Shown here: positions 1 through 64,000 of the stretch, piece after piece
Layout of the letters: the number at the start of each line of letters is the position of its first letter
How positions within the stretch are numbered: position 1 is the first letter of the stretch
Assembly: GCA_009192285.1 (NCBI GenBank)
Contig: CM018603.1
Coordinates: 1,837,802-1,901,801, forward strand
Reading direction: 5' to 3'
Source of the DNA: Morchella semilibera
Lineage: Eukaryota > Ascomycota > Pezizomycetes > Pezizales > Morchellaceae
DNA: 64,000 nt
Position numbers and translations under genes: made by a program
Notes under the pieces: model-generated
What the model was told of the DNA's origin: nothing
Databases searched by the model: none
The model's input: only the letters and a program-made list of their open reading frames with translations

Positions 1-184
1 TCCGTGTCGTCTACTGGTATCTTCGTCTCCACGTCTTCGTCAGAGAGGCCCTCTGGACCCTCTGCCCTACAACCCTGCTCCTCGGTTAAGTCTCCTCGCC
101 TTCGCCTTTCGTCTTCGTCCTCGTTTCGGCCTCGGTTGTGTACCTCGGCCCTCTTGTCTGTTGTCTCCGTGTTGCTCCGTAACA
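1..184 (+). repeat. LTR4 fragment, 3' part
   Basis: This is the 3' portion of an LTR of family 4, cut by the window edge. It contains the CTCGGTTGTGTACCTCGG block found near the 3' end of every LTR3 and LTR4 copy here, and it ends ...GCTCCGTAACA at 184. The full-length minus-strand copy at 32,685-33,271 carries the same sequence in reverse. Confidence 0.75.
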
Positions 185-838
185 CCCAATCATTTTCAGT
201 CGACCTTTTCCTAAATAATGCCTCTCCTGTACACTGTATATTGTGTATCTCGTAACTGTCAGGATTCTGAAAAATTGATACTGGCACCTGTAGGCACTTA
301 AAGCACCCCATCGGGCACTTCAGAAGGCTCAATAAGCTTTGTTCTCCTCGGTTCAGGCCCTGACCATATTCCGACACCGCTCTTGCTAGTGTTCTTCTAT
401 TGATTTTAATCATATCAGCGATATCAGATAATATGTGGGGTCCATCGTCGGGGGTTGACATCCTAGGTTCCGGGTGTTTATCATCGTCTAGGAATCTTTC
501 ATTTATCTTTTGTGGGTCCTCGTTTTTGAATACTTCCAACATGCTCCGGAGGCTTTCTCGATGGCTTGGGAGGCTCTCGTAATGTTCTGGAAGACTGACA
601 ACGATATCTTTTAGATTTAAGACCCATACCTCTATAGGCATACGCCTTGAGTGTTAACCGAGAATCTGAACTGTTGCGTCGACCTTATTGGAGGCTGCAT
701 AAGCCATCTTAATTTGTTGCCTATGAGCTAACTCGCTCACATCAGTTGAAAACATTGGAATATTACCAAAGCGCTCTACATGCACCCGGAAGTGTGAAAG
801 AAGATGCATTTTAATGAAGTTGAAATGAGAAGCCTCGC
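185..838 (-). pseudogene. Plavaka-type (CACTA-related) transposase fragment, C-terminal part
   Basis: Read on the minus strand from 838 to 185, one frame stays open except for a single in-frame stop near 654. The start resembles the C-terminal region of fungal Plavaka/KDZ-like transposases: FNFIKMHLLSHF, then ERFGN, FSTDVSELAH, a basic SNK segment, and RRMPIEVW after the stop. The remainder is a charged tail of about 130 residues that I do not recognise. The reading ends at an LTR4 terminus on one side and an LTR1 terminus (839) on the other, so both sides of the transposon were lost or separated by LTR insertion. No terminal repeats are visible. The family call rests on remembered motifs. 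Confidence 0.6.
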
Positions 839-1473
839 TGTCCCGGCGTGTTAGCATCGGTCCTAAGGGTTTGGTAGTCGAAGCGCTGTTGTAGTTATTG
901 GGGTAATGTTAAGCGAGAAGGAGGTAGGCAAGGCGAGGGTGTCGTCATTGGGTTCTAGGAGGTTTGATGGCGTGATGAATTGGTAATGTAAATAGCGAAG
1001 ATGGTGGGGAGGAATATGCGGTGTGGTAGCGATGGGTTTCTATGAGGTTCCATGAGTAAAAGTGTGAGTCATGGCGGACTGGTGGAGGGGGTATGTTAAA
1101 TAGCGGAGATGGATAATTTCCTTAGTTCTTTCTTTCTTTCTTCTCTGTTTCGTCTTCTTGTTATCTCGGTACATAGGAATCTACTCCTATTCTTAAGCCA
1201 TAGCTTCTCGTACCCAAGATCCTATCCTTTAAAAGAGGAAAACCATGGTACCGCTCATCGTTCTCGTTGAGGTCCATTCGGTCCTCACTCTCCCTGCCCT
1301 GTGTTCCTGTGCCCTTGCCTTACCTTTGCCCTCGCCGGTGCCTGTGCTTGTGCCTGCCCGGGGTTACCTTTAAAACTGTCTTTGTCGGTCTTCTCGTCGC
1401 TGAAGCTGTGCTCCTCGGGTTCTTCTGCGTCATCATTGTCATCTTCCTCTTTGCGTCGGGTTACTCCATCACA
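839..1473 (+). repeat. LTR1, 5' LTR of family-1 chromovirus
   Basis: It runs from TGTCCCGG to CCATCACA and carries the features shared by all LTR1 copies: TTAAATAGCGG followed by a pyrimidine-rich TTCTTTCTTT block near the middle, and CATCATTGTCATCTTC near the end. It resembles 7968-8598 along its whole length. Confidence 0.9.
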
Positions 1474-2404
1474 CTAAGACGAGACCACTCTTACTCGACT
1501 GGCACAGCTCGAGTTCTCGCACCATAGCTCACCACGTCCTCTCCAGATACCAATGCATTTTATTATCAAAAGCTCCATACGGATCTCGAAGGGTTCTTTG
1601 TCGCCCACCCTGAAGTGGACCCTGCCGCAACGGAAGAAGCGAAGGAAGCCTATGCCCTCCTTCAAAGAGCGCACAAAGGGGTCCAGCAATATGCAGTTGA
1701 CTTCAACACCTATCACATTGAAACCGAACAAGGCCGGGCCGAGTTCCATAAAGAAATCCAGGGACTACGAGCTAAGATCAAGAAGTTGCAAGAAGGAGTC
1801 AAGGGAGGTTTAGAGGAGATCCATGACGACTTAACGAAGCCATCCAAATCCGAGAAACTTCCCGACCCGGAGAAATACCGGGGCGATCGCAAGACTCTCA
1901 GAACCTTTCAAAGACAACTACAGATTAAGCTTACGGCTAATCTTGATCGTTTTCCTACTTCGGCTCAACAACTTGCGTATTCTATTTTTCGTTTGGAAGG
2001 ATCGGCGGCGGATCAATTTTTGGCTTATATTACGGATGAGGGAATCGCTCTCGATTCCATGGCAGAGTTTTTTGAAATTTTGGATAATGTTTTTGGGGAT
2101 CCAGACCGCGCCGCCACTGCCGCTCGTAATTTGAGGGAGATCAGGCAGCGCCAACGCACCTTTTCTGAGTACTTTGCAGAGTTTCAGCGATATGCTGCCG
2201 ACTCTGAGTTCAACGAGGCGGCTAAGATTGAATGTTTGCTGGAGGGATTGAACCAGGACCTAATGGCCCTGATGATTCAGAATGAAACACCAACTACAAT
2301 TAAGGACTGCGGGCTGCTTTTCCAACGTCTTAACAATAAGCAACGGGCGCTACAGGCCATGATGGGGAGATTTCGTTTTCAGATTCCAAGTGCCCCTGCT
2401 CCGC

Positions 2405-3034
2405 TGTCCCGGCGTCTTGGCATCTGTCCCGACAGTCCGGTGGGTGATGCATGGTTATGATTGTTGTGGTAATGTTAAGCGAGAGCGGGGAACGCGAGTT
2501 GGAGGTTGTCGTCATTGGGTTCTAGGAGGTTCGATGGCGTGATGGATTGGTAATGTAGAATAGCAGAGATGGTGGGGAGGATTATGAGGTGTGGTAGCCA
2601 CGGGTTTCTATGGGGTTCTATGGGCGAAAGTGTACGTCATAGCGGATTAGTGAGAAGGTGTGTTAAATAGCGGGGATAGATGTTTTCCTTAGTTCTTTCT
2701 TTCTTTTCTCTCGGTCTCGTCTTCCTGTTATCTCGGTATATAGGAATCTACTCCTATTCTAAGCCATAGTTTCTCGAACCAAATTCTTGATCCTCTGACG
2801 AGGGGAAACTCCTAGTGTCTCTCATCGTTCTCGTTGAGGTCCATCTGGTCCTCGCTTCCCCTGCTCTGTGTTCCGTTGCCCTTGTCCTTGCCCTTGCCCT
2901 CGCTGGTGCCTGTGCCTGTGCCTGCTCGGTGTTGTCCTTGTCTTCGTCAGTCTCCTCGTCCCTATACTGTGCTCCTCGGGTCCTTCTGCGTCATCATTGT
3001 CATCTCCTTCTTTGCGTCGGGTTACTCCGTCACA
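2405..3034 (+). repeat. Solo LTR1 inserted in gag
   Basis: This is a 630-bp LTR1 flanked on both sides by TCCGC (2400-2404 and 3035-3039). The perfect 5-bp target duplication shows a separate insertion of the same family into an older copy. Confidence 0.92.
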
Positions 3035-3220
3035 TCCGCGTCCCTTTGCTCCTCGTCCACCCGTTGCACCAGCAACATCCCCAGTTGTACGAGGACCACC
3101 CCAACCACCACCGAAGAGTGCTGCGCCAGCGGCCCACCCTTCCCATACTCCAGGGGGAGCTGTCCCTATGGACCTGTCTAATAGTTATCGTCGCCCGGAT
3201 CCCAGAGAAAGGGAGGCACG

Positions 3221-3701
3221 TCTAACAGGGCGGGGTCGGGTTACGAGCTAAGCGAGATAGATCCAAGGACGAAGACAGGGACAGGGTCGGCTCAGGAGAT
3301 ACCCGAGGCGAGGCAGGTTCAGGTTCAGGTTCAGGTTCAGGGACGAGGCGAGGACGGAAGGGCCGAAGCCAAAGTAATATATTGCTAACAGAAAGAAGAC
3401 ATTGCCTAGAGAGGCAGAAACATAGGAAAGATAGACGCTATATATACAACTTCCCCGTCACACCGCTGACTCATAACCCTAGAATCCCATAGAATCTACC
3501 CCACTCCCGTACCACCCATACTATTCCCGATACCCATACCTCTAGCCCGATACTACCCCATCCTTCCTAGCGCTTACATTCTATCACCCGAGCTCCTTCC
3601 CAATCCATCATTCTACTTCCGACATCGACCGATACTATCCAACAACCCTGTTCCGGAGACGTCTTGGCGGAAGGCGAGGTACAGGAGGCGGAGCCGTGAT
3701 A
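3221..3701 (-). repeat. Solo LTR2 inserted in gag
   Basis: The 481-bp unit reads TCTAACAGGG...GAGCCGTGATA on the plus strand. It is bounded by GCACG at 3216-3220 and 3702-3706, so the target duplication fixes both ends. The TATA-like run (TTGTATATATAG) and transcription-like order fit the opposite strand, hence minus. Its ends are not TG...CA. Confidence 0.88.
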
Positions 3702-5045
3702 GCACGTCGCGTGGAGAATCGTTGTTATTACTGCGGGGGGTTAGACATTTGGTTAGAGACTGCAAGCTTTCGCCTTCGGGAAGGGCGGCACCAAGGATGA
3801 GGGGAGTATTGTTGGAAGCAAAGAAAGAAAAGAAGGAAAAGGAAGAGGATTTGTTGTCGGATGAGGAGGAGTTAAAAAATTCGTCCCTGGCCTAAGCGGC
3901 ATAGTCCAGGGACCTCCTAAAGTTTTTTCTAAAGTGTCTATTTCTACGTTTTCAGTATCAGAAGGGGAGATGGATGGGAATCAATTGATTGTAGTTTGTT
4001 CTATTTCGCAAAATAAAAAATCTATTGTACCCACCTATGCCTTGATTGATACTGGAGCGTCGGGGTATGCATTTATCGATGAAGACTTTGTGCGCCGCCA
4101 TGAATTTAAAATGAAGAACTTGAAGACTGAGAGGGAGATTGATGTGATTGATGGAAGGCCTATTGAGTCAGGAAAAGTGGTGAAGAAAGTGACGCTGGAA
4201 TTGGAGATTAATGGACATGTGGAGGAATGTCCCTTTTTTGTTACGAAATTAGGACACTATCCGATAGTGATGGGAATACCTTGGATGAGGAGACATGGGG
4301 TTTTGATTGATAGTGGAAGGAATGAGATTCGCTTCCAGTCATTAGTGTGCCTTGAACATTGCATAGCCAACCGCAAACCTATTGTCGCTCGGGGAATTTC
4401 AACGTCACCACCAGAAAAGCCAGTTACTCGTATTTCAGCGGTTACCCCTCGATCGTTTAAGAAGTTGAGTCAGGATCCTACTGTCCAAGTCTATTCAACT
4501 ACTTTATATGCCGTTAATAAAATATTGGAGATGCCTGCCAACCCTGATGGAAAGATTCCGATAGATTATCAACGCTTCCGACAATTATTTGATGAAACTA
4601 ATGCATCCAGGCTACCACCACACCGTCCCTATGATCACGAGATAAAATTACAAGAAGGAACAGTACCACCCTTTGGCTCCATGTATAGTATGTCACGGGA
4701 ACAGTTGAAGGCATTGAGGGATTATCTGGCCGATAATTTGAAGAAAGGATTTCTGAGATCTAGCAACTCCCCAGCTGGCGCTCCGGTACTATTTGTTAGG
4801 AAAGCTGATGGTTCCTTGCGTTTCTGTGTTGATTATCGGAAGTTAAATGCGATTACGGTTAAAGATCGATACCCTCTTCCCCTGACACCAGAGACTATGG
4901 CCAACCTAGCACGAGCGAATTATTTTACCAAGCTGCATCTAAGTTGGGGCTATAACCAGATTAGGATTAAAGAGGGGGATGAGTGGAAGACGGCTTTTAG
5001 AACTCGGTATGGACATTGAGAATATTTGGTGATGCCCTTCGGGTT

Positions 5046-5182
5046 CATCAGCAAACTCAACTTGTGACTGCAGTCTCCCAACAGTCTCCCAAGTCTCCTG
5101 AGAGTCTCCTGAGACCAATGGATATTTTTTCAGTCTCCTGAGGCTCAGGAGACATCAGGAGACAAATGAAGTCTTGCTGATG
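5046..5182 (-). mobile_element. 137-bp inverted-repeat element (IR family), copy 1
   Basis: It starts CATCAGCAAACTC and ends CTTGCTGATG, and lies in the reverse transcriptase region of the family-1 element. TT is duplicated at 5044-5045 and 5183-5184. Plus orientation is defined here as starting CATCAGCAAGACTTC; this copy is reversed. Confidence 0.9.
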
Positions 5183-6627
5183 TTGACAAATGCTCCTGCT
5201 ACTTTTCAACGCTGGATTAATGATATTCTTCGACCCTTTTTGGACCGTTGTGCTACTACGTATCTGGATGATATTCTCATCTATTCGGAAACACTAGAAC
5301 AACATCAGCGAGATGTACAACAGGTATTTGAAGGTCTAGAAGCCAACGAGGTCCACCTAAAACCAGAGCAATGCGAATTTAGCGTACAAGAAACAAAATA
5401 TTTGGGCATGATTTTGACCTCTGGAGGAATGAAGATGGATCCCGCTAAAGTACAGACGATTGTGGACTGGGAGGCGCCGAAGACAGTGAAGGAGGTTCAG
5501 GAGTTTCTTGGATTTGCCAATTTTTATCGACGCTTTATTTATGCTTACTCCCGAGTGGCTCGGCCATTGACTGCTTTGACGAAAAAATATGTGCGATTTG
5601 AGTGGACCCAGAAAGTCGAGCAAGCTTTTCAAAGACTTAAGACTGCCTTTACCACCGCTCCGGTGCTGATGCACCCAGACCCTGAGAAGGAATTTATTGT
5701 GGAAACAGACGCATCGGACTATGTGTCGGCAGGAATATTATCACAGCGCGATGATGAAGGAATACTTCATCCAGTTGCCTTCTTTTCTAAGACACACTCG
5801 CCTGCAGAATGCAACTATGAAATCTACGATAAAGAGTTGCTAGCCATTATTCGTTGCTTTGAGGAATAGAGACTTCATTTGGAGACAGCTCAATTCCAAG
5901 TTAAAGTGCTTACAGACCATCGCAACCTTGAGTACTTTATGTCCACCAAATTGTTGAATCGGCGGCAAACCCGCTGGGCGGAGTTCTTGTCTCAGTTTAA
6001 TTTTGTTATTCAATATAGGCCCGGGAAGTAGGGAAGGAAGGTCGATATTTTGACCAGGAGGCCTAAGGATTTACCGAAGGAAGGGAATAAGAGATTGGAA
6101 CAACAGAGTTGAGTGGTTTTGAAGAAGGAGAATTTAGATGCAAAGATAGGTTTGTTAGCAGGTACTTTGTCAAATGAACCCGCTGAAGGATCGTCTCCCG
6201 TACTTGATTTATTTAACAAAGCTTACCAGTATGACAGCTTTCCAAGTAAAGTTCTATCCATGCTCCGGGATGGCGTTCGACAATCGAAAGAGATTTCATT
6301 GGCTGAGTGCAAGGAAAGTGAGGAGGGGTTATTGCTTTATCGGAACACACTCTATGTCCCTGATTATGATGAACTCAAGCTCTACCTGTTACAGGAATAT
6401 CATGATAAACCTTCTGCCGGACATCTTGGACGATCAAAGACATTGGAACTCCTGAGCCGGAATTACTATTGGCCGACCATGCGAAAATATACAGACGGCT
6501 ATGTTCAGAATTGTCATACTTGTCGACGGAGTAAAGCGAATCATAACCCCCTACAAGGAGTTCTGCGTCCTTTACTGGTACCTAAGAAGCCTTGGACCGA
6601 TATAACAATGGATTTTGTAACGGGACT

Positions 6628-6764
6628 CATCAGCAAGACTCCATTTGTCTCCTGATGTCTCCTGAGCCTCAGGAGACTCAAAATATCTCCAGGAGTCTCA
6701 GGAGACTCTCAGGAGACTTGGGAGACTGTTGGGAGACTGCAGTCATAAGTTGAGTTTGCTGATG
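6628..6764 (+). mobile_element. IR-family element, copy 2
   Basis: This 137-bp copy lies in the integrase region. The duplicated dinucleotide is CT on both sides. Confidence 0.9.
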
Positions 6765-7208
6765 CTTCCGGAAAGTAATGGATTTAATGCCATTCTGGTA
6801 GTAGTGTATCGGTTGACGAAAATGAAACACTTGATTGCTACCGTCGAGAACGTTAATGCCAGGGATTTGTCTCGTCTATACTTAGAACAAGTATGGAAGC
6901 TTCATGGACTCCCGGAAACTATTGTTTCAGACAGAAGGACACAGTTTACCGCTGAGTTTTGGAAAACCCTCTGTGATCGTCTAGAGATTGCGCCCCGATA
7001 TTCCACTGCCTTTCATCCTCAAATAGATGGACAAACGGAAAGGACCAACGCGATTATGGAATAGTATCTCCGCAGTTATGTATCGTATCAACAGGATAAT
7101 TGGGCTGACTTTCTACCTCTTGCCGAGTTTGCTATTAATAATTACGTCTCCGAAACTACTAATATGTCTCCCTTCCAGGCTAATTACGGGAGACATCCGA
7201 GGATGACA

Positions 7209-7344
7209 CATCAGCAAGACTTCATTTGTCTCCTGATGTCTCCTGAGCCTCAGGAGACTCAAAAATATCGAGCAGTCTCAGGAGACTCTCACGAGACCCG
7301 GGAGACTACTGGGAGACTCCAATCACAAGTTGAGTTTGCTGATG
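7209..7344 (+). mobile_element. IR-family element, copy 3
   Basis: This 136-bp copy lies in the C-terminal integrase region. The duplicated dinucleotide is CA. Confidence 0.9.
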
Positions 7345-7967
7345 CATTTGGACCATTACAACATGTGCAGACGGTGAATGAGGATCAGGCTAATAGACTA
7401 GCACGACAGATGTCCCAGGTCTTTGATTTTTTGAAGAGCGAGATGTTTAGGGCTCAGAAGACACAGGAGGAAATGGCTAACTTACATCGTACTCCAGCAC
7501 CTCGATATGCGGTCGGTGATTCCATCTGGCTTTCCACTCAAAATATCGAAACAAAGCGACCCTCAAAGAAACTTGACTGGAAGCAGATTGGTCCCTATTT
7601 GGTTAAACGAATTGTGAGCTCCTATACTCATGAATTGGAATTACCGATCTCTATGAAGATACATCCGGTATTTCATATTTCACTGCTATCACCGGCGATG
7701 AATGATCTTGTTCCAGGATAGGTTGTTGAACCACCCCCACGAGTGGAGGTTGAAGGGGAGGTTGAATGGGAAGTTGCAGAAATATTGGATTCTAGGAGGA
7801 GGGGACGGAGGGTGGAGTATTTGGTTAGATATGTTGGATACGAGGAACCTTCCTGGCAGCCATCGAAAGATCTTGAACATAGTCCTGAATTTCGAAAGGT
7901 TTTTCATGATCGATATTCTTTGAAACCTCAGCCTATCAGGAGCTAGGCCCTAGGAGGGGACTTGATC

Positions 7968-8598
7968 TGTCCCGGCGTCTTGGCATCGGTCCCGAGGGTT
8001 CGGTAGTCCAAAGCGCTGTTGTAATTATTGGGGTAATGTTAAGCGAGGAGGAGGTCTACTGAGGAGGGGGTGTCGTCATTGAGTTCTAGGAGGTTCGATG
8101 GCGTAATGGATTGGTAATGTAAATAGAAGGGATGGTGGGGAAGAATACGAGGTGTGGATGCGATGGGCTTCTATGGGTTTCTATGAGCTAATGTATGAGT
8201 CATAGCGGACTGGCGGGGGAAGGGTGTTAAATAGCGGGTAGAGATGTTTTCCTTAGTTCTTTCTTTCTTTTCTCTTTGTCTCGTCTTCTTGTTATTTCGG
8301 TATATAGGAATATACTCCTATCCTTAAGCCATAGTTCCTTACACCCAAGATTCTGTCCTCCCTCGAGGAAATCTATAGTATCTCTCATCGTTCTCGTTGA
8401 GGTCCATCCGGTCCTCACTCTCCCTGTCCTATGTCCCTGTGCCTTTGCCCTTGCCTTTGCCTTCACCGGTGCCTGTGCTTGTGCCTGCCCGGTATTATCT
8501 CATTCTTCGTCGGTGACGTCGTCGCCCTAGCTATACTCCTTGAGTCCCTCTGCATTATCATTGTCATCTTCTACTTTACGTCGGGTTACTCCGTCACA
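7968..8598 (+). repeat. LTR1, 3' LTR of family-1 chromovirus
   Basis: It runs from TGTCCCGGCGTC to TACTCCGTCACA, 631 bp. A purine-rich stretch (TAGGAGGGGAC) just before it fits a polypurine tract. Confidence 0.9.
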
Positions 8599-8710
8599 TG
8601 ATGTCTCCTGAGACTCAGGAGATTCAAAAAATATCCAGGAGTCCCAAGAGACTCTCAGGAGACCTGAGAGACTATTGGGAGAATCTAGTCACAAGTTGAG
8701 TTTGCTGATG
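8599..8710 (+). mobile_element. IR-family element, truncated at its left end
   Basis: This is the right-hand 112 bp of the element, beginning at the internal TGATGTCTCC directly after the end of an LTR1 and ending TTTGCTGATG. The abrupt left edge marks a recombination or insertion junction. Confidence 0.8.
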
Positions 8711-8835
8711 GGGATGAGGTTGTCGTTATTAGGTTCTATGAGGTTCGGTTGCAGGGAGGATTGGTAATGGGAAGTGACGAGATGGTGGAAAGGAATATGA
8801 GGTGTGGTAGCGATGGATTTCTATGGTATTCTATG

Positions 8836-9467
8836 TGTGACGGAGTAACCCGACGCAAAGAAGAAGATGACAATGATGACGCAGAAGAACCCGAGGAGCA
8901 CAGTCTAGGGACGAGGAGACTGATGAAGACAAAGGCAACACCGGGCAGGCACAAGCACAGGCACCGGCAAAGGCAAAGGCAAGGGCAAGGGCACACGGAC
9001 ACAGAGCAGGGAAAGCGGGGACCAGATGGACCTCAACGAGGACGATGAGAGATGCTATGAGTTTCCCCTTGTCGGAGGATCAAGTATTTGGTACGAGAGG
9101 CTATGGCTTGGAAATAGGAGTAGATTCCTATGTACGGGGATAACAGGAAGACGAGACAGAGAGAAAAGAAAAAAAGAACTAAGGAAAACATCTATCCCCG
9201 CTATTTAACACACCTCCTTCCCTAGTCCGCTATGACTCACACTTTCACTCATAGAACCTCATAGAAACCCGTCGCTACCACACCCCGTAATCCTCTCCAC
9301 CATCTCCGCTATTCTACATTACCAATCCATCACGCCATCAAACCTCCTAGAACCCAATGACGACAGCCTCCACCTCGCACTCCCCGCTCTCGCTTAACAT
9401 TACCCTAACAACCACAACCGTACATCGCCTACCGAACTGTCGGGACAAATGCCAAGACGCCGGGACA
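8836..9467 (-). repeat. Solo LTR1 nested in LTR1
   Basis: This 632-bp LTR1 in reverse reads TGTGACGGAGTAACC...GCCGGGACA. CTATG flanks it at 8831-8835 and 9468-9472. Confidence 0.92.
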
Positions 9468-9640
9468 CTATGAGCGAATGTATGAGTCATATTAAACTGA
9501 TGGGGAAGAAGTTTTAAATAACGGAGATAGATGTTTTCTTTAGTTCTTTTTTTTTTTTCTCTGTCTCGTCTTCCTGTTATCTCGGTACATAGGAAAATAT
9601 TCCTATTCTCAAAGCCATAGTTTCTCGCACCCAAAACCTT

Positions 9641-9777
9641 CATCAGCAAACTCAACTTGTGACTGAAGTCTCCCAACAATCTCCCAGGTCTCTTGAGAGT
9701 CTCCTGAGATTCCTGGATATTTTTTGAGTTTCCTAATGCTCAGGAGACATCGGGAGACAAATGAAGTTTTGCTGATG
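9641..9777 (-). mobile_element. IR-family element in LTR1
   Basis: A 137-bp copy with TT duplicated at both edges. Confidence 0.9.
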
Positions 9778-10023
9778 TTGTCCTCTTTAGGGAAAACCCA
9801 TAGTATCTTTCATCGTTCTTGTTGAGGTCTATCCGATCCTCACTTTCTCTAACCTGCGCTCTTTTGCCTCTGCTTTTGCCTTTGCTTTTGCCAGTACCTG
9901 TACTTGTGCCTGCCCGATGTTGTTACTATCTTCGTCGGTGTCCTCGTCGCATTAGCTGATTTCCTTAAGTTCTTCTGTGTTATCATTGTCATCTTTTATT
10001 TTGCGTTGGGTTATTCCATCACA

Positions 10024-10210
10024 CCTCACTTTCTCTGCCCTGTGCTCTTTTGCCTCTGCCCTTACCTTTGACCTTGCCGGTGCCTGTGTTTTTACCTACC
10101 TGGTGTTGTTCGTGCCTTCGTCAGTCTTCTCGTTGTGCTGGCTATGCTCCTCGAGTCCTTCTGCGTCATCATTGTCTTTCGCTATCTTGTCTACCGGTTA
10201 CTCGGTCACA
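10024..10210 (+). repeat. LTR1 3'-end fragment
   Basis: This is a second, partial copy of the last ~190 bp of LTR1, placed directly after the first end and finishing GGTTACTCGGTCACA. It is a tandem end fragment, possibly from unequal recombination. Confidence 0.65.
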
Positions 10211-10550
10211 CCTAAAGGTTGGCCTACAGTATTTTTTCTTAAATTGTTTCCCTTATCTATATCTGACCTTTTGACCAACTGGATTTGGATCATATTAATC
10301 TTATGCTCCCCTATCCTAATTCCTTTTCTCTATTTCTGCTTCCTTTACCAATGTATCCTATTGTAATACTCAGGCTCCTTCCTTAGTTCAGGGTAATTCT
10401 TTTTGAGCCAAAGTTTAGGTCATTTGATACTTCTCTTACTTGAGAAATTTGTTGATAGTATTGCAACCGGAATTGACTTTTGCTAATTCTCTATTTTGAT
10501 GAGAGAGGAGTTTGAGTTATTTTTAATATCTTTTTTTACTCTCAGGTTGT
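10211..10550. other. AT-rich spacer without recognised features
   Basis: About 340 bp of T-rich sequence lies between two LTR1 copies. It has no open frame with a recognisable motif and no repeat I could match elsewhere in the window. Confidence 0.5.
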
Positions 10551-10979
10551 TGTCCCGGCTTCTTCAAATCTATTCCGATAGTTTAGTAGTTGTAGTACTA
10601 TTATTATCAATGGGGTTATGCTAAACGAATATGAGGTGAGATGAAGTGAGGATGTCATCATTTATTTCTATGAGATTCAGTTGCAGGGAGGATCAATAAT
10701 TTAATCTGAAGAAAGGATGGAGAGGAACACGATGTATTGAAACAACGGGTTTTTATGAGTTTCTATAGACTAATATATAAGTCATATTGGACAGGCGACA
10801 GAGAGTGTTAAATAGTGGGCGTAGATATTTTCCTTAATTTTTTTTTTTTCTCTCTGTCTCGTCTTCCAGTTATCTTGATATATAGAAATATATTCCTATC
10901 TATAGCCATCGCCTGCGTGCCCTCGAGACCTGTTTTCAATAACGAGGGAATTGATAGACCTTCTCATTGTTAACGTTGA

Positions 10980-11068
10980 CATCAGCAAGATTTCACAAGC
11001 CTCAAGAGATTATTTGGGTCTCAGGAGACTCAGGAGACTCCAGTCACAAATGGTAAAGCTTGCTGATG
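10980..11068 (+). mobile_element. IR-family element, short 89-bp form (type B)
   Basis: The ends CATCAGCAAG...CTTGCTGATG are shared with the 137-bp form, but the interior is shorter and includes GATTATTTGGGTCTCAGG and AAATGGTAAAG. GA is duplicated at both edges. The same form is at 62,688-62,776. Confidence 0.85.
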
Positions 11069-11157
11069 GAGGTCCATCCGGTCCTCACTCTCTCTGTTCT
11101 GTACCTCTTTTGCTTCTGCCCTTGCTTTTGTCCTTGCTGGTGTCTGTGCTTCTGTCT

Positions 11158-11281
11158 CATCAGCAAACACAACTTGTGACTGAAGTCTCCTAACAGTCTC
11201 CCAGTTCCTGAGACTCCTGAATATTTTTTGAGTCTTCTGAAGCCCAGGAGACATTAGGAGACAAATGAAATCTTGCTGATG
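11158..11281 (-). mobile_element. IR-family element in LTR1
   Basis: A 124-bp copy, slightly shortened internally. CT is duplicated on both sides. Confidence 0.87.
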
Positions 11282-11376
11282 CTGCCTTGTACCTAGTTGA
11301 CTCTCTGTTGCGTACCTCGAGTCCTTCTGCGTTATCATTCTCCTCTGTAATATTGCGTCCCCAGTACTCTGTCACA

Positions 11377-11655
11377 GTGATTGAGGAAAGTGGTCTTCCA
11401 GATCCAGAGAGTTCATGGGTGTGATCTCTTTGAGCCTTATTGGTGATGGTTTCAAGAACAGTCCCAGCTGGATACCTTGTATTTCTTGATATTCGGGCAG
11501 CAGTAGGTCCTGTCTTATAGAGGGTAATGACAGCTTGTCTCTTGTCATATTTTGAAAGCTCCCTTTTAGGGGTGGTGGTTGTGGCTTTATGATGTTGCGT
11601 AGTGGTGGCGGGGGTGGGTGTCGCAGGCGGAAATTTGTTGAGCGCGACTATATAC
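11377..11655 (-). pseudogene. Tc1/mariner-type transposase fragment, N-terminal
   Basis: On the minus strand an open reading of about 85 residues contains a basic ELSKYDKRQAVITLYKTG segment, a helix-turn-helix-like TAARISRNT stretch and a terminal GSGRPLS motif. This order is typical of the DNA-binding half of fungal Tc1/mariner transposases. The reading is cut by the end of the LTR1 at 11,376, so the catalytic part is absent. No start codon was identified. This is the left edge of the host island. Confidence 0.55.
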
Positions 11656-11803
11656 GTATATACCGGGGGTTCACCTAAAGTCTGAATATTTTATAGCAAA
11701 ATCGGCTGATCGAGTTCTTCAGACTTATGCTGAACACCCAGTACATACCACAATACCGCCGGGGCCTAATATGTATCAGTTTTTGCTGTGATGAGCATAA
11801 GTA

Positions 11804-11969
11804 CAGTCTTTCACAGTCGCTTGACGAATACTGCCACTTGACGAACAGGGATTCCAAGTATGGCAGGGAATAGCCAAGCCGCGAGATCTCCAGTCAACTC
11901 TAGCTTCTATTGGCCCAGAGTCCCTTGTTCGTCAACTGGCAGTATTCGTCAAGTGACTGTGAGAGACTG
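11804..11969. mobile_element. Pogo/Fot-like MITE with TA duplication
   Basis: The 166-bp sequence starts CAGTCTTTCACAGTCGC and ends GTGACTGTGAGAGACTG. These are imperfect inverted repeats that extend over about 45 bp, including GACGAATACTGCCA against TGGCAGTATTCGTC. TA flanks both ends (11,802-3 and 11,970-1). CAGT ends with TA duplication suit the pogo/Fot branch of Tc1/mariner. It has no coding capacity. Confidence 0.8.
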
Positions 11970-12185
11970 TATCTCTTCTATGACGGGAAGCGGCAGTGCA
12001 CACCTTCTTGCGATCTGATATTCAGGCAGATTTGCTTTACTAATAAGTTCAGGTTAGGGCTTAGACCTGTAATACCGGTTGCCTAAACCAACGACAACTG
12101 GGTCTATTACTTATATAATTACATACAAACGTTAAGCTCGTCCAGGCCGATAACGACTCCGCCAGAACACCCCTACCCACTCGCA

Positions 12186-12529
12186 ATGCCGTCGAAGGAT
12201 GATGAAGCAGATTTTGCAAAGGTAAAGTTACCCGAAAATACCTTGGTTTGGTTCAAGATGTCGGATAGGGTGCTGATCTGTGTTTCACAGGCATACAAGG
12301 ACTTAGCCGAGTAGGTTTCAGCCTCCTCGTAGACACTGTTTTCAATACGAAGTACGATATAATATAAACTAACTAATTCATCAGAGCTGAGAAGACTGCA
12401 GCTAATTTGGAGGCTCAATTAAACTCCCTGGAACAGAAACTTGACGATTTTCTGGCGGATCATGACAAAAACGATGCCAAGCTGTCTAAAGGGAGCAAGG
12501 ATAGCACACAAAATTCCGAAGATTCGTAA
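12186..12529 (+). CDS. Small three-exon protein, 66 aa, function unknown
   Basis: Exons at 12186-12221, 12291-12310 and 12385-12529 give 201 bases, in frame, ending TAA. Both introns have GT-AG ends and branch-like motifs (GCTGATC, ACTAACT). The middle exon is only 20 bases. The product starts MPSKDDEADFAK and has an amphipathic Leu-rich helix (NLEAQLNSLEQKLDDFL) followed by a polar Lys/Ser/Asp tail, so it is probably a small soluble coiled-coil protein. The helix recalls the conserved C-terminal helix of Gon7, the small KEOPS/EKC subunit, but the match is weak and I do not assign it. It converges with MRI1. The exon structure is inferred from splice signals and the clean frame. Confidence 0.6.
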
Positions 12530-12873
12530 CAACGTTTAGTGGAGGGCCATATGAATACGTGGGATCATGATAAGATGAAATGGTCATTGGTATTCTCTGT
12601 ATCAGCCACATCACACAAAACAAGGGGTTCCTGGTATGCTGGGATTCATAAACAAGATGTTGAGGGCAAGCATTATGGCATAAATGGAAACCAGCATGTG
12701 ACGGGCCTTTGTGAGTAGCGGCCAGATGAAAATGAGACATATGTACTGCTTATGAGCAGACTCAAGACCTCTTGATAAAAGTATATCTATTCTCGGTATA
12801 AAGTTATCAGGTTTTGATCCATTAAAGGCTACATGCGGTCCAACTTAAACACCAATCCAGACACCGTTCCATT

Positions 12874-14066
12874 TCAACAGAAGAATTTTGACAAGTCTAA
12901 CTTTCCATCCAACCCCCTCGCTGCAACGCCCTTCTCTGTCACTATTGCGTCAATCAGGTCATTAGGAGTCACATCGAAGCTTGGGTTGTAGACATTGATT
13001 CCATGCGCAGCAGTGGAAATCGTGTAAAAGCGACTCTCATCCAGCTGAACCTTTCCATCAATAATCCCCACCGTCGGCCCCTGACTAACCAGCACCTCCA
13101 CTCCAGGCCTGTGTTCTATCTCAATGCCATCGCCAGATGCGGTGTTCATATCGATGCTTGTAGTTGGCGCAGCGACAACAAATTTGACCCCATGATGTTT
13201 TGCAATAATTGCAAGCTGGTAAGTCCCAATTTTGTTCGCAGTATCACCGTTTTGAGCCACGCGATCTGCACCCACAATTACGGCAGCTACGCCTTTAAGG
13301 CGCATTAATGAGGCCGCCATTGAGTCCGTGATCAAGGTGGCGGGAATATTTTCGTATACAAGTTCGTATGCGGTCAAGCGTGAACCTTGATTATATGGGC
13401 GGGTCTCGGTGCAGTATGCGTGCTCTAAGTTAGAGCTTAAGTGCAAAGAGCGGATTATTCCCAGTGCAGTCCCGTAGCCTGCAGTAGCGAGTGATCTGTG
13501 ATGACCTATGTCAGTGGACAATTAATTATCGTCTCAAAAAACACGAAATACACGAACCCAGTGTTGCAATGCGTTAGGACTTTTATCCTTCCATCTGCCG
13601 TGGTAACATTCTCCAGAATCCACCGGGCTCCAAAGTCTCCAATGTTCTTGTTGTCCTGGACATCGTCGACCAACATCTGCTCTGCTGCCTGGATATATCT
13701 TGCAAAGACTTCCTTCCCAGCAGTTACTTCGGCTGATACAACCTCCTTCAATTTCATAGCAGCATCGGCAAGATTTACCGCTGTTGGTCGAGATTTCCGG
13801 AGATAGTCCAACTTGGAATGCACAAAATTCCGCGCCTCCGCTGGTGTTGCCCCATCCTGGGGATTGCTACACAATTCTACTGCCAGAGAAAGCGCGGCTA
13901 CAATCGCAATGGCAGGGGCGCCTCGGACAACCATGTCTTTGATGGCTTGGAAGCCATCTTCAGAATCTCTGATAGGTACATATGTCGACTCGTGAGGAAG
14001 CTTGAGCTGGTCGAGAATTTTAAGGTCACCCCTTTTGTACTTGATTGCCTCGAGTGTTTTTGTCAT
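12874..14066 (-). CDS. MRI1: Methylthioribose-1-phosphate isomerase
   Basis: The enzyme converts 5-methylthioribose-1-phosphate to 5-methylthioribulose-1-phosphate in the cytosolic methionine salvage pathway. It belongs to the eIF2B alpha/beta/delta-like family. Two exons (14066-13558 and 13495-12874) are separated by a 62-bp GT-AG intron with a CTGAC branch motif, giving 376 aa, a normal length for the family. Diagnostic features are VVRGAPAI near residue 50, the catalytic THCNTG motif split by the intron (Cys167), [12 protein letters not shown] after it, and [18 protein letters not shown] with catalytic Asp247. The start is the first ATG of the conserved [13 protein letters not shown] segment. 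No defect is visible, so it is probably functional. Upstream is about 480 bp of non-coding DNA shared with the end of the next gene. Confidence 0.95.
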
Positions 14067-14550
14067 TTTAAGGGCTCCCTTGTTGGTTGGTAGTTCACAG
14101 GTAAGTTGAAGTCTTTGAAGATCTGGGTGAGTGCGGGCAGCTGAAAATATTTTCTGTCAAGATGTGCCAAGAGTTACCTTGTTGGCCAGTAACCTACGTC
14201 ATTGTACTTTCTACCGCTCAATGAAAGTTATAAATGCTATCAGCATGACACGATACTGTTACCTACTCTAGAAAATAGTAGAATAGCCCATAAAACCAGC
14301 TTGTAAGCTTCTGATGGTATAGGTAAAGAAAAATATATAGCCATGATGTCGGAAGAAAGACGAAAAAAAAAAAAAAAAGAAGCAAAAAAAGAAGACAACT
14401 CCTAGCTCCTTAAATCACCCATCACTCCATCCCATAGATACCTAAGCAGAGAGATAATAACAATAGACAAAGGAAAAAATGCCGTAAGACATAGGGATTC
14501 TTCAAGCACTAAAACACCTGCATAAGAATAGTCTTGTTACTGCCACTATT
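14067..14550. other. Intergenic region
   Basis: This is the 5' region of MRI1 and the 3' region of the next minus-strand gene. It contains a 16-bp A-run near 14,365. I see no further gene or repeat. Confidence 0.5.
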
Positions 14551-16551
14551 TCAACCCACTACTGTCCTTACTCCCGTAGACTGCTGCCTCGAGAAACGCT
14601 GGTAGTATTCCTGTCCTGTAATCCTACTTCTACGGCACAGCTCTGGCCCAATACTGATGCGCATAACTGGATCATGCATAGTACCAGAGGGGCTAGGAAA
14701 AGCAACACCGGCTGCGCCCATTTGGTCGTTGATTGATGTGAATGGGAGCTGTTCTACTAGTGGTAGGCAATTCTCAACATTAAGAAGATTGAGAGCCCCC
14801 TTCCGCTCTATCTTGGCATGTTGAGGTAGCGGAGGCACAGGCTGGGGGTCAGGCGAGGTTTCAGGCACTTTAATTTGTGAGACTGGACTTTTGATAAATG
14901 TAATCATGCTTCTCCGATGCTTTAACTCCGGTCGAGGTTTCCAGAGGGATTTAGTGCGCTCTACGATCGGAACTGTTGGCACAGGTGGTTGCTTTATGTT
15001 GTTATTATTTCGGGCAAAGGCCTTGAGGTCACCTTGGGAATACCTCCTCCGAATAGCCGCAACAACACTTCGCCTTCTCGATACTGGCTGCCCAGGCTTC
15101 ACCAGAGCTTCTTCTGAAAAGACGGGATTTTCCATTGCTGTCATCATGACTTCCGATTTACGAGTGGTAGACCTTGATTTGGAATGCTGATCGCTCCACG
15201 CTGTTTTCCAGCTATTTACGGATCCGGAGGAGCTATAGCCAGAGTCCATGCCCTCACTACCAGCCTCAGTGATACTGGTATGTCGGGCGTGTTTATCGTT
15301 ATATGTTGGATCATCCTCCGAGAAGGTATAAGCATGCACATCTTTTCCAAAAAAGGGCGCTGATGCAAACATCTTTGACATTTTGACATCAACACGTCCT
15401 GGCTTATCAAAACTCCGGTTTAAACATTGTTCAGTAAGAATCTTGTGATACTCATGTCCGATGGATATGGCACTGGAAGTAGTGCTAGAAAGACTCTCGT
15501 AGCTCTCTGTCGGCCTAAGAAGAGACTGTCGCAAACTATCCGGTGTATCATTGGCGGGGGATTCGAACTCGAATGGTGAATCTTCAACATCTTCGCTATG
15601 AACACTTGGACTCTGTGCAAAACTAAACGGACTACTTGGTATTCCATCTTCATTGTCCCTTCCGTCAGTAGGTGATGGTGGAACAAGGCGCACTTCACGT
15701 GTTGAAAGCGTTGCGTTTGTAATCACAAAAAGTTGCTTCCCTCTCGATCCTGACCTACTGATCAAGTCATCGGAAAGTGCAATATTTGTGTCAAAATATT
15801 CAGTCTTAATAGACATTTCTGGAGAGGCCCGGGAAGATGATGGTGCTGGAGAGGCTGCGCCATTTGCAATTCTTAAAGACCCCCGTTTGAAAGCCCCAAG
15901 AACGCTGTAACCCGAGGGTGTCGTACACCGGCCAGCATCATAGTCTGCTGAGTGGGGTGCAAGTGTGTAAGGATCTGGAGAGGATGTATCGGGGCCGCAT
16001 TGGTCCTGTAAATATGGTTGTACTGGTCTCCTAGTTGCCGTCGCAGGGGGTGCAGCAAGAAGTTGGGATTTACGACGGACAGTGCCCATTGAAGGTATTT
16101 CAGAATTACGGTTTGGAGGTGGTGCACAAGCTGCACTACTGTTGGTTGAGCTGCGTGTGACCATACTTCCTCCTCTGCGCATTCCAGTGCTTATGGGCAT
16201 GCTGCTGACCACCCCTGGAAGGGCTGAATCCACAGCAGAGTCGGAAGTCTCAAGGTCATGATCCCCCAGAAATGACCACATCCCGGATTTTCGAACATCG
16301 TTTGGGGGTAATGTGTTGGAATACTCGACCGAAATGATACCTGCGTGTGACTCTTCGGTGGGTTGATGTTGTACAGCCAAGGGCCTTGATCCAGAGAGAC
16401 TTAGGCGAGATAGCGAAGGAGGTAGGCAGGAAGCTTCACGACTTGAGGTGTTGGAGTTGGTACGAGGTTTGGTGAGTTTATTCCGGGGTGGGTGGGTTGT
16501 TGAAAAGTGGATTCCTTCGACTTCGGATGGAATAGACTGTGCAGCTCCCAT
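14551..16551 (-). CDS. Serine-rich, probably N-myristoylated protein of unknown function (666 aa)
   Basis: A single uninterrupted frame of 666 codons starts MGAAQSIPSEVEG. Gly2 with Ser6 fits the N-myristoyltransferase consensus, so the protein may sit on the cytosolic face of a membrane. The rest is largely low-complexity: many Ser, Thr, Pro and Arg residues and short basic RRxS-type stretches (for example near VSRRRSVVAAIRRRYSQGD and KHRRSM), which look like kinase targets. There are no transmembrane segments and no catalytic domain that I recognise. It is long, lacks internal repeats, and its coding quality argues for a real host gene. It could be a fungus-specific signalling or scaffold protein. 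The function is not assigned. Confidence 0.8.
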   Translation of the reverse strand: MGAAQSIPSEVEGIHFSTTHPPRNKLTKPRTNSNTSSREASCLPPSLSRLSLSGSRPLAVQHQPTEESHAGIISVEYSNTLPPNDVRKSGMWSFLGDHDLETSDSAVDSALPGVVSSMPISTGMRRGGSMVTRSSTNSSAACAPPPNRNSEIPSMGTVRRKSQLLAAPPATATRRPVQPYLQDQCGPDTSSPDPYTLAPHSADYDAGRCTTPSGYSVLGAFKRGSLRIANGAASPAPSSSRASPEMSIKTEYFDTNIALSDDLISRSGSRGKQLFVITNATLSTREVRLVPPSPTDGRDNEDGIPSSPFSFAQSPSVHSEDVEDSPFEFESPANDTPDSLRQSLLRPTESYESLSSTTSSAISIGHEYHKILTEQCLNRSFDKPGRVDVKMSKMFASAPFFGKDVHAYTFSEDDPTYNDKHARHTSITEAGSEGMDSGYSSSGSVNSWKTAWSDQHSKSRSTTRKSEVMMTAMENPVFSEEALVKPGQPVSRRRSVVAAIRRRYSQGDLKAFARNNNNIKQPPVPTVPIVERTKSLWKPRPELKHRRSMITFIKSPVSQIKVPETSPDPQPVPPLPQHAKIERKGALNLLNVENCLPLVEQLPFTSINDQMGAAGVAFPSPSGTMHDPVMRISIGPELCRRSRITGQEYYQRFSRQQSTGVRTVVG

Positions 16552-18255
16552 TTTGGCGGGAAGCTAATGCTATATGGGGTAACAGGTGCTTGGTAGTATG
16601 TAGGCAGCGTGAATGTATGTAAAACGCGCCCGCCGGGAGAGCGTTTGTAAATTATTGAGGCATAAAGCAGGAGTAATTCCAGAATGTTTAGATATAGATG
16701 CAATAGCAGACCAGGTAGAGTCAGAAGCCTGAGGAGAGGGATGGGGAGATGTTGGGAAAGAGGGCAGGACGAAATAATGACGGAAAGAAGAACTGACGGG
16801 ATTGAGGGGATTCGAGGCAGGAGATGAGGGAGACCACACAACTATCCACATAGGGTAGGCGGGTATGCTATTCAAACAATACATGTACATACCTCAACTC
16901 AGGTAGGGAACACCATAACTGCTCTCAAACCTGTATAGAGTGTAAACACTCACCTACATGTAGTAGTACAACAGGCTGATGGGTGCCAGACAAGAGATAA
17001 AAAAGCATGGCTTGTGGAGAGAGCAGGGACCAGGCGGTTAGATTAGATAAATGAGGGGGTGAACCAGCCCCTGTAGTTCCGCCAGAAATCTAAACAATTC
17101 GTGTGCGGAGTTTCCCCAGTAACTACAAGTTCGAACCCCCTATCAGAAGGTGGAAAAACTCCTCAGAACGACGGATAAGCAAGTGATTGCAGGGTTGGGG
17201 TTTCAGGTAGTGGAAATAGCAGGGATCGGGACATCCGTGCTTAATGCACCTCCCAGTAAACGGTGCAGCTCCCTCATGAGAATGCCACCGATATTGCAAA
17301 TTCGGTTTGATGGACCTGATCGCCTCAAAATTATGTTGGCCACTTTGGCCCCACCTTAAGATACAAAAATTACATAAGAGTAGTTACTGCTCACTGCTTA
17401 CATGATCATTGCATCGATCTACTCAGGCGATTATGGCATGTAAGAATTGAAGGAGGTTGGGACACCCGAAGGTGGCTGGTAATCCTACCCCTCCTCAGCT
17501 GTTATTTTAAAGATTTTGTACTGTAGTTGTAGTACACGTACCTAGGTATAGTGGGGTCGAAGTGCACTGGTGTATAGCATGTAACTTGGGTGTTCGATTT
17601 CGTGCCAAAATTAGCATTCGACGGCGATCGCGTCGTCACAGACATGCTTCCCCACTGCTAGTACTTGATGTGCATGTGTACACAAAGGTGCTTGACGTCA
17701 ACTACATATGTAGAAGTACATACTAGTAAGTGAATGAAATGATTTTAGCAAGGCTGTCATCTTAGACCGGGTACCGTGTCAAACCTAGAAGAGTGCCAAC
17801 CCCACACTACATGTACCAGGGTGTTGAGGGTAAGTGATCAGAATCTGATAAGTGAATGTTGCGGTGGATTCTCTGACTAATTCACTTTTCGCTACACCCT
17901 AGTACTAAAGCTATCTCCACCAGATTTGAAATAAATGAATTCCACTTCCAAAACACAAGCATTTAATTAGTTTCCAGATTCATTATCCTCTATTATGGTC
18001 ATTGTGGGGTCTTTATTTTTCTGAGTCTTTGGTGCCGTTTCCATATGACATACCTTTAGGGCTGATATAGTACTGGATTAAAAATATTATGTTTCAGTGC
18101 ATATGACACCAACTGCGTACCCATTTAAGCCTTCTGTAGCATATGTCCAGGTCCACACTTTGATACCTTTTACCTTATAATAACACTGCCCTTATCTAGA
18201 GGTGAAAAACAAGAATTAAAGAAGGTGGACCAAAAGGAAATATACTTATATAGAA
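16552..18255. other. Non-coding spacer upstream of the large transposon
   Basis: About 1.7 kb without a credible gene. It includes the promoter side of the myristoylated-protein gene, a stretch near 17,040-17,360 with no recognised content, and a short MITE at 17,816-17,902. Confidence 0.5.
17816..17902. mobile_element. Short MITE, GGGTGT-type ends, TA duplication
   Basis: It starts CCAGGGTGTTGAGGGTAAG and ends TTCGCTACACCCTAG. The ends are imperfect inverted repeats and TA flanks both sides. The left end is shared with the larger element at 47,506-47,907. Confidence 0.6.
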
Positions 18256-18261
18256 CCTATC

Positions 18262-18682
18262 TATGGAGCGGTAAACGTGTCAAAAGTAATTTTGCCAACG
18301 GTGGTAAATTATTTTACCACCGGTGGTATAACACGCTGAAATTCAGAGTGCTCGTGCGCATTAGTCCCGAAATTAAGCACTTAGTGAATTATCTTGGCAT
18401 TTATTCGCCACCGGTGGTAAATTAAACGACCGCCGGTGGTGAATTGACGGCCGCCGGTGGTGAATTGATGGCCACCGGTGGTGAATTGATGGCCACCGGT
18501 GGAATAACACGTTGAATTCAGTGTCAGCGCGAATATGTCCTCAAGTTCAGTAATTTTATCCTATGTATTTTCCCACCGGTGGAATGATATGTTGAATTCG
18601 GTGTCAGCGCGAATATGTCCTTGAATCAAGCTATCCTATGAAATAATATTTCTAAGTTTGGAACATGGCGTTCAAATTGGGA
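18262..18682 (+). repeat. Left terminal inverted repeat of the large transposon
   Basis: It matches the right end in reverse from the outermost base to about 18,682. It includes five perfect copies of the palindrome CCACCGGTGG plus variants (CCGCCGGTGG, CCAACGGTGG). Several copies lie in ~21-bp tandem units containing TGGTGAATTGATGGCCACC. A second module, TTGAATTCRGTGTCAGCGCG, occurs twice. Confidence 0.9.
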
Positions 18683-18693
18683 CGTATGAACTG

Positions 18694-18764
18694 GGCTCGG
18701 GATTCTGAGCTCGGGATTCTGAGCTCGGGATTCTGAGCTCGGGATTCTGAGCTCGTGATTAATT
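18694..18764 (+). repeat. 14-bp tandem repeat GAGCTCGGGATTCT, left side
   Basis: About five tandem units of GAGCTCGGGATTCT lie directly inside the left terminal repeat. A third cluster of about five looser units is at 19,187-19,250, and the mirror cluster is inside the right end at 31,410-31,498. Confidence 0.85.
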
Positions 18765-19376
18765 CTGATGGCGGGATTGGAGATTTGGGATATAAGCTGT
18801 AATATGGGACATACATGCTTATGTAGGCAGGCAGGTAAGTAGGTAGGAAAGGTTGCTAGTAGAGAGTAAATGTACATATTAAATAGAGAAACAATCAAGA
18901 GTTTTATTTGTGAAGTTCACCTATGCCAGAAGAAGCGTGAATACTGGCCTACCTGCGCGTCCAGACTCTTCACTGAATAAAATAACCCTTATATAGATAT
19001 TACCACATATACTAAGGCTGAATATATAACTCTCACCGAAACCATAGCATCCTAAAGGACATTATAGAAAATATCAAAATTAATATCAAATAATAATTGA
19101 TAATCACATGAGCTTTGCATAATCCTCATACGGATATGGGTACGGGCGGTGACGTATATAAATAAGTACATCTTAAAGTATACTGAGCTCGGGATTCTGA
19201 GCACAGGGTTCTGAGCACGGGATTCTGAGCCTGTGATTCTGAGCTCGGGATAAGCTATGTAGTATGAGGACGGGCGGTAAAGGACATAACTACGAAACAC
19301 ATGTAAGTATATCAAAACACTGGCCAGATTCCTCGAAAATAACACGCTTGATAACGTACCCAATCGCTGCCCTCAA
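18765..19376. other. Subterminal non-coding region
   Basis: AT-rich sequence between the left repeats and the 3' end of the HECT-like gene. It contains the second GAGCTCGGGATTCT-type cluster (19,187-19,250). I see no gene in it. Confidence 0.5.
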
Positions 19377-22091
19377 TCAATCGATCGAAAATTGAGGTCC
19401 GAACACAGAGGCTGCCCGATGCATATCCATAAGCTCTCTAAAGCCAATTGTCGTCCCGTATTCGTTCAAAAGCTTAACAGACAGCGCCAGTTCCAGATGG
19501 CAGGTAGAGAACTTCAGTAACCCTTCTCCTGCCCCACCCTCAACCTTATCTGTGATGCGAATGGTAATCGTTCTATAAGATACGAATGATGTGCCCAGTA
19601 TCTCCTCAACCAGCCAGTCCAAGGCAGCCGAGGGCCACTGAATCCATTCTTCGAAGAGCGTTTGGACACGTTGGCACTTAAGTATAAAATCAACTTCATC
19701 AACTCCATCCTTGATATCATGTTTGTACCGCAAGACTTCGTTCATGGATTCGGAAGTCGGGATCCCGGATTGCAGAAGCCAGGAATCGATATCTTCAAGC
19801 CGCAGCGTCGGGTCCTCTTGCATCTTTTGGAATAGATTCCGCTCATTCAGTCCCCGAATAAAAGCATCGAGGGCCTGTGACCGGTTTTTCCACTGGGTTT
19901 CCCAATATAGACTTGAACGGACCGCGTTTATGTCGTCAGAAGATTGCAGAGCTTGTTCAATAGATTCCATTCTCCATCCAACACTTTCAAAAACTTCTTG
20001 TAGAATCCGGGGTACGCGAGCTCGAGCACCAGCCTGAGTGCTAGGCCCGCCGTTCACTATATATCCATCAAGGACTCCCATGGCTTCTCCAATCGAGCCA
20101 TCAACACGAGAAGAATCCGGGGTATAGCGCTTTCCCTGGTAACGCCAGTAAGCTACAATGAACACAACGGGATCTAAACCACGTGGCCACGAGAAGTCTT
20201 GGTGGCAAAAGACATAGCTTGCAAGGAGCTTTCCGAACATCTCGTAATTGCGGAGGTTGGGAGATGGGGACCCGAAACCGGGAATGTTGATCCCCCTAAA
20301 CATAACTGGGTCTTGGTCTTCTCGAAAGGTACGACCAAAGGGACTGCCATCCACAAAGCTTTCTGACTCCAAATATCGCATCATAACCCGATGAAGAAAC
20401 GAACGAAAGACTCCACCACAATCTGCACCCTGTCGGTAATCTCTATGGTCCACGGTGACTCGAGGGTGGGGATTCGCAACCCTCAGATGCCAAGGAGTGA
20501 GCTCTATAAAATCAAACAACTGACGTATCCAGTCGGGGCTATCACCACCATCGTGGCTAGTACCAAACCCCCACTCAAAACGATCTTCCTCTCGAATGTA
20601 AACATCAGGGCTCGGCCCATATGTTTCTCGCATCTGTGATATTACGCGCTGAAAATGACTAGGTTGGGATGTGGGAGTTGCTAATTGGGATCTCCTGTTT
20701 ACAGTTTCGGGGGCGGCAACTCTCGCGGTTGGGACGTCAAGCGTAATGAGAAGCGTATCATTGGAGTCATTCACAGTAGGAGATTCCAAAGAGGGTTGCG
20801 GGTTCCGGATTGTTGGGCTTAGGGGGTGAATTCTTGGACGCCCAACGCTTCTTCGGCCTCGAGTTGCGCCTCGCCCGTAGGAGCCCCGGGAGCCACGGGA
20901 GCCACGACTACTACTTCCCATTTGCTGCACTTGGCAGCCGGGAGCGTACTCTCCATCGTCTGAGAGGGTTGGGGATCGTGTGCGTCGTCGTCTATTTGAA
21001 GGACGAGAGCGCTCGTTACTCTCCGCTTCTACCTCATCATCCTCTTCATTACTGGTTTGGGAATCCTGAAACACCCCGCGTTCAAACTCGTCATCCATCT
21101 CCCAGCCTTCCCATATCAATTCAGAATCCCCATGTCTTGAATAACTGGGGTCATAATATGGACTCATCTGGTAAAGATCTTTCAAGGTGAGGAGGTCCGA
21201 TATAGGAGTGATATAGAAGTTTCGTTTATGATTAGCTCTGCAGCACCATTTGAGAGTTGCTAAATCCTGCACCACATCCCTCCCGAGAGCTATCAACTTT
21301 AATTCGCCCTCCCGCCCGCCTGGATGCTTCCACAATTTCCATTCCTCAGCCCAGTGTCCCAGCCCCCTTGATGTCAAAGCTGCAGTAATAACTCTCCTAA
21401 CTCCGTTGGCAGTAGAGTCGCTATCCTCGTCAAAATTCACCTCTATATTGCATAACCCTCGGTTATCAAGACGTTTACTCTCAGTGCTCATGCCGTTAGG
21501 AATCATGGGATCAAAGGGTTGTCTGAGATATGTAAAGGTTGCCTTCCAGTATCGTCTTCCAGAGCTCGCAACTGGGGAGTTGCGAGCTCGTCCGCATACC
21601 CTACGGTATGTTCCTCGAGTCCTCATCTCATTAATTCGACGGGCACGAAATTGGTCTGGCAAATCTCTCCCCCCAGTCCCATATACAGTCGTACCAGCTG
21701 ATATTGGAGATTGGGGTTCAGCGATGCCAGTGGCCGAACGAGTACGGGATTGAACAGGGGATATTGTGGATTCGCTAACCGCGGCCAGCAAAGCGGGGCC
21801 TGGAGGGGCTGCGGTTGCTGGCTGAATATACCTATCGCGGGCCAGCTCAAAACGTTCGAAGGGCGGAGCGGCCCTAAATGGTGAGGAATTGCTCGCTGGA
21901 GAGCTATCCGCAGGTAGACCGCTGAGCATGGTTGCCGGCAAGAACGCGTGAAAGTTATGCCCATGGCCGCACGAGCATATCCCAGCCGGATCCTGAGCTG
22001 TTTGATAATATGATTGACAGCCATTGCAGCTGCTGTTTCGACATTCCGCTCTAGGCCCAAACACCGGCTCGGTGACCGTCGGGGCGGCCAT
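19377..22091 (-). CDS. HECT-like E3 ubiquitin ligase carried by the transposon (904 aa)
   Basis: A single open frame of 904 codons. Residues 15-48 form a Cys/His cluster (Cys17, Cys22, Cys25, Cys39, Cys41, His43, His45, His48) likely to bind zinc. A long disordered basic/Ser region follows, with an acidic patch (~348-357), an RG-rich stretch (~396-413) and an AT-hook-like GRPRIHP (417-423). From about residue 530 to the end the sequence resembles a divergent HECT domain: QGADCGGVFRSFL matches the N-lobe GGV...E region, a YEMFGKLLAS helix follows, and the C-lobe has TITIRI...LLKFSTCHLELALS, whose Cys864 in STC fits the thioester cysteine. The C-terminus is 40 residues later, close to the HECT norm. 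It may mark a host or transposon protein with ubiquitin. HECT identity is by motif reading and could be a HECT-derived fold without activity. Confidence 0.75.
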   Translation of the reverse strand: MAAPTVTEPVFGPRAECRNSSCNGCQSYYQTAQDPAGICSCGHGHNFHAFLPATMLSGLPADSSPASNSSPFRAAPPFERFELARDRYIQPATAAPPGPALLAAVSESTISPVQSRTRSATGIAEPQSPISAGTTVYGTGGRDLPDQFRARRINEMRTRGTYRRVCGRARNSPVASSGRRYWKATFTYLRQPFDPMIPNGMSTESKRLDNRGLCNIEVNFDEDSDSTANGVRRVITAALTSRGLGHWAEEWKLWKHPGGREGELKLIALGRDVVQDLATLKWCCRANHKRNFYITPISDLLTLKDLYQMSPYYDPSYSRHGDSELIWEGWEMDDEFERGVFQDSQTSNEEDDEVEAESNERSRPSNRRRRTRSPTLSDDGEYAPGCQVQQMGSSSRGSRGSRGSYGRGATRGRRSVGRPRIHPLSPTIRNPQPSLESPTVNDSNDTLLITLDVPTARVAAPETVNRRSQLATPTSQPSHFQRVISQMRETYGPSPDVYIREEDRFEWGFGTSHDGGDSPDWIRQLFDFIELTPWHLRVANPHPRVTVDHRDYRQGADCGGVFRSFLHRVMMRYLESESFVDGSPFGRTFREDQDPVMFRGINIPGFGSPSPNLRNYEMFGKLLASYVFCHQDFSWPRGLDPVVFIVAYWRYQGKRYTPDSSRVDGSIGEAMGVLDGYIVNGGPSTQAGARARVPRILQEVFESVGWRMESIEQALQSSDDINAVRSSLYWETQWKNRSQALDAFIRGLNERNLFQKMQEDPTLRLEDIDSWLLQSGIPTSESMNEVLRYKHDIKDGVDEVDFILKCQRVQTLFEEWIQWPSAALDWLVEEILGTSFVSYRTITIRITDKVEGGAGEGLLKFSTCHLELALSVKLLNEYGTTIGFRELMDMHRAASVFGPQFSID

Positions 22092-22095
22092 TTAT

Positions 22096-22388
22096 GAGCC
22101 TAAATACATAGAAGAATTTGTTAGTTGAAGGATTCCTGGTGGCTAGCATTCTTCAGAATACGCAGAGGAGCATGCGTACCTATGATAGCGGTAGGGGGGA
22201 CGAATGATAATTGGTGACTGGCACTTGAGATTTGGCGATTGGGGAGCCTAAATACAGAGAATTTGTTAAGTGAAGGATTCCTGGTGGCTAGCACTCTTCG
22301 GAATACGCAAAGGAGCATGCGTACCTATGAAACGATGGAGAGGAAATGATAATTGGTAACTGACACTTGAGATCTGGTGATTGGGGGG
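22096..22388. repeat. Two ~148-bp direct repeats upstream of the HECT-like gene
   Basis: Units start at 22096 and 22244 with GAGCCTAAATACA. They share GAAGGATTCCTGGTGGCTAGC and the CAAAGGAGCATGCGTACCTATG region. They lie immediately upstream of the start codon, so they may be a duplicated promoter. Confidence 0.8.
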
Positions 22389-23210
22389 TTGGTAGACCGG
22401 TAGCATGAGCGAGTGATATGAGGTGAGAAAATAAGGGCTCTTATCTAGAATTGAAAGCATATTATATGGGGCGTGTGTTAGCATATTCCCTCTACATTTT
22501 TGATGCTAGTGTACCTTCTCGACTAGTAAAAAACACTATAGATAACTAACCTTGTATCTTCCTGACGTCTGTAGACTCATATCACCCGCCTGTTCTCGCC
22601 TCTGAATCCTGCATTAGCTTAGTTTGGGGCAGGGGGCTAAAAATCCGGGTGCTAAGACCCCTTTTCGATGATATGGTACCTAGGACCCCCGATTCTGGTG
22701 GCGTGAAAGCTCGATTTAAGCTTTTGCGCGTACCTATTACTAAGATTATGTTATAGACGTACCTATTACTAAGATTAGGGTTATAGACGCACCTACTACT
22801 AAGATTAGGTTATAGACGGTATATATCCTTGATTCTGGTGACTGGGGACCGTCATATACGGATATCAACTTAAAATTTTGCGCGCACCTATTACTAAGAT
22901 TAGGTTATAGACGGTATATACCCCTAATTCTGGTGGCTGGGAACTATCACATACGGATCTAAGCACTTATGCACACTTATCAATGGGATTAGATTATACC
23001 AAGACATACTGAAGCATATCGAATAACTATAGGTAATAATAGAAACGGGTAACGAGAATCCGTATACTATCAACGTATTTTTTTAGTGACAAAAAAAATT
23101 GGATAATAAAAGGAAAGAGTCACTTAAAATACATTATATGGATACAGAGTTGAGAACTGGCACTTGATGCTCAAGCCACAAACAATAAATGCCTAAGATA
23201 GCATCCCCAA
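22389..23210. repeat. Non-coding region with dispersed TATTACTAAGATTAGG repeats
   Basis: Four copies of a unit containing CCTATTACTAAGATTA and GGTTATAGACG lie between 22,730 and 22,925. Some are followed by a TTCTGGTG-CTGGG segment. I found no open frame of note. Confidence 0.65.
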
Positions 23211-24290
23211 TCACCCAGAGGCTGATTCATCGTCGTTATCGGCCGTTCCGTCAGAGTCGGCCCCCGCAAAAGCATACTCGGTATCATCAACCATCTCGTG
23301 ATCCATTTCCGGGCTTTCGCCGAATGTGGCCATTATTTTTTGGACCGCTTCGGACTCCAGATCATCTAATCTAATAGCCTCGTCGCCACGACTCAGTCGA
23401 ATCTCGCGGATTCGCGCTTCCCATTCCGCAACACGCCGCCTAAGGGTTGCAGGCGCGGTGGGTTCCAAAAGCTCGGCCTTCTGTTCCCGCCGAATCATTG
23501 CACGGCTAAGTTCCTCGATTGTCTGTTTTGACTTCTCTGTGTCTTCCAGTTCTTGCCACAGAGCCCATTCCTTCGAAAGCCTCTGGAACCAGGCAGTTCC
23601 CAGCTCGCGATTTTGGTCTGGATGAAGCAGTAGACATAGAGAGTTGTATTCTCGACGGGATGGAATTCCCATGCCCCAGGCTCGGTCAGGATTGACTTGG
23701 TTCTGTGGGTTGGGGCCTGGTAATAGGTCAGGAGGGCGGCGGAGAAAATGAAAGACTAATGTTGCAAAGTTAAGTACGGAATCGGGATTAATATCGAAGG
23801 ATTGATATTGTTTGAGCCTATAGATAGCATCAGCATAGTTTCAAAGCCCTCAATTCCCAAGTCCCAATACACAAATGACAGATGGGGGTATAGCTACCTT
23901 ATCATCCCCTCCTTTTCCATTTCGTAGACTACCATATGCCTCGCAACCAAGAAATCACGTTTCTCGCGGCTATGAGTTTTGTTTTTAGCCCGATTACGGG
24001 CGTAGCTTTCTCTATTTTGCCGGGCGCGAACCTGTGAATCATTAGCATCTATTGTTGAGATCAACGATAAAATGCTATACCGCAAGTCTATCCTGTTCCC
24101 TTCTGTATGCAGGGCGACGCTTCACACCTTCACGCAATATCTTCATCTCTTCTACCGCTTCGGGTGTATGGTGGTCATCCTCAGGAGGGGGTCCTCGACG
24201 GTATACCCATACATCATAATGTCGACCCAAAGCACTCATATTTCTGAATTCTTTAGAACACCATTTGCATTGTGGTTTGGTTGTTGCCAT
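23211..24290 (-). CDS. Three-exon zinc-finger-like / J-domain-like cargo protein (316 aa)
   Basis: Exons 24290-24081, 24031-23898 and 23817-23211 join in frame (951 bases). Both introns (49 and 80 bp) have GT-AG ends with GCTAATG and GCTGATG branch motifs. The N-terminus has CKWCSKEFRNMSALGRH (Cys8, Cys11, His24), the first three ligands of a C2H2 finger; a fourth is not at the usual spacing. The middle is very basic (residues ~70-105). Residues ~168-205 contain YNSLCLLLHPDQN followed by WFQRLSKEWALWQEL, which reads like helices II-III of a J domain with its HPD loop (180-182), but helix I is not clear. The C-terminus is acidic (DDTEYAF..., DNDDES). It may be a DNA-binding or chaperone-recruiting accessory factor; the function is not assigned. 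Confidence 0.7.
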
Positions 24291-24633
24291 TTGCGAAGCA
24301 GTAGATTTGGGTTTGCAAACAAAGAGGGGACTGAATAGGTGCGGGAGAGTTGAGGAGGGTGTTGTTCAGCGGCCTGGGGCAACTTTTATGCAGCAGATTA
24401 CATAATCAAACCTAACCACGGTAACGTGATGAATGTAACGCCCAGAACGTAGTTCCTGGCATGCGTGATAGTTTGTAGCATTATTTCCATTCCCTGCGTT
24501 AATTGATATCACGATTACTGAAAAGGGTTAGGTTTCTAATTTAGCCTAACCGCCAGCCAGATTGTATAGAATATATACATTCATCTCCGAACTAGGAGCC
24601 ACCACCACGACCTTATTCTAGTTTATTCCCAAA
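24291..24633. other. Short intergenic region inside the transposon
   Basis: Promoter side of the three-exon finger/J-like gene and 3' side of the next gene. No further feature is seen. Confidence 0.45.
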
Positions 24634-25195
24634 TCATGCAGCGCCTATTATGTAGAGGAATATTTGCTGTCTAAGTACCTTGCTGCTCCTTGGTAATGAT
24701 TGGCAACCATGATATTGGGCGGCGTTGTAGAATATAAGGAGATCGCGCAGATTATCGCTGGTCAGGGCCGTAAACTCATCCCAAGTAAAAGGGAACCTGG
24801 GTGAGAATTCCATGTATTCATTGACTATTGGTTCCAAGAAGGCAGCTTGGTTGAGTGGAGCTAACCTGTTCTTCAATCGTGCCATACAGTTATGTTCTCT
24901 ATCACAGATATAAGTCATTGCCTCCAGATCACGGACCCGGAGCTATGGGGCCTACATACACTGCATAGATACGTTGTAACGTGCTCGGCGGGCCGGGCAT
25001 AGGATCCCCGGCAACAGGCCTGGTTGCCCTAGCGGCGACCCGAAAGGTCGTCGCTAGGGTCCTTCCGCTGAACAATAAACTCCGACCCGCAATGAGGGCT
25101 GGCGGCGGAACGCCGGGAGGCATCACGACGGGAGCCCAGACCCCGCGATATCTACCAATTGGAGCAATAAATGGGGTGCCAGCATTAGCCGCCAT
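24634..25195 (-). CDS. Small cargo protein, paralogue B (166 aa)
   Basis: Exon 1 is 25195-24960 and exon 2 is 24898-24634. A 61-bp intron with a perfect GTATGT donor separates them. The start chosen is MAANAGTPF; an in-frame ATG at 25348 would add 51 residues. The N-terminal half is Pro/Ala/Gly-rich and likely disordered; it ends QRIYAV at the splice junction. The C-terminal half is a compact helical region with conserved aromatic residues (FSPRFPFTWDEFTAL, LLIFYNAAQYHG). Exon 1 is 236 bases, exactly as in the plus-strand gene at 28,349, the intron phase is the same, and exon 2 is 265 against 268 bases. The two genes are therefore diverged paralogues. No known domain is recognised. Confidence 0.7.
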
Positions 25196-25320
25196 GCTAG
25201 AGTTGAGGGTAGAACCTAACTGAGTGCTCCGAGATGGGAGTTGCGAAATAGGGACTCTGGGCGGGGGAGAAGATTTATAGTGGTTCAGAGTGAACCCATT
25301 CTTTGTTTGATATATAGTTT

Positions 25321-25780
25321 CAAGGTTTCCTTTGCTGCCGCGATACATATTGTTTCGCTAGGATCACTCGAGAATCCTGGACAAAGGACGGTGCGAGGTG
25401 GGAGATCCTAACTAACCCAGCTAACCAAGATACGCTGGCCCACACTATTGAGTTAGCACATTCTCTATGGCCACGATACATATTGTTTCAATGGATAAAG
25501 GACAAACGAAAGCAGGACCCGCTACCTAAAATTGAGAACTGGGAACTGGGAGATGCGAATATTCTTTCACCGGGGATCACTCGGGAATCCTGATCACAAC
25601 ACAAACGAAAGCAGGACTCCCTACCTAAAATTGGGAACTGGGAGATGGGAGATGGGAGGGGCGGGGTGGAAAATACGTTGGCTCACACTATTGAGTTTAG
25701 CCATTCTCTATGGTGCCACGATACATATTGCTTCACCCGAGATCACTCGGGAATCTCGGACATGCACACACAGCTAGCAA
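25321..25780. repeat. Direct repeats with GATACATATTGTTTC and GGGAACTGGGAGATG
   Basis: Three spaced copies of a module with GATACATATTG(T/C)TTC, GATCACTCG(A/G)GAAT and CTATTGAGTTAGC lie upstream of paralogue B. Between them are GGGAACTGGGAGATG strings. They are probably regulatory or simply duplicated promoter DNA. Confidence 0.65.
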
Positions 25781-26105
25781 GCTACGTGAAAATCCAAGGG
25801 TGCTAGGGCCTGCATAATTACAAAACGACTTATGCGTCTGTGCCACTTACCGTAGCTTAAATCAAACACATATGCGTACCAATCCCTGAATCAAGTATAA
25901 ATTATATCATACCAACGCAGCTGCAAACCATAATGTGCCATGCCTGCAGAATGGTGTGTATATTGCTTCTTCTAACCCTCTAACTAGGGCTCATGTGATT
26001 ACGTACGCCCGCTAGTACTAACCCTAACTACACCCGTAGTATGGGGTTCTGTTCCCTCTCCCTGGCCTGCTTCATCCTACAATACACAAACCATCGATCT
26101 AGAAG
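25781..26105. other. Intergenic region between divergent cargo genes
   Basis: About 325 bp between the repeats upstream of paralogue B and the start of the three-exon plus-strand gene. It includes a pyrimidine-rich TTCCCTCTCCCTGG stretch about 50 bp before that start codon. Confidence 0.45.
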
Positions 26106-26923
26106 ATGTCAGACCTCACAACCTATCGTCGACAGGTTCTGTCAAAATGGTTTTTAAGAGGCATGTTATCAGGGAACGCAATGGCAATGATTAATCGCTG
26201 TGTTTCCGAACTGCAGGAGAGAGGAATCGTCGAGTCCGTGGGGGGGGTTAAGGTTCGTTTACTAGAGCTCCAGATTCCGAATTCAGAAACTGCAAGGCTA
26301 ACTTGTCCTTTAGGGTTGGATCAAGGATGAGAAGGCTAGACTTAAGGCATCGGGAAATAAAAGTGTTCTCGAGAACTTCGAACTAGCTTTACAATGGTCT
26401 AGAAGGTAATCAAACTGGGAGCTATCTATTATCGACCCGACCTGACATTCAATTAAGAAATCAAAATCCTTCGCCGTGGGAGAATAGCCAGTGGTTTAGG
26501 CAGCCCAGGCGATCTTCTACGGGAACCCAGAGGTCGATACCACGGGGCACGGAACCTGGTGGGCAGTCAATCCAGCCTTTACAAGCACCGCCAGGCCCAG
26601 GGATGCCCGCCCAGCCCTGCCAAAATTTGCCCGCTTTTCCATCGCCGTCTACGCTAAAGGATGAGAATAGAGTCACTGCTCTGATCCCCATGATTCCAGC
26701 TCCCACTCCGCGCCCCGTAGATCGTGTGGAGCTTAGTAAATATCAGCCGGTGAGAAAGCGGAAGAGAAAAAGCCAGCTTCAACTATTGATTGAGGCAGCA
26801 GAGACATCTCATCATTCTGTAGCAGCTCATTCCGGAGCTCTGATTCTTTTGTCTGCAGAGGCACCCGCAGATTGGAGCCTAAGGCTTCGGGTACGAAAGC
26901 CTATATCGTATAAGATACGGTAG
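26106..26923 (+). CDS. Three-exon basic cargo protein of unknown function (232 aa)
   Basis: Exons 26106-26246, 26314-26405 and 26458-26923 give 699 bases in one frame ending TAG. The introns (67 and 52 bp) have GT-AG ends and GGCTAAC and CCTGACA branch motifs. The first exon encodes a helical segment (residues 1-47, YRRQVLSKWFLRGML). The centre is Pro/Gly/Gln-rich. A strong basic cluster RKRKRK at 177-182 is a likely nuclear localisation signal. The C-terminal part has a hydrophobic SGALILL stretch too short for a membrane span. No family is recognised. Splice sites are inferred; the uninterrupted joint frame supports them. Confidence 0.6.
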
Positions 26924-27059
26924 CTGGGCTTGGGGGCGTATATTTTGGTTTATTCTTACTCTAGGTTATAAATTATATTTACATATTCTTCTGCTTTTGG
27001 CCAAATCGTATCCATAATTCACTTTCGCAAGTTAAGGAAAAGGTTGTATGTAGAAAGCA

Positions 27060-28150
27060 GATTGCCAACTGCCAACACAAAGCCCGAATTCCGCTCCTAG
27101 TACTGCTTTGAAGCCTAATTTCAGCATGTTATACAACCGTAGATATTCGCTAGCATCTACGGTATGTGCCGGTGCACCTCCCAACCCGAATGTCAGTTCT
27201 CACCTTTCCAGGTTAGGGCGCATTGGCCCCACCCACACCCGAGCCCAGACCTCGAGCTCTTGGCGGCTATCACACCAAAAACGGTCGCCAAGAACTAAAT
27301 ATTTGGAGTCAGAAGTTGTTGTTGCAAACACGATCCCAAAACGGTCGCCAAGGACTAAATATTTGGAGTCAGAAGTTGTTGCAAACAGGATCCCTGTAGC
27401 CAAGAGCCCAAACTCCGCGCCTACTACAGCTGTGAGGGCTGATTTCGGGATGCTTATCTGCCGGTTTGCACCTCCTGCCAACACGATCCCAGGTTGCCCA
27501 AACTCCGCGCCTACTACAGCTGTGAGGCCTGATTTCAGGATGCTTACCTGCCGGTTTGCACCTCCAAGTTGCCAACACGATCCCTGTAGCCAAAAGCCCA
27601 AACTCCGCGCCTACTACAGCTGTGAGGGCTGATTTCGGGATGATTATCTGCCGGTTTGCACCTCTGCCAACCTCGATCACAATACCGTCGGCTTTGGAGC
27701 CGATATCTAGTGGTGTGGTTGTTACAACCTTGTTTGTGGGATGTGGTTGTTAGTGCAAGGGCCGTTGAAGCTTAATTTTGTGTCCGTGCCCATCCGCTTT
27801 GGCATCAGATCTGCATTTCCAACTGCCAACTACCAACGGCCAACCCTGTCTCAGACGCAAAGCCCAAATTCCACGCCTACTGCAGCATTAAAGCTGAATT
27901 CCAGTGCCAAATTCTGCCAATGCTGGGTTAGGGTTCTAAATCCTATCGACCAACCAAAGTGCCTATATTCCGACGGTTTGGTTAGTAATGTAGTATAGGT
28001 AGGGTAACCGCAAGATGTTTCGCACACTACGGTACACATACACTAGATGATGTAATCCAGTACTGCTAACCACCCTGTAGGGACAAACCCCGGATTCCAC
28101 GCCTAGTGCGTCATTGATACTGAATTTCAGCGTCTCGTGCCTATGAAGCC
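27060..28150. repeat. Minisatellite region (60-bp and 90-100-bp units)
   Basis: Two 60-bp units begin at 27,280 and 27,340 with ACGGTCGCCAAG. Three 90-100-bp units begin at 27,406, 27,496 and 27,596 with GCCCAAACTCCGCGCCTAC and include GCTTATCTGCCGGTTTGCACC. More diverged units lie at ~27,083, ~27,851 and ~28,082. Frames open across the units are by-products of the repetition and lack convincing coding signals. Confidence 0.75.
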
Positions 28151-28225
28151 ATTTGTATGATCCTTCATGAACCAATGACGTCTACAAAAGCAAAACTACA
28201 ATGTTGGTTAGTTTGGTAGTGTTTG

Positions 28226-28249
28226 TATATATATATATATATATATATA
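28226..28249. repeat. (TA)n microsatellite
   Basis: A run of 12 TA units about 100 bp upstream of the plus-strand small paralogue. Confidence 0.9.
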
Positions 28250-28348
28250 GGGCCTTCTTTCTCTTCGAAATCAGCAACTTTTGAAAACCGGCAACCGCTC
28301 TCCCTCCTCCCAATCCAGAATCACCAATTCGCAACCAGATCGTTATAA

Positions 28349-28903
28349 ATGTCATCTGCATTTACCGCCGCCGCCGCCCCAGCTGCTGCCGCCCCAGCTG
28401 CCGCCGCCCCTGCTGCCGCCGCCCCTGCTGCCGCCGCCCCTGCTGCCGCCGCCCCTGCTGCCGCCGCCGGGATTGATAGAGCTCGGCCCTCTCTCCAGCC
28501 TGTGAGAACCACGCCCTTCCAGTACCGTAAGGGCTTCCCCGACAAGCCTAAGACAAGTATCGTAAGCGCAATAGCTGCCAACCTGTATGCTGTCCCACCA
28601 CTACCGAAACCCTGAGTGCTAACCTACCTATACAGCGCCTACAATCATTCCGTTGCGGCAATCAATAATGCCCGCCGCGCGCAGCGCGCTTTCCATACCA
28701 ACCCGCGCTACGGGTTCTTAAAGCCGGTGGGAGCTGTTTTGGGGACGCCACACCGCCTGGCTCCAAGGTGGCATGGAGAGATGGACCGCCTAACCAGGGA
28801 GCAGTGGGGTGAATTGGGGAATTTTTATGGCTTCGTTTGGGATGATTCGGTTTCGTTGGAGCAATGCAGGTATGCCTACGGGAAGGCATACGGGTGGGCA
28901 TAG
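28349..28903 (+). CDS. Small cargo protein, paralogue A (167 aa), Ala/Pro-repeat N-terminus
   Basis: Exon 1 is 28349-28584 and exon 2 is 28636-28903, with a 51-bp GT-AG intron and a GCTAACC branch motif, giving 504 bases in frame. The N-terminus after MSSAFT is a tandem AAAPA repeat encoded by ~15-bp GCC/GCT units; it is followed by GIDRARPSLQPVRTTPFQYRKGF. Exon 2 encodes a helix (YNHSVAAINNARRAQRAF), a basic loop, and an aromatic C-terminus (LGNFYGFVWDD, CRYAYGKAYGWA). Exon 1 length and intron phase equal those of the minus-strand gene at 24,634-25,195. The function is unknown. Duplication within the element suggests a dosage-sensitive or structural role. Confidence 0.7.
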
Positions 28904-29151
28904 GTTTTCTTTCTTTTTTTTGTTTTTAGGATTTAGTATTTTGAATGATACGTTATGAAGCGGGTCAAATTCTCGCTCCGGGCCGTAATCAGCACAATTC
29001 GTGCCCAAATTCTCGCTCCGTGCCGTAATCAGCCTCGTGCCCAGATTCTCGTTCCTAGATAGGTATCTCGTAGTTAGCAGCTCGGGGCTCGGAAAGACGC
29101 ATTGGTTGATTGGTCAATTGATTGATTAATATTACACTATTTTCCCCCACT
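28904..29151. other. Spacer between convergent genes
   Basis: 3' sides of paralogue A (+) and the transposase (-). It holds two copies of AAATTCTCGCTCCG(G/T)GCCGTAATCAGC, about 40 bp apart. Confidence 0.5.
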
Positions 29152-30750
29152 CTAACTTGCCAATTCCTCGAGTATACGGCTCCTGAGGTTGGAGTACGCC
29201 TTTACACCCGCTTCATCCCCAGGCTCATGAGCCCCGTACTGTATCGCCCAGGTTTCTAGGGATTGTGTACTTAGTCCAAGCTCTGGTGGGTCTTCAAGAT
29301 GTACCTGCTCGTCTCCCGCATCACCCGGGGCAGGGAGCCTTTCGGATGCGTAGTTCACATCATCATCATCTGGAAACATGGGTGCGGACCCCTGGCTTGC
29401 CCAACCATCGTTCCACATCCGGATTGGTGTCTTGGAGCCGGCAGTCCTGACAGGGTGGTAATCCCAGTAAGAGCAGAATGAGTCCAGAGCCTGTTGTATT
29501 CGCCATTGAAACACCTTGGTAAGGCAATATCCATCAACTAACCAATCCTCGTGGCCTCGATGAGATAGGATTCCACAAGCCTCCATTTGTTGAAAGAGGG
29601 CTCGGAAACGATGGCCCACCTTGATACCGTGATCGTACCAGAGACGCTCGATACGTGTATTTTGGGTCGATTTGCCTGTTAAGGCAGGGCGCGCACTCTC
29701 GGGGTGTAGACGCATCATTTCTTCGACGACGAGAACATTCTCCCCGCCTTTATCGCAACGTGTCTTTTTGGGAATGCCAAACTTAAGAATAGCCTCCCTG
29801 AAGCATTCTGTTGGTAGTGAATTCGTTAGGTTTTGAGGCACCAGGAGGCGGGGTCAAGAGTTGGGAGTTGGGAGATGGAGTTAAACCACCATGTACATAC
29901 CTAATACAGTTTGCGCGTAATTGTTAGTCCTAACCTGGAGCCACATTATCCTTCGGGAGAAACCATCTATCGCGCCGTGAGTGATAAAGCCCCACCGGAT
30001 CAGCTTATGGTGCCCATCAAAGTGCCACACACAATTCGGGCCAGGGACAAAGTAGGGGATACGGATTGGCAGTTGGCGAACGCGGGTTTGGATTCTCCTT
30101 GTGGGGTCAATCCGTAAAAGACTTTCACGAATGCGATTTTCGGTAACGCTTATCCCTTGCGATCTGATACTGGATACCACAGCCCGATATCCCGAGGAAG
30201 GATGCTCTTCAAGAACAGAAAACGCAAGATCATCAATTTCATCGTCCGTGAAGGTTTGTCGGTGGAGTTGCTTGGCCTCCGCTCGGCGTCTGTACAGAGT
30301 TGACCGGGAGAAGTTGGACTCCTTAACAACCTCATTCAGACGATATCCCTGATTGATATTTTCCAGGACATCAGGAAGGTTAATGATGATACGCGGCCTG
30401 CCGGCAGAACCTACAATCGGGGTGCTCTGGACGGCCAACACAGGATTTGAGGCTTGCGAGATCGCGACTCTCGCAGAGGAAAGTCGCGCGTGTAGAGATG
30501 CAGCGTGGTTTCTCCATGACGCGAGTGATTCGGGGCTGACGGAATCAGCAAGGCTTGCCAGCTGCGAGATGATGTCCTCTAATCGGGACTTCTGAACATC
30601 GATTTGTGATTCCGTGTAGAACGTAGCTTCTGCAAGGAATATCTCGACCTGCAGAAAGAGAGACTCAACCAAGCTCCAAAACGAGGCCCACCTAGAAGTG
30701 GCAGACTGTTGACAAAACGAGCGAACGATGTCGGTAGGCATGGGGTTCAC
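29152..30750 (-). CDS. D,D34E transposase of the IS3/retroviral-integrase fold (501 aa)
   Basis: Exon 1 (30750-29901) and exon 2 (29807-29152) join in frame to 1,506 bases across a 93-bp intron with a GTATGT donor, CTAAC branch and CAG acceptor. Residues ~30-100 are helical. Residues ~117-165 contain GRPRI and a resolvase-like helix-turn-helix (YRLNEVVKESNFSRSTLYRRR) for end binding. The catalytic core has Asp245 in WHFDGHHKL, Asp302 in KTRCDKGGEN and Glu337 in NTRIERLWYD, a D-x56-D-x34-E arrangement as in IS3 and retroviral integrases. The IDGFSRR motif follows the first Asp. The C-terminus is acidic then helical. It should cut and join the TATGG-type ends. There are no stops or frameshifts, so it may be active. 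It resembles WHxDGxHK proteins of IS3EU elements rather than LTR integrases, which have a zinc finger and chromodomain. Confidence 0.88.
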
Positions 30751-31409
30751 GTACAGCAGTCGGAGTGCTTTGAATTCGGGATTGGTGGTTGCGAGTTGGG
30801 AGGTGGTGAGGTTTGTGGGGTTAGGTTTGATCTCGTAGTCGTCGGAGATGTGTTAACCAAAAGAAAAAGGTTTTAGATTTAGAAAGAAAAAAATACACGG
30901 AGCATAAAAAACGTCGAAAAAAACGATATGCCTTAGTTCCGAAACCTCAGGATCGCGTTGAAACAATTTTTTGATGTTGGAAACCCCCCCTTTATGATAA
31001 TAAAGGGGGGGTTTCCAACATCAAAAAATTGTTTCAACGCGATCCTGAGGTTTCGGAACTAAGGCATATCGTTTTTTTCGACGTTTTTTATGCCCATATA
31101 GAATCCGGCATTTAATACAAGTTTAATATGTGAAACGAAACAATATAGAGTCTAAGTGATTTTCCGTGTAACGGCGCATCGGGATATTTAAAAACGAACA
31201 AACACCTGCTAAAAATGATTTTTCTAAGACACATTATACTAGTAAAATCAAAACATAGGATAATGAGGACCTTATTAGAGACCTTAAAAAATAATATTAG
31301 AAATCAAAAACGACTACATAAGCAATCCGCGGACGATGAACTCAACGAGTGTAGTAAGAGCTCAATTTAAGGATTTATACATGTATGTATACCGATCCCA
31401 GCGTGTATC
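30751..31409. other. Promoter side of the transposase gene and subterminal DNA
   Basis: It includes a TTGGGAGGTGG/GCGAGTTGGGAG motif just upstream of the transposase start, the 192-bp hairpin (30,902-31,093) and AT-rich DNA to the right-side tandem repeats. Confidence 0.5.
30902..31093. repeat. Near-perfect 192-bp palindrome (foldback hairpin)
   Basis: Two arms of about 94 bp are reverse complements of each other around a 4-base centre (GATA at 30,996-30,999). The arms start GCATAAAAAACGTCG and reach CCCCCCCTTTAT at the centre. It may be a recent foldback MITE inside the transposon, with TA as a possible target duplication, or a functional hairpin of the element. Confidence 0.9.
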
Positions 31410-31498
31410 TCGAGCTCAGAATCCCGAGCTCAGAATTCCCAGCTCAGAATTCCCAGCTCAGAATTCCCAGCTCAGAATTCCCAGCTCAGAATTCCCAA
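31410..31498 (-). repeat. 14-bp tandem repeat cluster, right side
   Basis: About six units of AGAATTCCCAGCTC, the reverse complement of the left GAGCTCGGGATTCT units, with most units carrying GGGAATTCT. Confidence 0.85.
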
Positions 31499-32012
31499 TT
31501 TGAACGCCATGTTCGAAACTTAGAAATATTATCTCATAGGATAGCTTGATTCAAGGATATATTCGCGCTGACACCGAATTCAAGGATAAATTCGCACTGA
31601 TGGTTGATTCAAGGACATATTCGCGTTGACACCGAATTCAACATATCATTCCACCGGTGGGAAAATACATAGGATAAAAGTACTGAACTTGAGGACATAT
31701 TCGCGCTGACACTGAATTCAACGTGTTATTCCACCGGTGGCCATCAATTCACCACCGGTGGCCATCAATTCACCACCGGTGGCCATCAATTCACCACCGG
31801 TGGCCGTCAATTCACCACCGGCGGCCGTCAATTCACCACCGGCGGTCGTTAATTTACCACCGGTGGCGAATAAATGCCAAGATAATTCACTAAGTGCTTA
31901 ATTTCGGGACTAATGCGCACGAGCACTCTGAATTTCAGCGTGTTATACCACCGGTGGTAAAATAATTTACCACCGTTGGCAAAATTACTTTTGACACATT
32001 TACCGCACCATA
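31495..32012 (-). repeat. Right terminal inverted repeat of the large transposon
   Basis: The reverse complement of the left repeat, longer because of extra tandem units. It has seven perfect CCACCGGTGG palindromes, two CCACCGGCGG variants and an extra GAATTCAAGGATA-type module. The outer end is ...CCGCACCATA, followed by CCTATC. Confidence 0.9.
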
Positions 32013-32167
32013 CCTATCTACCTTATCCATTAAACTGTCAGGTCAAACCAGAATCGTATACTAAAACAATTTGTAGTTAGCTATGTCACATCCATTTAAG
32101 TAGAGCTGAGCTGAGCTCTTCTATTATCTGCTATAGAGTGACTAGATGTAAACAGACGATAGAGAAA

Positions 32168-32674
32168 TATTACGGCGTGGAGCGTATTCAGTATTGTTGC
32201 GGGAAGAAGGATTAGTCAGGGGTTTTCTAGGATGTTATATTAGTTTCTGTTGCAGGGATTGTATGAGTCAACGTTTCGTATGTATTTCTAATAGGGAGGT
32301 TTCTTGGGGTTCCATGGGTTTCGATGGTATGAGTCAGCGAAGGGATTCTGGGGCTATATATAGGGAGCTCTCTCTCTCGCTTGTAGAGTTTCTCTTTCTT
32401 TCCTTTCTTCTTCATGCAACCTTCCTGTCCTTTAGTTAATATAAAGCTTTAGGACCCCTAGCCACTAGTGACGTCTCACCCGCTCCTACTTCCTAAAAGG
32501 TAGGAGGAAACCCATAGTCCTCGCCTCGTACTCTACCTTATCTCATCTCTCGCTCAGGACCCTTCGTCTGTTACCTCGCTTAGCCTTATACACTTCCGTC
32601 TTACCTCATCCTGCCAGTGCCTCGGTTGTGTACCTTGGCACTTCCCAACCTTGTCCCCGCTTCGCTCCATGATA
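32168..32674 (+). repeat. LTR3, 5' LTR of the mosaic element
   Basis: It begins TATTACGGCGTGGAGCG, has GGGCTATATATAGGGAGC as the TATA region and ends CGCTCCATGATA. It matches the reversed copies at 39,358, 52,347 and 59,350. Confidence 0.8.
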
Positions 32675-32684
32675 CTAAGGTTGC

Positions 32685-33271
32685 TGTTACGGAGCAACAA
32701 GGAGACAACAGACAAGAGAGCCGAGGTACACAACCGAGGCAGAAACGAAGACGAAGGCGAAGGACGACGACGGGAGAACCTAACCGAGGAGCAAGGTTGT
32801 AGGGCAGAGGGTCCAGATGGCCTCTCTGACGAAGACATGGAGACGAAGGTACCAGTAGACGACACGGACTACGGTCATGGACTATGGACGAAGCGGGACG
32901 GGACGAGACGAGACGAAGCGAGGCGAGGCGAGGCGAGACGAAGCGAGGAGAGACGAGGAACTATGAGAGACCCAAGGGGGTCTTGGCAAAGACTATAGTT
33001 ATGACGTAATATATTCGGAACTAAGAACACAAGATAGAACGAAACTAAACCGTAGGGTTGATAACAGGAAGAACACGTAGGAAAGAAAAGAGAAAGAAAA
33101 GGACAAAGGAAAGATCCGTAACAACATATATATACCCCTCCTAATCTCTGTACAGTCATGACTCATCACATCGTGTAACGGAAACCCATAGAAACCCAAA
33201 AGAAATCTTCTATCCGACAACCCATTCTCCCATATCCTCCCCCTCCGCTAAGTCCGTAGTACGCCGTGATA
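32685..33271 (-). repeat. Solo LTR4
   Basis: A 587-bp unit reading TGTTACGGAGCAACAAGG...GTACGCCGTGATA, flanked by GTTGC at 32,680-32,684 and 33,272-33,276. It lies in the leader of the mosaic element just behind its LTR. Confidence 0.92.
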
Positions 33272-33651
33272 GTTGCGTCTCCAATACCAACCTACACAAC
33301 AACTCTCGCCTAGCACCTCACCATAAAAACCTGGTCACCACGTCGCAAGAGGACCAAATGACGGGCCCTGAGGGGATTAAGTATGTACATCTAGTAGCAG
33401 ATATGAATAGTTTTGTTAGCAATTACCCCAATGTCCCCTCAGGAGTCACCGACAAAGCCAAGAAAATGCATAAGCTGATGCATGAGGCGACCCACGCCGT
33501 CCACGCCCTTCTATCCAAACTTGACGACATCACCGAAGAAGGCAAGGAAGCCACCAAAGAATGGCAGAAAAGAGTGTCAGAACAAGAAAGGGAGAATCAG
33601 AATTTGGAAAAACAAGTGGATGACCTGAAAGAGGAAGCCGCTCATCTCCAA

Positions 33652-33788
33652 CATCAGCAAGACTTCATTTGTCTCCTGATGTCTCCTGAGCCTCATGAGA
33701 CTCAAAAAATATCAAGGGGTCTCTGGAGACTCCCAGGAGACCCAGGAGACTGTTGGAAGACTCCAGTCAGAAGTTGAGTTTGCTGATG
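33652..33788 (+). mobile_element. IR-family element in gag
   Basis: A 137-bp copy with AA duplicated on both sides. Confidence 0.9.
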
Positions 33789-35302
33789 AAGTCGAAGTCA
33801 CGCAAGCAAACCAAGATACCAAAGTATCAGAAGCCACACTGGCAGCCCAGATCGCTCTCCCTCCTCCTCCTCCAGCTGAACTTCTTGCACCCCTACCACC
33901 ACCTCCACGACGTTCTAATCGTTTTTTACAAAGATTTGTTCCTATCCCTGAACCCCGAATGGAGAGATCAGAGAAGCTCCCAGACCCAGAGAAATACCGT
34001 GGTAACAGGAAGGGACTTCCACAATTTAAGAATATGTTGAAACTCAAGCTCTTGGGCAACGCCGACCGGTACCCCATCCTGCAGAACCAGTTGACCTATA
34101 CCATTTCCTGCCTGGAAGGCCCCGCCACCGACCAGTTTATGCCATTTATTACGACTACCGGGATCAATCTCCCGTCTACAGAGTAGTTCTTTGAAATCTT
34201 GGATACAGCGTTCGGGGACCTGGATCAGGTGGGTACCGCCTGTTGTGCCCTGAGGAGAATTAGATAGCTCAACCGCCCGTTCTCAGAATACTTCGCCGAG
34301 TTCCAACGATATGCTGCCGAGGCTGGGATGGGGGAGACGGCCAATATGGAGGCACTTATGGAAGGTCTAAGCGAGGAACCTACCAAGCTTATAATTCATG
34401 AGGAAACCGCTGCTACGGTGTAGGAACTTGCACATATTCTTCAACGCTTGGGCAATAAACAACAAATGCTTACTGCTTGCTACCGCCCGCATTATCAAGC
34501 TCTGGCCGTCCCCACTCGGCCCGGACCCCGTTATGTTGCCTCCGGCCCGCCTGCCCCCTGCTACCAGGCTCCGGCTGCCACAACCTCGCGCTATCAAGCC
34601 CCTGCTCCCCCTGCTCTACGTTACCCAGCTCTCGCTCGCCCTAACACACCTGCTGCTGCCCACCCGTCCCATACGCCTGAAGGAGTGGCCCCTATAGGTT
34701 TGTCTCAAGGATGTGGCCGCCCGGACCCTCAGGAGAGGGAAGCCCGCCGGTTGGAGAATAGATGTTTTTATTGCGGAGGTGTAGGTCATCTCGTTAGGGA
34801 ATGTCCGGAGGCGCCAGCTCCCAGGAACCCAGCCCCCAGGATGAGGGTAGCTAGGGCAGAAGTTAAAGAAGAAGAAGAAGAAAGAGCCTCCGGCGATAAA
34901 GCGTGAAAAGATTTTTCCCTGGACTGAGTGGCTCACTCCAGGGATGGTTTAAGGATTGGTTTAGGCTTTCGCTTTCTTGGTTTTCAGTTTCGGAGAAGGA
35001 TATGGATGGATTAGTTGTAACGTGTTCAATTTCTCAGAATAAAGATTCCTTTATCCCATCATATACCCTCATCGATACTGGTGCCTCAGGATACGCTTTC
35101 ATAGACCAAGACTTCGTATGCCACCATAATCTCACTACAATTCCTCTTCAAGTTCCTCGCCATACAGATGTAATATATGGCTGATCTATCGAATCAGGAA
35201 AGGTCACCCATAAAGTTATTTCCAGCCTCGATATTAATGGCCATAGAGAGGATGCTCCCTTTTTTGTAACACAACTTGGACATTATCCTATTGTTATGGG
35301 CC

Positions 35303-35802
35303 TCTAACGTAGCGGAGTCGGGTCCGAGGCAGAGCGGGGTAGGTTTAGGGACAAGGATAGGCACGGGGTCGGCTCAGGAGATACCCGAGGCGAGGCAGGT
35401 TTTAGTCCAGGTTCAGGTTCGGATTCGGGGTCAGGTTCAGGGACGAGGCGCAGACAGGAGGGCCGAAGCTAAAGTAATATATTGCTAATAGAAAGAAGAC
35501 GTTGCCTCGAGAGGCAGAAACATAGGAAAGAACAAACACTATATATACAACTATCCCGTCATACCGCTGACTCATAACCATAGAATCCCATAGAACCTCT
35601 CCCACTTCCGTACTACCCATACGATTCCCAATACCCATACCTCTATCCCGATACTACCTCATCCTTCCTAGCGCTTACATTCCATTACCCGAGCTCCTTC
35701 CTAATCCATCATCCTACTTCCGACATCAACCGATACTATGTAATAACCCTGTTCCGAAGGCGCCTTGGCGGGAGGCGAGGTGCAGGAGGCGGAGCCGTGA
35801 TA
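35303..35802 (-). repeat. Solo LTR2 in the protease region
   Basis: A 500-bp LTR2 with GGGCC at 35,298-35,302 and 35,803-35,807. Confidence 0.92.
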
Positions 35803-37270
35803 GGGCCTTACATGGATGCGCCGACATGCAACAACGATTCTCCCTGCCCTCAACAAAATACATTTCGACTCCCCTAATTACACCACGTATTGCTCGATTA
35901 ATCAAACAAAGGTTATTGAGAAGGGAATTTCTATCGAACCCCCCGCTAAACCCGATACTAAGATTTCGGTTATTAAATCCTATGCCTTCCATCATTTGAT
36001 CAATAAAAAAAAGGAAAGGAATGCAATTATATTCAACTACTCTTAAGGCCCTTGATGACCTCCTGGCACAAACACCAAAGGACCCTCGCACCTTAGTACC
36101 TAGGGAACATCATCAGTACCTTCACTTTCTTAATAAACCCGAAGCACTTAAATTACCCCCTCATCGACCTGAATATAATCTATCCATTGATATTCAAGAT
36201 GAAAGGTCTGTACCATTTGGACCTATGTATGGAATGAGTCGGTTGGAACTATAAGCACTCCGAGACTATTTGGCAGAATACCTCTCCAGCGGAAAAATTC
36301 GGCATAGAATATCACCAGCAGGCTCCCCCGTGTTGTTTGTCAAGAAGGCCGATGGCGCTCTTCGACTCTGCGTGGATTATAGAAAGTTAAATGCGGTAAC
36401 GGTTAAAAACCGTCACCCCTTACCCCTGACACCGGAGACTTTTATGGGTATTTCTTCTGCCAAGTATTTTACTAAATTGGACCTCCGCAATGGTTATCAA
36501 CAGTTGAGGATCAGGGAAGGAGATGAGTGGAAAACAACATTTAGGACTCGATATGAACACTTTGAGTATACGGTGATGCCTTTTGGTCTTACCAACGCGC
36601 CTGCTGCTTTTCAACACTGGGTCAACGATATGCTACTCCTTTATCTGGATCATTTCGCCACCGCCTATCTGGACGATATCCTGATTTATTCCGCCACACT
36701 CGAAGAACATAAGATTCATGTCGATAAAGTTCTCAAGATACTCGAAGAGAATCAAGTGTACATTAAACCAGAGAAATGTGAATCGCATGTTGAAGAAACC
36801 ATGTATCTTGTATTTGTCCTTACACCAGAAGGAATTAAGATAGACGAATGAAAGGTAGGCACTATTAGAAATTGGGATACTCCAACCTGCCTAAAGGACG
36901 TGCAGGAATTTTTAGGATTTGCGTATTTTTATCGACGCTTTATTTATGCATATTCCAGAGTAGTTTCTCCTCTAACTACGTTAACGAAACCCGGAGTGGT
37001 TGCTAAATAGACTAATAAAACCGAGAAAGCTTTCCAGGACCTTAAAATTGCATTTACGTCTGCTCCGATACTCAGACATTTTAATCCTAATCGAGAAATT
37101 GTTCAAGTTGTGGAAACGGACGCCTCTGACTATGTCTCCGCCGCTATTATGTCCCAAAGAAATGACGAAGGAGTATTACATCCAGTTGCGTTTTTCTCGA
37201 AAAAACATACACCGGCAGAATGCAATTATGAAATATATGATAAAGAATTGTTGGCAATTATTCGAGAATT

Positions 37271-37375
37271 CATCAGCAAACTCAACTTATGACTGGAGTC
37301 TCCTGAGATTCCTGGAGATTTTTGAGACTCCTGAGGCTCAGGAGACATCAGGAGACAAATGAAGTCTTGCTGATA
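37271..37375 (-). mobile_element. IR-family element, shortened, in RNase H
   Basis: A 105-bp copy lacking part of the interior, with TT duplicated on both sides. Confidence 0.87.
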
Positions 37376-38014
37376 TTTGAGGAATGGCGATATTTTTTGG
37401 AGACTGTCTCTTACCCGGTAAAGGTTCTGACAGATCACAGAAACCTTGAATATTTTATGTCAACGAAGTTGTTAAACAGACGACAAACCCATTGGTCAGA
37501 GTTTTTGTCACGTTTCGATTTTGTTATTCAATTTAGACCAGGGAAGCAAGGAGGGAAACCGGATGCATTGACAAGACGGTCAGGGGACCTACCTAATGGA
37601 ATCTTCATGGGCTACCAGAGACTATTGTCTCTGATCGTGGAACACAGTTTACCGCTGGGTTCTGGAGAGCTCTTTGTGATCGTCTGGAGATTGCACACCG
37701 ATACTCAACTGCCTTTCATCCTCAAACAGATGGACAAACGGAAAGGACCAATGCAATTATGGAACAGTATCTCCGCAGCTATGTATCGTATCAACAGGAT
37801 AACTGGGCCAATTTTCTATCTCTTGCTGAATTTGCTACCAATAATCACATTTCCGAGACTACTAATATGTCTCCCTTTCAGGCTAACTATGGTAGACATC
37901 CAAGAATGACATTTGGACCACTACAACACGGACAGACGATGAATAAAGATCAGGCTAATGGGTTGGCATTGGAGATGTCTCAGGTTTTTGATTTTCTGAA
38001 GAGTGAGATGTTTA

Positions 38015-38151
38015 CATCAGCAAGCTCAACTTGTGACTGGAGTCTCCCAACAGTCTCCCAGGTCTCCTGAGAGTCTCCTGAGACTCCTGGATATTTGTTG
38101 AGTCTCATGAGACTCAGGAGACATCAGGAGACAAATGAAGTCTTGCTGATG
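38015..38151 (-). mobile_element. IR-family element in integrase region
   Basis: A 137-bp copy with TA duplicated on both sides. Confidence 0.9.
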
Positions 38152-39043
38152 TAGGGCTCAAAAGATACAGGAGGAAATGGCCAATCTATACCGTACCCCA
38201 GCACCTCGATATGCGGTTGGCGATTCTGTCTGGCTTTCCACTAGAAATATTGAAACAAAGCGACCCTCGAAGTAACTCGACTGGAAGCATATCTAGTGAA
38301 ACGAATCGTGAGTCCCTACGCTTATGAGTTGGAATTACCCACCTCTATGAAAATACATCCGGTATTCCATGTTTCACTGATATCGCCGGCGATGAATGAT
38401 CCTGTTCCAGGACAAATTGTTGAACCACCCCCACCGGTGGAGATTGAAGAAGAGACTGAATGAGAAGTTGCAGAGATATTGGATTCTAGGAAGAGGGGAC
38501 GGCGGGTGGAGTATTTGGTCAGATATGTTGGATATGAGGAACCTTCTTGACAGCCATCGGACGATCTTGAACATAGTCTCGAACTTCGAAAAGTTTTTCA
38601 TGATCAATATCCTTCGAAACCTCAGCCTATCAGGAGTTAGGCTCTAGAAGGGGATCTGATCTGTCCTGGCGTCTTGGCATCAGTCCCGAGGGCTTGGTAG
38701 TCGAAGCGCTGTTATGATTGTTAGAATAATGCTAAGTGAGGAAGGGGTGAGTTAAGGAGGGGGTGTCGCTATTGGGTTCTAGGAGGTTTGATGGCGTAGT
38801 GGATTTGTAATGTAAATAGAAGAGATTGTGGAGAGGAATACAAGGTGTGGTTTCGATGGATTTCTACTGGTTTCTTTGAGCTGACGTATGAGGCATAGCA
38901 GACTGGTGAAGGAGGGGTGTTAGATAGCGGAGATAGATGTTTTCCTTGGTTCTTTCTTTCTTTTCTCTCTGTCTCGTCTTCCTGTTATTTCAGTACATAG
39001 GAATATACTCCTATTTCTAAGCCATAGTTTCTTGCCTCCAAGA

Positions 39044-39169
39044 CATCAGGAAACTCAACTTGTGACTAGAGTCTTCCAACAGTCTTCCAGGTCTCCTGAG
39101 ACCCCTGGATATTTTTTGAGTCTCCTGAGACTCAGGAGACATCAGGAGACAAATGAAGTCTTGCTGATG
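39044..39169 (-). mobile_element. IR-family element in LTR1
   Basis: A 126-bp copy with one altered terminus (CATCAGGAAAC). GA is duplicated on both sides. Confidence 0.85.
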
Positions 39170-39357
39170 GATTCGGTCCTCTGTAAGAGGAAAACCTCTA
39201 GCACCCCTCATCGTTCTCATTGAGGTCCATCCAGCCCTCACTCTCTCTGTTCGGTGCTCTTGTGCCCCTGTTTTTGCCTTTGCCTTCACCAGTACTTGTG
39301 CTTGTGCCTGCTCAGTGTTGTCCCTGTCTTCGTCGGTTTCCTCATTGCGCAGGCTGT

Positions 39358-40004
39358 TATCACGGAGCGAAGCAAGGAGGAGGACGAGAGGTGCCAAGGT
39401 ACACAACCGAGGTAGGACAAAATAGGGCAGATGTGGATAAAACTAAGCAAGGTAAAGGATGAGGAGACAAAGCGAGACGAAACGGGGTACGAGGCGAGGA
39501 CTATAAATCTCCTCCTACCTTCTAGGAAGTAGGAGCGGGAGAACTTAATAGCAGCTAGAGATCCGAAAGCTTTGTATTGGCTAAAGGACAGGAAGACTAT
39601 AGCAAGAGGAGAGTAGGGCAGAGAGTCCACAAGGAATCCCTAACGAAGACGTGGAGGCGAAGGTATCATTAGAGGATGCATTCTATGGTCATGGACGAAG
39701 TGAGGCAAAGACTATGGATCCTTAAGTTCGTATAGACTAAAGGACAAGAAGGTTGCGTGAAGAAGAAAGGAAAGAAAGAGAATCCCTACAAGCGAGGGAG
39801 AGAGCTCCCTATATATAGTCCCAAAATCTCTTCGCCGACTCATACCATAGAAACCCATAGAACCCAAAGGAAATTCTTCTATTATAAATACATGCACAAC
39901 GTTGACTCATAGAATCCCTGCTCAGAAACTCATAGAACACCATAGAAAACTCCTGACTAATCCTTCTTCCCGCAACATCACTAAATACGCTCTACGCCGT
40001 GATA
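39358..40004 (-). repeat. Solo LTR3 nested in LTR1
   Basis: The unit reads TATCACGGAGCGAAGC...CTACGCCGTGATA and is flanked by GCTGT at 39,353-39,357 and 40,005-40,009. It defines both ends of LTR3 exactly. Confidence 0.92.
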
Positions 40005-40206
40005 GCTGTACTCCTCGAGTCCTTCTACGTCATCATTGTCATCTTCTACATTGCTTCGGGTTACTCCGTCACACTGTATTACAAAGCCTTCATACGATCC
40101 AACCTTATAGTATTCAATAACAGTCTCACTTTATCCCATCCTATCCCCATTTAGCATAATCCCACTAATTATAATAGCTTTACAAATACCGAATTATTGG
40201 GACCGA

Positions 40207-40685
40207 TCTAACGGGGCGGGGTCGGGTCAGGGGACAGGCTGGAATAGATTCAGGGACAGAAACAGGGATGGGGTCGGCTCAGGAGACACTCAAAGCGAAA
40301 CAGGTTCGGGTTCAGATTCAGGGACGAGGTGGAGACAGAAGGGCCAAAGCCAAAGTAATATATTGCTAACAGAAAGAGGACGTTGTCTAGAGAGACAGAA
40401 CACAGGAAAGACCGAGCCCTATATATGCAACTAATCCCCTACGCCGATGAGTCATACCATAGAATTCTATAGAAACTCCTATATCCCCATACTACTACCT
40501 ATACTATTCCCGATAACCCCAATTCTATCCCGTTACTACCCAATTCTCCCTAGCGCTTACATTCTATTACCCGAGCTCCTTCCTAACCTATTCATTCTAC
40601 TTCTGACATCGACCGATACTATCCAACAACCCTGTTTCGAAGACGCCTTGATGGAAGGCGGGGTGCAAGAGGCGGAACCGTCATA
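40207..40685 (-). repeat. Solo LTR2
   Basis: A 479-bp copy, TCTAACGGGGCGG...GGCGGAACCGTCATA. The flanks ACCGA and ATTGA match only partly. The 133 bp before it (40,074-40,206) hold nothing I recognise. Confidence 0.8.
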
Positions 40686-40908
40686 ATTGATACTAAAACG
40701 CTGCGACAATGATCGATGAACAATTTAGCAAAGCCTTCAGATTTGGTGGTGATGTTGCAAGAGACGTAGGACCTAATGTTCGATATACGGTCAACTACTA
40801 TTAAAATAACGCCTTTACTTTTGCTTTCAGGCAGCCTCATTACAAAGTTCATTGAGATATGTATCCAGGATCTTTGGGGAATTGATAGAGGACAAAGGAC
40901 TCTATAAG

Positions 40909-41211
40909 TATCAGTAAACTCAACTTGTGACTGGAGTCTCCCAACAGGCTCCCGGAGTCTCCCAACATCAGCAAGACTTCATTTGTCTCCTAATGTCTCC
41001 TGAGCCTCAGGAGACTCAAAAAATATCCTGGAGTCTCAGGAGACTCTCAAGAGACCTGGGAGACTGTTGGGAGACTCCAGTCACAAGTTGAGTTTGCTGA
41101 TGAACAGGCTCCCAGGTCTCTTGAGAGTCTCCTGAGACTTCTGGATACTTTTTGATTCTCTTCAAATTGAGGTTCAGGAAACATCGGGAGAGAAATGAAG
41201 TCCTCCTGATA
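40909..41211 (-). mobile_element. IR-family element interrupted by another IR element
   Basis: The outer copy runs TATCAGTAAACTC...CTCCTGATA, with AG duplicated outside. The inner copy occupies 40,976-41,102. Confidence 0.85.
40976..41102 (+). mobile_element. IR-family element nested in an IR-family element
   Basis: A 127-bp copy, in opposite orientation to its host copy, with AA duplicated on both sides. Confidence 0.88.
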
Positions 41212-41904
41212 AGAGTCGTGGTGGAAGGTCTTATTCCTACTGGATGTGTAGCAATTTCTTACGAAACGGTCAACGATGCTGTCCATTCCTAACTAGTAAT
41301 AAAAACGAGCTAAAAGTTGGAAGGTTTTTATCTTTCCTAGGTGACCTGCTGATGGGGTATCGTGATGATCTCAGAGAAGATAAAGATGCAGAGACGTATC
41401 ATTAGGGACAAAGTGTGATGGGTTCTGCCTCTATAACAGGAGAAGAGTAGGACAAAGGATCCACAAAAAGTCTCTAATTTAAATGTGAGCTCTAAGGTAC
41501 CAATAGATGACTCTCTTTACTGTCATGAGAAGTAGGAAGCGGGTAGGAATAAATCAGGTTTAGAACCAAAGATACTTCGTGTATTCACTTAGAATAATTA
41601 TAAGGGACTACTTCTACTCTGATTTCCCAACTGGAGATGATGGTCGGAAACAAATATGAGAACGAAAGCAACTCGGAGTACTTATACTCTCAGCGTCCCT
41701 AGTCATGAACTCTGTCTTTCCGACGAAGTTCTGATAATTACCCTGATTGCAGAGCGGAACTGTATTCCTCCGTTACCCCACTTCCCTCTAAACGCTAATG
41801 GGCGTTTTCAGCTTCGCGGGTATAACATCTTTAGTTAGGGTCAAGGACTACCTGCATCCTATGCTAGTACCTAACTCTCCAAGCATGCCTTAGATAAGAC
41901 TCTG

Positions 41905-42524
41905 CTCAGATACTGCCTCCTGTACCTAGCCTTCCGCCAAGGTGCCTTCGGAACAGAGTTGTTGGATAGTATCGGTCGATGTCGGAAGTAGAATGATGGT
42001 TTATAAAGGAGTTTGGGTAATGGAATTTAAGTGCTAGGAAGGATTGGGTAGTAACGGGATAGAATTGGGCGTATTGGAAATAGTCTGGGTGGTACGGGAG
42101 TGCAGGAGTTTCTAGGGGATTCTATGGAATGAGTCATTGCATTAGCAAGACTTGATTTGTCTCCTGATGTCTCCTGAGCCTCAGGAGGCTCAAAAAATAT
42201 CCAAGAGTCTCAGGAGACTCTCAGGAGACTTGGGAGACTGTTGGGAGACTACAGTCACAAGTTGAGTTTGCTGATGTGTTGTGAGAGAATAGTTGTATAT
42301 ATATTGCTTGATTCTTTCCTATGTTTCCGCCTCTCTAGGTAACGTCTTCTTCTTGTTAGCAATCTATACATTGGCTTCGGCCTTCCTGTCCTTATCTCGC
42401 TTCGAACCTGAACCTGAACCTGAACCCGCCTCGACCCCGGTGTATTCCGAGTCGACCCTGTCCTTGCCCTTGCATTCTGAACCTGTCCCTGCCTTGCTCC
42501 TGAACCCGACCTCGCCCCGTTAGA
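41905..42524 (+). repeat. LTR2 with an IR insertion
   Basis: A plus-strand LTR2 with a worn left end (about 41,905) and a clear right end ...CGCCCCGTTAGA. It is interrupted by an IR element. Confidence 0.75.
42140..42276 (+). mobile_element. IR-family element in LTR2
   Basis: A 137-bp copy starting CATTAGCAAG, with TG duplicated on both sides. Confidence 0.9.
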
Positions 42525-43081
42525 GATAGTCTACCCAAAGGTTGCGAAAGAGCTGTTACTCAATGTAGGTTTGCTCAGGCTAAGTTAACACTGCCAGCAG
42601 TCTCAGTGACTATAATGCTTGGAGGGACAATAGAAGAAGCCCGGGCACTCAGAGTCTAGCTCTGGTCAATTCTTTAGATACTGTCGAACTAGTAGATTCA
42701 TCAGTCAAGACCTCTCGTGAATAGTTTTTCTGCCCTAGTTGGCTAGGAGGTCTGTATCCTTACAGCAGGTAGCAAACCTCAGGCTCACTGTAGTAACTTT
42801 CCTTCTACTATACCAACTGACTTTTTACAATGACTCTTTTCATATAATGGACCCCATGTGTACTCATACACCAATGACTTGATATGGCTCCGTTATACAA
42901 AGAGTGTTTCACGTTATGTGAAGAGACCTTTCTTGGTAGATGATTGTCCCGTAGTCTTGGTATCGGTTCTGAGAATTCGCTCGTCGAAGCGCTGATGTAA
43001 CTAATGAAGGAATGTTAAGCGAGAAAGAGATGCGATAAAGTGGAGGTGTTGTCATTAGGTTCTATGATATTCTATGGTGTA

Positions 43082-43218
43082 CATCAGCAAGACCTCATTT
43101 GTCTCCTGATGTCTCCTGAGTCTCAGGAGACTCAAAAAATGTCCAGGAATCTCAGGAGAGTCTCAGGAGACCTGGGAGACTGTTGGGAGACTCCAGTCAC
43201 AAGTTGAGCTTGCTGATG
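43082..43218 (+). mobile_element. IR-family element in LTR1
   Basis: A 137-bp copy with TA duplicated on both sides. Confidence 0.9.
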
Positions 43219-43525
43219 TAATGGATTTGTAATATAATTACTAGAGAAGATGGTGGGGAGGAATACGAGGTGTAGTTGCGATGGATTTCTATGAGTTTCC
43301 ATGTGCAAAGGTATGAGCCATAGCGGACTTGTGGAGGAGAGTGTTAAAAGGTGCGGGAAGACCTTTCCTTTAGTTTCTTTGTTTCTTTTCTCTCTTTCTC
43401 GTCTTCCTGTTATCTAGTTATATAGCAATATACTTTTATTTATGACTATAGTTTCTTCTCTCAAAACTCGCATTCGCAGCAGGCAGCTCTATAGTTCTCT
43501 GGGTACTCGCCCGGGTTCATACCTG

Positions 43526-43662
43526 CATCAGCAAACTCAATTTATGACTGGAGTCTGTCAACAGTCTCCCGGGTTTTCTGGGAGTCTCCTGAGACTCCTG
43601 GATATTTTTTGAGTCTCCTGCGGCTCAGGAGACATCAGGAGACAAATGAAGTCTTGCTGATG
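43526..43662 (-). mobile_element. IR-family element in LTR1
   Basis: A 137-bp copy with TG duplicated on both sides. Confidence 0.9.
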
Positions 43663-44400
43663 TGGTCCTCGCTTTCCCTACTTTGCCCTGTACCCTCTGC
43701 CTCTGCCCTTGCCCTTACCCTTGCCTTTGCCAGCACCTACGTTCTTGCCCGCCTGGCTCTTTTCTCCTTCTCGTTAGAGTCCTCATAGTACTGGCTGTGC
43801 TCCTCGGATTACCTTACGTTATTATTGTCATCTGTCACATTGCGTCCAGCTATTCCGTCACAATGATTTTGCCAGTGAGATTTCTCAGGAGTGCCTAATA
43901 CCGTCTCAGAGGAGTCGTAAGATTTTATTTGGGAATAAGTCAGTGATATAGCTTCATTCAAAAAGTTTTTCTAAGGGTGACTGCTAACAAACCTAAATTT
44001 TGGGACTTCAACACTATCTGACTTTGGTGCGCTAGGATTCCATCCTTCTCTTTAGGCAGATCTCCTGATTTCGTAGTCATTGCGTCCAGTTATCCTCCTT
44101 GCTTCCTGGCTGGTACTTGATGATATAGACGTATATTTGAATCGAGAAAGAAAGTCTAACCAGCATGCCTGTAGGCGGTTGAGGTACCTTTTTGTCATGA
44201 AATATTCTAGATTTCAGGGATCGCTTAGAATTTCGATTGACTTTGCCATTGATATAAGCTCATATCTCTATTCTTCAAAATACTTGATGATAGCAAGCAA
44301 TTTCTTATTGTAGATCCCATAGTTGAATCCAGCTGTGTAGTTGGTCTTGGAGAAGTAGGCAACAGAGCGAAGAATTCTTCCGTTACTATATTGGGAGACT

Positions 44401-44537
44401 CATCAGCAAACTCAACTTCTGACTGGAGTCTCCCAACAGTCTCCTGAGTCTCCTGAGAGTCTCCTGTGACCCCTTGATATTTTTTGAGTCTCATGAGGCT
44501 CAGGAGACATCAGGAGACAAATGAAGTCTTGCTGATG
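44401..44537 (-). mobile_element. IR-family element in gypsy remnant
   Basis: A 137-bp copy. The flanks (CT and GA) do not match. It is the only copy with both ends that lacks a dinucleotide duplication. Confidence 0.87.
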
Positions 44538-45054
44538 GAGCATGCCGACAGAAACATAGTCGGATGTATCAACCTGTACAATTGTATGACGGTCAAAATC
44601 AAAGTGCTGGAAAATCAGAGCCGTAATGAATGCAATCTTTAATCCTTTAAAAGCGTCCTCATATGTGGGAGATCAGGTGAATGGAATATTCTCCTTAGTA
44701 AGAGTAGTAAGGAACCGAACAATTCCTGAATAGTTCTTGATAAATCAACAATAGAAATTTGTCCATTCATTAGATGTTTGTATGTCTCTAACATTCAGGG
44801 GGTGGGCCATTTTGACAATGGTTTCTATTTCCTTATGGTCTAGTTTGAGTCCTTCGGTAGTGACAATCATTCCTACTAAGTCACGGTATTCAAGTTTGAC
44901 CTCCTGAATCCGGAATTCACATTTCTCAGGAGAGCAGTATAGGTCTGCATCAGTGGGGGCTTGTAAGACTTGGCTCACATGGTCGCAATGTGATTCCAGA
45001 TCCTTACTGTAGATGAGAATATTGTCGAACAATTCCTAATGCTGCTTTTGGTTT

Positions 45055-45290
45055 TTAGCGGCTCAATCAGTAACTCTTTCACTTCGTGCGACCATTGCAC
45101 TTAAGGTCACGTGTTCAATCAAACCACACTCACAAACCACTAAAGAAAATCACCTATGATCAACCTCGCCAAGAGGTGGTGAATTTCCGGAACAGACAAA
45201 GGGATACACTCCTGGGTCCTGTTCGATCACATCATAACAAGTCCCACTGAGGCCATCCGACTGGTAAACTCACAACATATTTTTTTTCCT
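45055..45290 (+). repeat. Possible tRNA-derived SINE or tRNA relic
   Basis: GGCTCAATCAGTAACTC resembles a pol III A box, and GTGTTCAATCAAACC about 50 bp later resembles a B box. The following ~170 bp ends in a T-run. No complete cloverleaf forms by eye and no flanking duplication was found, so this is tentative. Confidence 0.3.
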
Positions 45291-45495
45291 ATGTAATTTC
45301 CTTTGTTGGAGTTTAATTTATTTCTTTGAGGGGGATAACAATTTTTGAGGTTCTTTATGCCATAGTTTCTACTGCGCGCAATGTTTTGTAGCTTAAACAA
45401 ATACAACTGACATATATAAAAAAAATACTCGTCAAATTGAGATACGCAGATATATGACGATTAGGGCCTCCAATTACAAATTTGTACTTCGACCC

Positions 45496-47218
45496 CTAAT
45501 GCAAGGTGAACTCAGACTCATCTGGGACCCACTCTCTCCAAAACTTCCACCCTTGACTCCCCTTCCCAATCGCTCCAATTCCTACTAATCCCTCCACTCC
45601 CTCCACCCCATCGACGGCTAAGAACATTTCTTGTGTAATCTCAGTCTCTTTATCTGTCCTAATTACGGCAGGCCATAAAACACCAACGCCAGCACCCCCT
45701 AGCGTCGTTTCGTATCTTTCGAAGCCTTCATTGCTCAGTTTTGTGTTCAAGTCATCTAGAACAGTTTGTTCAACATTCCGATCGAGAAGGGTAATAGCAC
45801 AACCTCCACCGCCAGCACCCGTTAGCTTGGTCCACCCGATGCCTGGGTAGTCAATTAACTCTCGTATTCGCTCTAGTTTTGGGTGCGAAACTCCCAAAGA
45901 TGTGAGAAGACCATGATTTATCCGCATCAGTTCACCAAGTTGAACAAGACCCGGGCTCCCGGCTTGAGCGGAGAACTCTGGGTTAGAGATAATTCTGTGC
46001 GCATCAAGTGTAATTCGGTCAATTGTATCGAGAAGATAATTTGTGACCTCGGGGTGAGCAGAAAGGAGCTTATGGACATTAGCAACCTGTTCAGAAGTCC
46101 TGCGAGGCTGCTTTGTGTTGACTAGCAGAAGTGGGAGTTCGGGGAATCTGGGTACCAGGATTAGTGTAGATTCAAAGGGGAAACAGATTGGTATATAGGA
46201 TGTCGCTAACTTATTTATATGGATTACATGTGGAGGTAGGGAATAATCTGCTCGCTTGAAGAGGACTGCCTTCCCTCCAGTAGCCACTGTATTGTCAACT
46301 CCACTGGGATTTCCATGGATACACATTTCCCCTACAAATGCCCAATTGTTGATTCTTTTAAGTTGCAGCTGCGTTTCATTTGACATCATTCCGTTGAAGG
46401 GTGTTGTCAAAGTCCCCATCTGAAGCTGCAAGGCGGTGCTCAAGCAAACGGAAATACTCGCGCTGCTTCCAAGTCCTGCCCCGATAGGAATTGTAGATCT
46501 TATGGTGTATATTGATGCCGGGGCATGCTTGGAGCCAAGCATCAGGTAAAGATATAAAAAAGCTGCGGCAGATGATTGAAGGACCTTTCCGGGAATATCA
46601 GCGACCAATGGTTTAATTTCATTCATTAGCTGATTATCTAGACGTTCGACAGTATCGAAGTAATATTTCTTTTTTCCGGGCGCAGAAAATGTATCCCACG
46701 GCAACGATTCAATGTCCCAAGAGTGATCAAGGCCAATATCAGGGAACCGCAGAGTCAACTTATGCGTAGTCTTTGGTAAAGGTGTAACTAGGAGATAGCA
46801 TCGAAGAGAGAGTGCGGCAGCGATTGCTGCCTATAGTACTGTTTGTTAGAGAGGGTGCATACTAGTTAAAGAATGGCGCAAAGAGGAGACTGTAGTAGAA
46901 TAGGTGGACTGGCGTAAAGGATTCTACGGACCTTGCCGTGAACTACAGCATGTTCACCGTATACGATGACCTTTCCTGGTGCCGAAACCATGAAAGAAGG
47001 AAGTTGTGAGACGGTCGATGAGCGGTGAATCCTCGGCCTTGGGTGAGGGGCATCTAATGGATTGGTGATACCATTCGGGGAAACATTCTGAACAGAATCT
47101 ATTAGTTAAAGGTATTCATTCGAATCCAGTCTCCCGAAATATCACTCACATCTCCCCCGAGGCCAAGCTGATCAGATCCCACCATCACTACACCACCGTT
47201 GAGTCTGGATGATCCCAT
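45496..47218 (-). CDS. ERG12: Mevalonate kinase
   Basis: Phosphorylates mevalonate to 5-phosphomevalonate with ATP in the sterol/isoprenoid pathway (cytosol or peroxisome in fungi). Three exons (47218-47150, 47087-46932, 46830-45496) give 1,560 bases and 519 aa. The introns are 62 and 101 bp. GHMP kinase signatures are clear: SAPGKVIVYGEHAVVHGK at residues 58-75, PIGAGLGSSA (ATP loop) at 190-199, HGNPSGVDNTVAT after it, and KLTGAGGGGC at 410-419. The N-terminus has about 55 residues before the first motif. The C-terminal tail beyond the GHMP domain is longer than the minimal enzyme, as in other filamentous fungi. The GT of the second donor is followed by CCGT, a weaker consensus. No defect is seen. 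Confidence 0.95.
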
Positions 47219-47505
47219 CGTCACTATCAACTTTTAAATAGGGGCGGTGAGTTGTAGAAGTCGGAATAGTTGGGGAGTGGGGGGGATAGTAGTTTTTAGA
47301 GTTCTAGGAGGGGGGGTCGAGTGGTGGTCTCAGAAGGGGGATCTTGAATGGGATTAAGGACAACACCACCGGGCAAGCTAGGGAGCCCCAGGTACAGTCG
47401 CACATACCCTGAGCTGCTAGTCCGAATGCCAGCGTTAGGACACCCGAAATGCAGGTTGCGCTGCAGCAAGGGTCGTGATGCATGAGACATACAGTACCGC
47501 AAGTA
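47219..47505. other. ERG12 5' region
   Basis: About 290 bp with G-runs and no gene. It abuts a TA-flanked MITE-like element. Confidence 0.45.
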
Positions 47506-47907
47506 CCGGGTGTTGAGGGTAAGTGATCAGAACTGCTCCTGGTTGGTCTGGTTGGCCTGGAGTGCCAAGTTGGCCCCACCCTGGGCTTATATCAACCGTG
47601 TGCCCCAGGAAACTTCAGAGCCCAGAACTTGGTCCTCAATTTTACTGCTGCCTCCTGAAAGTTTTCTCTACACAGCCAAATTTGTATCCAAATAGCATAT
47701 AGAGAAGGTACTGATAGATACAATATTTTAAATATATTTTTGGATTTTTTTTGGATTTTTTGATAAGGATCTTGGAAAAGTTCTGATGACTTTTTTCCCC
47801 CATTCAAGATAAGAATTCTTGGCAGGTCTTATTGGCCCCAGCCTGTCGCACCCACATATTCTCAACCAATTGTCATAGAGTTCTGATCACTTTGGTTCAT
47901 ACCCGAG
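47506..47907. mobile_element. 402-bp TIR element with TA duplication
   Basis: It starts CCGGGTGTTGAGGGTAAG and ends TTTGGTTCATACCCGAG. TGATCAGAAC near the left end mirrors GTTCTGATCA near the right end. TA flanks both sides. The left end matches the short MITE at 17,816. The interior has a minus-strand open frame (47,807-47,592) that I do not recognise. Confidence 0.6.
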
Positions 47908-47909
47908 TA

Positions 47910-48035
47910 CAGTCGTTCACGGAGTGAAGACGGACACTGGGTGTTGACGGATTGCAGGCAAAACTTGACTTGGCTGTCTCTCTTTTGGCTTGTTCCGTCA
48001 ACACCCAGTGTCCGTCTTCACCCCGTGAATGACTG
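47910..48035. mobile_element. Pogo-like MITE with long inverted repeats
   Basis: A 126-bp sequence starting CAGTCGTTCACGGAGTG and ending CCCCGTGAATGACTG. The inverted repeats are ~43 bp (core AAGACGGACACTGGGTGTTG). TA lies on both sides. It sits directly next to the preceding element and shares the CAGTC terminus with the MITE at 11,804. Confidence 0.8.
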
Positions 48036-48211
48036 TACCGCAAATACTCACCTTGATTATCTCCGTGCAGGGTTTGAATCTCCGGATTGAGCTTGGCTCG
48101 TTGATCATGTCCATGTACAGAAAGGTTGAGTGATGTTTCATGACTGGTAGGCGTTTGCTAAGTGAAAGCCGTTCACAAAAAAGATAGGAAGGAACAGCGA
48201 CCCAGTTCACC

Positions 48212-48656
48212 ATGAAGCCCCGGAAAGGGCCCAAACCAAAGCCTATAGAGGACCTGAACCTCCAAATAAGACGCATTAGACCATTTTACAGTCATCAACT
48301 GAAGGTCCGGGTTCTTGTATTTCGTTTCAACTACAGAATTCCTAGCGAGATTGAGCCAGGAGAGTTCCGGCTCCCTACACACATCAGCAAGACTTCATTT
48401 GTCTCCTGATGTCTCCTGAGCCTCAGGAGATTCAAAAGATATCCGGGGGTCTCAGGAGACTCTCAGGAGACCTGGGAGACTGTTGGGAGACTCCAGTCAC
48501 AAGTTGAGTTTGCTGATGCAGCTGGAAGCATCGGAAGTCTTTAATGTACCTCAACCAACAATTAGTTATTGGATCCGGAATCGAGAACAGATTGAGCAAT
48601 TTGGAGCAAAAAGTAATATTCACTCTATACGGACTATACCTTCAGTATGTAGGTAG
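48212..48656 (+). pseudogene. DNA-transposase-like N-terminal fragment with HTH
   Basis: The frame from 48212 encodes KPRKGPKPKPIEDLNL, a YSHQLKVRVLVF segment and an IPSEIEPGEF segment. It then meets an IR element (48,382-48,518). The reading beyond has VFNVPQPTISYWIRNREQI, a Psq/CENP-B-like helix-turn-helix, and reaches a stop at the very edge of an LTR1 (48,657). It looks like the DNA-binding half of a fungal transposase; the catalytic part is missing. The type is uncertain. Confidence 0.5.
48382..48518 (+). mobile_element. IR-family element in transposase fragment
   Basis: A 137-bp copy with CA duplicated on both sides. It is one of the few copies outside retroelement DNA. Confidence 0.9.
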
Positions 48657-48811
48657 TGTGACGGAGTAAGCCGACGCAAAGTAGAAGATGACAATGATGA
48701 CGTAGAAGGACCCGAGGAGCACAGCCAATGCGATGAGGAGACCAACAAAGACAGGGACAACTCCGGGCAGGTACAAGCACGGGCACCGGCAAAGGCAAAG
48801 GCAAGGGCAAA

Positions 48812-48954
48812 CATCAGCAAACTCAACTTCAAGTTGTGACTGGAGCCTCCCAACAGTCTCCCAGGTCTCCTGAGAGTCTCCTGAGACTCCTGGATATTTT
48901 TTGAGTCTCCTGAGGCTCAGGAGACATCAGGAGACAAATGAAGTCTTGCTGATG
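48812..48954 (-). mobile_element. IR-family element in LTR1
   Basis: A 143-bp copy with a small internal duplication of CAACTT. AA is duplicated on both sides. Confidence 0.88.
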
Positions 48955-49199
48955 AAGGCACAAGGGTACAGGGCAGAGACAGTGAGGGCTGGATGGACCT
49001 CAACGAGAACGATGAGAAGTTCTATGGGTCTTCATCTTGAAAAGGATGAAATCTTAGAGGCAAGAAACTATAGCTTGAGAATAGGAGTATATTCCTATGT
49101 ACTGAGATGTCAGGAAGACGAGACAGAGAGAAAAGAAAGAAAGAACCAAGGAAAACATCTATCTCCGCTATTTAACACTTCTCCTACCAGTCCGATATG

Positions 49200-49836
49200 T
49201 GTCCCGGCGTCTTGGCATTACTCCTGGGAATTTGGTAGTTGAAGTGTTGATGTAATGAATACGGAAGGGTTAAGCGAGCAGGAGGTGTGCTGAGAGGGGG
49301 GTGTCGTCATTGGGTTCTAGGAGTTTCAATGGTGTGATGGATTTGTAATAGGAATAACGGAGATGGTGGGGAAGGAATACGAGGTGTGGTAGCTATGGGT
49401 TTCTATGAGGTTCTATGGGAGAAAGTGTGAGTCACAACGAACTGGGGGGGAGATGTGTTAAATAGTGAAGATAGATATTTTTCTTAGTTTTTTCTTTCTT
49501 TTCTCTCTGTCTCGTCTTCCTGTTATCTCAGTACATAGAAATCTACTCCTATTGCAAAGACATAGTCTCTCGTACCAAAGACTCTGTCTTTTAGACAAGA
49601 GGAGAGGAAACCCATAGTACCTTTCATCGTTCTTGTCGAGGTCCATCCGATCCTCACTCTTTCTGCTCTGTGCCCTTGTGTCTTCGCCCTTGCCTTTGCA
49701 TTCACTGGTGCTTGTGCTTGTCCCTGCCCTGTCTTACCTTGCCTTCGTCAGTCTCCATGTCGCAAAGGCTGTGCTCCTCGGGTCCTTCTGCGTCATCATT
49801 GTCATCTTCTTCTTTGCGTCGGGTTACTCCGTCACA
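49200..49836 (+). repeat. Solo LTR1 nested in reversed LTR1
   Basis: A 637-bp LTR1. The flanks ATATG and ATATA differ at one base, fitting a worn 5-bp duplication. Confidence 0.85.
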
Positions 49837-50082
49837 ATATAACTCACACCTTCACTCACAGAAACCCATAGAAATCCGTCGCAACCACACTTTGTATTGC
49901 TCCCCATCATCTCACCAATCCCTATTACCAATCCGTCACGCCATCGAAACTCATAGAACCGAATGAGGACAACCCCGCCTCATCTCACCTCATTCTTGCT
50001 TAACCTAATTTCATTTGTCACAACAAAGCTACGACTACCGAACCATTGGGACTGACGCGAAAACACCGGGACAAGTGGCCAG

Positions 50083-50814
50083 ATGTCCCAGCGTCTTGGC
50101 ATCGGTCCCAAGGGTTCGGTAGTCGAAGCGCTGTTATGATTGTTTAGGATTGGTTAAACGAGGAAGGGGTGAGTTAAGGAGGGGGTGTCGTCATTGGATT
50201 CTGGGAGATTCGATAGCATGATTGATTTGTAATGTAAATAGCAGAGATGGGGGGGAGAAATACGAGGTGTGGTTGCGATGAATTTCTACGGGTTTCTATA
50301 AGCTGACATATGAGGCATAGCAGACTGGTGAAGGAGGGATGTTAAATAGCGGAAATAGATGTTTTCCTTAGTTCTTTCTTTCTTTTCTCTCTGTCTCGTC
50401 TTCCTGTTATCTCGGTACATAGGAATCTACTCCTATTTCTAAGCCATAGCTTCTCGTACTATAGACTCTGTCATCTAGAAAGAGGAAACCCATAGTACCT
50501 CTCATCGTTCGCGTTGAGGTCCATCCAGTCCTCACTCTCCCTGCCCTGCGCTCTTGTGCCTTTGCCCTTGCCTTTGTTTTCGCCAGTGCCTGTGCTTGTG
50601 CCTGCCCGGTGTTGTCTTTGTTTTTGTCGGTCTCCTCGTCGCTTAAGCTGTGCTCCTCGGGTCCTTCTGCATCATCCATCAGCAAACTCAACTTATGACT
50701 GCAGTCTCCCAACAGTCTCCCAAGTCTCCTGAGGCTCAGGAGACATCAGGAGACAAATGGAGTCTTGCTGATGTCATTGTCATCTTCCTCTTTGCGTCGG
50801 GTTACTCCGTAACA
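50083..50814 (+). repeat. LTR1 with IR insertion
   Basis: TGTCCCAGCGTC...TACTCCGTAACA. It holds a shortened IR copy (50,677-50,773). Confidence 0.85.
50677..50773 (-). mobile_element. IR-family element, shortened
   Basis: A 97-bp copy lacking part of the interior, with TC duplicated on both sides. Confidence 0.87.
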
Positions 50815-51743
50815 TGAATAATATATTATGTTAAGTAGGAAAGTAACTCAGCATTTGGCAATGGGCAGTAATATATGGAATTAAGTGGAAGCAAGTACCA
50901 GCGAGTAAGAATAAGAAGGGGTAAATAGAGATAGATAGAAAGAAGTGAAATAAATAAGAATAATTATATAATAAGAACTATAAATAAAAACACGGATTGG
51001 TCTTCGGTAACAACACATCTTATAACACATGTTAGGTAAGAAAGTGCCGGAACAGATGAAAAAATAATGGGTAAGTAGGAAGAAATAACAACAAATACTG
51101 GTAAGTAGAAATAAGTAAGGATAACTAGGGTCAAATACGGACAAATAATGAAAAGCAAGAATAACTATATACCAATAACTATAAACAGAAACACGGGATA
51201 TGATTTTCTAAGAACTAATATATTGCATGCATAATAATGAACTGTACGCACTGATGGAAGAAGAAAATGCCTCATATATAAAAAGTCAGGAAAAGTGTGA
51301 AAAAGTGATAGTAAGTCCTGGCAAGTAAAAATGGGCATGAATAAACATGGACAGCTAGAGAATAATGTCTTATAATTACATGCACTACAATCTATTCAAA
51401 ATTCCGTTAAGTGAAAAAAATGCTTCAATATATAGAAACAATGGTGGATAAGTAAAAATAAATAGCAGTAAATGTCAGCAAGTAACAATAAGTGGGAATA
51501 AACTCCAACAAATAGAAATAAGCTAGAGAAAATTACAAATAATGGTACGGGACAATATCTTGTACTTGCGTGTTAGGGCAGAACATACATATAAGCCACT
51601 TAGATAATATATAACATATTACTTTAAAGGGAAGGAGGAAAGAAAAAAAAAACCTCAATATGTGAAAATAAGTACAAATAAGCAAGGATAAGCGGCAGCA
51701 AGTGCCAGCAAGTATGAATACGTAGCAACAACTAGAGATATTT
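50815..51743. repeat. Purine-rich degenerate repeat (AAGTA / AATAAG words)
   Basis: About 930 bp built of loose ~10-12-bp words such as AATAAG, AAGTA, GCAAGTA and GGAATAAG. They are strongly biased to A and G on the plus strand and there is no reading frame of interest. The same texture is at 52,240-52,346, 60,590-60,694 and 61,902-62,110, in each case next to an LTR2, LTR3 or LTR4 insertion. Confidence 0.65.
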
Positions 51744-52239
51744 TATCACGGCCCTGCCCTCTGCCTCTCGTCTTCCGCCAAAGCGTCTTCGGAACAGAGT
51801 TGTTGGATAGTATCAGTCGATGTCGGAAGGAGAATGACGGATTAGAAAGTAGCTCGGGTAATGGAATGTAAGCGCTAGGAAGAATTGGGTGATAACAGGA
51901 TAGAATTGGGATTATCGGGAGTAGTATAGGTGGTACGGGAGTGGGAGAGTTTCTATGGGATTCAATGGTATGAGTCATCGGTGTGAGGGAATAGTTGTAT
52001 ATATAGTGCTCGTTCTTGCCTATGTTTCTGTCTCTTCAGGCAACGTCTTCTTTCTGTTAGCAATCAATACCTTTGGCTTTGGCCCTTCTGTCCTCGATCT
52101 TGTTCCTGAAGCTGAAGCTGAACCTGAACCTGAATCTGAACCTGCCTCGTCTCTGGTATATCTCGAGCCGACTCCATTCCCGTCCTGGCCTCTCGACTCT
52201 ACCCCTGTCTCGCTTCCAACCCAACCTCGTCCCGTTAGA
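51744..52239 (+). repeat. Solo LTR2 in purine-rich repeat
   Basis: TATCACGGCCCTGC...CGTCCCGTTAGA, 496 bp. The flanks TATTT and TATGT match at four of five bases. Confidence 0.85.
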
Positions 52240-52346
52240 TATGTATAGACAAATAAAATTGAGTAAAAAGAGCTATATGCCGAAGAAGTATAGAAAAGTA
52301 GGAATAAGTACGGATAAGTAGGTCAATTACAAACAAATGCTACTAT

Positions 52347-52853
52347 TATCACGGAGCGAGACGGGGACAGAAGCGGAAAAGACAAAGTACACAACCGAGG
52401 CGGAACAAGGCAGAGCGCAAGTGTATAAGGCGACGTGAAGCAACCTATAAAGTTGCCGGGCGAGGGACGAAGCGAGACAGGGCGGGGAACGAGACGGGAC
52501 TATGGGTTTCCTCCTTCCTTTCAGGAAGTAAAGGCGGGAAAGGGGTCCAGAGGTACTAGCTAGAGGTCCTGGAGCTTTATATTGACTAAAGGACAAGAAG
52601 GTTGCGTGAAGAAGAAAGGAAAGAAAGAGAAACCCTACAAGCGAGGGAGAAAGCTCCCTATATATAGCCCCAAAATCCCTTTGCTGACTCATCCTATAGA
52701 AACCCATAGAACCTCAAGGAAATCCTTCTATTAGAAATACATATGCAATGTTGACTCATATAATCCCTGCTTAGAAACTCATAGAACACCATTAACAATC
52801 CCTGACTAATCCTTCTTCCCACAATATCGCTAAGTACACTCCACGCCGTGATA
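52347..52853 (-). repeat. LTR3, 3' LTR of the family-2 chromovirus
   Basis: A 507-bp unit, TATCACGGAGCGAGACG...CCACGCCGTGATA. Confidence 0.88.
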
Positions 52854-54263
52854 GATATTAGGTCCCCCTCCGAGGTCTAAGTCCTGTTAGGCTTACGTGA
52901 GTAACGTTCGTGAAACTCCCTAATCAACTCGGGAGAGTTATCTAGGTCTCCGTAGGGTTGCAACGATGGTTCATCATACCCGGTATACCGGACGAGATAC
53001 TCTAGTCTTCTACGTCGCTTCTGGTAATCCAAAATAGCATTGACTTCCCACTCCTGTTCTCCCTCAATCTCAACTGGCGGTGGAGGCGGCAGTACTTGTC
53101 CCAGGACTGGGTCGTTCGCAGCGGGTGAGAGTAGCGAAACATGAAACACTGGATGAACCTTTATCAATGAGGGTAAGGTAAGTTTATAGGCATATGGGCT
53201 GACAATCTTCGAAATTGGATAAGGCCCTACTTGTTTCCAATCCAGCTTCTTCGAAGGTCGTTTGCTCAACAAGTTCCGGGTCGATAACCATACTCGATCT
53301 CTAACAGCATAGCGAGGTGCGGGAGTCCTACTGGCATTGGCCGACTGCTCTTGAATTCGTTGGGCTCGAAACATCTCTGCGCGAAGAAAATCAAACACTT
53401 CTGACATTTCTCTTGCCATAGTATTGGCTTGGTCCTCATTGGTTGTAGCAACATGCCTAAGCGGGCCAAAATTCATTCGGGGGTGTCGTACATAATTTGC
53501 TTCGAAGAGGGAGAGTTTGGTTGACTCGGAAACATGATTATTCGTAGCAAACTCGGCCATAGGAAAATAAGTAGCCCAGTTATCCTGTTGATAATCCACA
53601 TAGCTCCGAAGATACTATTCTATAATAGCATTAATTCTTTCGGTTTGGCCGTCGGTTTGTGGGTGGAAGGCAGTAGAATAGCGAGGGGCGATCTCGAGAC
53701 GTTCGCAAAGTGATTTCCAGAAATCAGATGTAAATTGAGTCCCTCGGTCTGAAACTATTTTTTCAGGGAGGCCATGTCATTTCCCAACATTTTCCAAATA
53801 CATTTGAGTAACATCCCTGGCCCCTGATTCCTCGGTGCATGGAATGAAGTGTTGCATTTTTGTAAGGCGATCAACAACAACCAATATTGCATTATATCCG
53901 TTGCTCATTGGTAGGCCCGTAACAAAATCCATTGATACATCCGTTCATGGTGCTATAGGAATCGAAAGCGGGCGAAGAACTCCTTGGGGGGCGTTACGGT
54001 TGGCCTTGCTTCTCCGGCAAGTATGACAATTCATAACATAGCGGTCGGTATACTTCCGCATATTTGGCCAATAATATTTGCGACTAAGAAGCTCCAAGGT
54101 TTTAACTCTACCGGGATGACCTGCTAATAGCTTATCGTGATATTCTTGAAGGAGTCTAAGCTGCAACTCCTCATATTTCGGTACGAAGAGTTTGCGTCGG
54201 TATAGGAGAAATCCGTCTTCGTTCTCCATGCATTCGGCTAGGGAAATCTGTTTCGATTGCTTC

Positions 54264-54895
54264 TGTCCCGGGGTCTTGGCATCGGTCCTGAGGACTTGGT
54301 AGTTGAAGCGCTGTTGTGATTGTTTAGGAATAGTTAGGCGAGGGACGGGTGTGCTAAGGCAGGTTGTCGTCATGGGTTTCTAGGAGGTTCGATGGCGTGA
54401 TGGATTTGTAATGTAAATAGCGAAGATGGTGGGGAGAAATACGAGGTGTGGATGCAATGGAGTTCTGTGGATTTCTATAAACTGATGAATGAGTCATAGC
54501 GGACTGGTAGGGGAGAAGTATTAAATAGCGGGGATAGATGTTTTTCTTAGTTCTTTCTTTCTTTTCTATCTGTCTCGTCTTCCTGTTATCTCGGTACATA
54601 GAAATCTACTCCTATTTCCAAGCCATAGCCTCTCGTACCAAAGACTCTATCCTCCTAGAAAGAGGAAACCCACAGTATCCATCATCGTTCTCATTGAGGC
54701 CCACTCAGTCCTCACCTTCCCTGCTCTGCGCCCTTATGCCTTTGCCTTTGCCTTTGCCTTTGCCGGTGCCTGTGCTTGTGCCTGCCCGTTGTCGTCCCTG
54801 TCTTCGTCGGTCTCCTCGTCGCGTAGACTGTGCTCCTCGAGCCTATCTGCGTCATCATTGTCATCTTCTTCTTTGCGTCGGGTTACTATGTCACA
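54264..54895 (+). repeat. Solo LTR1 in integrase region
   Basis: A 632-bp LTR1 with GCTTC at 54,259-54,263 and 54,896-54,900. Confidence 0.93.
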
Positions 54896-55854
54896 GCTTC
54901 GTACCATCCTTTAGCATTGCGAGTACTTTATTTGGGAAAATATCTTCCTGGTAAGCTTTCAAAAATAACTTTTGGACGGTAGACATTCCTTCAGGGGGTT
55001 CATTTGCTAAAGAACCTGCCAACAAACTTAGCTTAGTATCCAAATTTTTCTTTTTTAGCACAGTCTGGTATTGATATTCGAGACATTCATCCCCCTCCTT
55101 AGACAGATCCCCTGATCGCCTCGTTAATGTATCCGGTTTCCCTTCTTGCTACCCTGGTCTGAATTGAATAATAAAATCAAAGCGTGATAGGAATTCCGAC
55201 CAACGGGTTTGTCGTCGATTTAGCAACTTAGTTCACATAAAATATTCCAGATTCCTATGATCCGTCAAAACCTTGACTAGATAAGAGGCAGTCTCCAGAA
55301 AATAATGCCATTCCTCAAATCCCCGAATGATAGCCAGCAATTCCTTGTCATATATCTCGTAGTTGCATTCCGCCGGCGTGTGTTTCTTAGAGAAGAACGC
55401 AACAGGATGTAGTACCCCCTCGTCATCTCTTTGGGACATAATAGCGGCGTAAACGTAGTCGAAGGCGTCCGTTTCCACAATAATCTCCCGGTCAGAGTCG
55501 AAGTGCCTCAGTATCGGAGCGGACGTAAATGCTACCTTGAGATCCTGAAAAGCTTTCTCGGTTTTATCTGTCCATTTAAAAACCACTCTGGATTTAGTTA
55601 ACGCAGTTAGGGGGGAAACTACTCTGGAATATGCGTAAATAAAACGACGGTAGAAATTTGCAAATCCCAAAAATCCCTGCACATCCTTCAGGCAGGTTGG
55701 AGTATCCCAGTTTCTAATAGTAGCCACCTTTGATTCGTCCATCTTAATTCCTTCTGGTATAAGGACAAATCCGAGATACATGGTTTCCTCAACATGCCAT
55801 TCACATTTCTCAGGTTTAAGATACACCTGATTCTCTTCAAGTATCCTAAGAACC

Positions 55855-56482
55855 TGTCCCGGCATCTTGGCATCAGTCCCGAGGGCTCGGTAGTCGAAGC
55901 GCCGTTATGATTGTTTAGGAATGGTTGAGCGAGAAAAGGGTGTGTTAAAGGGAGGGTGTCGTCATTGGGTTCTAAGAGGTTCGATGGCGTGATAGATTTG
56001 TAATGTAAATAACAGAGATGGTGGGGAGGAATGCGAGGTGTGGATGCGATGGAGTTCTGTGGGTTTCTATGGGCTGATGTATGAGTCATAGCGAACTAGT
56101 GGATGGGAAGTGTTAAAAAGCGAAGGTAGATGTTTTCCTTAGTTCTTTCTTTCTTTTCTCTGTCTCGTCTTCCTGTTATCTCGGTACATAGGAATTTACT
56201 CCTATCCTCAAGCCATAGTCTCTCATACCCAAGATTCTGCCCTCTAAAGAGGAAAACCATAGTACCTCTCATCGTTCTCGTTGAGGTCCATCCAGTCCTC
56301 ACTCTCTCTGCTCTGTGCTCGTGTGCCTCTGCCCTTGCCTTTCCCTCCGCCGGTCCCTGAGCTCTTGCCGGTCCGGTGTTGCCTCTGTCTTCGTCGGTCT
56401 CCTTGTTGCGTAGACTGTGCTCCCCGAGTCCTTCTGCGTCATTATTGTCATCTTCTTCTTTGCGTCAGGTTACTCCGTCACA
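55855..56482 (+). repeat. Solo LTR1 in reverse transcriptase region
   Basis: A 628-bp LTR1 with GAACC at 55,850-55,854 and 56,483-56,487. Confidence 0.93.
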
Positions 56483-58114
56483 GAACCTTGTCGACATGGA
56501 TCTTATGTTCTTCGAGCGTGGCGGAATAAATTAAAATGTCATCTAGATAAGCCGTGGCAAATTGATCCAAATAGGGGCGTAACATATCATTAATCCAATG
56601 TTGAAAATCGGCAGGCGCATTGGTAAGACCAAAAGGCATAACCGTATACTCAAAATGTCCATACCTAGTCCTAAAGGCTGTTTTCCATTCGTTTCCTTCC
56701 CTAATCCTCAACTGATAGTAACCATTGGGGAGGTCCAACTTAGTAAAATACTTAGCGGAAGAAATACCCATAAAAGTCTCCGGTGTCAGAGGTAGAGGAT
56801 GTCGATTCTTGATCGTAACCGCATTTAACTTTCTGTAGTCAACGCAGAGTTGAAGGGAACCATCTACCTTCTTGACAAACAACACGGGGGAGCTTGCTGG
56901 CGATGTACTATGTCGAATCTTTCCATTGGAGAGGTATTCTGCTAAATAATCCCGGAGTGCCTGTAGTTCCAGTCGAGTTATCCCATACATAGGTCCGAAT
57001 GGTACAGCCCTTCCGTCTTGAATATCAATAGATAAATCATATTCCAGTCGATGAGGGGGTAATTTTGATGCTTCAGGTTCATTAAGCAGATGAAGGTACT
57101 GATGATGCTCCCTAGGTACTAAGGCGCGAGGGTCTTTTGGTGTTTGTGCCAGGAGGTCGTCGAGGGCTTTGAGGGTAGTTGAATATAATTGCATTCCTTT
57201 CCTTTTTTTTATTGATCAAACGATGAAAGGCATAGGATTCAATTACCGAAATCTTGGTAACGGGTTTCGCGGAGGGTTCAATAGAAATTTCCTTTGCAAT
57301 GAATTTTGTTTGATTAACCGAGCAATGTGTGGTACAAATAGGGGAATCGAAATGTATCTCATTACGGGCAGGGAGGATAGTCGTTGCGTGTCGGCTCATC
57401 CATGGGAGGCCCATAATGATGGGATAATGTCCGAGTTGTATTACAAAAAAGGGGGCGTCCTCTCTGTGGTCATGGATATCGAGGCTCAGAATAACTTTAT
57501 GGGTGACCTTTCCGGATTCAATAGGTGGGCCGTCTATTACATCTATTTGGCGAAGTATTTGGAGGGGGATTGTAGTAAGATTGTGGTGGCATACGAAGTC
57601 TCGGTCTATAAAAGCGTATCCTGAGGCGCCAGTATCAATGAGGGCATATGATGGGATAAAAAAATCTTTATTCTGAGAAATTGAACACGTTACAACTAAT
57701 TGATTCCCATCCATATCCTTCTCCGAAACTGAAAACCCAGAAAGCGAAAGCCTAAACCAATCCTGAAACCATCCCTGGAGTGAGCCAATCAGTCCAGGGA
57801 AAAATCTTTTAACACCTCATCGCCGGAGGCTTTCTCTTCTTCTTCTTCTCTTACTTCTGCCCTAGCTCCTCTCATCCTGGGGGCTGGGTTCCTGGGGGCT
57901 GGCGCCTGTGAGTACTCCCTAACGAGGTGACCTACACCCCCACAATAAAAACATCTATTTTCCATCCGGCGGGCCTCTCTCTCCTGAGGTTCTGGGTAGC
58001 GGGGGGCAGAAGGGGCAGGAGCATGGTGGCGCAGGTTTGGGGTAGCTGGAGCCTGGTAGCGAGGGGCGGGCAGTCCAGGGGCAACATAGCGAGGTGTGGG
58101 GCGAACGGGGATTG

Positions 58115-58251
58115 CATCAGCAAGACCTGATTTGTCTCCTGATGTCTCCTGAGCCTCAGGAGACTCAAAAAATGTCCAGGAATCTCAGGAGAGTCTCAGG
58201 AGACCCAGGAGACTGTTGGGAGACTCCAGTCACAAGTTGAGCTTGCTGATG
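58115..58251 (+). mobile_element. IR-family element in gag
   Basis: A 137-bp copy with TG duplicated on both sides. Confidence 0.9.
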
Positions 58252-59349
58252 TGTGGGAGTCTGATAGCGAGGGGGTAGCGAGCAGTGAGCATCTGCTACT
58301 TGTTGTCCAAGCGTTGGAGGATAGTGGCAAGTTCATGTATCGTAGTGGGAGTTTCCTCATGGACCATGAATTTGGTGAGTTCCTCGCTCAATCCCTCTAT
58401 AAGAGCCTCCACATTGGCCGTTTCTCTCATTCCGGCCTCAGCGGCATAACGTTGAAACTCGGCAAAGTATTCCGAGAAGGGGCGATTAAGTTGTCGAATT
58501 CTTCTGAGGGTGCGGCGGGCAGTACCTACCTGGTCTGGATCTCCAAAAGCCGTATTCAAAATTTCAAAGAACCTCTCCATTGAGGGGAGGTTGATACCGG
58601 TAGTGGTGATATAGGGTATAAATTGGTCAGTGGCGGGGCCTTCCAGGCAAGAAATGGCATAGGTCAGTTGGTTCTGGAAGGTGGAGTACCGATCGGCATT
58701 GCCCAACAGTTTGAGTTTTAACATATTTTGGAATTGGGGAAGTCTCTTCCTGTTGCCACGATATATCTCCGGATCTGGAAGCTTTTCTGACTTCTCCATT
58801 CGGGGTTCGGGGATCGGGGTAATTTGGAGGAAGCGATTAGGGCGTCGTGGAGGTGGTGGTGGGGGAGCGAGGGGCTCAGCTGGAAGAGGAGGAGGGAGGG
58901 CGATCTGGGCTGCCAATTCGGTCTCTGCTGTACTGGTTGCTTGGTTTGCCTGGGCGACTTCTACTTGGAGGCGAGCGGCTTCCCCTTTCAGGTCCTCGAC
59001 TTTTTTTTCTAGAACTTCGTTTTCCCTTCTTTGTTTCGACACTCTTTTCTGCCATTCCTTGGTGGCTTCTTTGGCTTCCTCGGTGATGTCGTCGAGTTCG
59101 GATAGGAGGGCGTGGACGGTATGAGTTGCCTCATTCATTAACTTATGCATTTTCTTGGCCTCATCGGTGGCTCCTGAGGGGACATTGGGGTAATTGCTAA
59201 CGAAGCTAACTATATCTGCTACTAGTTGTACATAGTTGATCCCTTCGGGGTCCGTCATTTGAGCTTCTTGCGACATGGTAACAAGGCTGGTATAACGGGG
59301 TGCTAGGCAAGGGTTGTTGTGTAGGTTGACGTTAGAGACGTAACTTTAG

Positions 59350-60545
59350 TATCATAAAGCGAAGCGGGTACAAACACAGGGGGAGCTAAGGTACATAACC
59401 GAGGCAGGACGAGACAGGGTGGGGTATGTAATACGATGCAAGGTCTGACGGGGCGGGGGTAGATTCAGGAACGAGGCGGAGTAGGGTTCGGGAACAAAGA
59501 CAGGACGAGGTCGGCTCAGGATACACCCGAGGCGAGGCTGGTTCAGGTTCAGGTTCAGGTTCAGGTTCAGGTTCAGGTTCGGGGACGCGGTGTAGACAGA
59601 AGGGCCGGAGCCAAAGTAATAGACTGCTACAGGAAGAAGACGTTGCCTAGAGAGGCAGAAACATAGGAAAGAACCAACACTATATATACAACTATTCCCC
59701 CGCACCAATGACTCATACCATAGAACCCCATAGAATCTCCCACACTTCCATGCTACCCGTACTATTCCCAATAAACCCCATTCTATCCCGTTACTACCCA
59801 ATTCTCCCTAGTGCTTATATTCCACTCCCGAACTCCTTCCTAACCCGTCATTCTAGTTCCGACATCGACCGATACTATCCAACAACCCTGTTCCGAAGAC
59901 GCCTTGGCGGGGGGCGAGGTACAGGAGGCGGAGCCGTGATACAAGGCAACCGAGAGGGTTGCCAGGCGAGAAGCGAAGCGAGGCTAAACAGTAGGACGAG
60001 ACGGGACTATGGATTTCCTTCTTCCTTCCAGGAAGTAGGAACGGTAGGACTCAATGATAGTGAGAGGTCCTAAGTTTTGTATTGACTAAAGGACAAGAAG
60101 GTTGCGTGAAGAAGAAAGGAAAGAAAGAGAAACCCTATAAGCGAGGGAGAAAGCTCCCTATATATAGCCCCAAAATCCCTTTGCTGACTCATCCCATAGA
60201 AACCCATAGAACCTCAAGGAAATTCTTCCATTAGAAATACATACGCAATGTTGACTCATATAATCCCTGCTTAGAAACTCATAGAACACCATTAACAATC
60301 CTTGACTAATCCTTCTTCCCGCAACATCGCTAAGTACACTCCATGCCCTGATATATATAGCCCCAAAATCCTTTAGCGGACTCATCCCATGGAAACCCAT
60401 AGAACCCAAAGGAAATCCTCCTATTAGAAATACATGCGCAACGTTGACTCATGGAATCCCTGTTTAGAAACTCATAGAACACCATAAAAATCCCTGACTA
60501 ATCCTTCTTCCCACAACATCACCAAGTACGCTCCACGCCGTGATA
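59350..60545 (-). repeat. LTR3, 5' LTR, with nested LTR2 and internal duplication
   Basis: Starts TATCATAAAGCGAAGC. It contains an LTR2 at 59,444-59,942. The terminal ~190 bp is present twice in tandem, ending once at 60,353 (CCCTGATA) and again at 60,545 (GCCGTGATA). Confidence 0.82.
59444..59942 (-). repeat. Solo LTR2 nested in LTR3
   Basis: TCTGACGGGGCGG...GGAGCCGTGATA with CAAGG at 59,439-59,443 and 59,943-59,947. It includes seven tandem TTCAGG/GTTCAG hexamers. Confidence 0.92.
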
Positions 60546-61000
60546 ACCATAAATAATCGAAATTGCTTAGCACTATCCGTTTGAGTAGTACAAGTCTGTT
60601 AATCATGTTATATATAATATTTTACCAAGAAGCTTCAACTGATAAGGATAAGCAGGAATAAGCAGCAATCAGTAATCAAAAGTGCTGATAAGTATATCAC
60701 AGTGTACTACGGATTACAATGGAAAATAGAATATTGTAAAATGAGTTTGGTGTTACGGGTTGCTGTTTTGGACTTTGGGTTTCTATGCATTTCCGTTATA
60801 CGAGTTATGAATCATCCCTGGACAGGGATGTGCATTAGTATATATATGTGGCTATGGATCTTTTCTTTGTGCTTTCCCTTTTCCTTTCTTTTCTTACGTG
60901 TTCTTCCTGTTCTCAACCCTACCCTTTGGGTTTCCTTGTTTCGTGTGATCCTATTATTGTTTCACTTCTCGAGTCTTGTACTACCGGTATCCTGTTTAAG

Positions 61001-61708
61001 TGTTACGGGGCTTGACGTTGACCAGGATCAGGAGAGCCAAGGTACACAACCGAGGCGGGGACACGAACGAAGAAGAGGGGCGACGATGAGAGAACCTCAG
61101 GCTAACCGAGGAGCAGGGTAGTAGGGCAGAGAGTACAGATAGCCTTTCGGACGAGGACGTAGAGACGAAGGTATATCTGCAAGACTTTATTTGTCTCCTA
61201 ATGTCTCCTGAGCCTCAGGAGACCCAAAAGACCCCTAGAAGTCTCAGGGACTCTTAGGAGATTTAGGAGACTGTTGGGAGACTGCAGTCATAAGTTGAGT
61301 TTACTGATGTACCAGTAAACGATACGTACTACTACTAGTATGGTCATGGACTATGGACGAGGCGAGGCGAGACGAGATACTATGCAAGACCCAATGGGCC
61401 CTTGGCAGAAACTATGGTTGTGACGTTGTTTATTCTGAATAAAGACATAAAGCGAAACGAAACTATACCGTAAGGTTTGACAACAGGAAGCACACGTAGG
61501 GAAGAAATAAAAAAAAGAAAAAGGACAAAAGAAAGATCCATAGCAATATATATATACCCCTCCTAACCCCTGTACCATCATGACTAATATCCTCGTGTAA
61601 CGGAAACCTATAGAAACTCCAAGAACCCAAAAGAAAACATCGCAACAGAAAACCTGTTCTCAAATATCCTTCTACTCCCGAAGTCTGTAGTCACGGTACA
61701 CTGTGATA
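61001..61708 (-). repeat. LTR4 nested in LTR4, itself carrying an IR element
   Basis: TGTTACGGGGCTTGACG...GTACACTGTGATA, flanked by TTAAG at 60,996-61,000 and 61,709-61,713. Confidence 0.9.
61174..61309 (+). mobile_element. IR-family element in LTR4
   Basis: A 136-bp copy with worn ends (TATCTGCAAG...TTTACTGATG). TA is duplicated on both sides. Confidence 0.85.
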
Positions 61709-61901
61709 TTAAGTACGAATTGAAGGGTTATATCTGTATCTCGCCTTGCCCTATTGTTCTCGTCTTACTTCACCATAGTCTCCGCTTCACCTCTGTATTA
61801 TCGACTGCTTTTGCTCCAGTCTGACCCCGCTCGCGACCACACCACGCCTCGGTTGTGTACCTTAGCTCTCTCGATCCTTGTCAACGCCAAACCCTGTAAC
61901 A

Positions 61902-63292
61902 AAATATAAATAAGTATAGATAAGCGCTAATAGGTGTCATAAGTCTGATATTCTCTGCATGCTAATCCAATAAATACGTGGAATATGTAGCGGCCCACAT
62001 GTTAAAGTGGGAGAAAATAAGCAAGTATAACGGTAATAAGTGACGATGAATTAAAAGAAGTACTAGTAGGTATAAGTATAAATTAGTGGTAATAAATTGC
62101 AGCAAGTCTCAGCATTTAACAATTATTATGCTTTTCACATAGACGTGCCAAACATCAACGGATTTGATTAGTTAATAATTTCATTGAAATTATTACTTGA
62201 AATTTGATAATATTCTTTATATGATATGTATATATCTATATATAATTCTTTGCAATCGCTGATCTATTGTCCTTTATACATCAAATCATTTTCAAACTAA
62301 AGTCGAAGCTATCAAGGCTATAAACCCTAAAGGCATGATTTGTACAACTATTCCCTGTCAATGACTTAAACGACTTATCTTTCCACAGAATAATTCAATG
62401 CCCAAGCAAATCGTTTCTGATGAAAACAATCAACAACGGACTCAAGAAAACAATACCAATCGCGATCGTAGTTGATAGGAGATCTTGAGATTTTACCATA
62501 TAGGTCAACAATATCAATGCAATCAAGAGTTGCTGAAACTCTAGTACTGGATAATCAAAGTCAACAAGATACGCAAATCATTCCACCTACTATTGTTGAT
62601 AACGATGCAACAATTCCAAATACTCAAATCTCCCCTGAACCTTAGGCTCCTCAAATACCAATTCTTTCGTTCTCAGATGCTGGACAACATTAGCAAGATT
62701 TCAAAAGTCTCAGCAGATTATTTGAATCTCAGAAGACTCAGGAGACTCAAGTCACAAATGGTAAAGCTTGCTGATAAATCGAGTATTACATAACGTAATA
62801 ATACACGAAAGAGATTGCTAGTATCTATTCCCGAACATACCAGAATGGAGAATACTATTGTTGGAAGAGCATTTACAATACCATTATATAGTGTTGAGGT
62901 ATTAACAAATGCTTACATATTTGAATATTTTCTCACATGCAATTAGGAAGAAACTCGTCATGTGATGATTCTTCGAGCCAGGAGTGATGCTAGCAGGCAA
63001 CATCCACGTCGTACTTCCGATGATATTAATGCATGGCTCCTACAAGCATAAGCAAATACTACGAACTCTTCTTCATCTATCTCTGCACCCGTATTTCCTG
63101 AATCTGTTACAGGCAGTAGCGGAATAACTACCATGAGCCAATTTGAAAGACCTTTCTGTCGCTTAAAAGATCAAGCACCAGAAATCCAAACAATTTTAAA
63201 GATCGCAAATGACAGAGTTGATGCATATACATTGCTTGTAGTGCCATATAGTCTTCCAGATCTGTTGAATCTTGCATTACAAAAAATATGGC
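61902..63292. other. AT-rich region with purine-rich repeat and degenerate, unrecognised coding remains
   Basis: 61,902-62,110 is the AAGTA/AATAAG repeat. From about 62,400 to 63,290 short plus-strand open stretches (for example ARSDASRQHPRRTSDD and MSQFERPFCRLKDQAPE) suggest a decayed gene, perhaps a mobile-element structural protein, but no motif is decisive. It is cut by an LTR1 at 63,293. Confidence 0.4.
62688..62776 (+). mobile_element. IR-family element, short 89-bp form (type B)
   Basis: The second copy of the short form, CATTAGCAAGATTTC...GCTTGCTGATA, with AA duplicated on both sides. It shares AAATGGTAAAGCTTGCTGAT with 10,980-11,068. Confidence 0.85.
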
Positions 63293-63660
63293 TGTCTCAA
63301 GGTTTTGGCATTGATCCTGAGGGTTCGATAGTTGTCGCGCTGTTGTTACTAATGAAGGAATATCAAGCGAGGGAGGAATGCAACAACGGGACGGTATCGT
63401 CATTAGGTTCCGTGGTGTTATGTGGCGTAATGGGTTTGTAATGTAATTAGAGAAGATGGTGGGGAGGAAGACGAGGTGTGGTTGCGATGAATTTCTATGG
63501 GGTTCTATAGATGAAGGTATGAGTCATAACGGACTGGCGGAGGAGGGTGTTAAATAGCACGGTAAGACTTTTTCTTTAGTTCTTTCTTTCTTTTCTCTCT
63601 GTCTCGTCTTCCTGTTATCTTAGTACATAGGAACATACTCATATTTTTAAGCTTTAGCTC

Positions 63661-63797
63661 CATCAGCAAACTCAACTTGTGACTGGAGTCTCCCAACAGT
63701 CTCCCAGGTCTCCTGAGAGTCTCCTGAGCCTCCTGGATATTTTCTGAGTCTCCTGAGGCTCAGGAGACATCAGGAGACAAATGAAGTCTTGCTGATG
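63661..63797 (-). mobile_element. IR-family element in LTR1
   Basis: A 137-bp copy with TC duplicated on both sides. Confidence 0.9.
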
Positions 63798-63925
63798 TCC
63801 TCGTACCCAAAACTCTGTTCCCTGTATCATCGTTCTCATTGAGGTCTATCTGGTCCTCACTCTCCCTGCCCTACGCCCTTTTGCCTCTGCTTTTGCCCTT
63901 GCCTTTGCCGGTGCCTGTGCTTGTA

Positions 63926-64000
63926 TCTAACAGGGCGGGGTCGGGCTTAGAAATAAGACGGAAACTTGAATAGAAGCGGAAGACAAGGACAGGAATAGGG
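63926..64000 (-). repeat. LTR2, partial at window end
   Basis: It starts TCTAACAGGGCGGGGTCGGG, the known LTR2 edge, and continues past the window. Confidence 0.75.

Follow-up and report, generated by a model that had tools for sequence, protein, structure and literature searches.

Structure of the element

A complete 13.75-kb DNA transposon of the IS3EU type occupies positions 18262-32012 of the window (the whole 64,000-nucleotide stretch of DNA that was analysed). The features of the element and its immediate flanks, with the evidence for each in parentheses where it applies, are as follows.

18256..18261, no strand: target duplication CCTATC, left copy
18262..18759, + strand: left inverted end (TATGG..), containing a CCACCGGTGG array (local alignment of left with right end)
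19377..22091, - strand: 904-aa cargo gene, single exon, the "ubiquitin ligase" of the original prediction (relative P0121; dN/dS)
23211..23817, - strand: C2H2/J-domain-like cargo gene, exon 3, HPD motif (coding score)
23898..24031, - strand: C2H2/J-domain-like cargo gene, exon 2 (dN/dS 0.23 over 100 codons)
24081..24290, - strand: C2H2/J-domain-like cargo gene (316 aa), exon 1 (coding score)
24634..25195, - strand: small cargo gene at 24.6 kb (3' exon scores as coding)
26106..26252, + strand: 234-aa cargo gene, exon 1 (coding score)
26314..26405, + strand: 234-aa cargo gene, exon 2 (coding score)
26458..26923, + strand: 234-aa cargo gene, exon 3, containing the basic stretch KRKRK (coding score)
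29152..29807, - strand: transposase exon 2, holding the second D and the E (PF24764)
29808-29900: transposase intron, 93 bp
29901..30741, - strand: transposase exon 1, counted from its first Met and holding the first catalytic D (frame open from 30852)
30902..31093, no strand: perfect palindrome with 94-nt arms and a 4-nt spacer, upstream of the transposase
31407..32012, - strand: right inverted end (..CCATA), containing a CCACCGGTGG array (local alignment of left with right end)
32013..32018, no strand: target duplication CCTATC, right copy (perfect match to the left copy)

The element begins and ends with TATGG..CCATA, and its full ends read TATGGAGCGG.. and ..CCGCACCATA. Best local alignment of one end with the other delimited a left inverted end of 498 bp and a right one of 606 bp, with 482 of 497 ungapped columns identical and additional insertions of 42 and 58 bp in the right arm. 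The predicted length of 420-520 bp was therefore too low for the right end. The CCACCGGTGG motif was present five times in the left 600 bp and seven times in the right 700 bp of the element, was absent between these end regions and occurred once in the remainder of the window. At the palindrome (30902-31093), alignments with other copies are interrupted or become shorter. The transposase has the catalytic spacing D-56-D-34-E in a frame that is open across the intron, as had been predicted for an uninterrupted two-exon enzyme. Termini, perfect 6-bp target duplication and transposase were thus all recovered at the positions given in the original prediction.

Accessory genes

Five extra genes had been proposed within the element. 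Coding scores for the C2H2/J-domain-like gene, the 234-aa gene and the exon at 24.6 kb were positive in the frame of each gene, whereas the five remaining frames scored negative. In the 24.6-kb gene the coding signal was limited to the 3' exon; its 5' part scored slightly negative and the exon junction was ambiguous. The candidate fifth gene, a frame at 28321-28623 on the - strand, was rejected after negative coding scores in its three frames. Collectively, the sequence data support four putative extra genes, one of the four only in part. The 316-aa protein contains an HPD motif, and its match to the PF00226 model was weak (13.6 bits against a cut-off of 27.8, E=0.074).

The 904-aa protein had been described as a ubiquitin ligase. 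No relative was recovered in a protein search whose search words came from its first 500 residues, and residues 480-904 identified a single relative, P0121. Searches of Pfam, NCBIfam and PDB by sequence and by a two-row profile revealed no ubiquitin-ligase match. A genome scan with PF00632 yielded 16 matches, none of them inside the element. Comparison of the protein with one host HECT domain by hhalign gave no match, and in shuffle-tested alignments with host HECT the best z was 1.6, with 36 of 400 shuffles equally good. The ubiquitin-ligase identity of this cargo is thus unsupported by any of these sequence tests.

Selection on the 904-aa and C2H2/J-domain-like genes was estimated against diverged relics in the genome, which are short and in some cases contain stops. 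Against these relics, dN/dS was 0.35-0.49 for the 904-aa gene (four alignments) and 0.23 for the C2H2/J-domain-like gene (100 codons). Among recent copies, which are mostly broken, cargo dN/dS values were 1.04 and 1.65. From these sequence comparisons, both genes look to have been under purifying selection over long times, with little or none among recent copies. Long-term constraint combined with decay of recent copies suggests that the two genes were selected while travelling with the element, through its own spread. An alternative is that the cargo is carried passively, as DNA of host or foreign origin that was trapped between the ends and has no role for the element. Consistent with this, dN/dS is near or above 1 among recent copies, and several partial copies lack the 904-aa gene or hold it in broken form. 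However, decay of recent broken copies is expected whatever the role of the genes, and the constraint of 0.23-0.49 against diverged relics argues against passive carriage. In addition, no host single-copy source gene for the 904-aa or the C2H2/J-domain-like protein was found in this genome, where both proteins occur only in element copies and in a few diverged pieces, which may lie in old elements. We therefore consider passive carriage unlikely.

Other copies and mobility

Several large copies or partial copies closely similar to the window element were found in the same genome, together with three further end pairs bearing matching duplications (AAACCAG, CCCGGG and GAGGAT). The terminal motif matched the genome 316 times (159+157), as compared with 0 matches (0+0) for the reversed control. 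Many small derivatives resemble the element in the terminal 85 bp only. Among 33 small-derivative places fetched, L064 was dropped for want of paired ends, leaving 32; 18 of these had recognisable duplications of 5-8 bp, and 14 had none. In a control set of mispaired flanks, 11 of 990 passed the same rule and none was perfect at 6 bp or more. Perfect duplications among the small derivatives measured 7 bp in six cases, 6 bp in five and 8 bp in one. These results demonstrate that the element belongs to a mobile family, and the large copies, the extra end pairs and the family of small derivatives agree with the recent mobility that had been proposed. Further copies with different duplications, which the original prediction suggested looking for, therefore exist, and the absence of other copies that would have spoken against it was not observed.

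A search for an allelic empty site with the joined flanks of the element, in which the best 40 of 263 candidates were scored, found none in this assembly; the matches obtained were the two flanks at their own positions and a repeat of about 90 bp that is dispersed. Two small derivatives, L061 and L062, were identical and probably represent one site on two haplotype contigs. Another small copy, at C21:2248393-2248763, is a candidate polymorphic copy with no zero-mismatch partner on contig C22 among the matches listed.

When compared with the window copy, most copies carried C-to-T changes, and these were enriched at CpG (95 of 222 changes, with CpG making up 21.6% of C positions). The copy on contig C16 deviated: it differed from the window copy by 14 T-to-C and 9 C-to-T changes. 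The CpG enrichment in most copies makes methylation of the repeats plausible.

The two ends of the AAACCAG, of the CCCGGG and of the GAGGAT pair each sit on different contigs. Such swapped duplications could reflect real chromosome rearrangements by recombination between copies, as passages of the report on Styx, an element linked to rearrangements, describe (PMC10853768), and the splitting of three duplications between two contigs each is consistent with this explanation. However, single-N joins were present at one break (C3:2137334) and 81 bp from another (C2:2816131). The C3 sequence before the N matched C2:2750001-2750935 with 99.5% identity over 938 columns, and the C1 copy was indel-rich before its end (47 gaps and 2 mismatches in 3733 columns). 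The examined stretches of C11, C1 and C16 contained no N, which confines the evidence of misjoining to some of the breaks. Collectively, the end swaps between contigs look like assembly misjoins; translocation between copies was largely set aside once the single-N joins were seen at two breaks, and we consider it quite improbable.

Superfamily placement

The transposase matched Pfam PF24764 with 192.8 bits, and a Pfam scan at E up to 1 reported no H2C2 domain for it. The element combines the TA..TA termini (TATGG..CCATA), 6-bp duplication and IS3-type DDE transposase without an HHCC domain that characterise IS3EU. Judging from termini and duplications, we infer that PF24764 stands for IS3EU. 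These data bear out the proposed IS3EU-like nature of the element. The transposase tree comprised 59 PF24764-type rows, without named IS3EU references, and took in 57 of the 120 proteins listed (147 passed E <= 0.001), namely P0001-P0045 and twelve additional proteins, the majority of them named. The genome also contains a second IS3EU-like family, with a Tet_JBP-like frame; the row of this family had a branch length of 9.56 in the tree, so its placement carries no meaning. That the transposase is instead an LTR-retrotransposon integrase, with inverted ends formed by a folded satellite, is extremely improbable. In its favour are a weak match to the rve model (28.9 bits, below the cut-off of 32.6) and the frequent Gypsy remains in the window. 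Against it, the PF24764 score is high, the element lacks both a reported H2C2 domain and a reverse transcriptase frame, and exact ends with duplications were found repeatedly.

Proposed model

Our preferred explanation, which we hold with good confidence, is that the locus contains an autonomous 13.75-kb IS3EU DNA transposon with accessory genes, accompanied elsewhere in the genome by small non-autonomous derivatives. The transposase would bind the terminal sequence and the adjoining CCACCGGTGG arrays, excise the element and reinsert it by staggered strand transfer, leaving mostly 6- or 7-bp duplications. Small derivatives would be moved by the same transposase. The extra genes would travel along as accessory genes, and their products may help the element to be expressed or to transpose when the host silences it. 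A far more speculative extension, to which we assign a low probability, casts the 904-aa protein as either a ligase-like enzyme that has diverged strongly or some other new enzyme, and has it work together with the C2H2/J-domain-like protein to inactivate a silencing factor of the host. This would constitute protein-level counter-silencing in IS3EU, beside the DNA-level TET/JBP route of the second family.

Comparison with known systems

As described in passages of PMC10045372, IS3EU/GingerRoot elements have TA..TA termini and duplications that are usually 6 bp long, lack an HHCC domain, and have their first catalytic D at a distance of 100-300 residues from the N-terminus. The present element shares all four of these traits. 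It differs in its long ends and several extra genes, and among its small derivatives 7-bp perfect duplications are as common as those of 6 bp.

Styx of Zymoseptoria, according to parts of its description (PMC10853768), is a 7.9-kb element with four ORFs, 36-bp inverted repeats and GATA, CCHC and DUF3577 cargo domains. Like the present element, it is an ascomycete element with 6-bp duplications, a transposase accompanied by three more ORFs, solo ends and recent activity, and it was tied to IS3EU by its authors. As for the present host, 70 Fungal_trans matches in its genome fit a fungus. Compared by description rather than by sequence, the Morchella element is larger, at 13.75 kb with ends of about 500-600 bp, and Pfam found no GATA, CCHC or DUF3577 domain in its scanned cargo frames. 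Passages of PMC12730594 describe further fungal IS3EU elements with captured genes: families of rusts and of Tuber indicum carry TET/JBP, and the rust families have TAYGG..CCRTA ends, 6-bp duplications and TET/JBP and alpha-kinase cargo. Unlike the rust families, the present element had no TET/JBP or alpha-kinase domain in the frames scanned with Pfam. The view that a large ascomycete element with cargo had not been described was therefore too strong, as judged from these portions of the literature; IS3EU relatives with cargo are on record, although their passengers differ.

DNA transposons are often viewed as a transposase and its ends, whereas here at least two extra proteins look selection-maintained while single copies decay. 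The element supplies defined genes whose possible part in countering silencing can be put to the test. Alongside it, the genome contains the second IS3EU-like family with its TET/JBP-like frame, as well as numerous small derivatives that have recognisable duplications, and comparison of strains could reveal ongoing movement. Taken with Styx and the TET/JBP families, the element points to IS3EU as a superfamily with recurring accessory genes.

A complete cargo-bearing IS3EU element

The element at 18262-32012 begins with TATGGAGCGG.. and ends with ..CCGCACCATA. Its inverted ends align over 498 bp on the left and 606 bp on the right, with identity at 482 of 497 ungapped columns, and the right end carries insertions of 42 bp and 58 bp. 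The motif CCACCGGTGG, a putative binding site, occurs five times in the left 600 bp and seven times in the right 700 bp of the element, never between the end regions and once in the remainder of the window. With both ends present and CCTATC on either side, the original prediction of a complete transposon was confirmed. Overall, the analysis finds a genuine IS3EU element that is complete, bears cargo and was recently mobile. A perfect palindrome (30902-31093; 94-nt arms, 4-nt spacer) lies upstream of the transposase, and other copies show interrupted or shorter alignments at this point.

Genes of the element
First Met 30741, minus strand: transposase, two exons, 93-bp intron, open joined frame
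19377-22091, minus strand: cargo gene (a), 904 aa, single exon
Exons in 23211-24290, minus strand: cargo gene (b), 316 aa, three exons, C2H2-like finger and HPD motif
Exons in 26106-26923, plus strand: cargo gene (c), 234 aa, three exons
24634-25195, minus strand: cargo gene (d), small gene with many possible junctions

The transposase frame was open across the intron, as predicted, giving 535 aa in the joined frame (498 aa from the first Met) and a catalytic spacing of 56 and 34 (D-x56-D-x34-E). Pfam PF24764 matched residues 267-455 at 192.8 bits; the rve model stayed under its cut-off at 28.9 bits, the Pfam scan reported no H2C2 domain, and weak helix-turn-helix matches lay N-terminal to the core. 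Protein searching returned at least 147 matches at E ≤ 0.001 within 8000 scored candidates; named relatives among the 120 matches listed came from fishes, Rhizophagus, coral, molluscs, sea urchin, sponge and tardigrade. A 59-row tree placed the protein with the assembly proteins P0001 and P0002 (support 99/94). In its termini, its duplication and the type of its protein, the element fits the accounts of IS3EU in the accessible parts of PMC10045372 and PMC12730594.

Cargo genes and their constraint

Four cargo genes are supported beside the transposase, to differing degrees. A codon model was trained on the transposase and cargo (a). It gave positive scores to (b), to (c) and to the 3′ exon of (d) in the proper frame of each, with negative scores in all five alternatives, and a slightly negative score to the 5′ part of (d). 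Five cargo genes had been predicted; four are supported, (d) by its 3′ exon only, and 28321-28623, which may be the fifth, is negative in three frames under this model.

Cargo (a) had one outside relative, P0121 (42% identity in 681 columns); because this match stops near residue 843, the last 60 residues are without a relative. The motif order of (a) may weakly resemble that of HECT domains; the predicted ubiquitin ligase gained no support from any sequence test made. Both domain matches of (b) fell below Pfam cut-offs. The same assembly contains diverged relatives of (b): those on contig C5 share 68-80% identity and include stops, and those on C11 share 39-48%; an alignment gap holding two of the C5 stops coincides with a predicted intron.

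Comparison of (a) with genome fragments at three places, some with stops, gave dN/dS of 0.35-0.49 (four alignments of 78-97 codons), and (b) against its C5 relative gave 0.23 (dS 0.73, dN 0.17; 100 codons). Among recent copies, pooled dN/dS was 0.57 for the transposase, 1.04 for (a), 1.65 for (b), 0.79 for (c) and 0.16, from 8 changes only, for the 3′ exon of (d). Single copies therefore decay under little constraint. Over longer times (a) and (b) do show constraint, the pattern to be expected if the element's lineage is under selection.

Large copies in the genome

In the genome examined (56.76 Mb, 23 contigs), large parts of the element were found at C16:659643, C1:2356388, C3:2123140-2145709, C2:2768283, C2:2821435 and C11:576675. 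Over their main aligned stretches these copies matched that of the window at about 96-99.6% identity, the C16 copy at 99.5% across 6.5 kb; indel-bearing terminal stretches were lower, to 90.5%. Predicted recent mobility was supported by these closely similar large copies, by three further end pairs with matching duplications and by small derivatives elsewhere in the genome. The window transposase is open, and that at C2:2768283 has neither nonsense change nor indel within aligned exons; the C2:2821435 transposase is interrupted by a nonsense change, and the C1 and C3 copies have indels in theirs.

The duplications AAACCAG (7 bp), CCCGGG and GAGGAT were common to three left and three right ends, with the two ends of each pair on different contigs. 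A single N at a copy break (C3:2137334), another 81 bp off a break (C2:2816131), a C3/C2 overlap of 938 columns at 99.5% and a C1 copy whose end is rich in indels suggest that scaffolds were misjoined. N is absent from some copy breaks, so neither translocations nor their absence is claimed. Target duplications could serve for scaffold correction at these two positions. Match coordinates were near-identical on contig pairs C9/C10, C12/C13 and C21/C22, which would fit an assembly in which two haplotypes are partly represented.

C-to-T differences from the window copy numbered 222 in the alignments used, against 70 T-to-C; 95 of the 222 were at CpG, which makes up 21.6% of C positions. The C16 copy was reversed (9 C-to-T, 14 T-to-C). 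The share of changes at CpG may reflect loss of methylated CpG. RIP in Neurospora is CpA-biased, and a bias to CpA is likewise stated in the accessible part of PMC12730594. Such CpA-biased RIP was not seen, since C/T differences followed by A were not in excess (50 of 292).

Small derivatives

The terminal motif (≤3 mismatches) had 159 forward and 157 reverse genome matches; its reversed control had none in either orientation. Paired ends were present in 32 of 33 fetched places, delimiting derivatives of 198-740 bp whose similarity to the large element is restricted to the terminal 85 bp. Recognisable duplications flanked 18 of these 32 (perfect: 6 bp, five; 7 bp, six; 8 bp, one; 5 bp, one; with one mismatch, five), leaving 14 with none. 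Of 990 mispaired-flank controls, 11 qualified by the criterion applied to the derivatives, and not one showed a perfect duplication of ≥6 bp. At least one relative within the set, across >70% of length, was found for 27 derivatives (best identities 80-99%) and for the other five none.

Two fetched places, L061 and L062, are identical in sequence and are probably one site on two haplotypes. At C21:2248393-2248763 lies a small derivative whose ends are both perfect; among the matches listed it had no zero-mismatch partner on C22, a lead to a candidate polymorphic insertion.

A second family and the rest of the window

A second IS3EU-like family (L068:2405-8811, equal to C9:31405-37811) has a near-duplicate on C10. 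Its 32-bp arms (TACGG..CCGTA) are 97% complementary, and GGACGTA forms a 7-bp repeat at its flanks. One of its frames is a PF24764 transposase with N at the expected first catalytic D; another, of 455 aa, matches Tet_JBP at E=2.6e-5, its 24 bits falling short of the cut-off of 34.9.

Other features of the window
12877-14156: host-type IF-2B-family gene, top PDB matches methylthioribose-1-phosphate isomerases
14554-16563, minus strand: 670-aa open frame, no Pfam or NCBIfam match
45499-46830: host-type GHMP kinase gene
1528-7718 and 52880-59345, for example: Gypsy-type retrotransposon remains outside the element

Comparison with known elements

Such an element had been taken to be undescribed, which is too strong a claim. 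Among the papers listed on IS3EU, IS3EU cargo, HECT and transposons, and DnaJ and fungal DNA transposons, from a collection with few subscription papers, none describes this gene set in its title or displayed abstract. In the accessible parts of these sources, the ascomycete element Styx (7.9 kb, 36-bp inverted repeats, 6-bp duplications, four ORFs) is tied to IS3EU by its authors (PMC10853768), rusts have IS3EU families that carry genes for TET/JBP and alpha-kinase, and Tuber indicum has one with TET/JBP (PMC12730594), and IS3EU is the most abundant DNA transposon of Colletotrichum lupini (PMC11645255). By Styx and the TET/JBP families as described there, cargo-bearing IS3EU were therefore already known in fungi, ascomycetes included, and the interest of the present element is its cargo.
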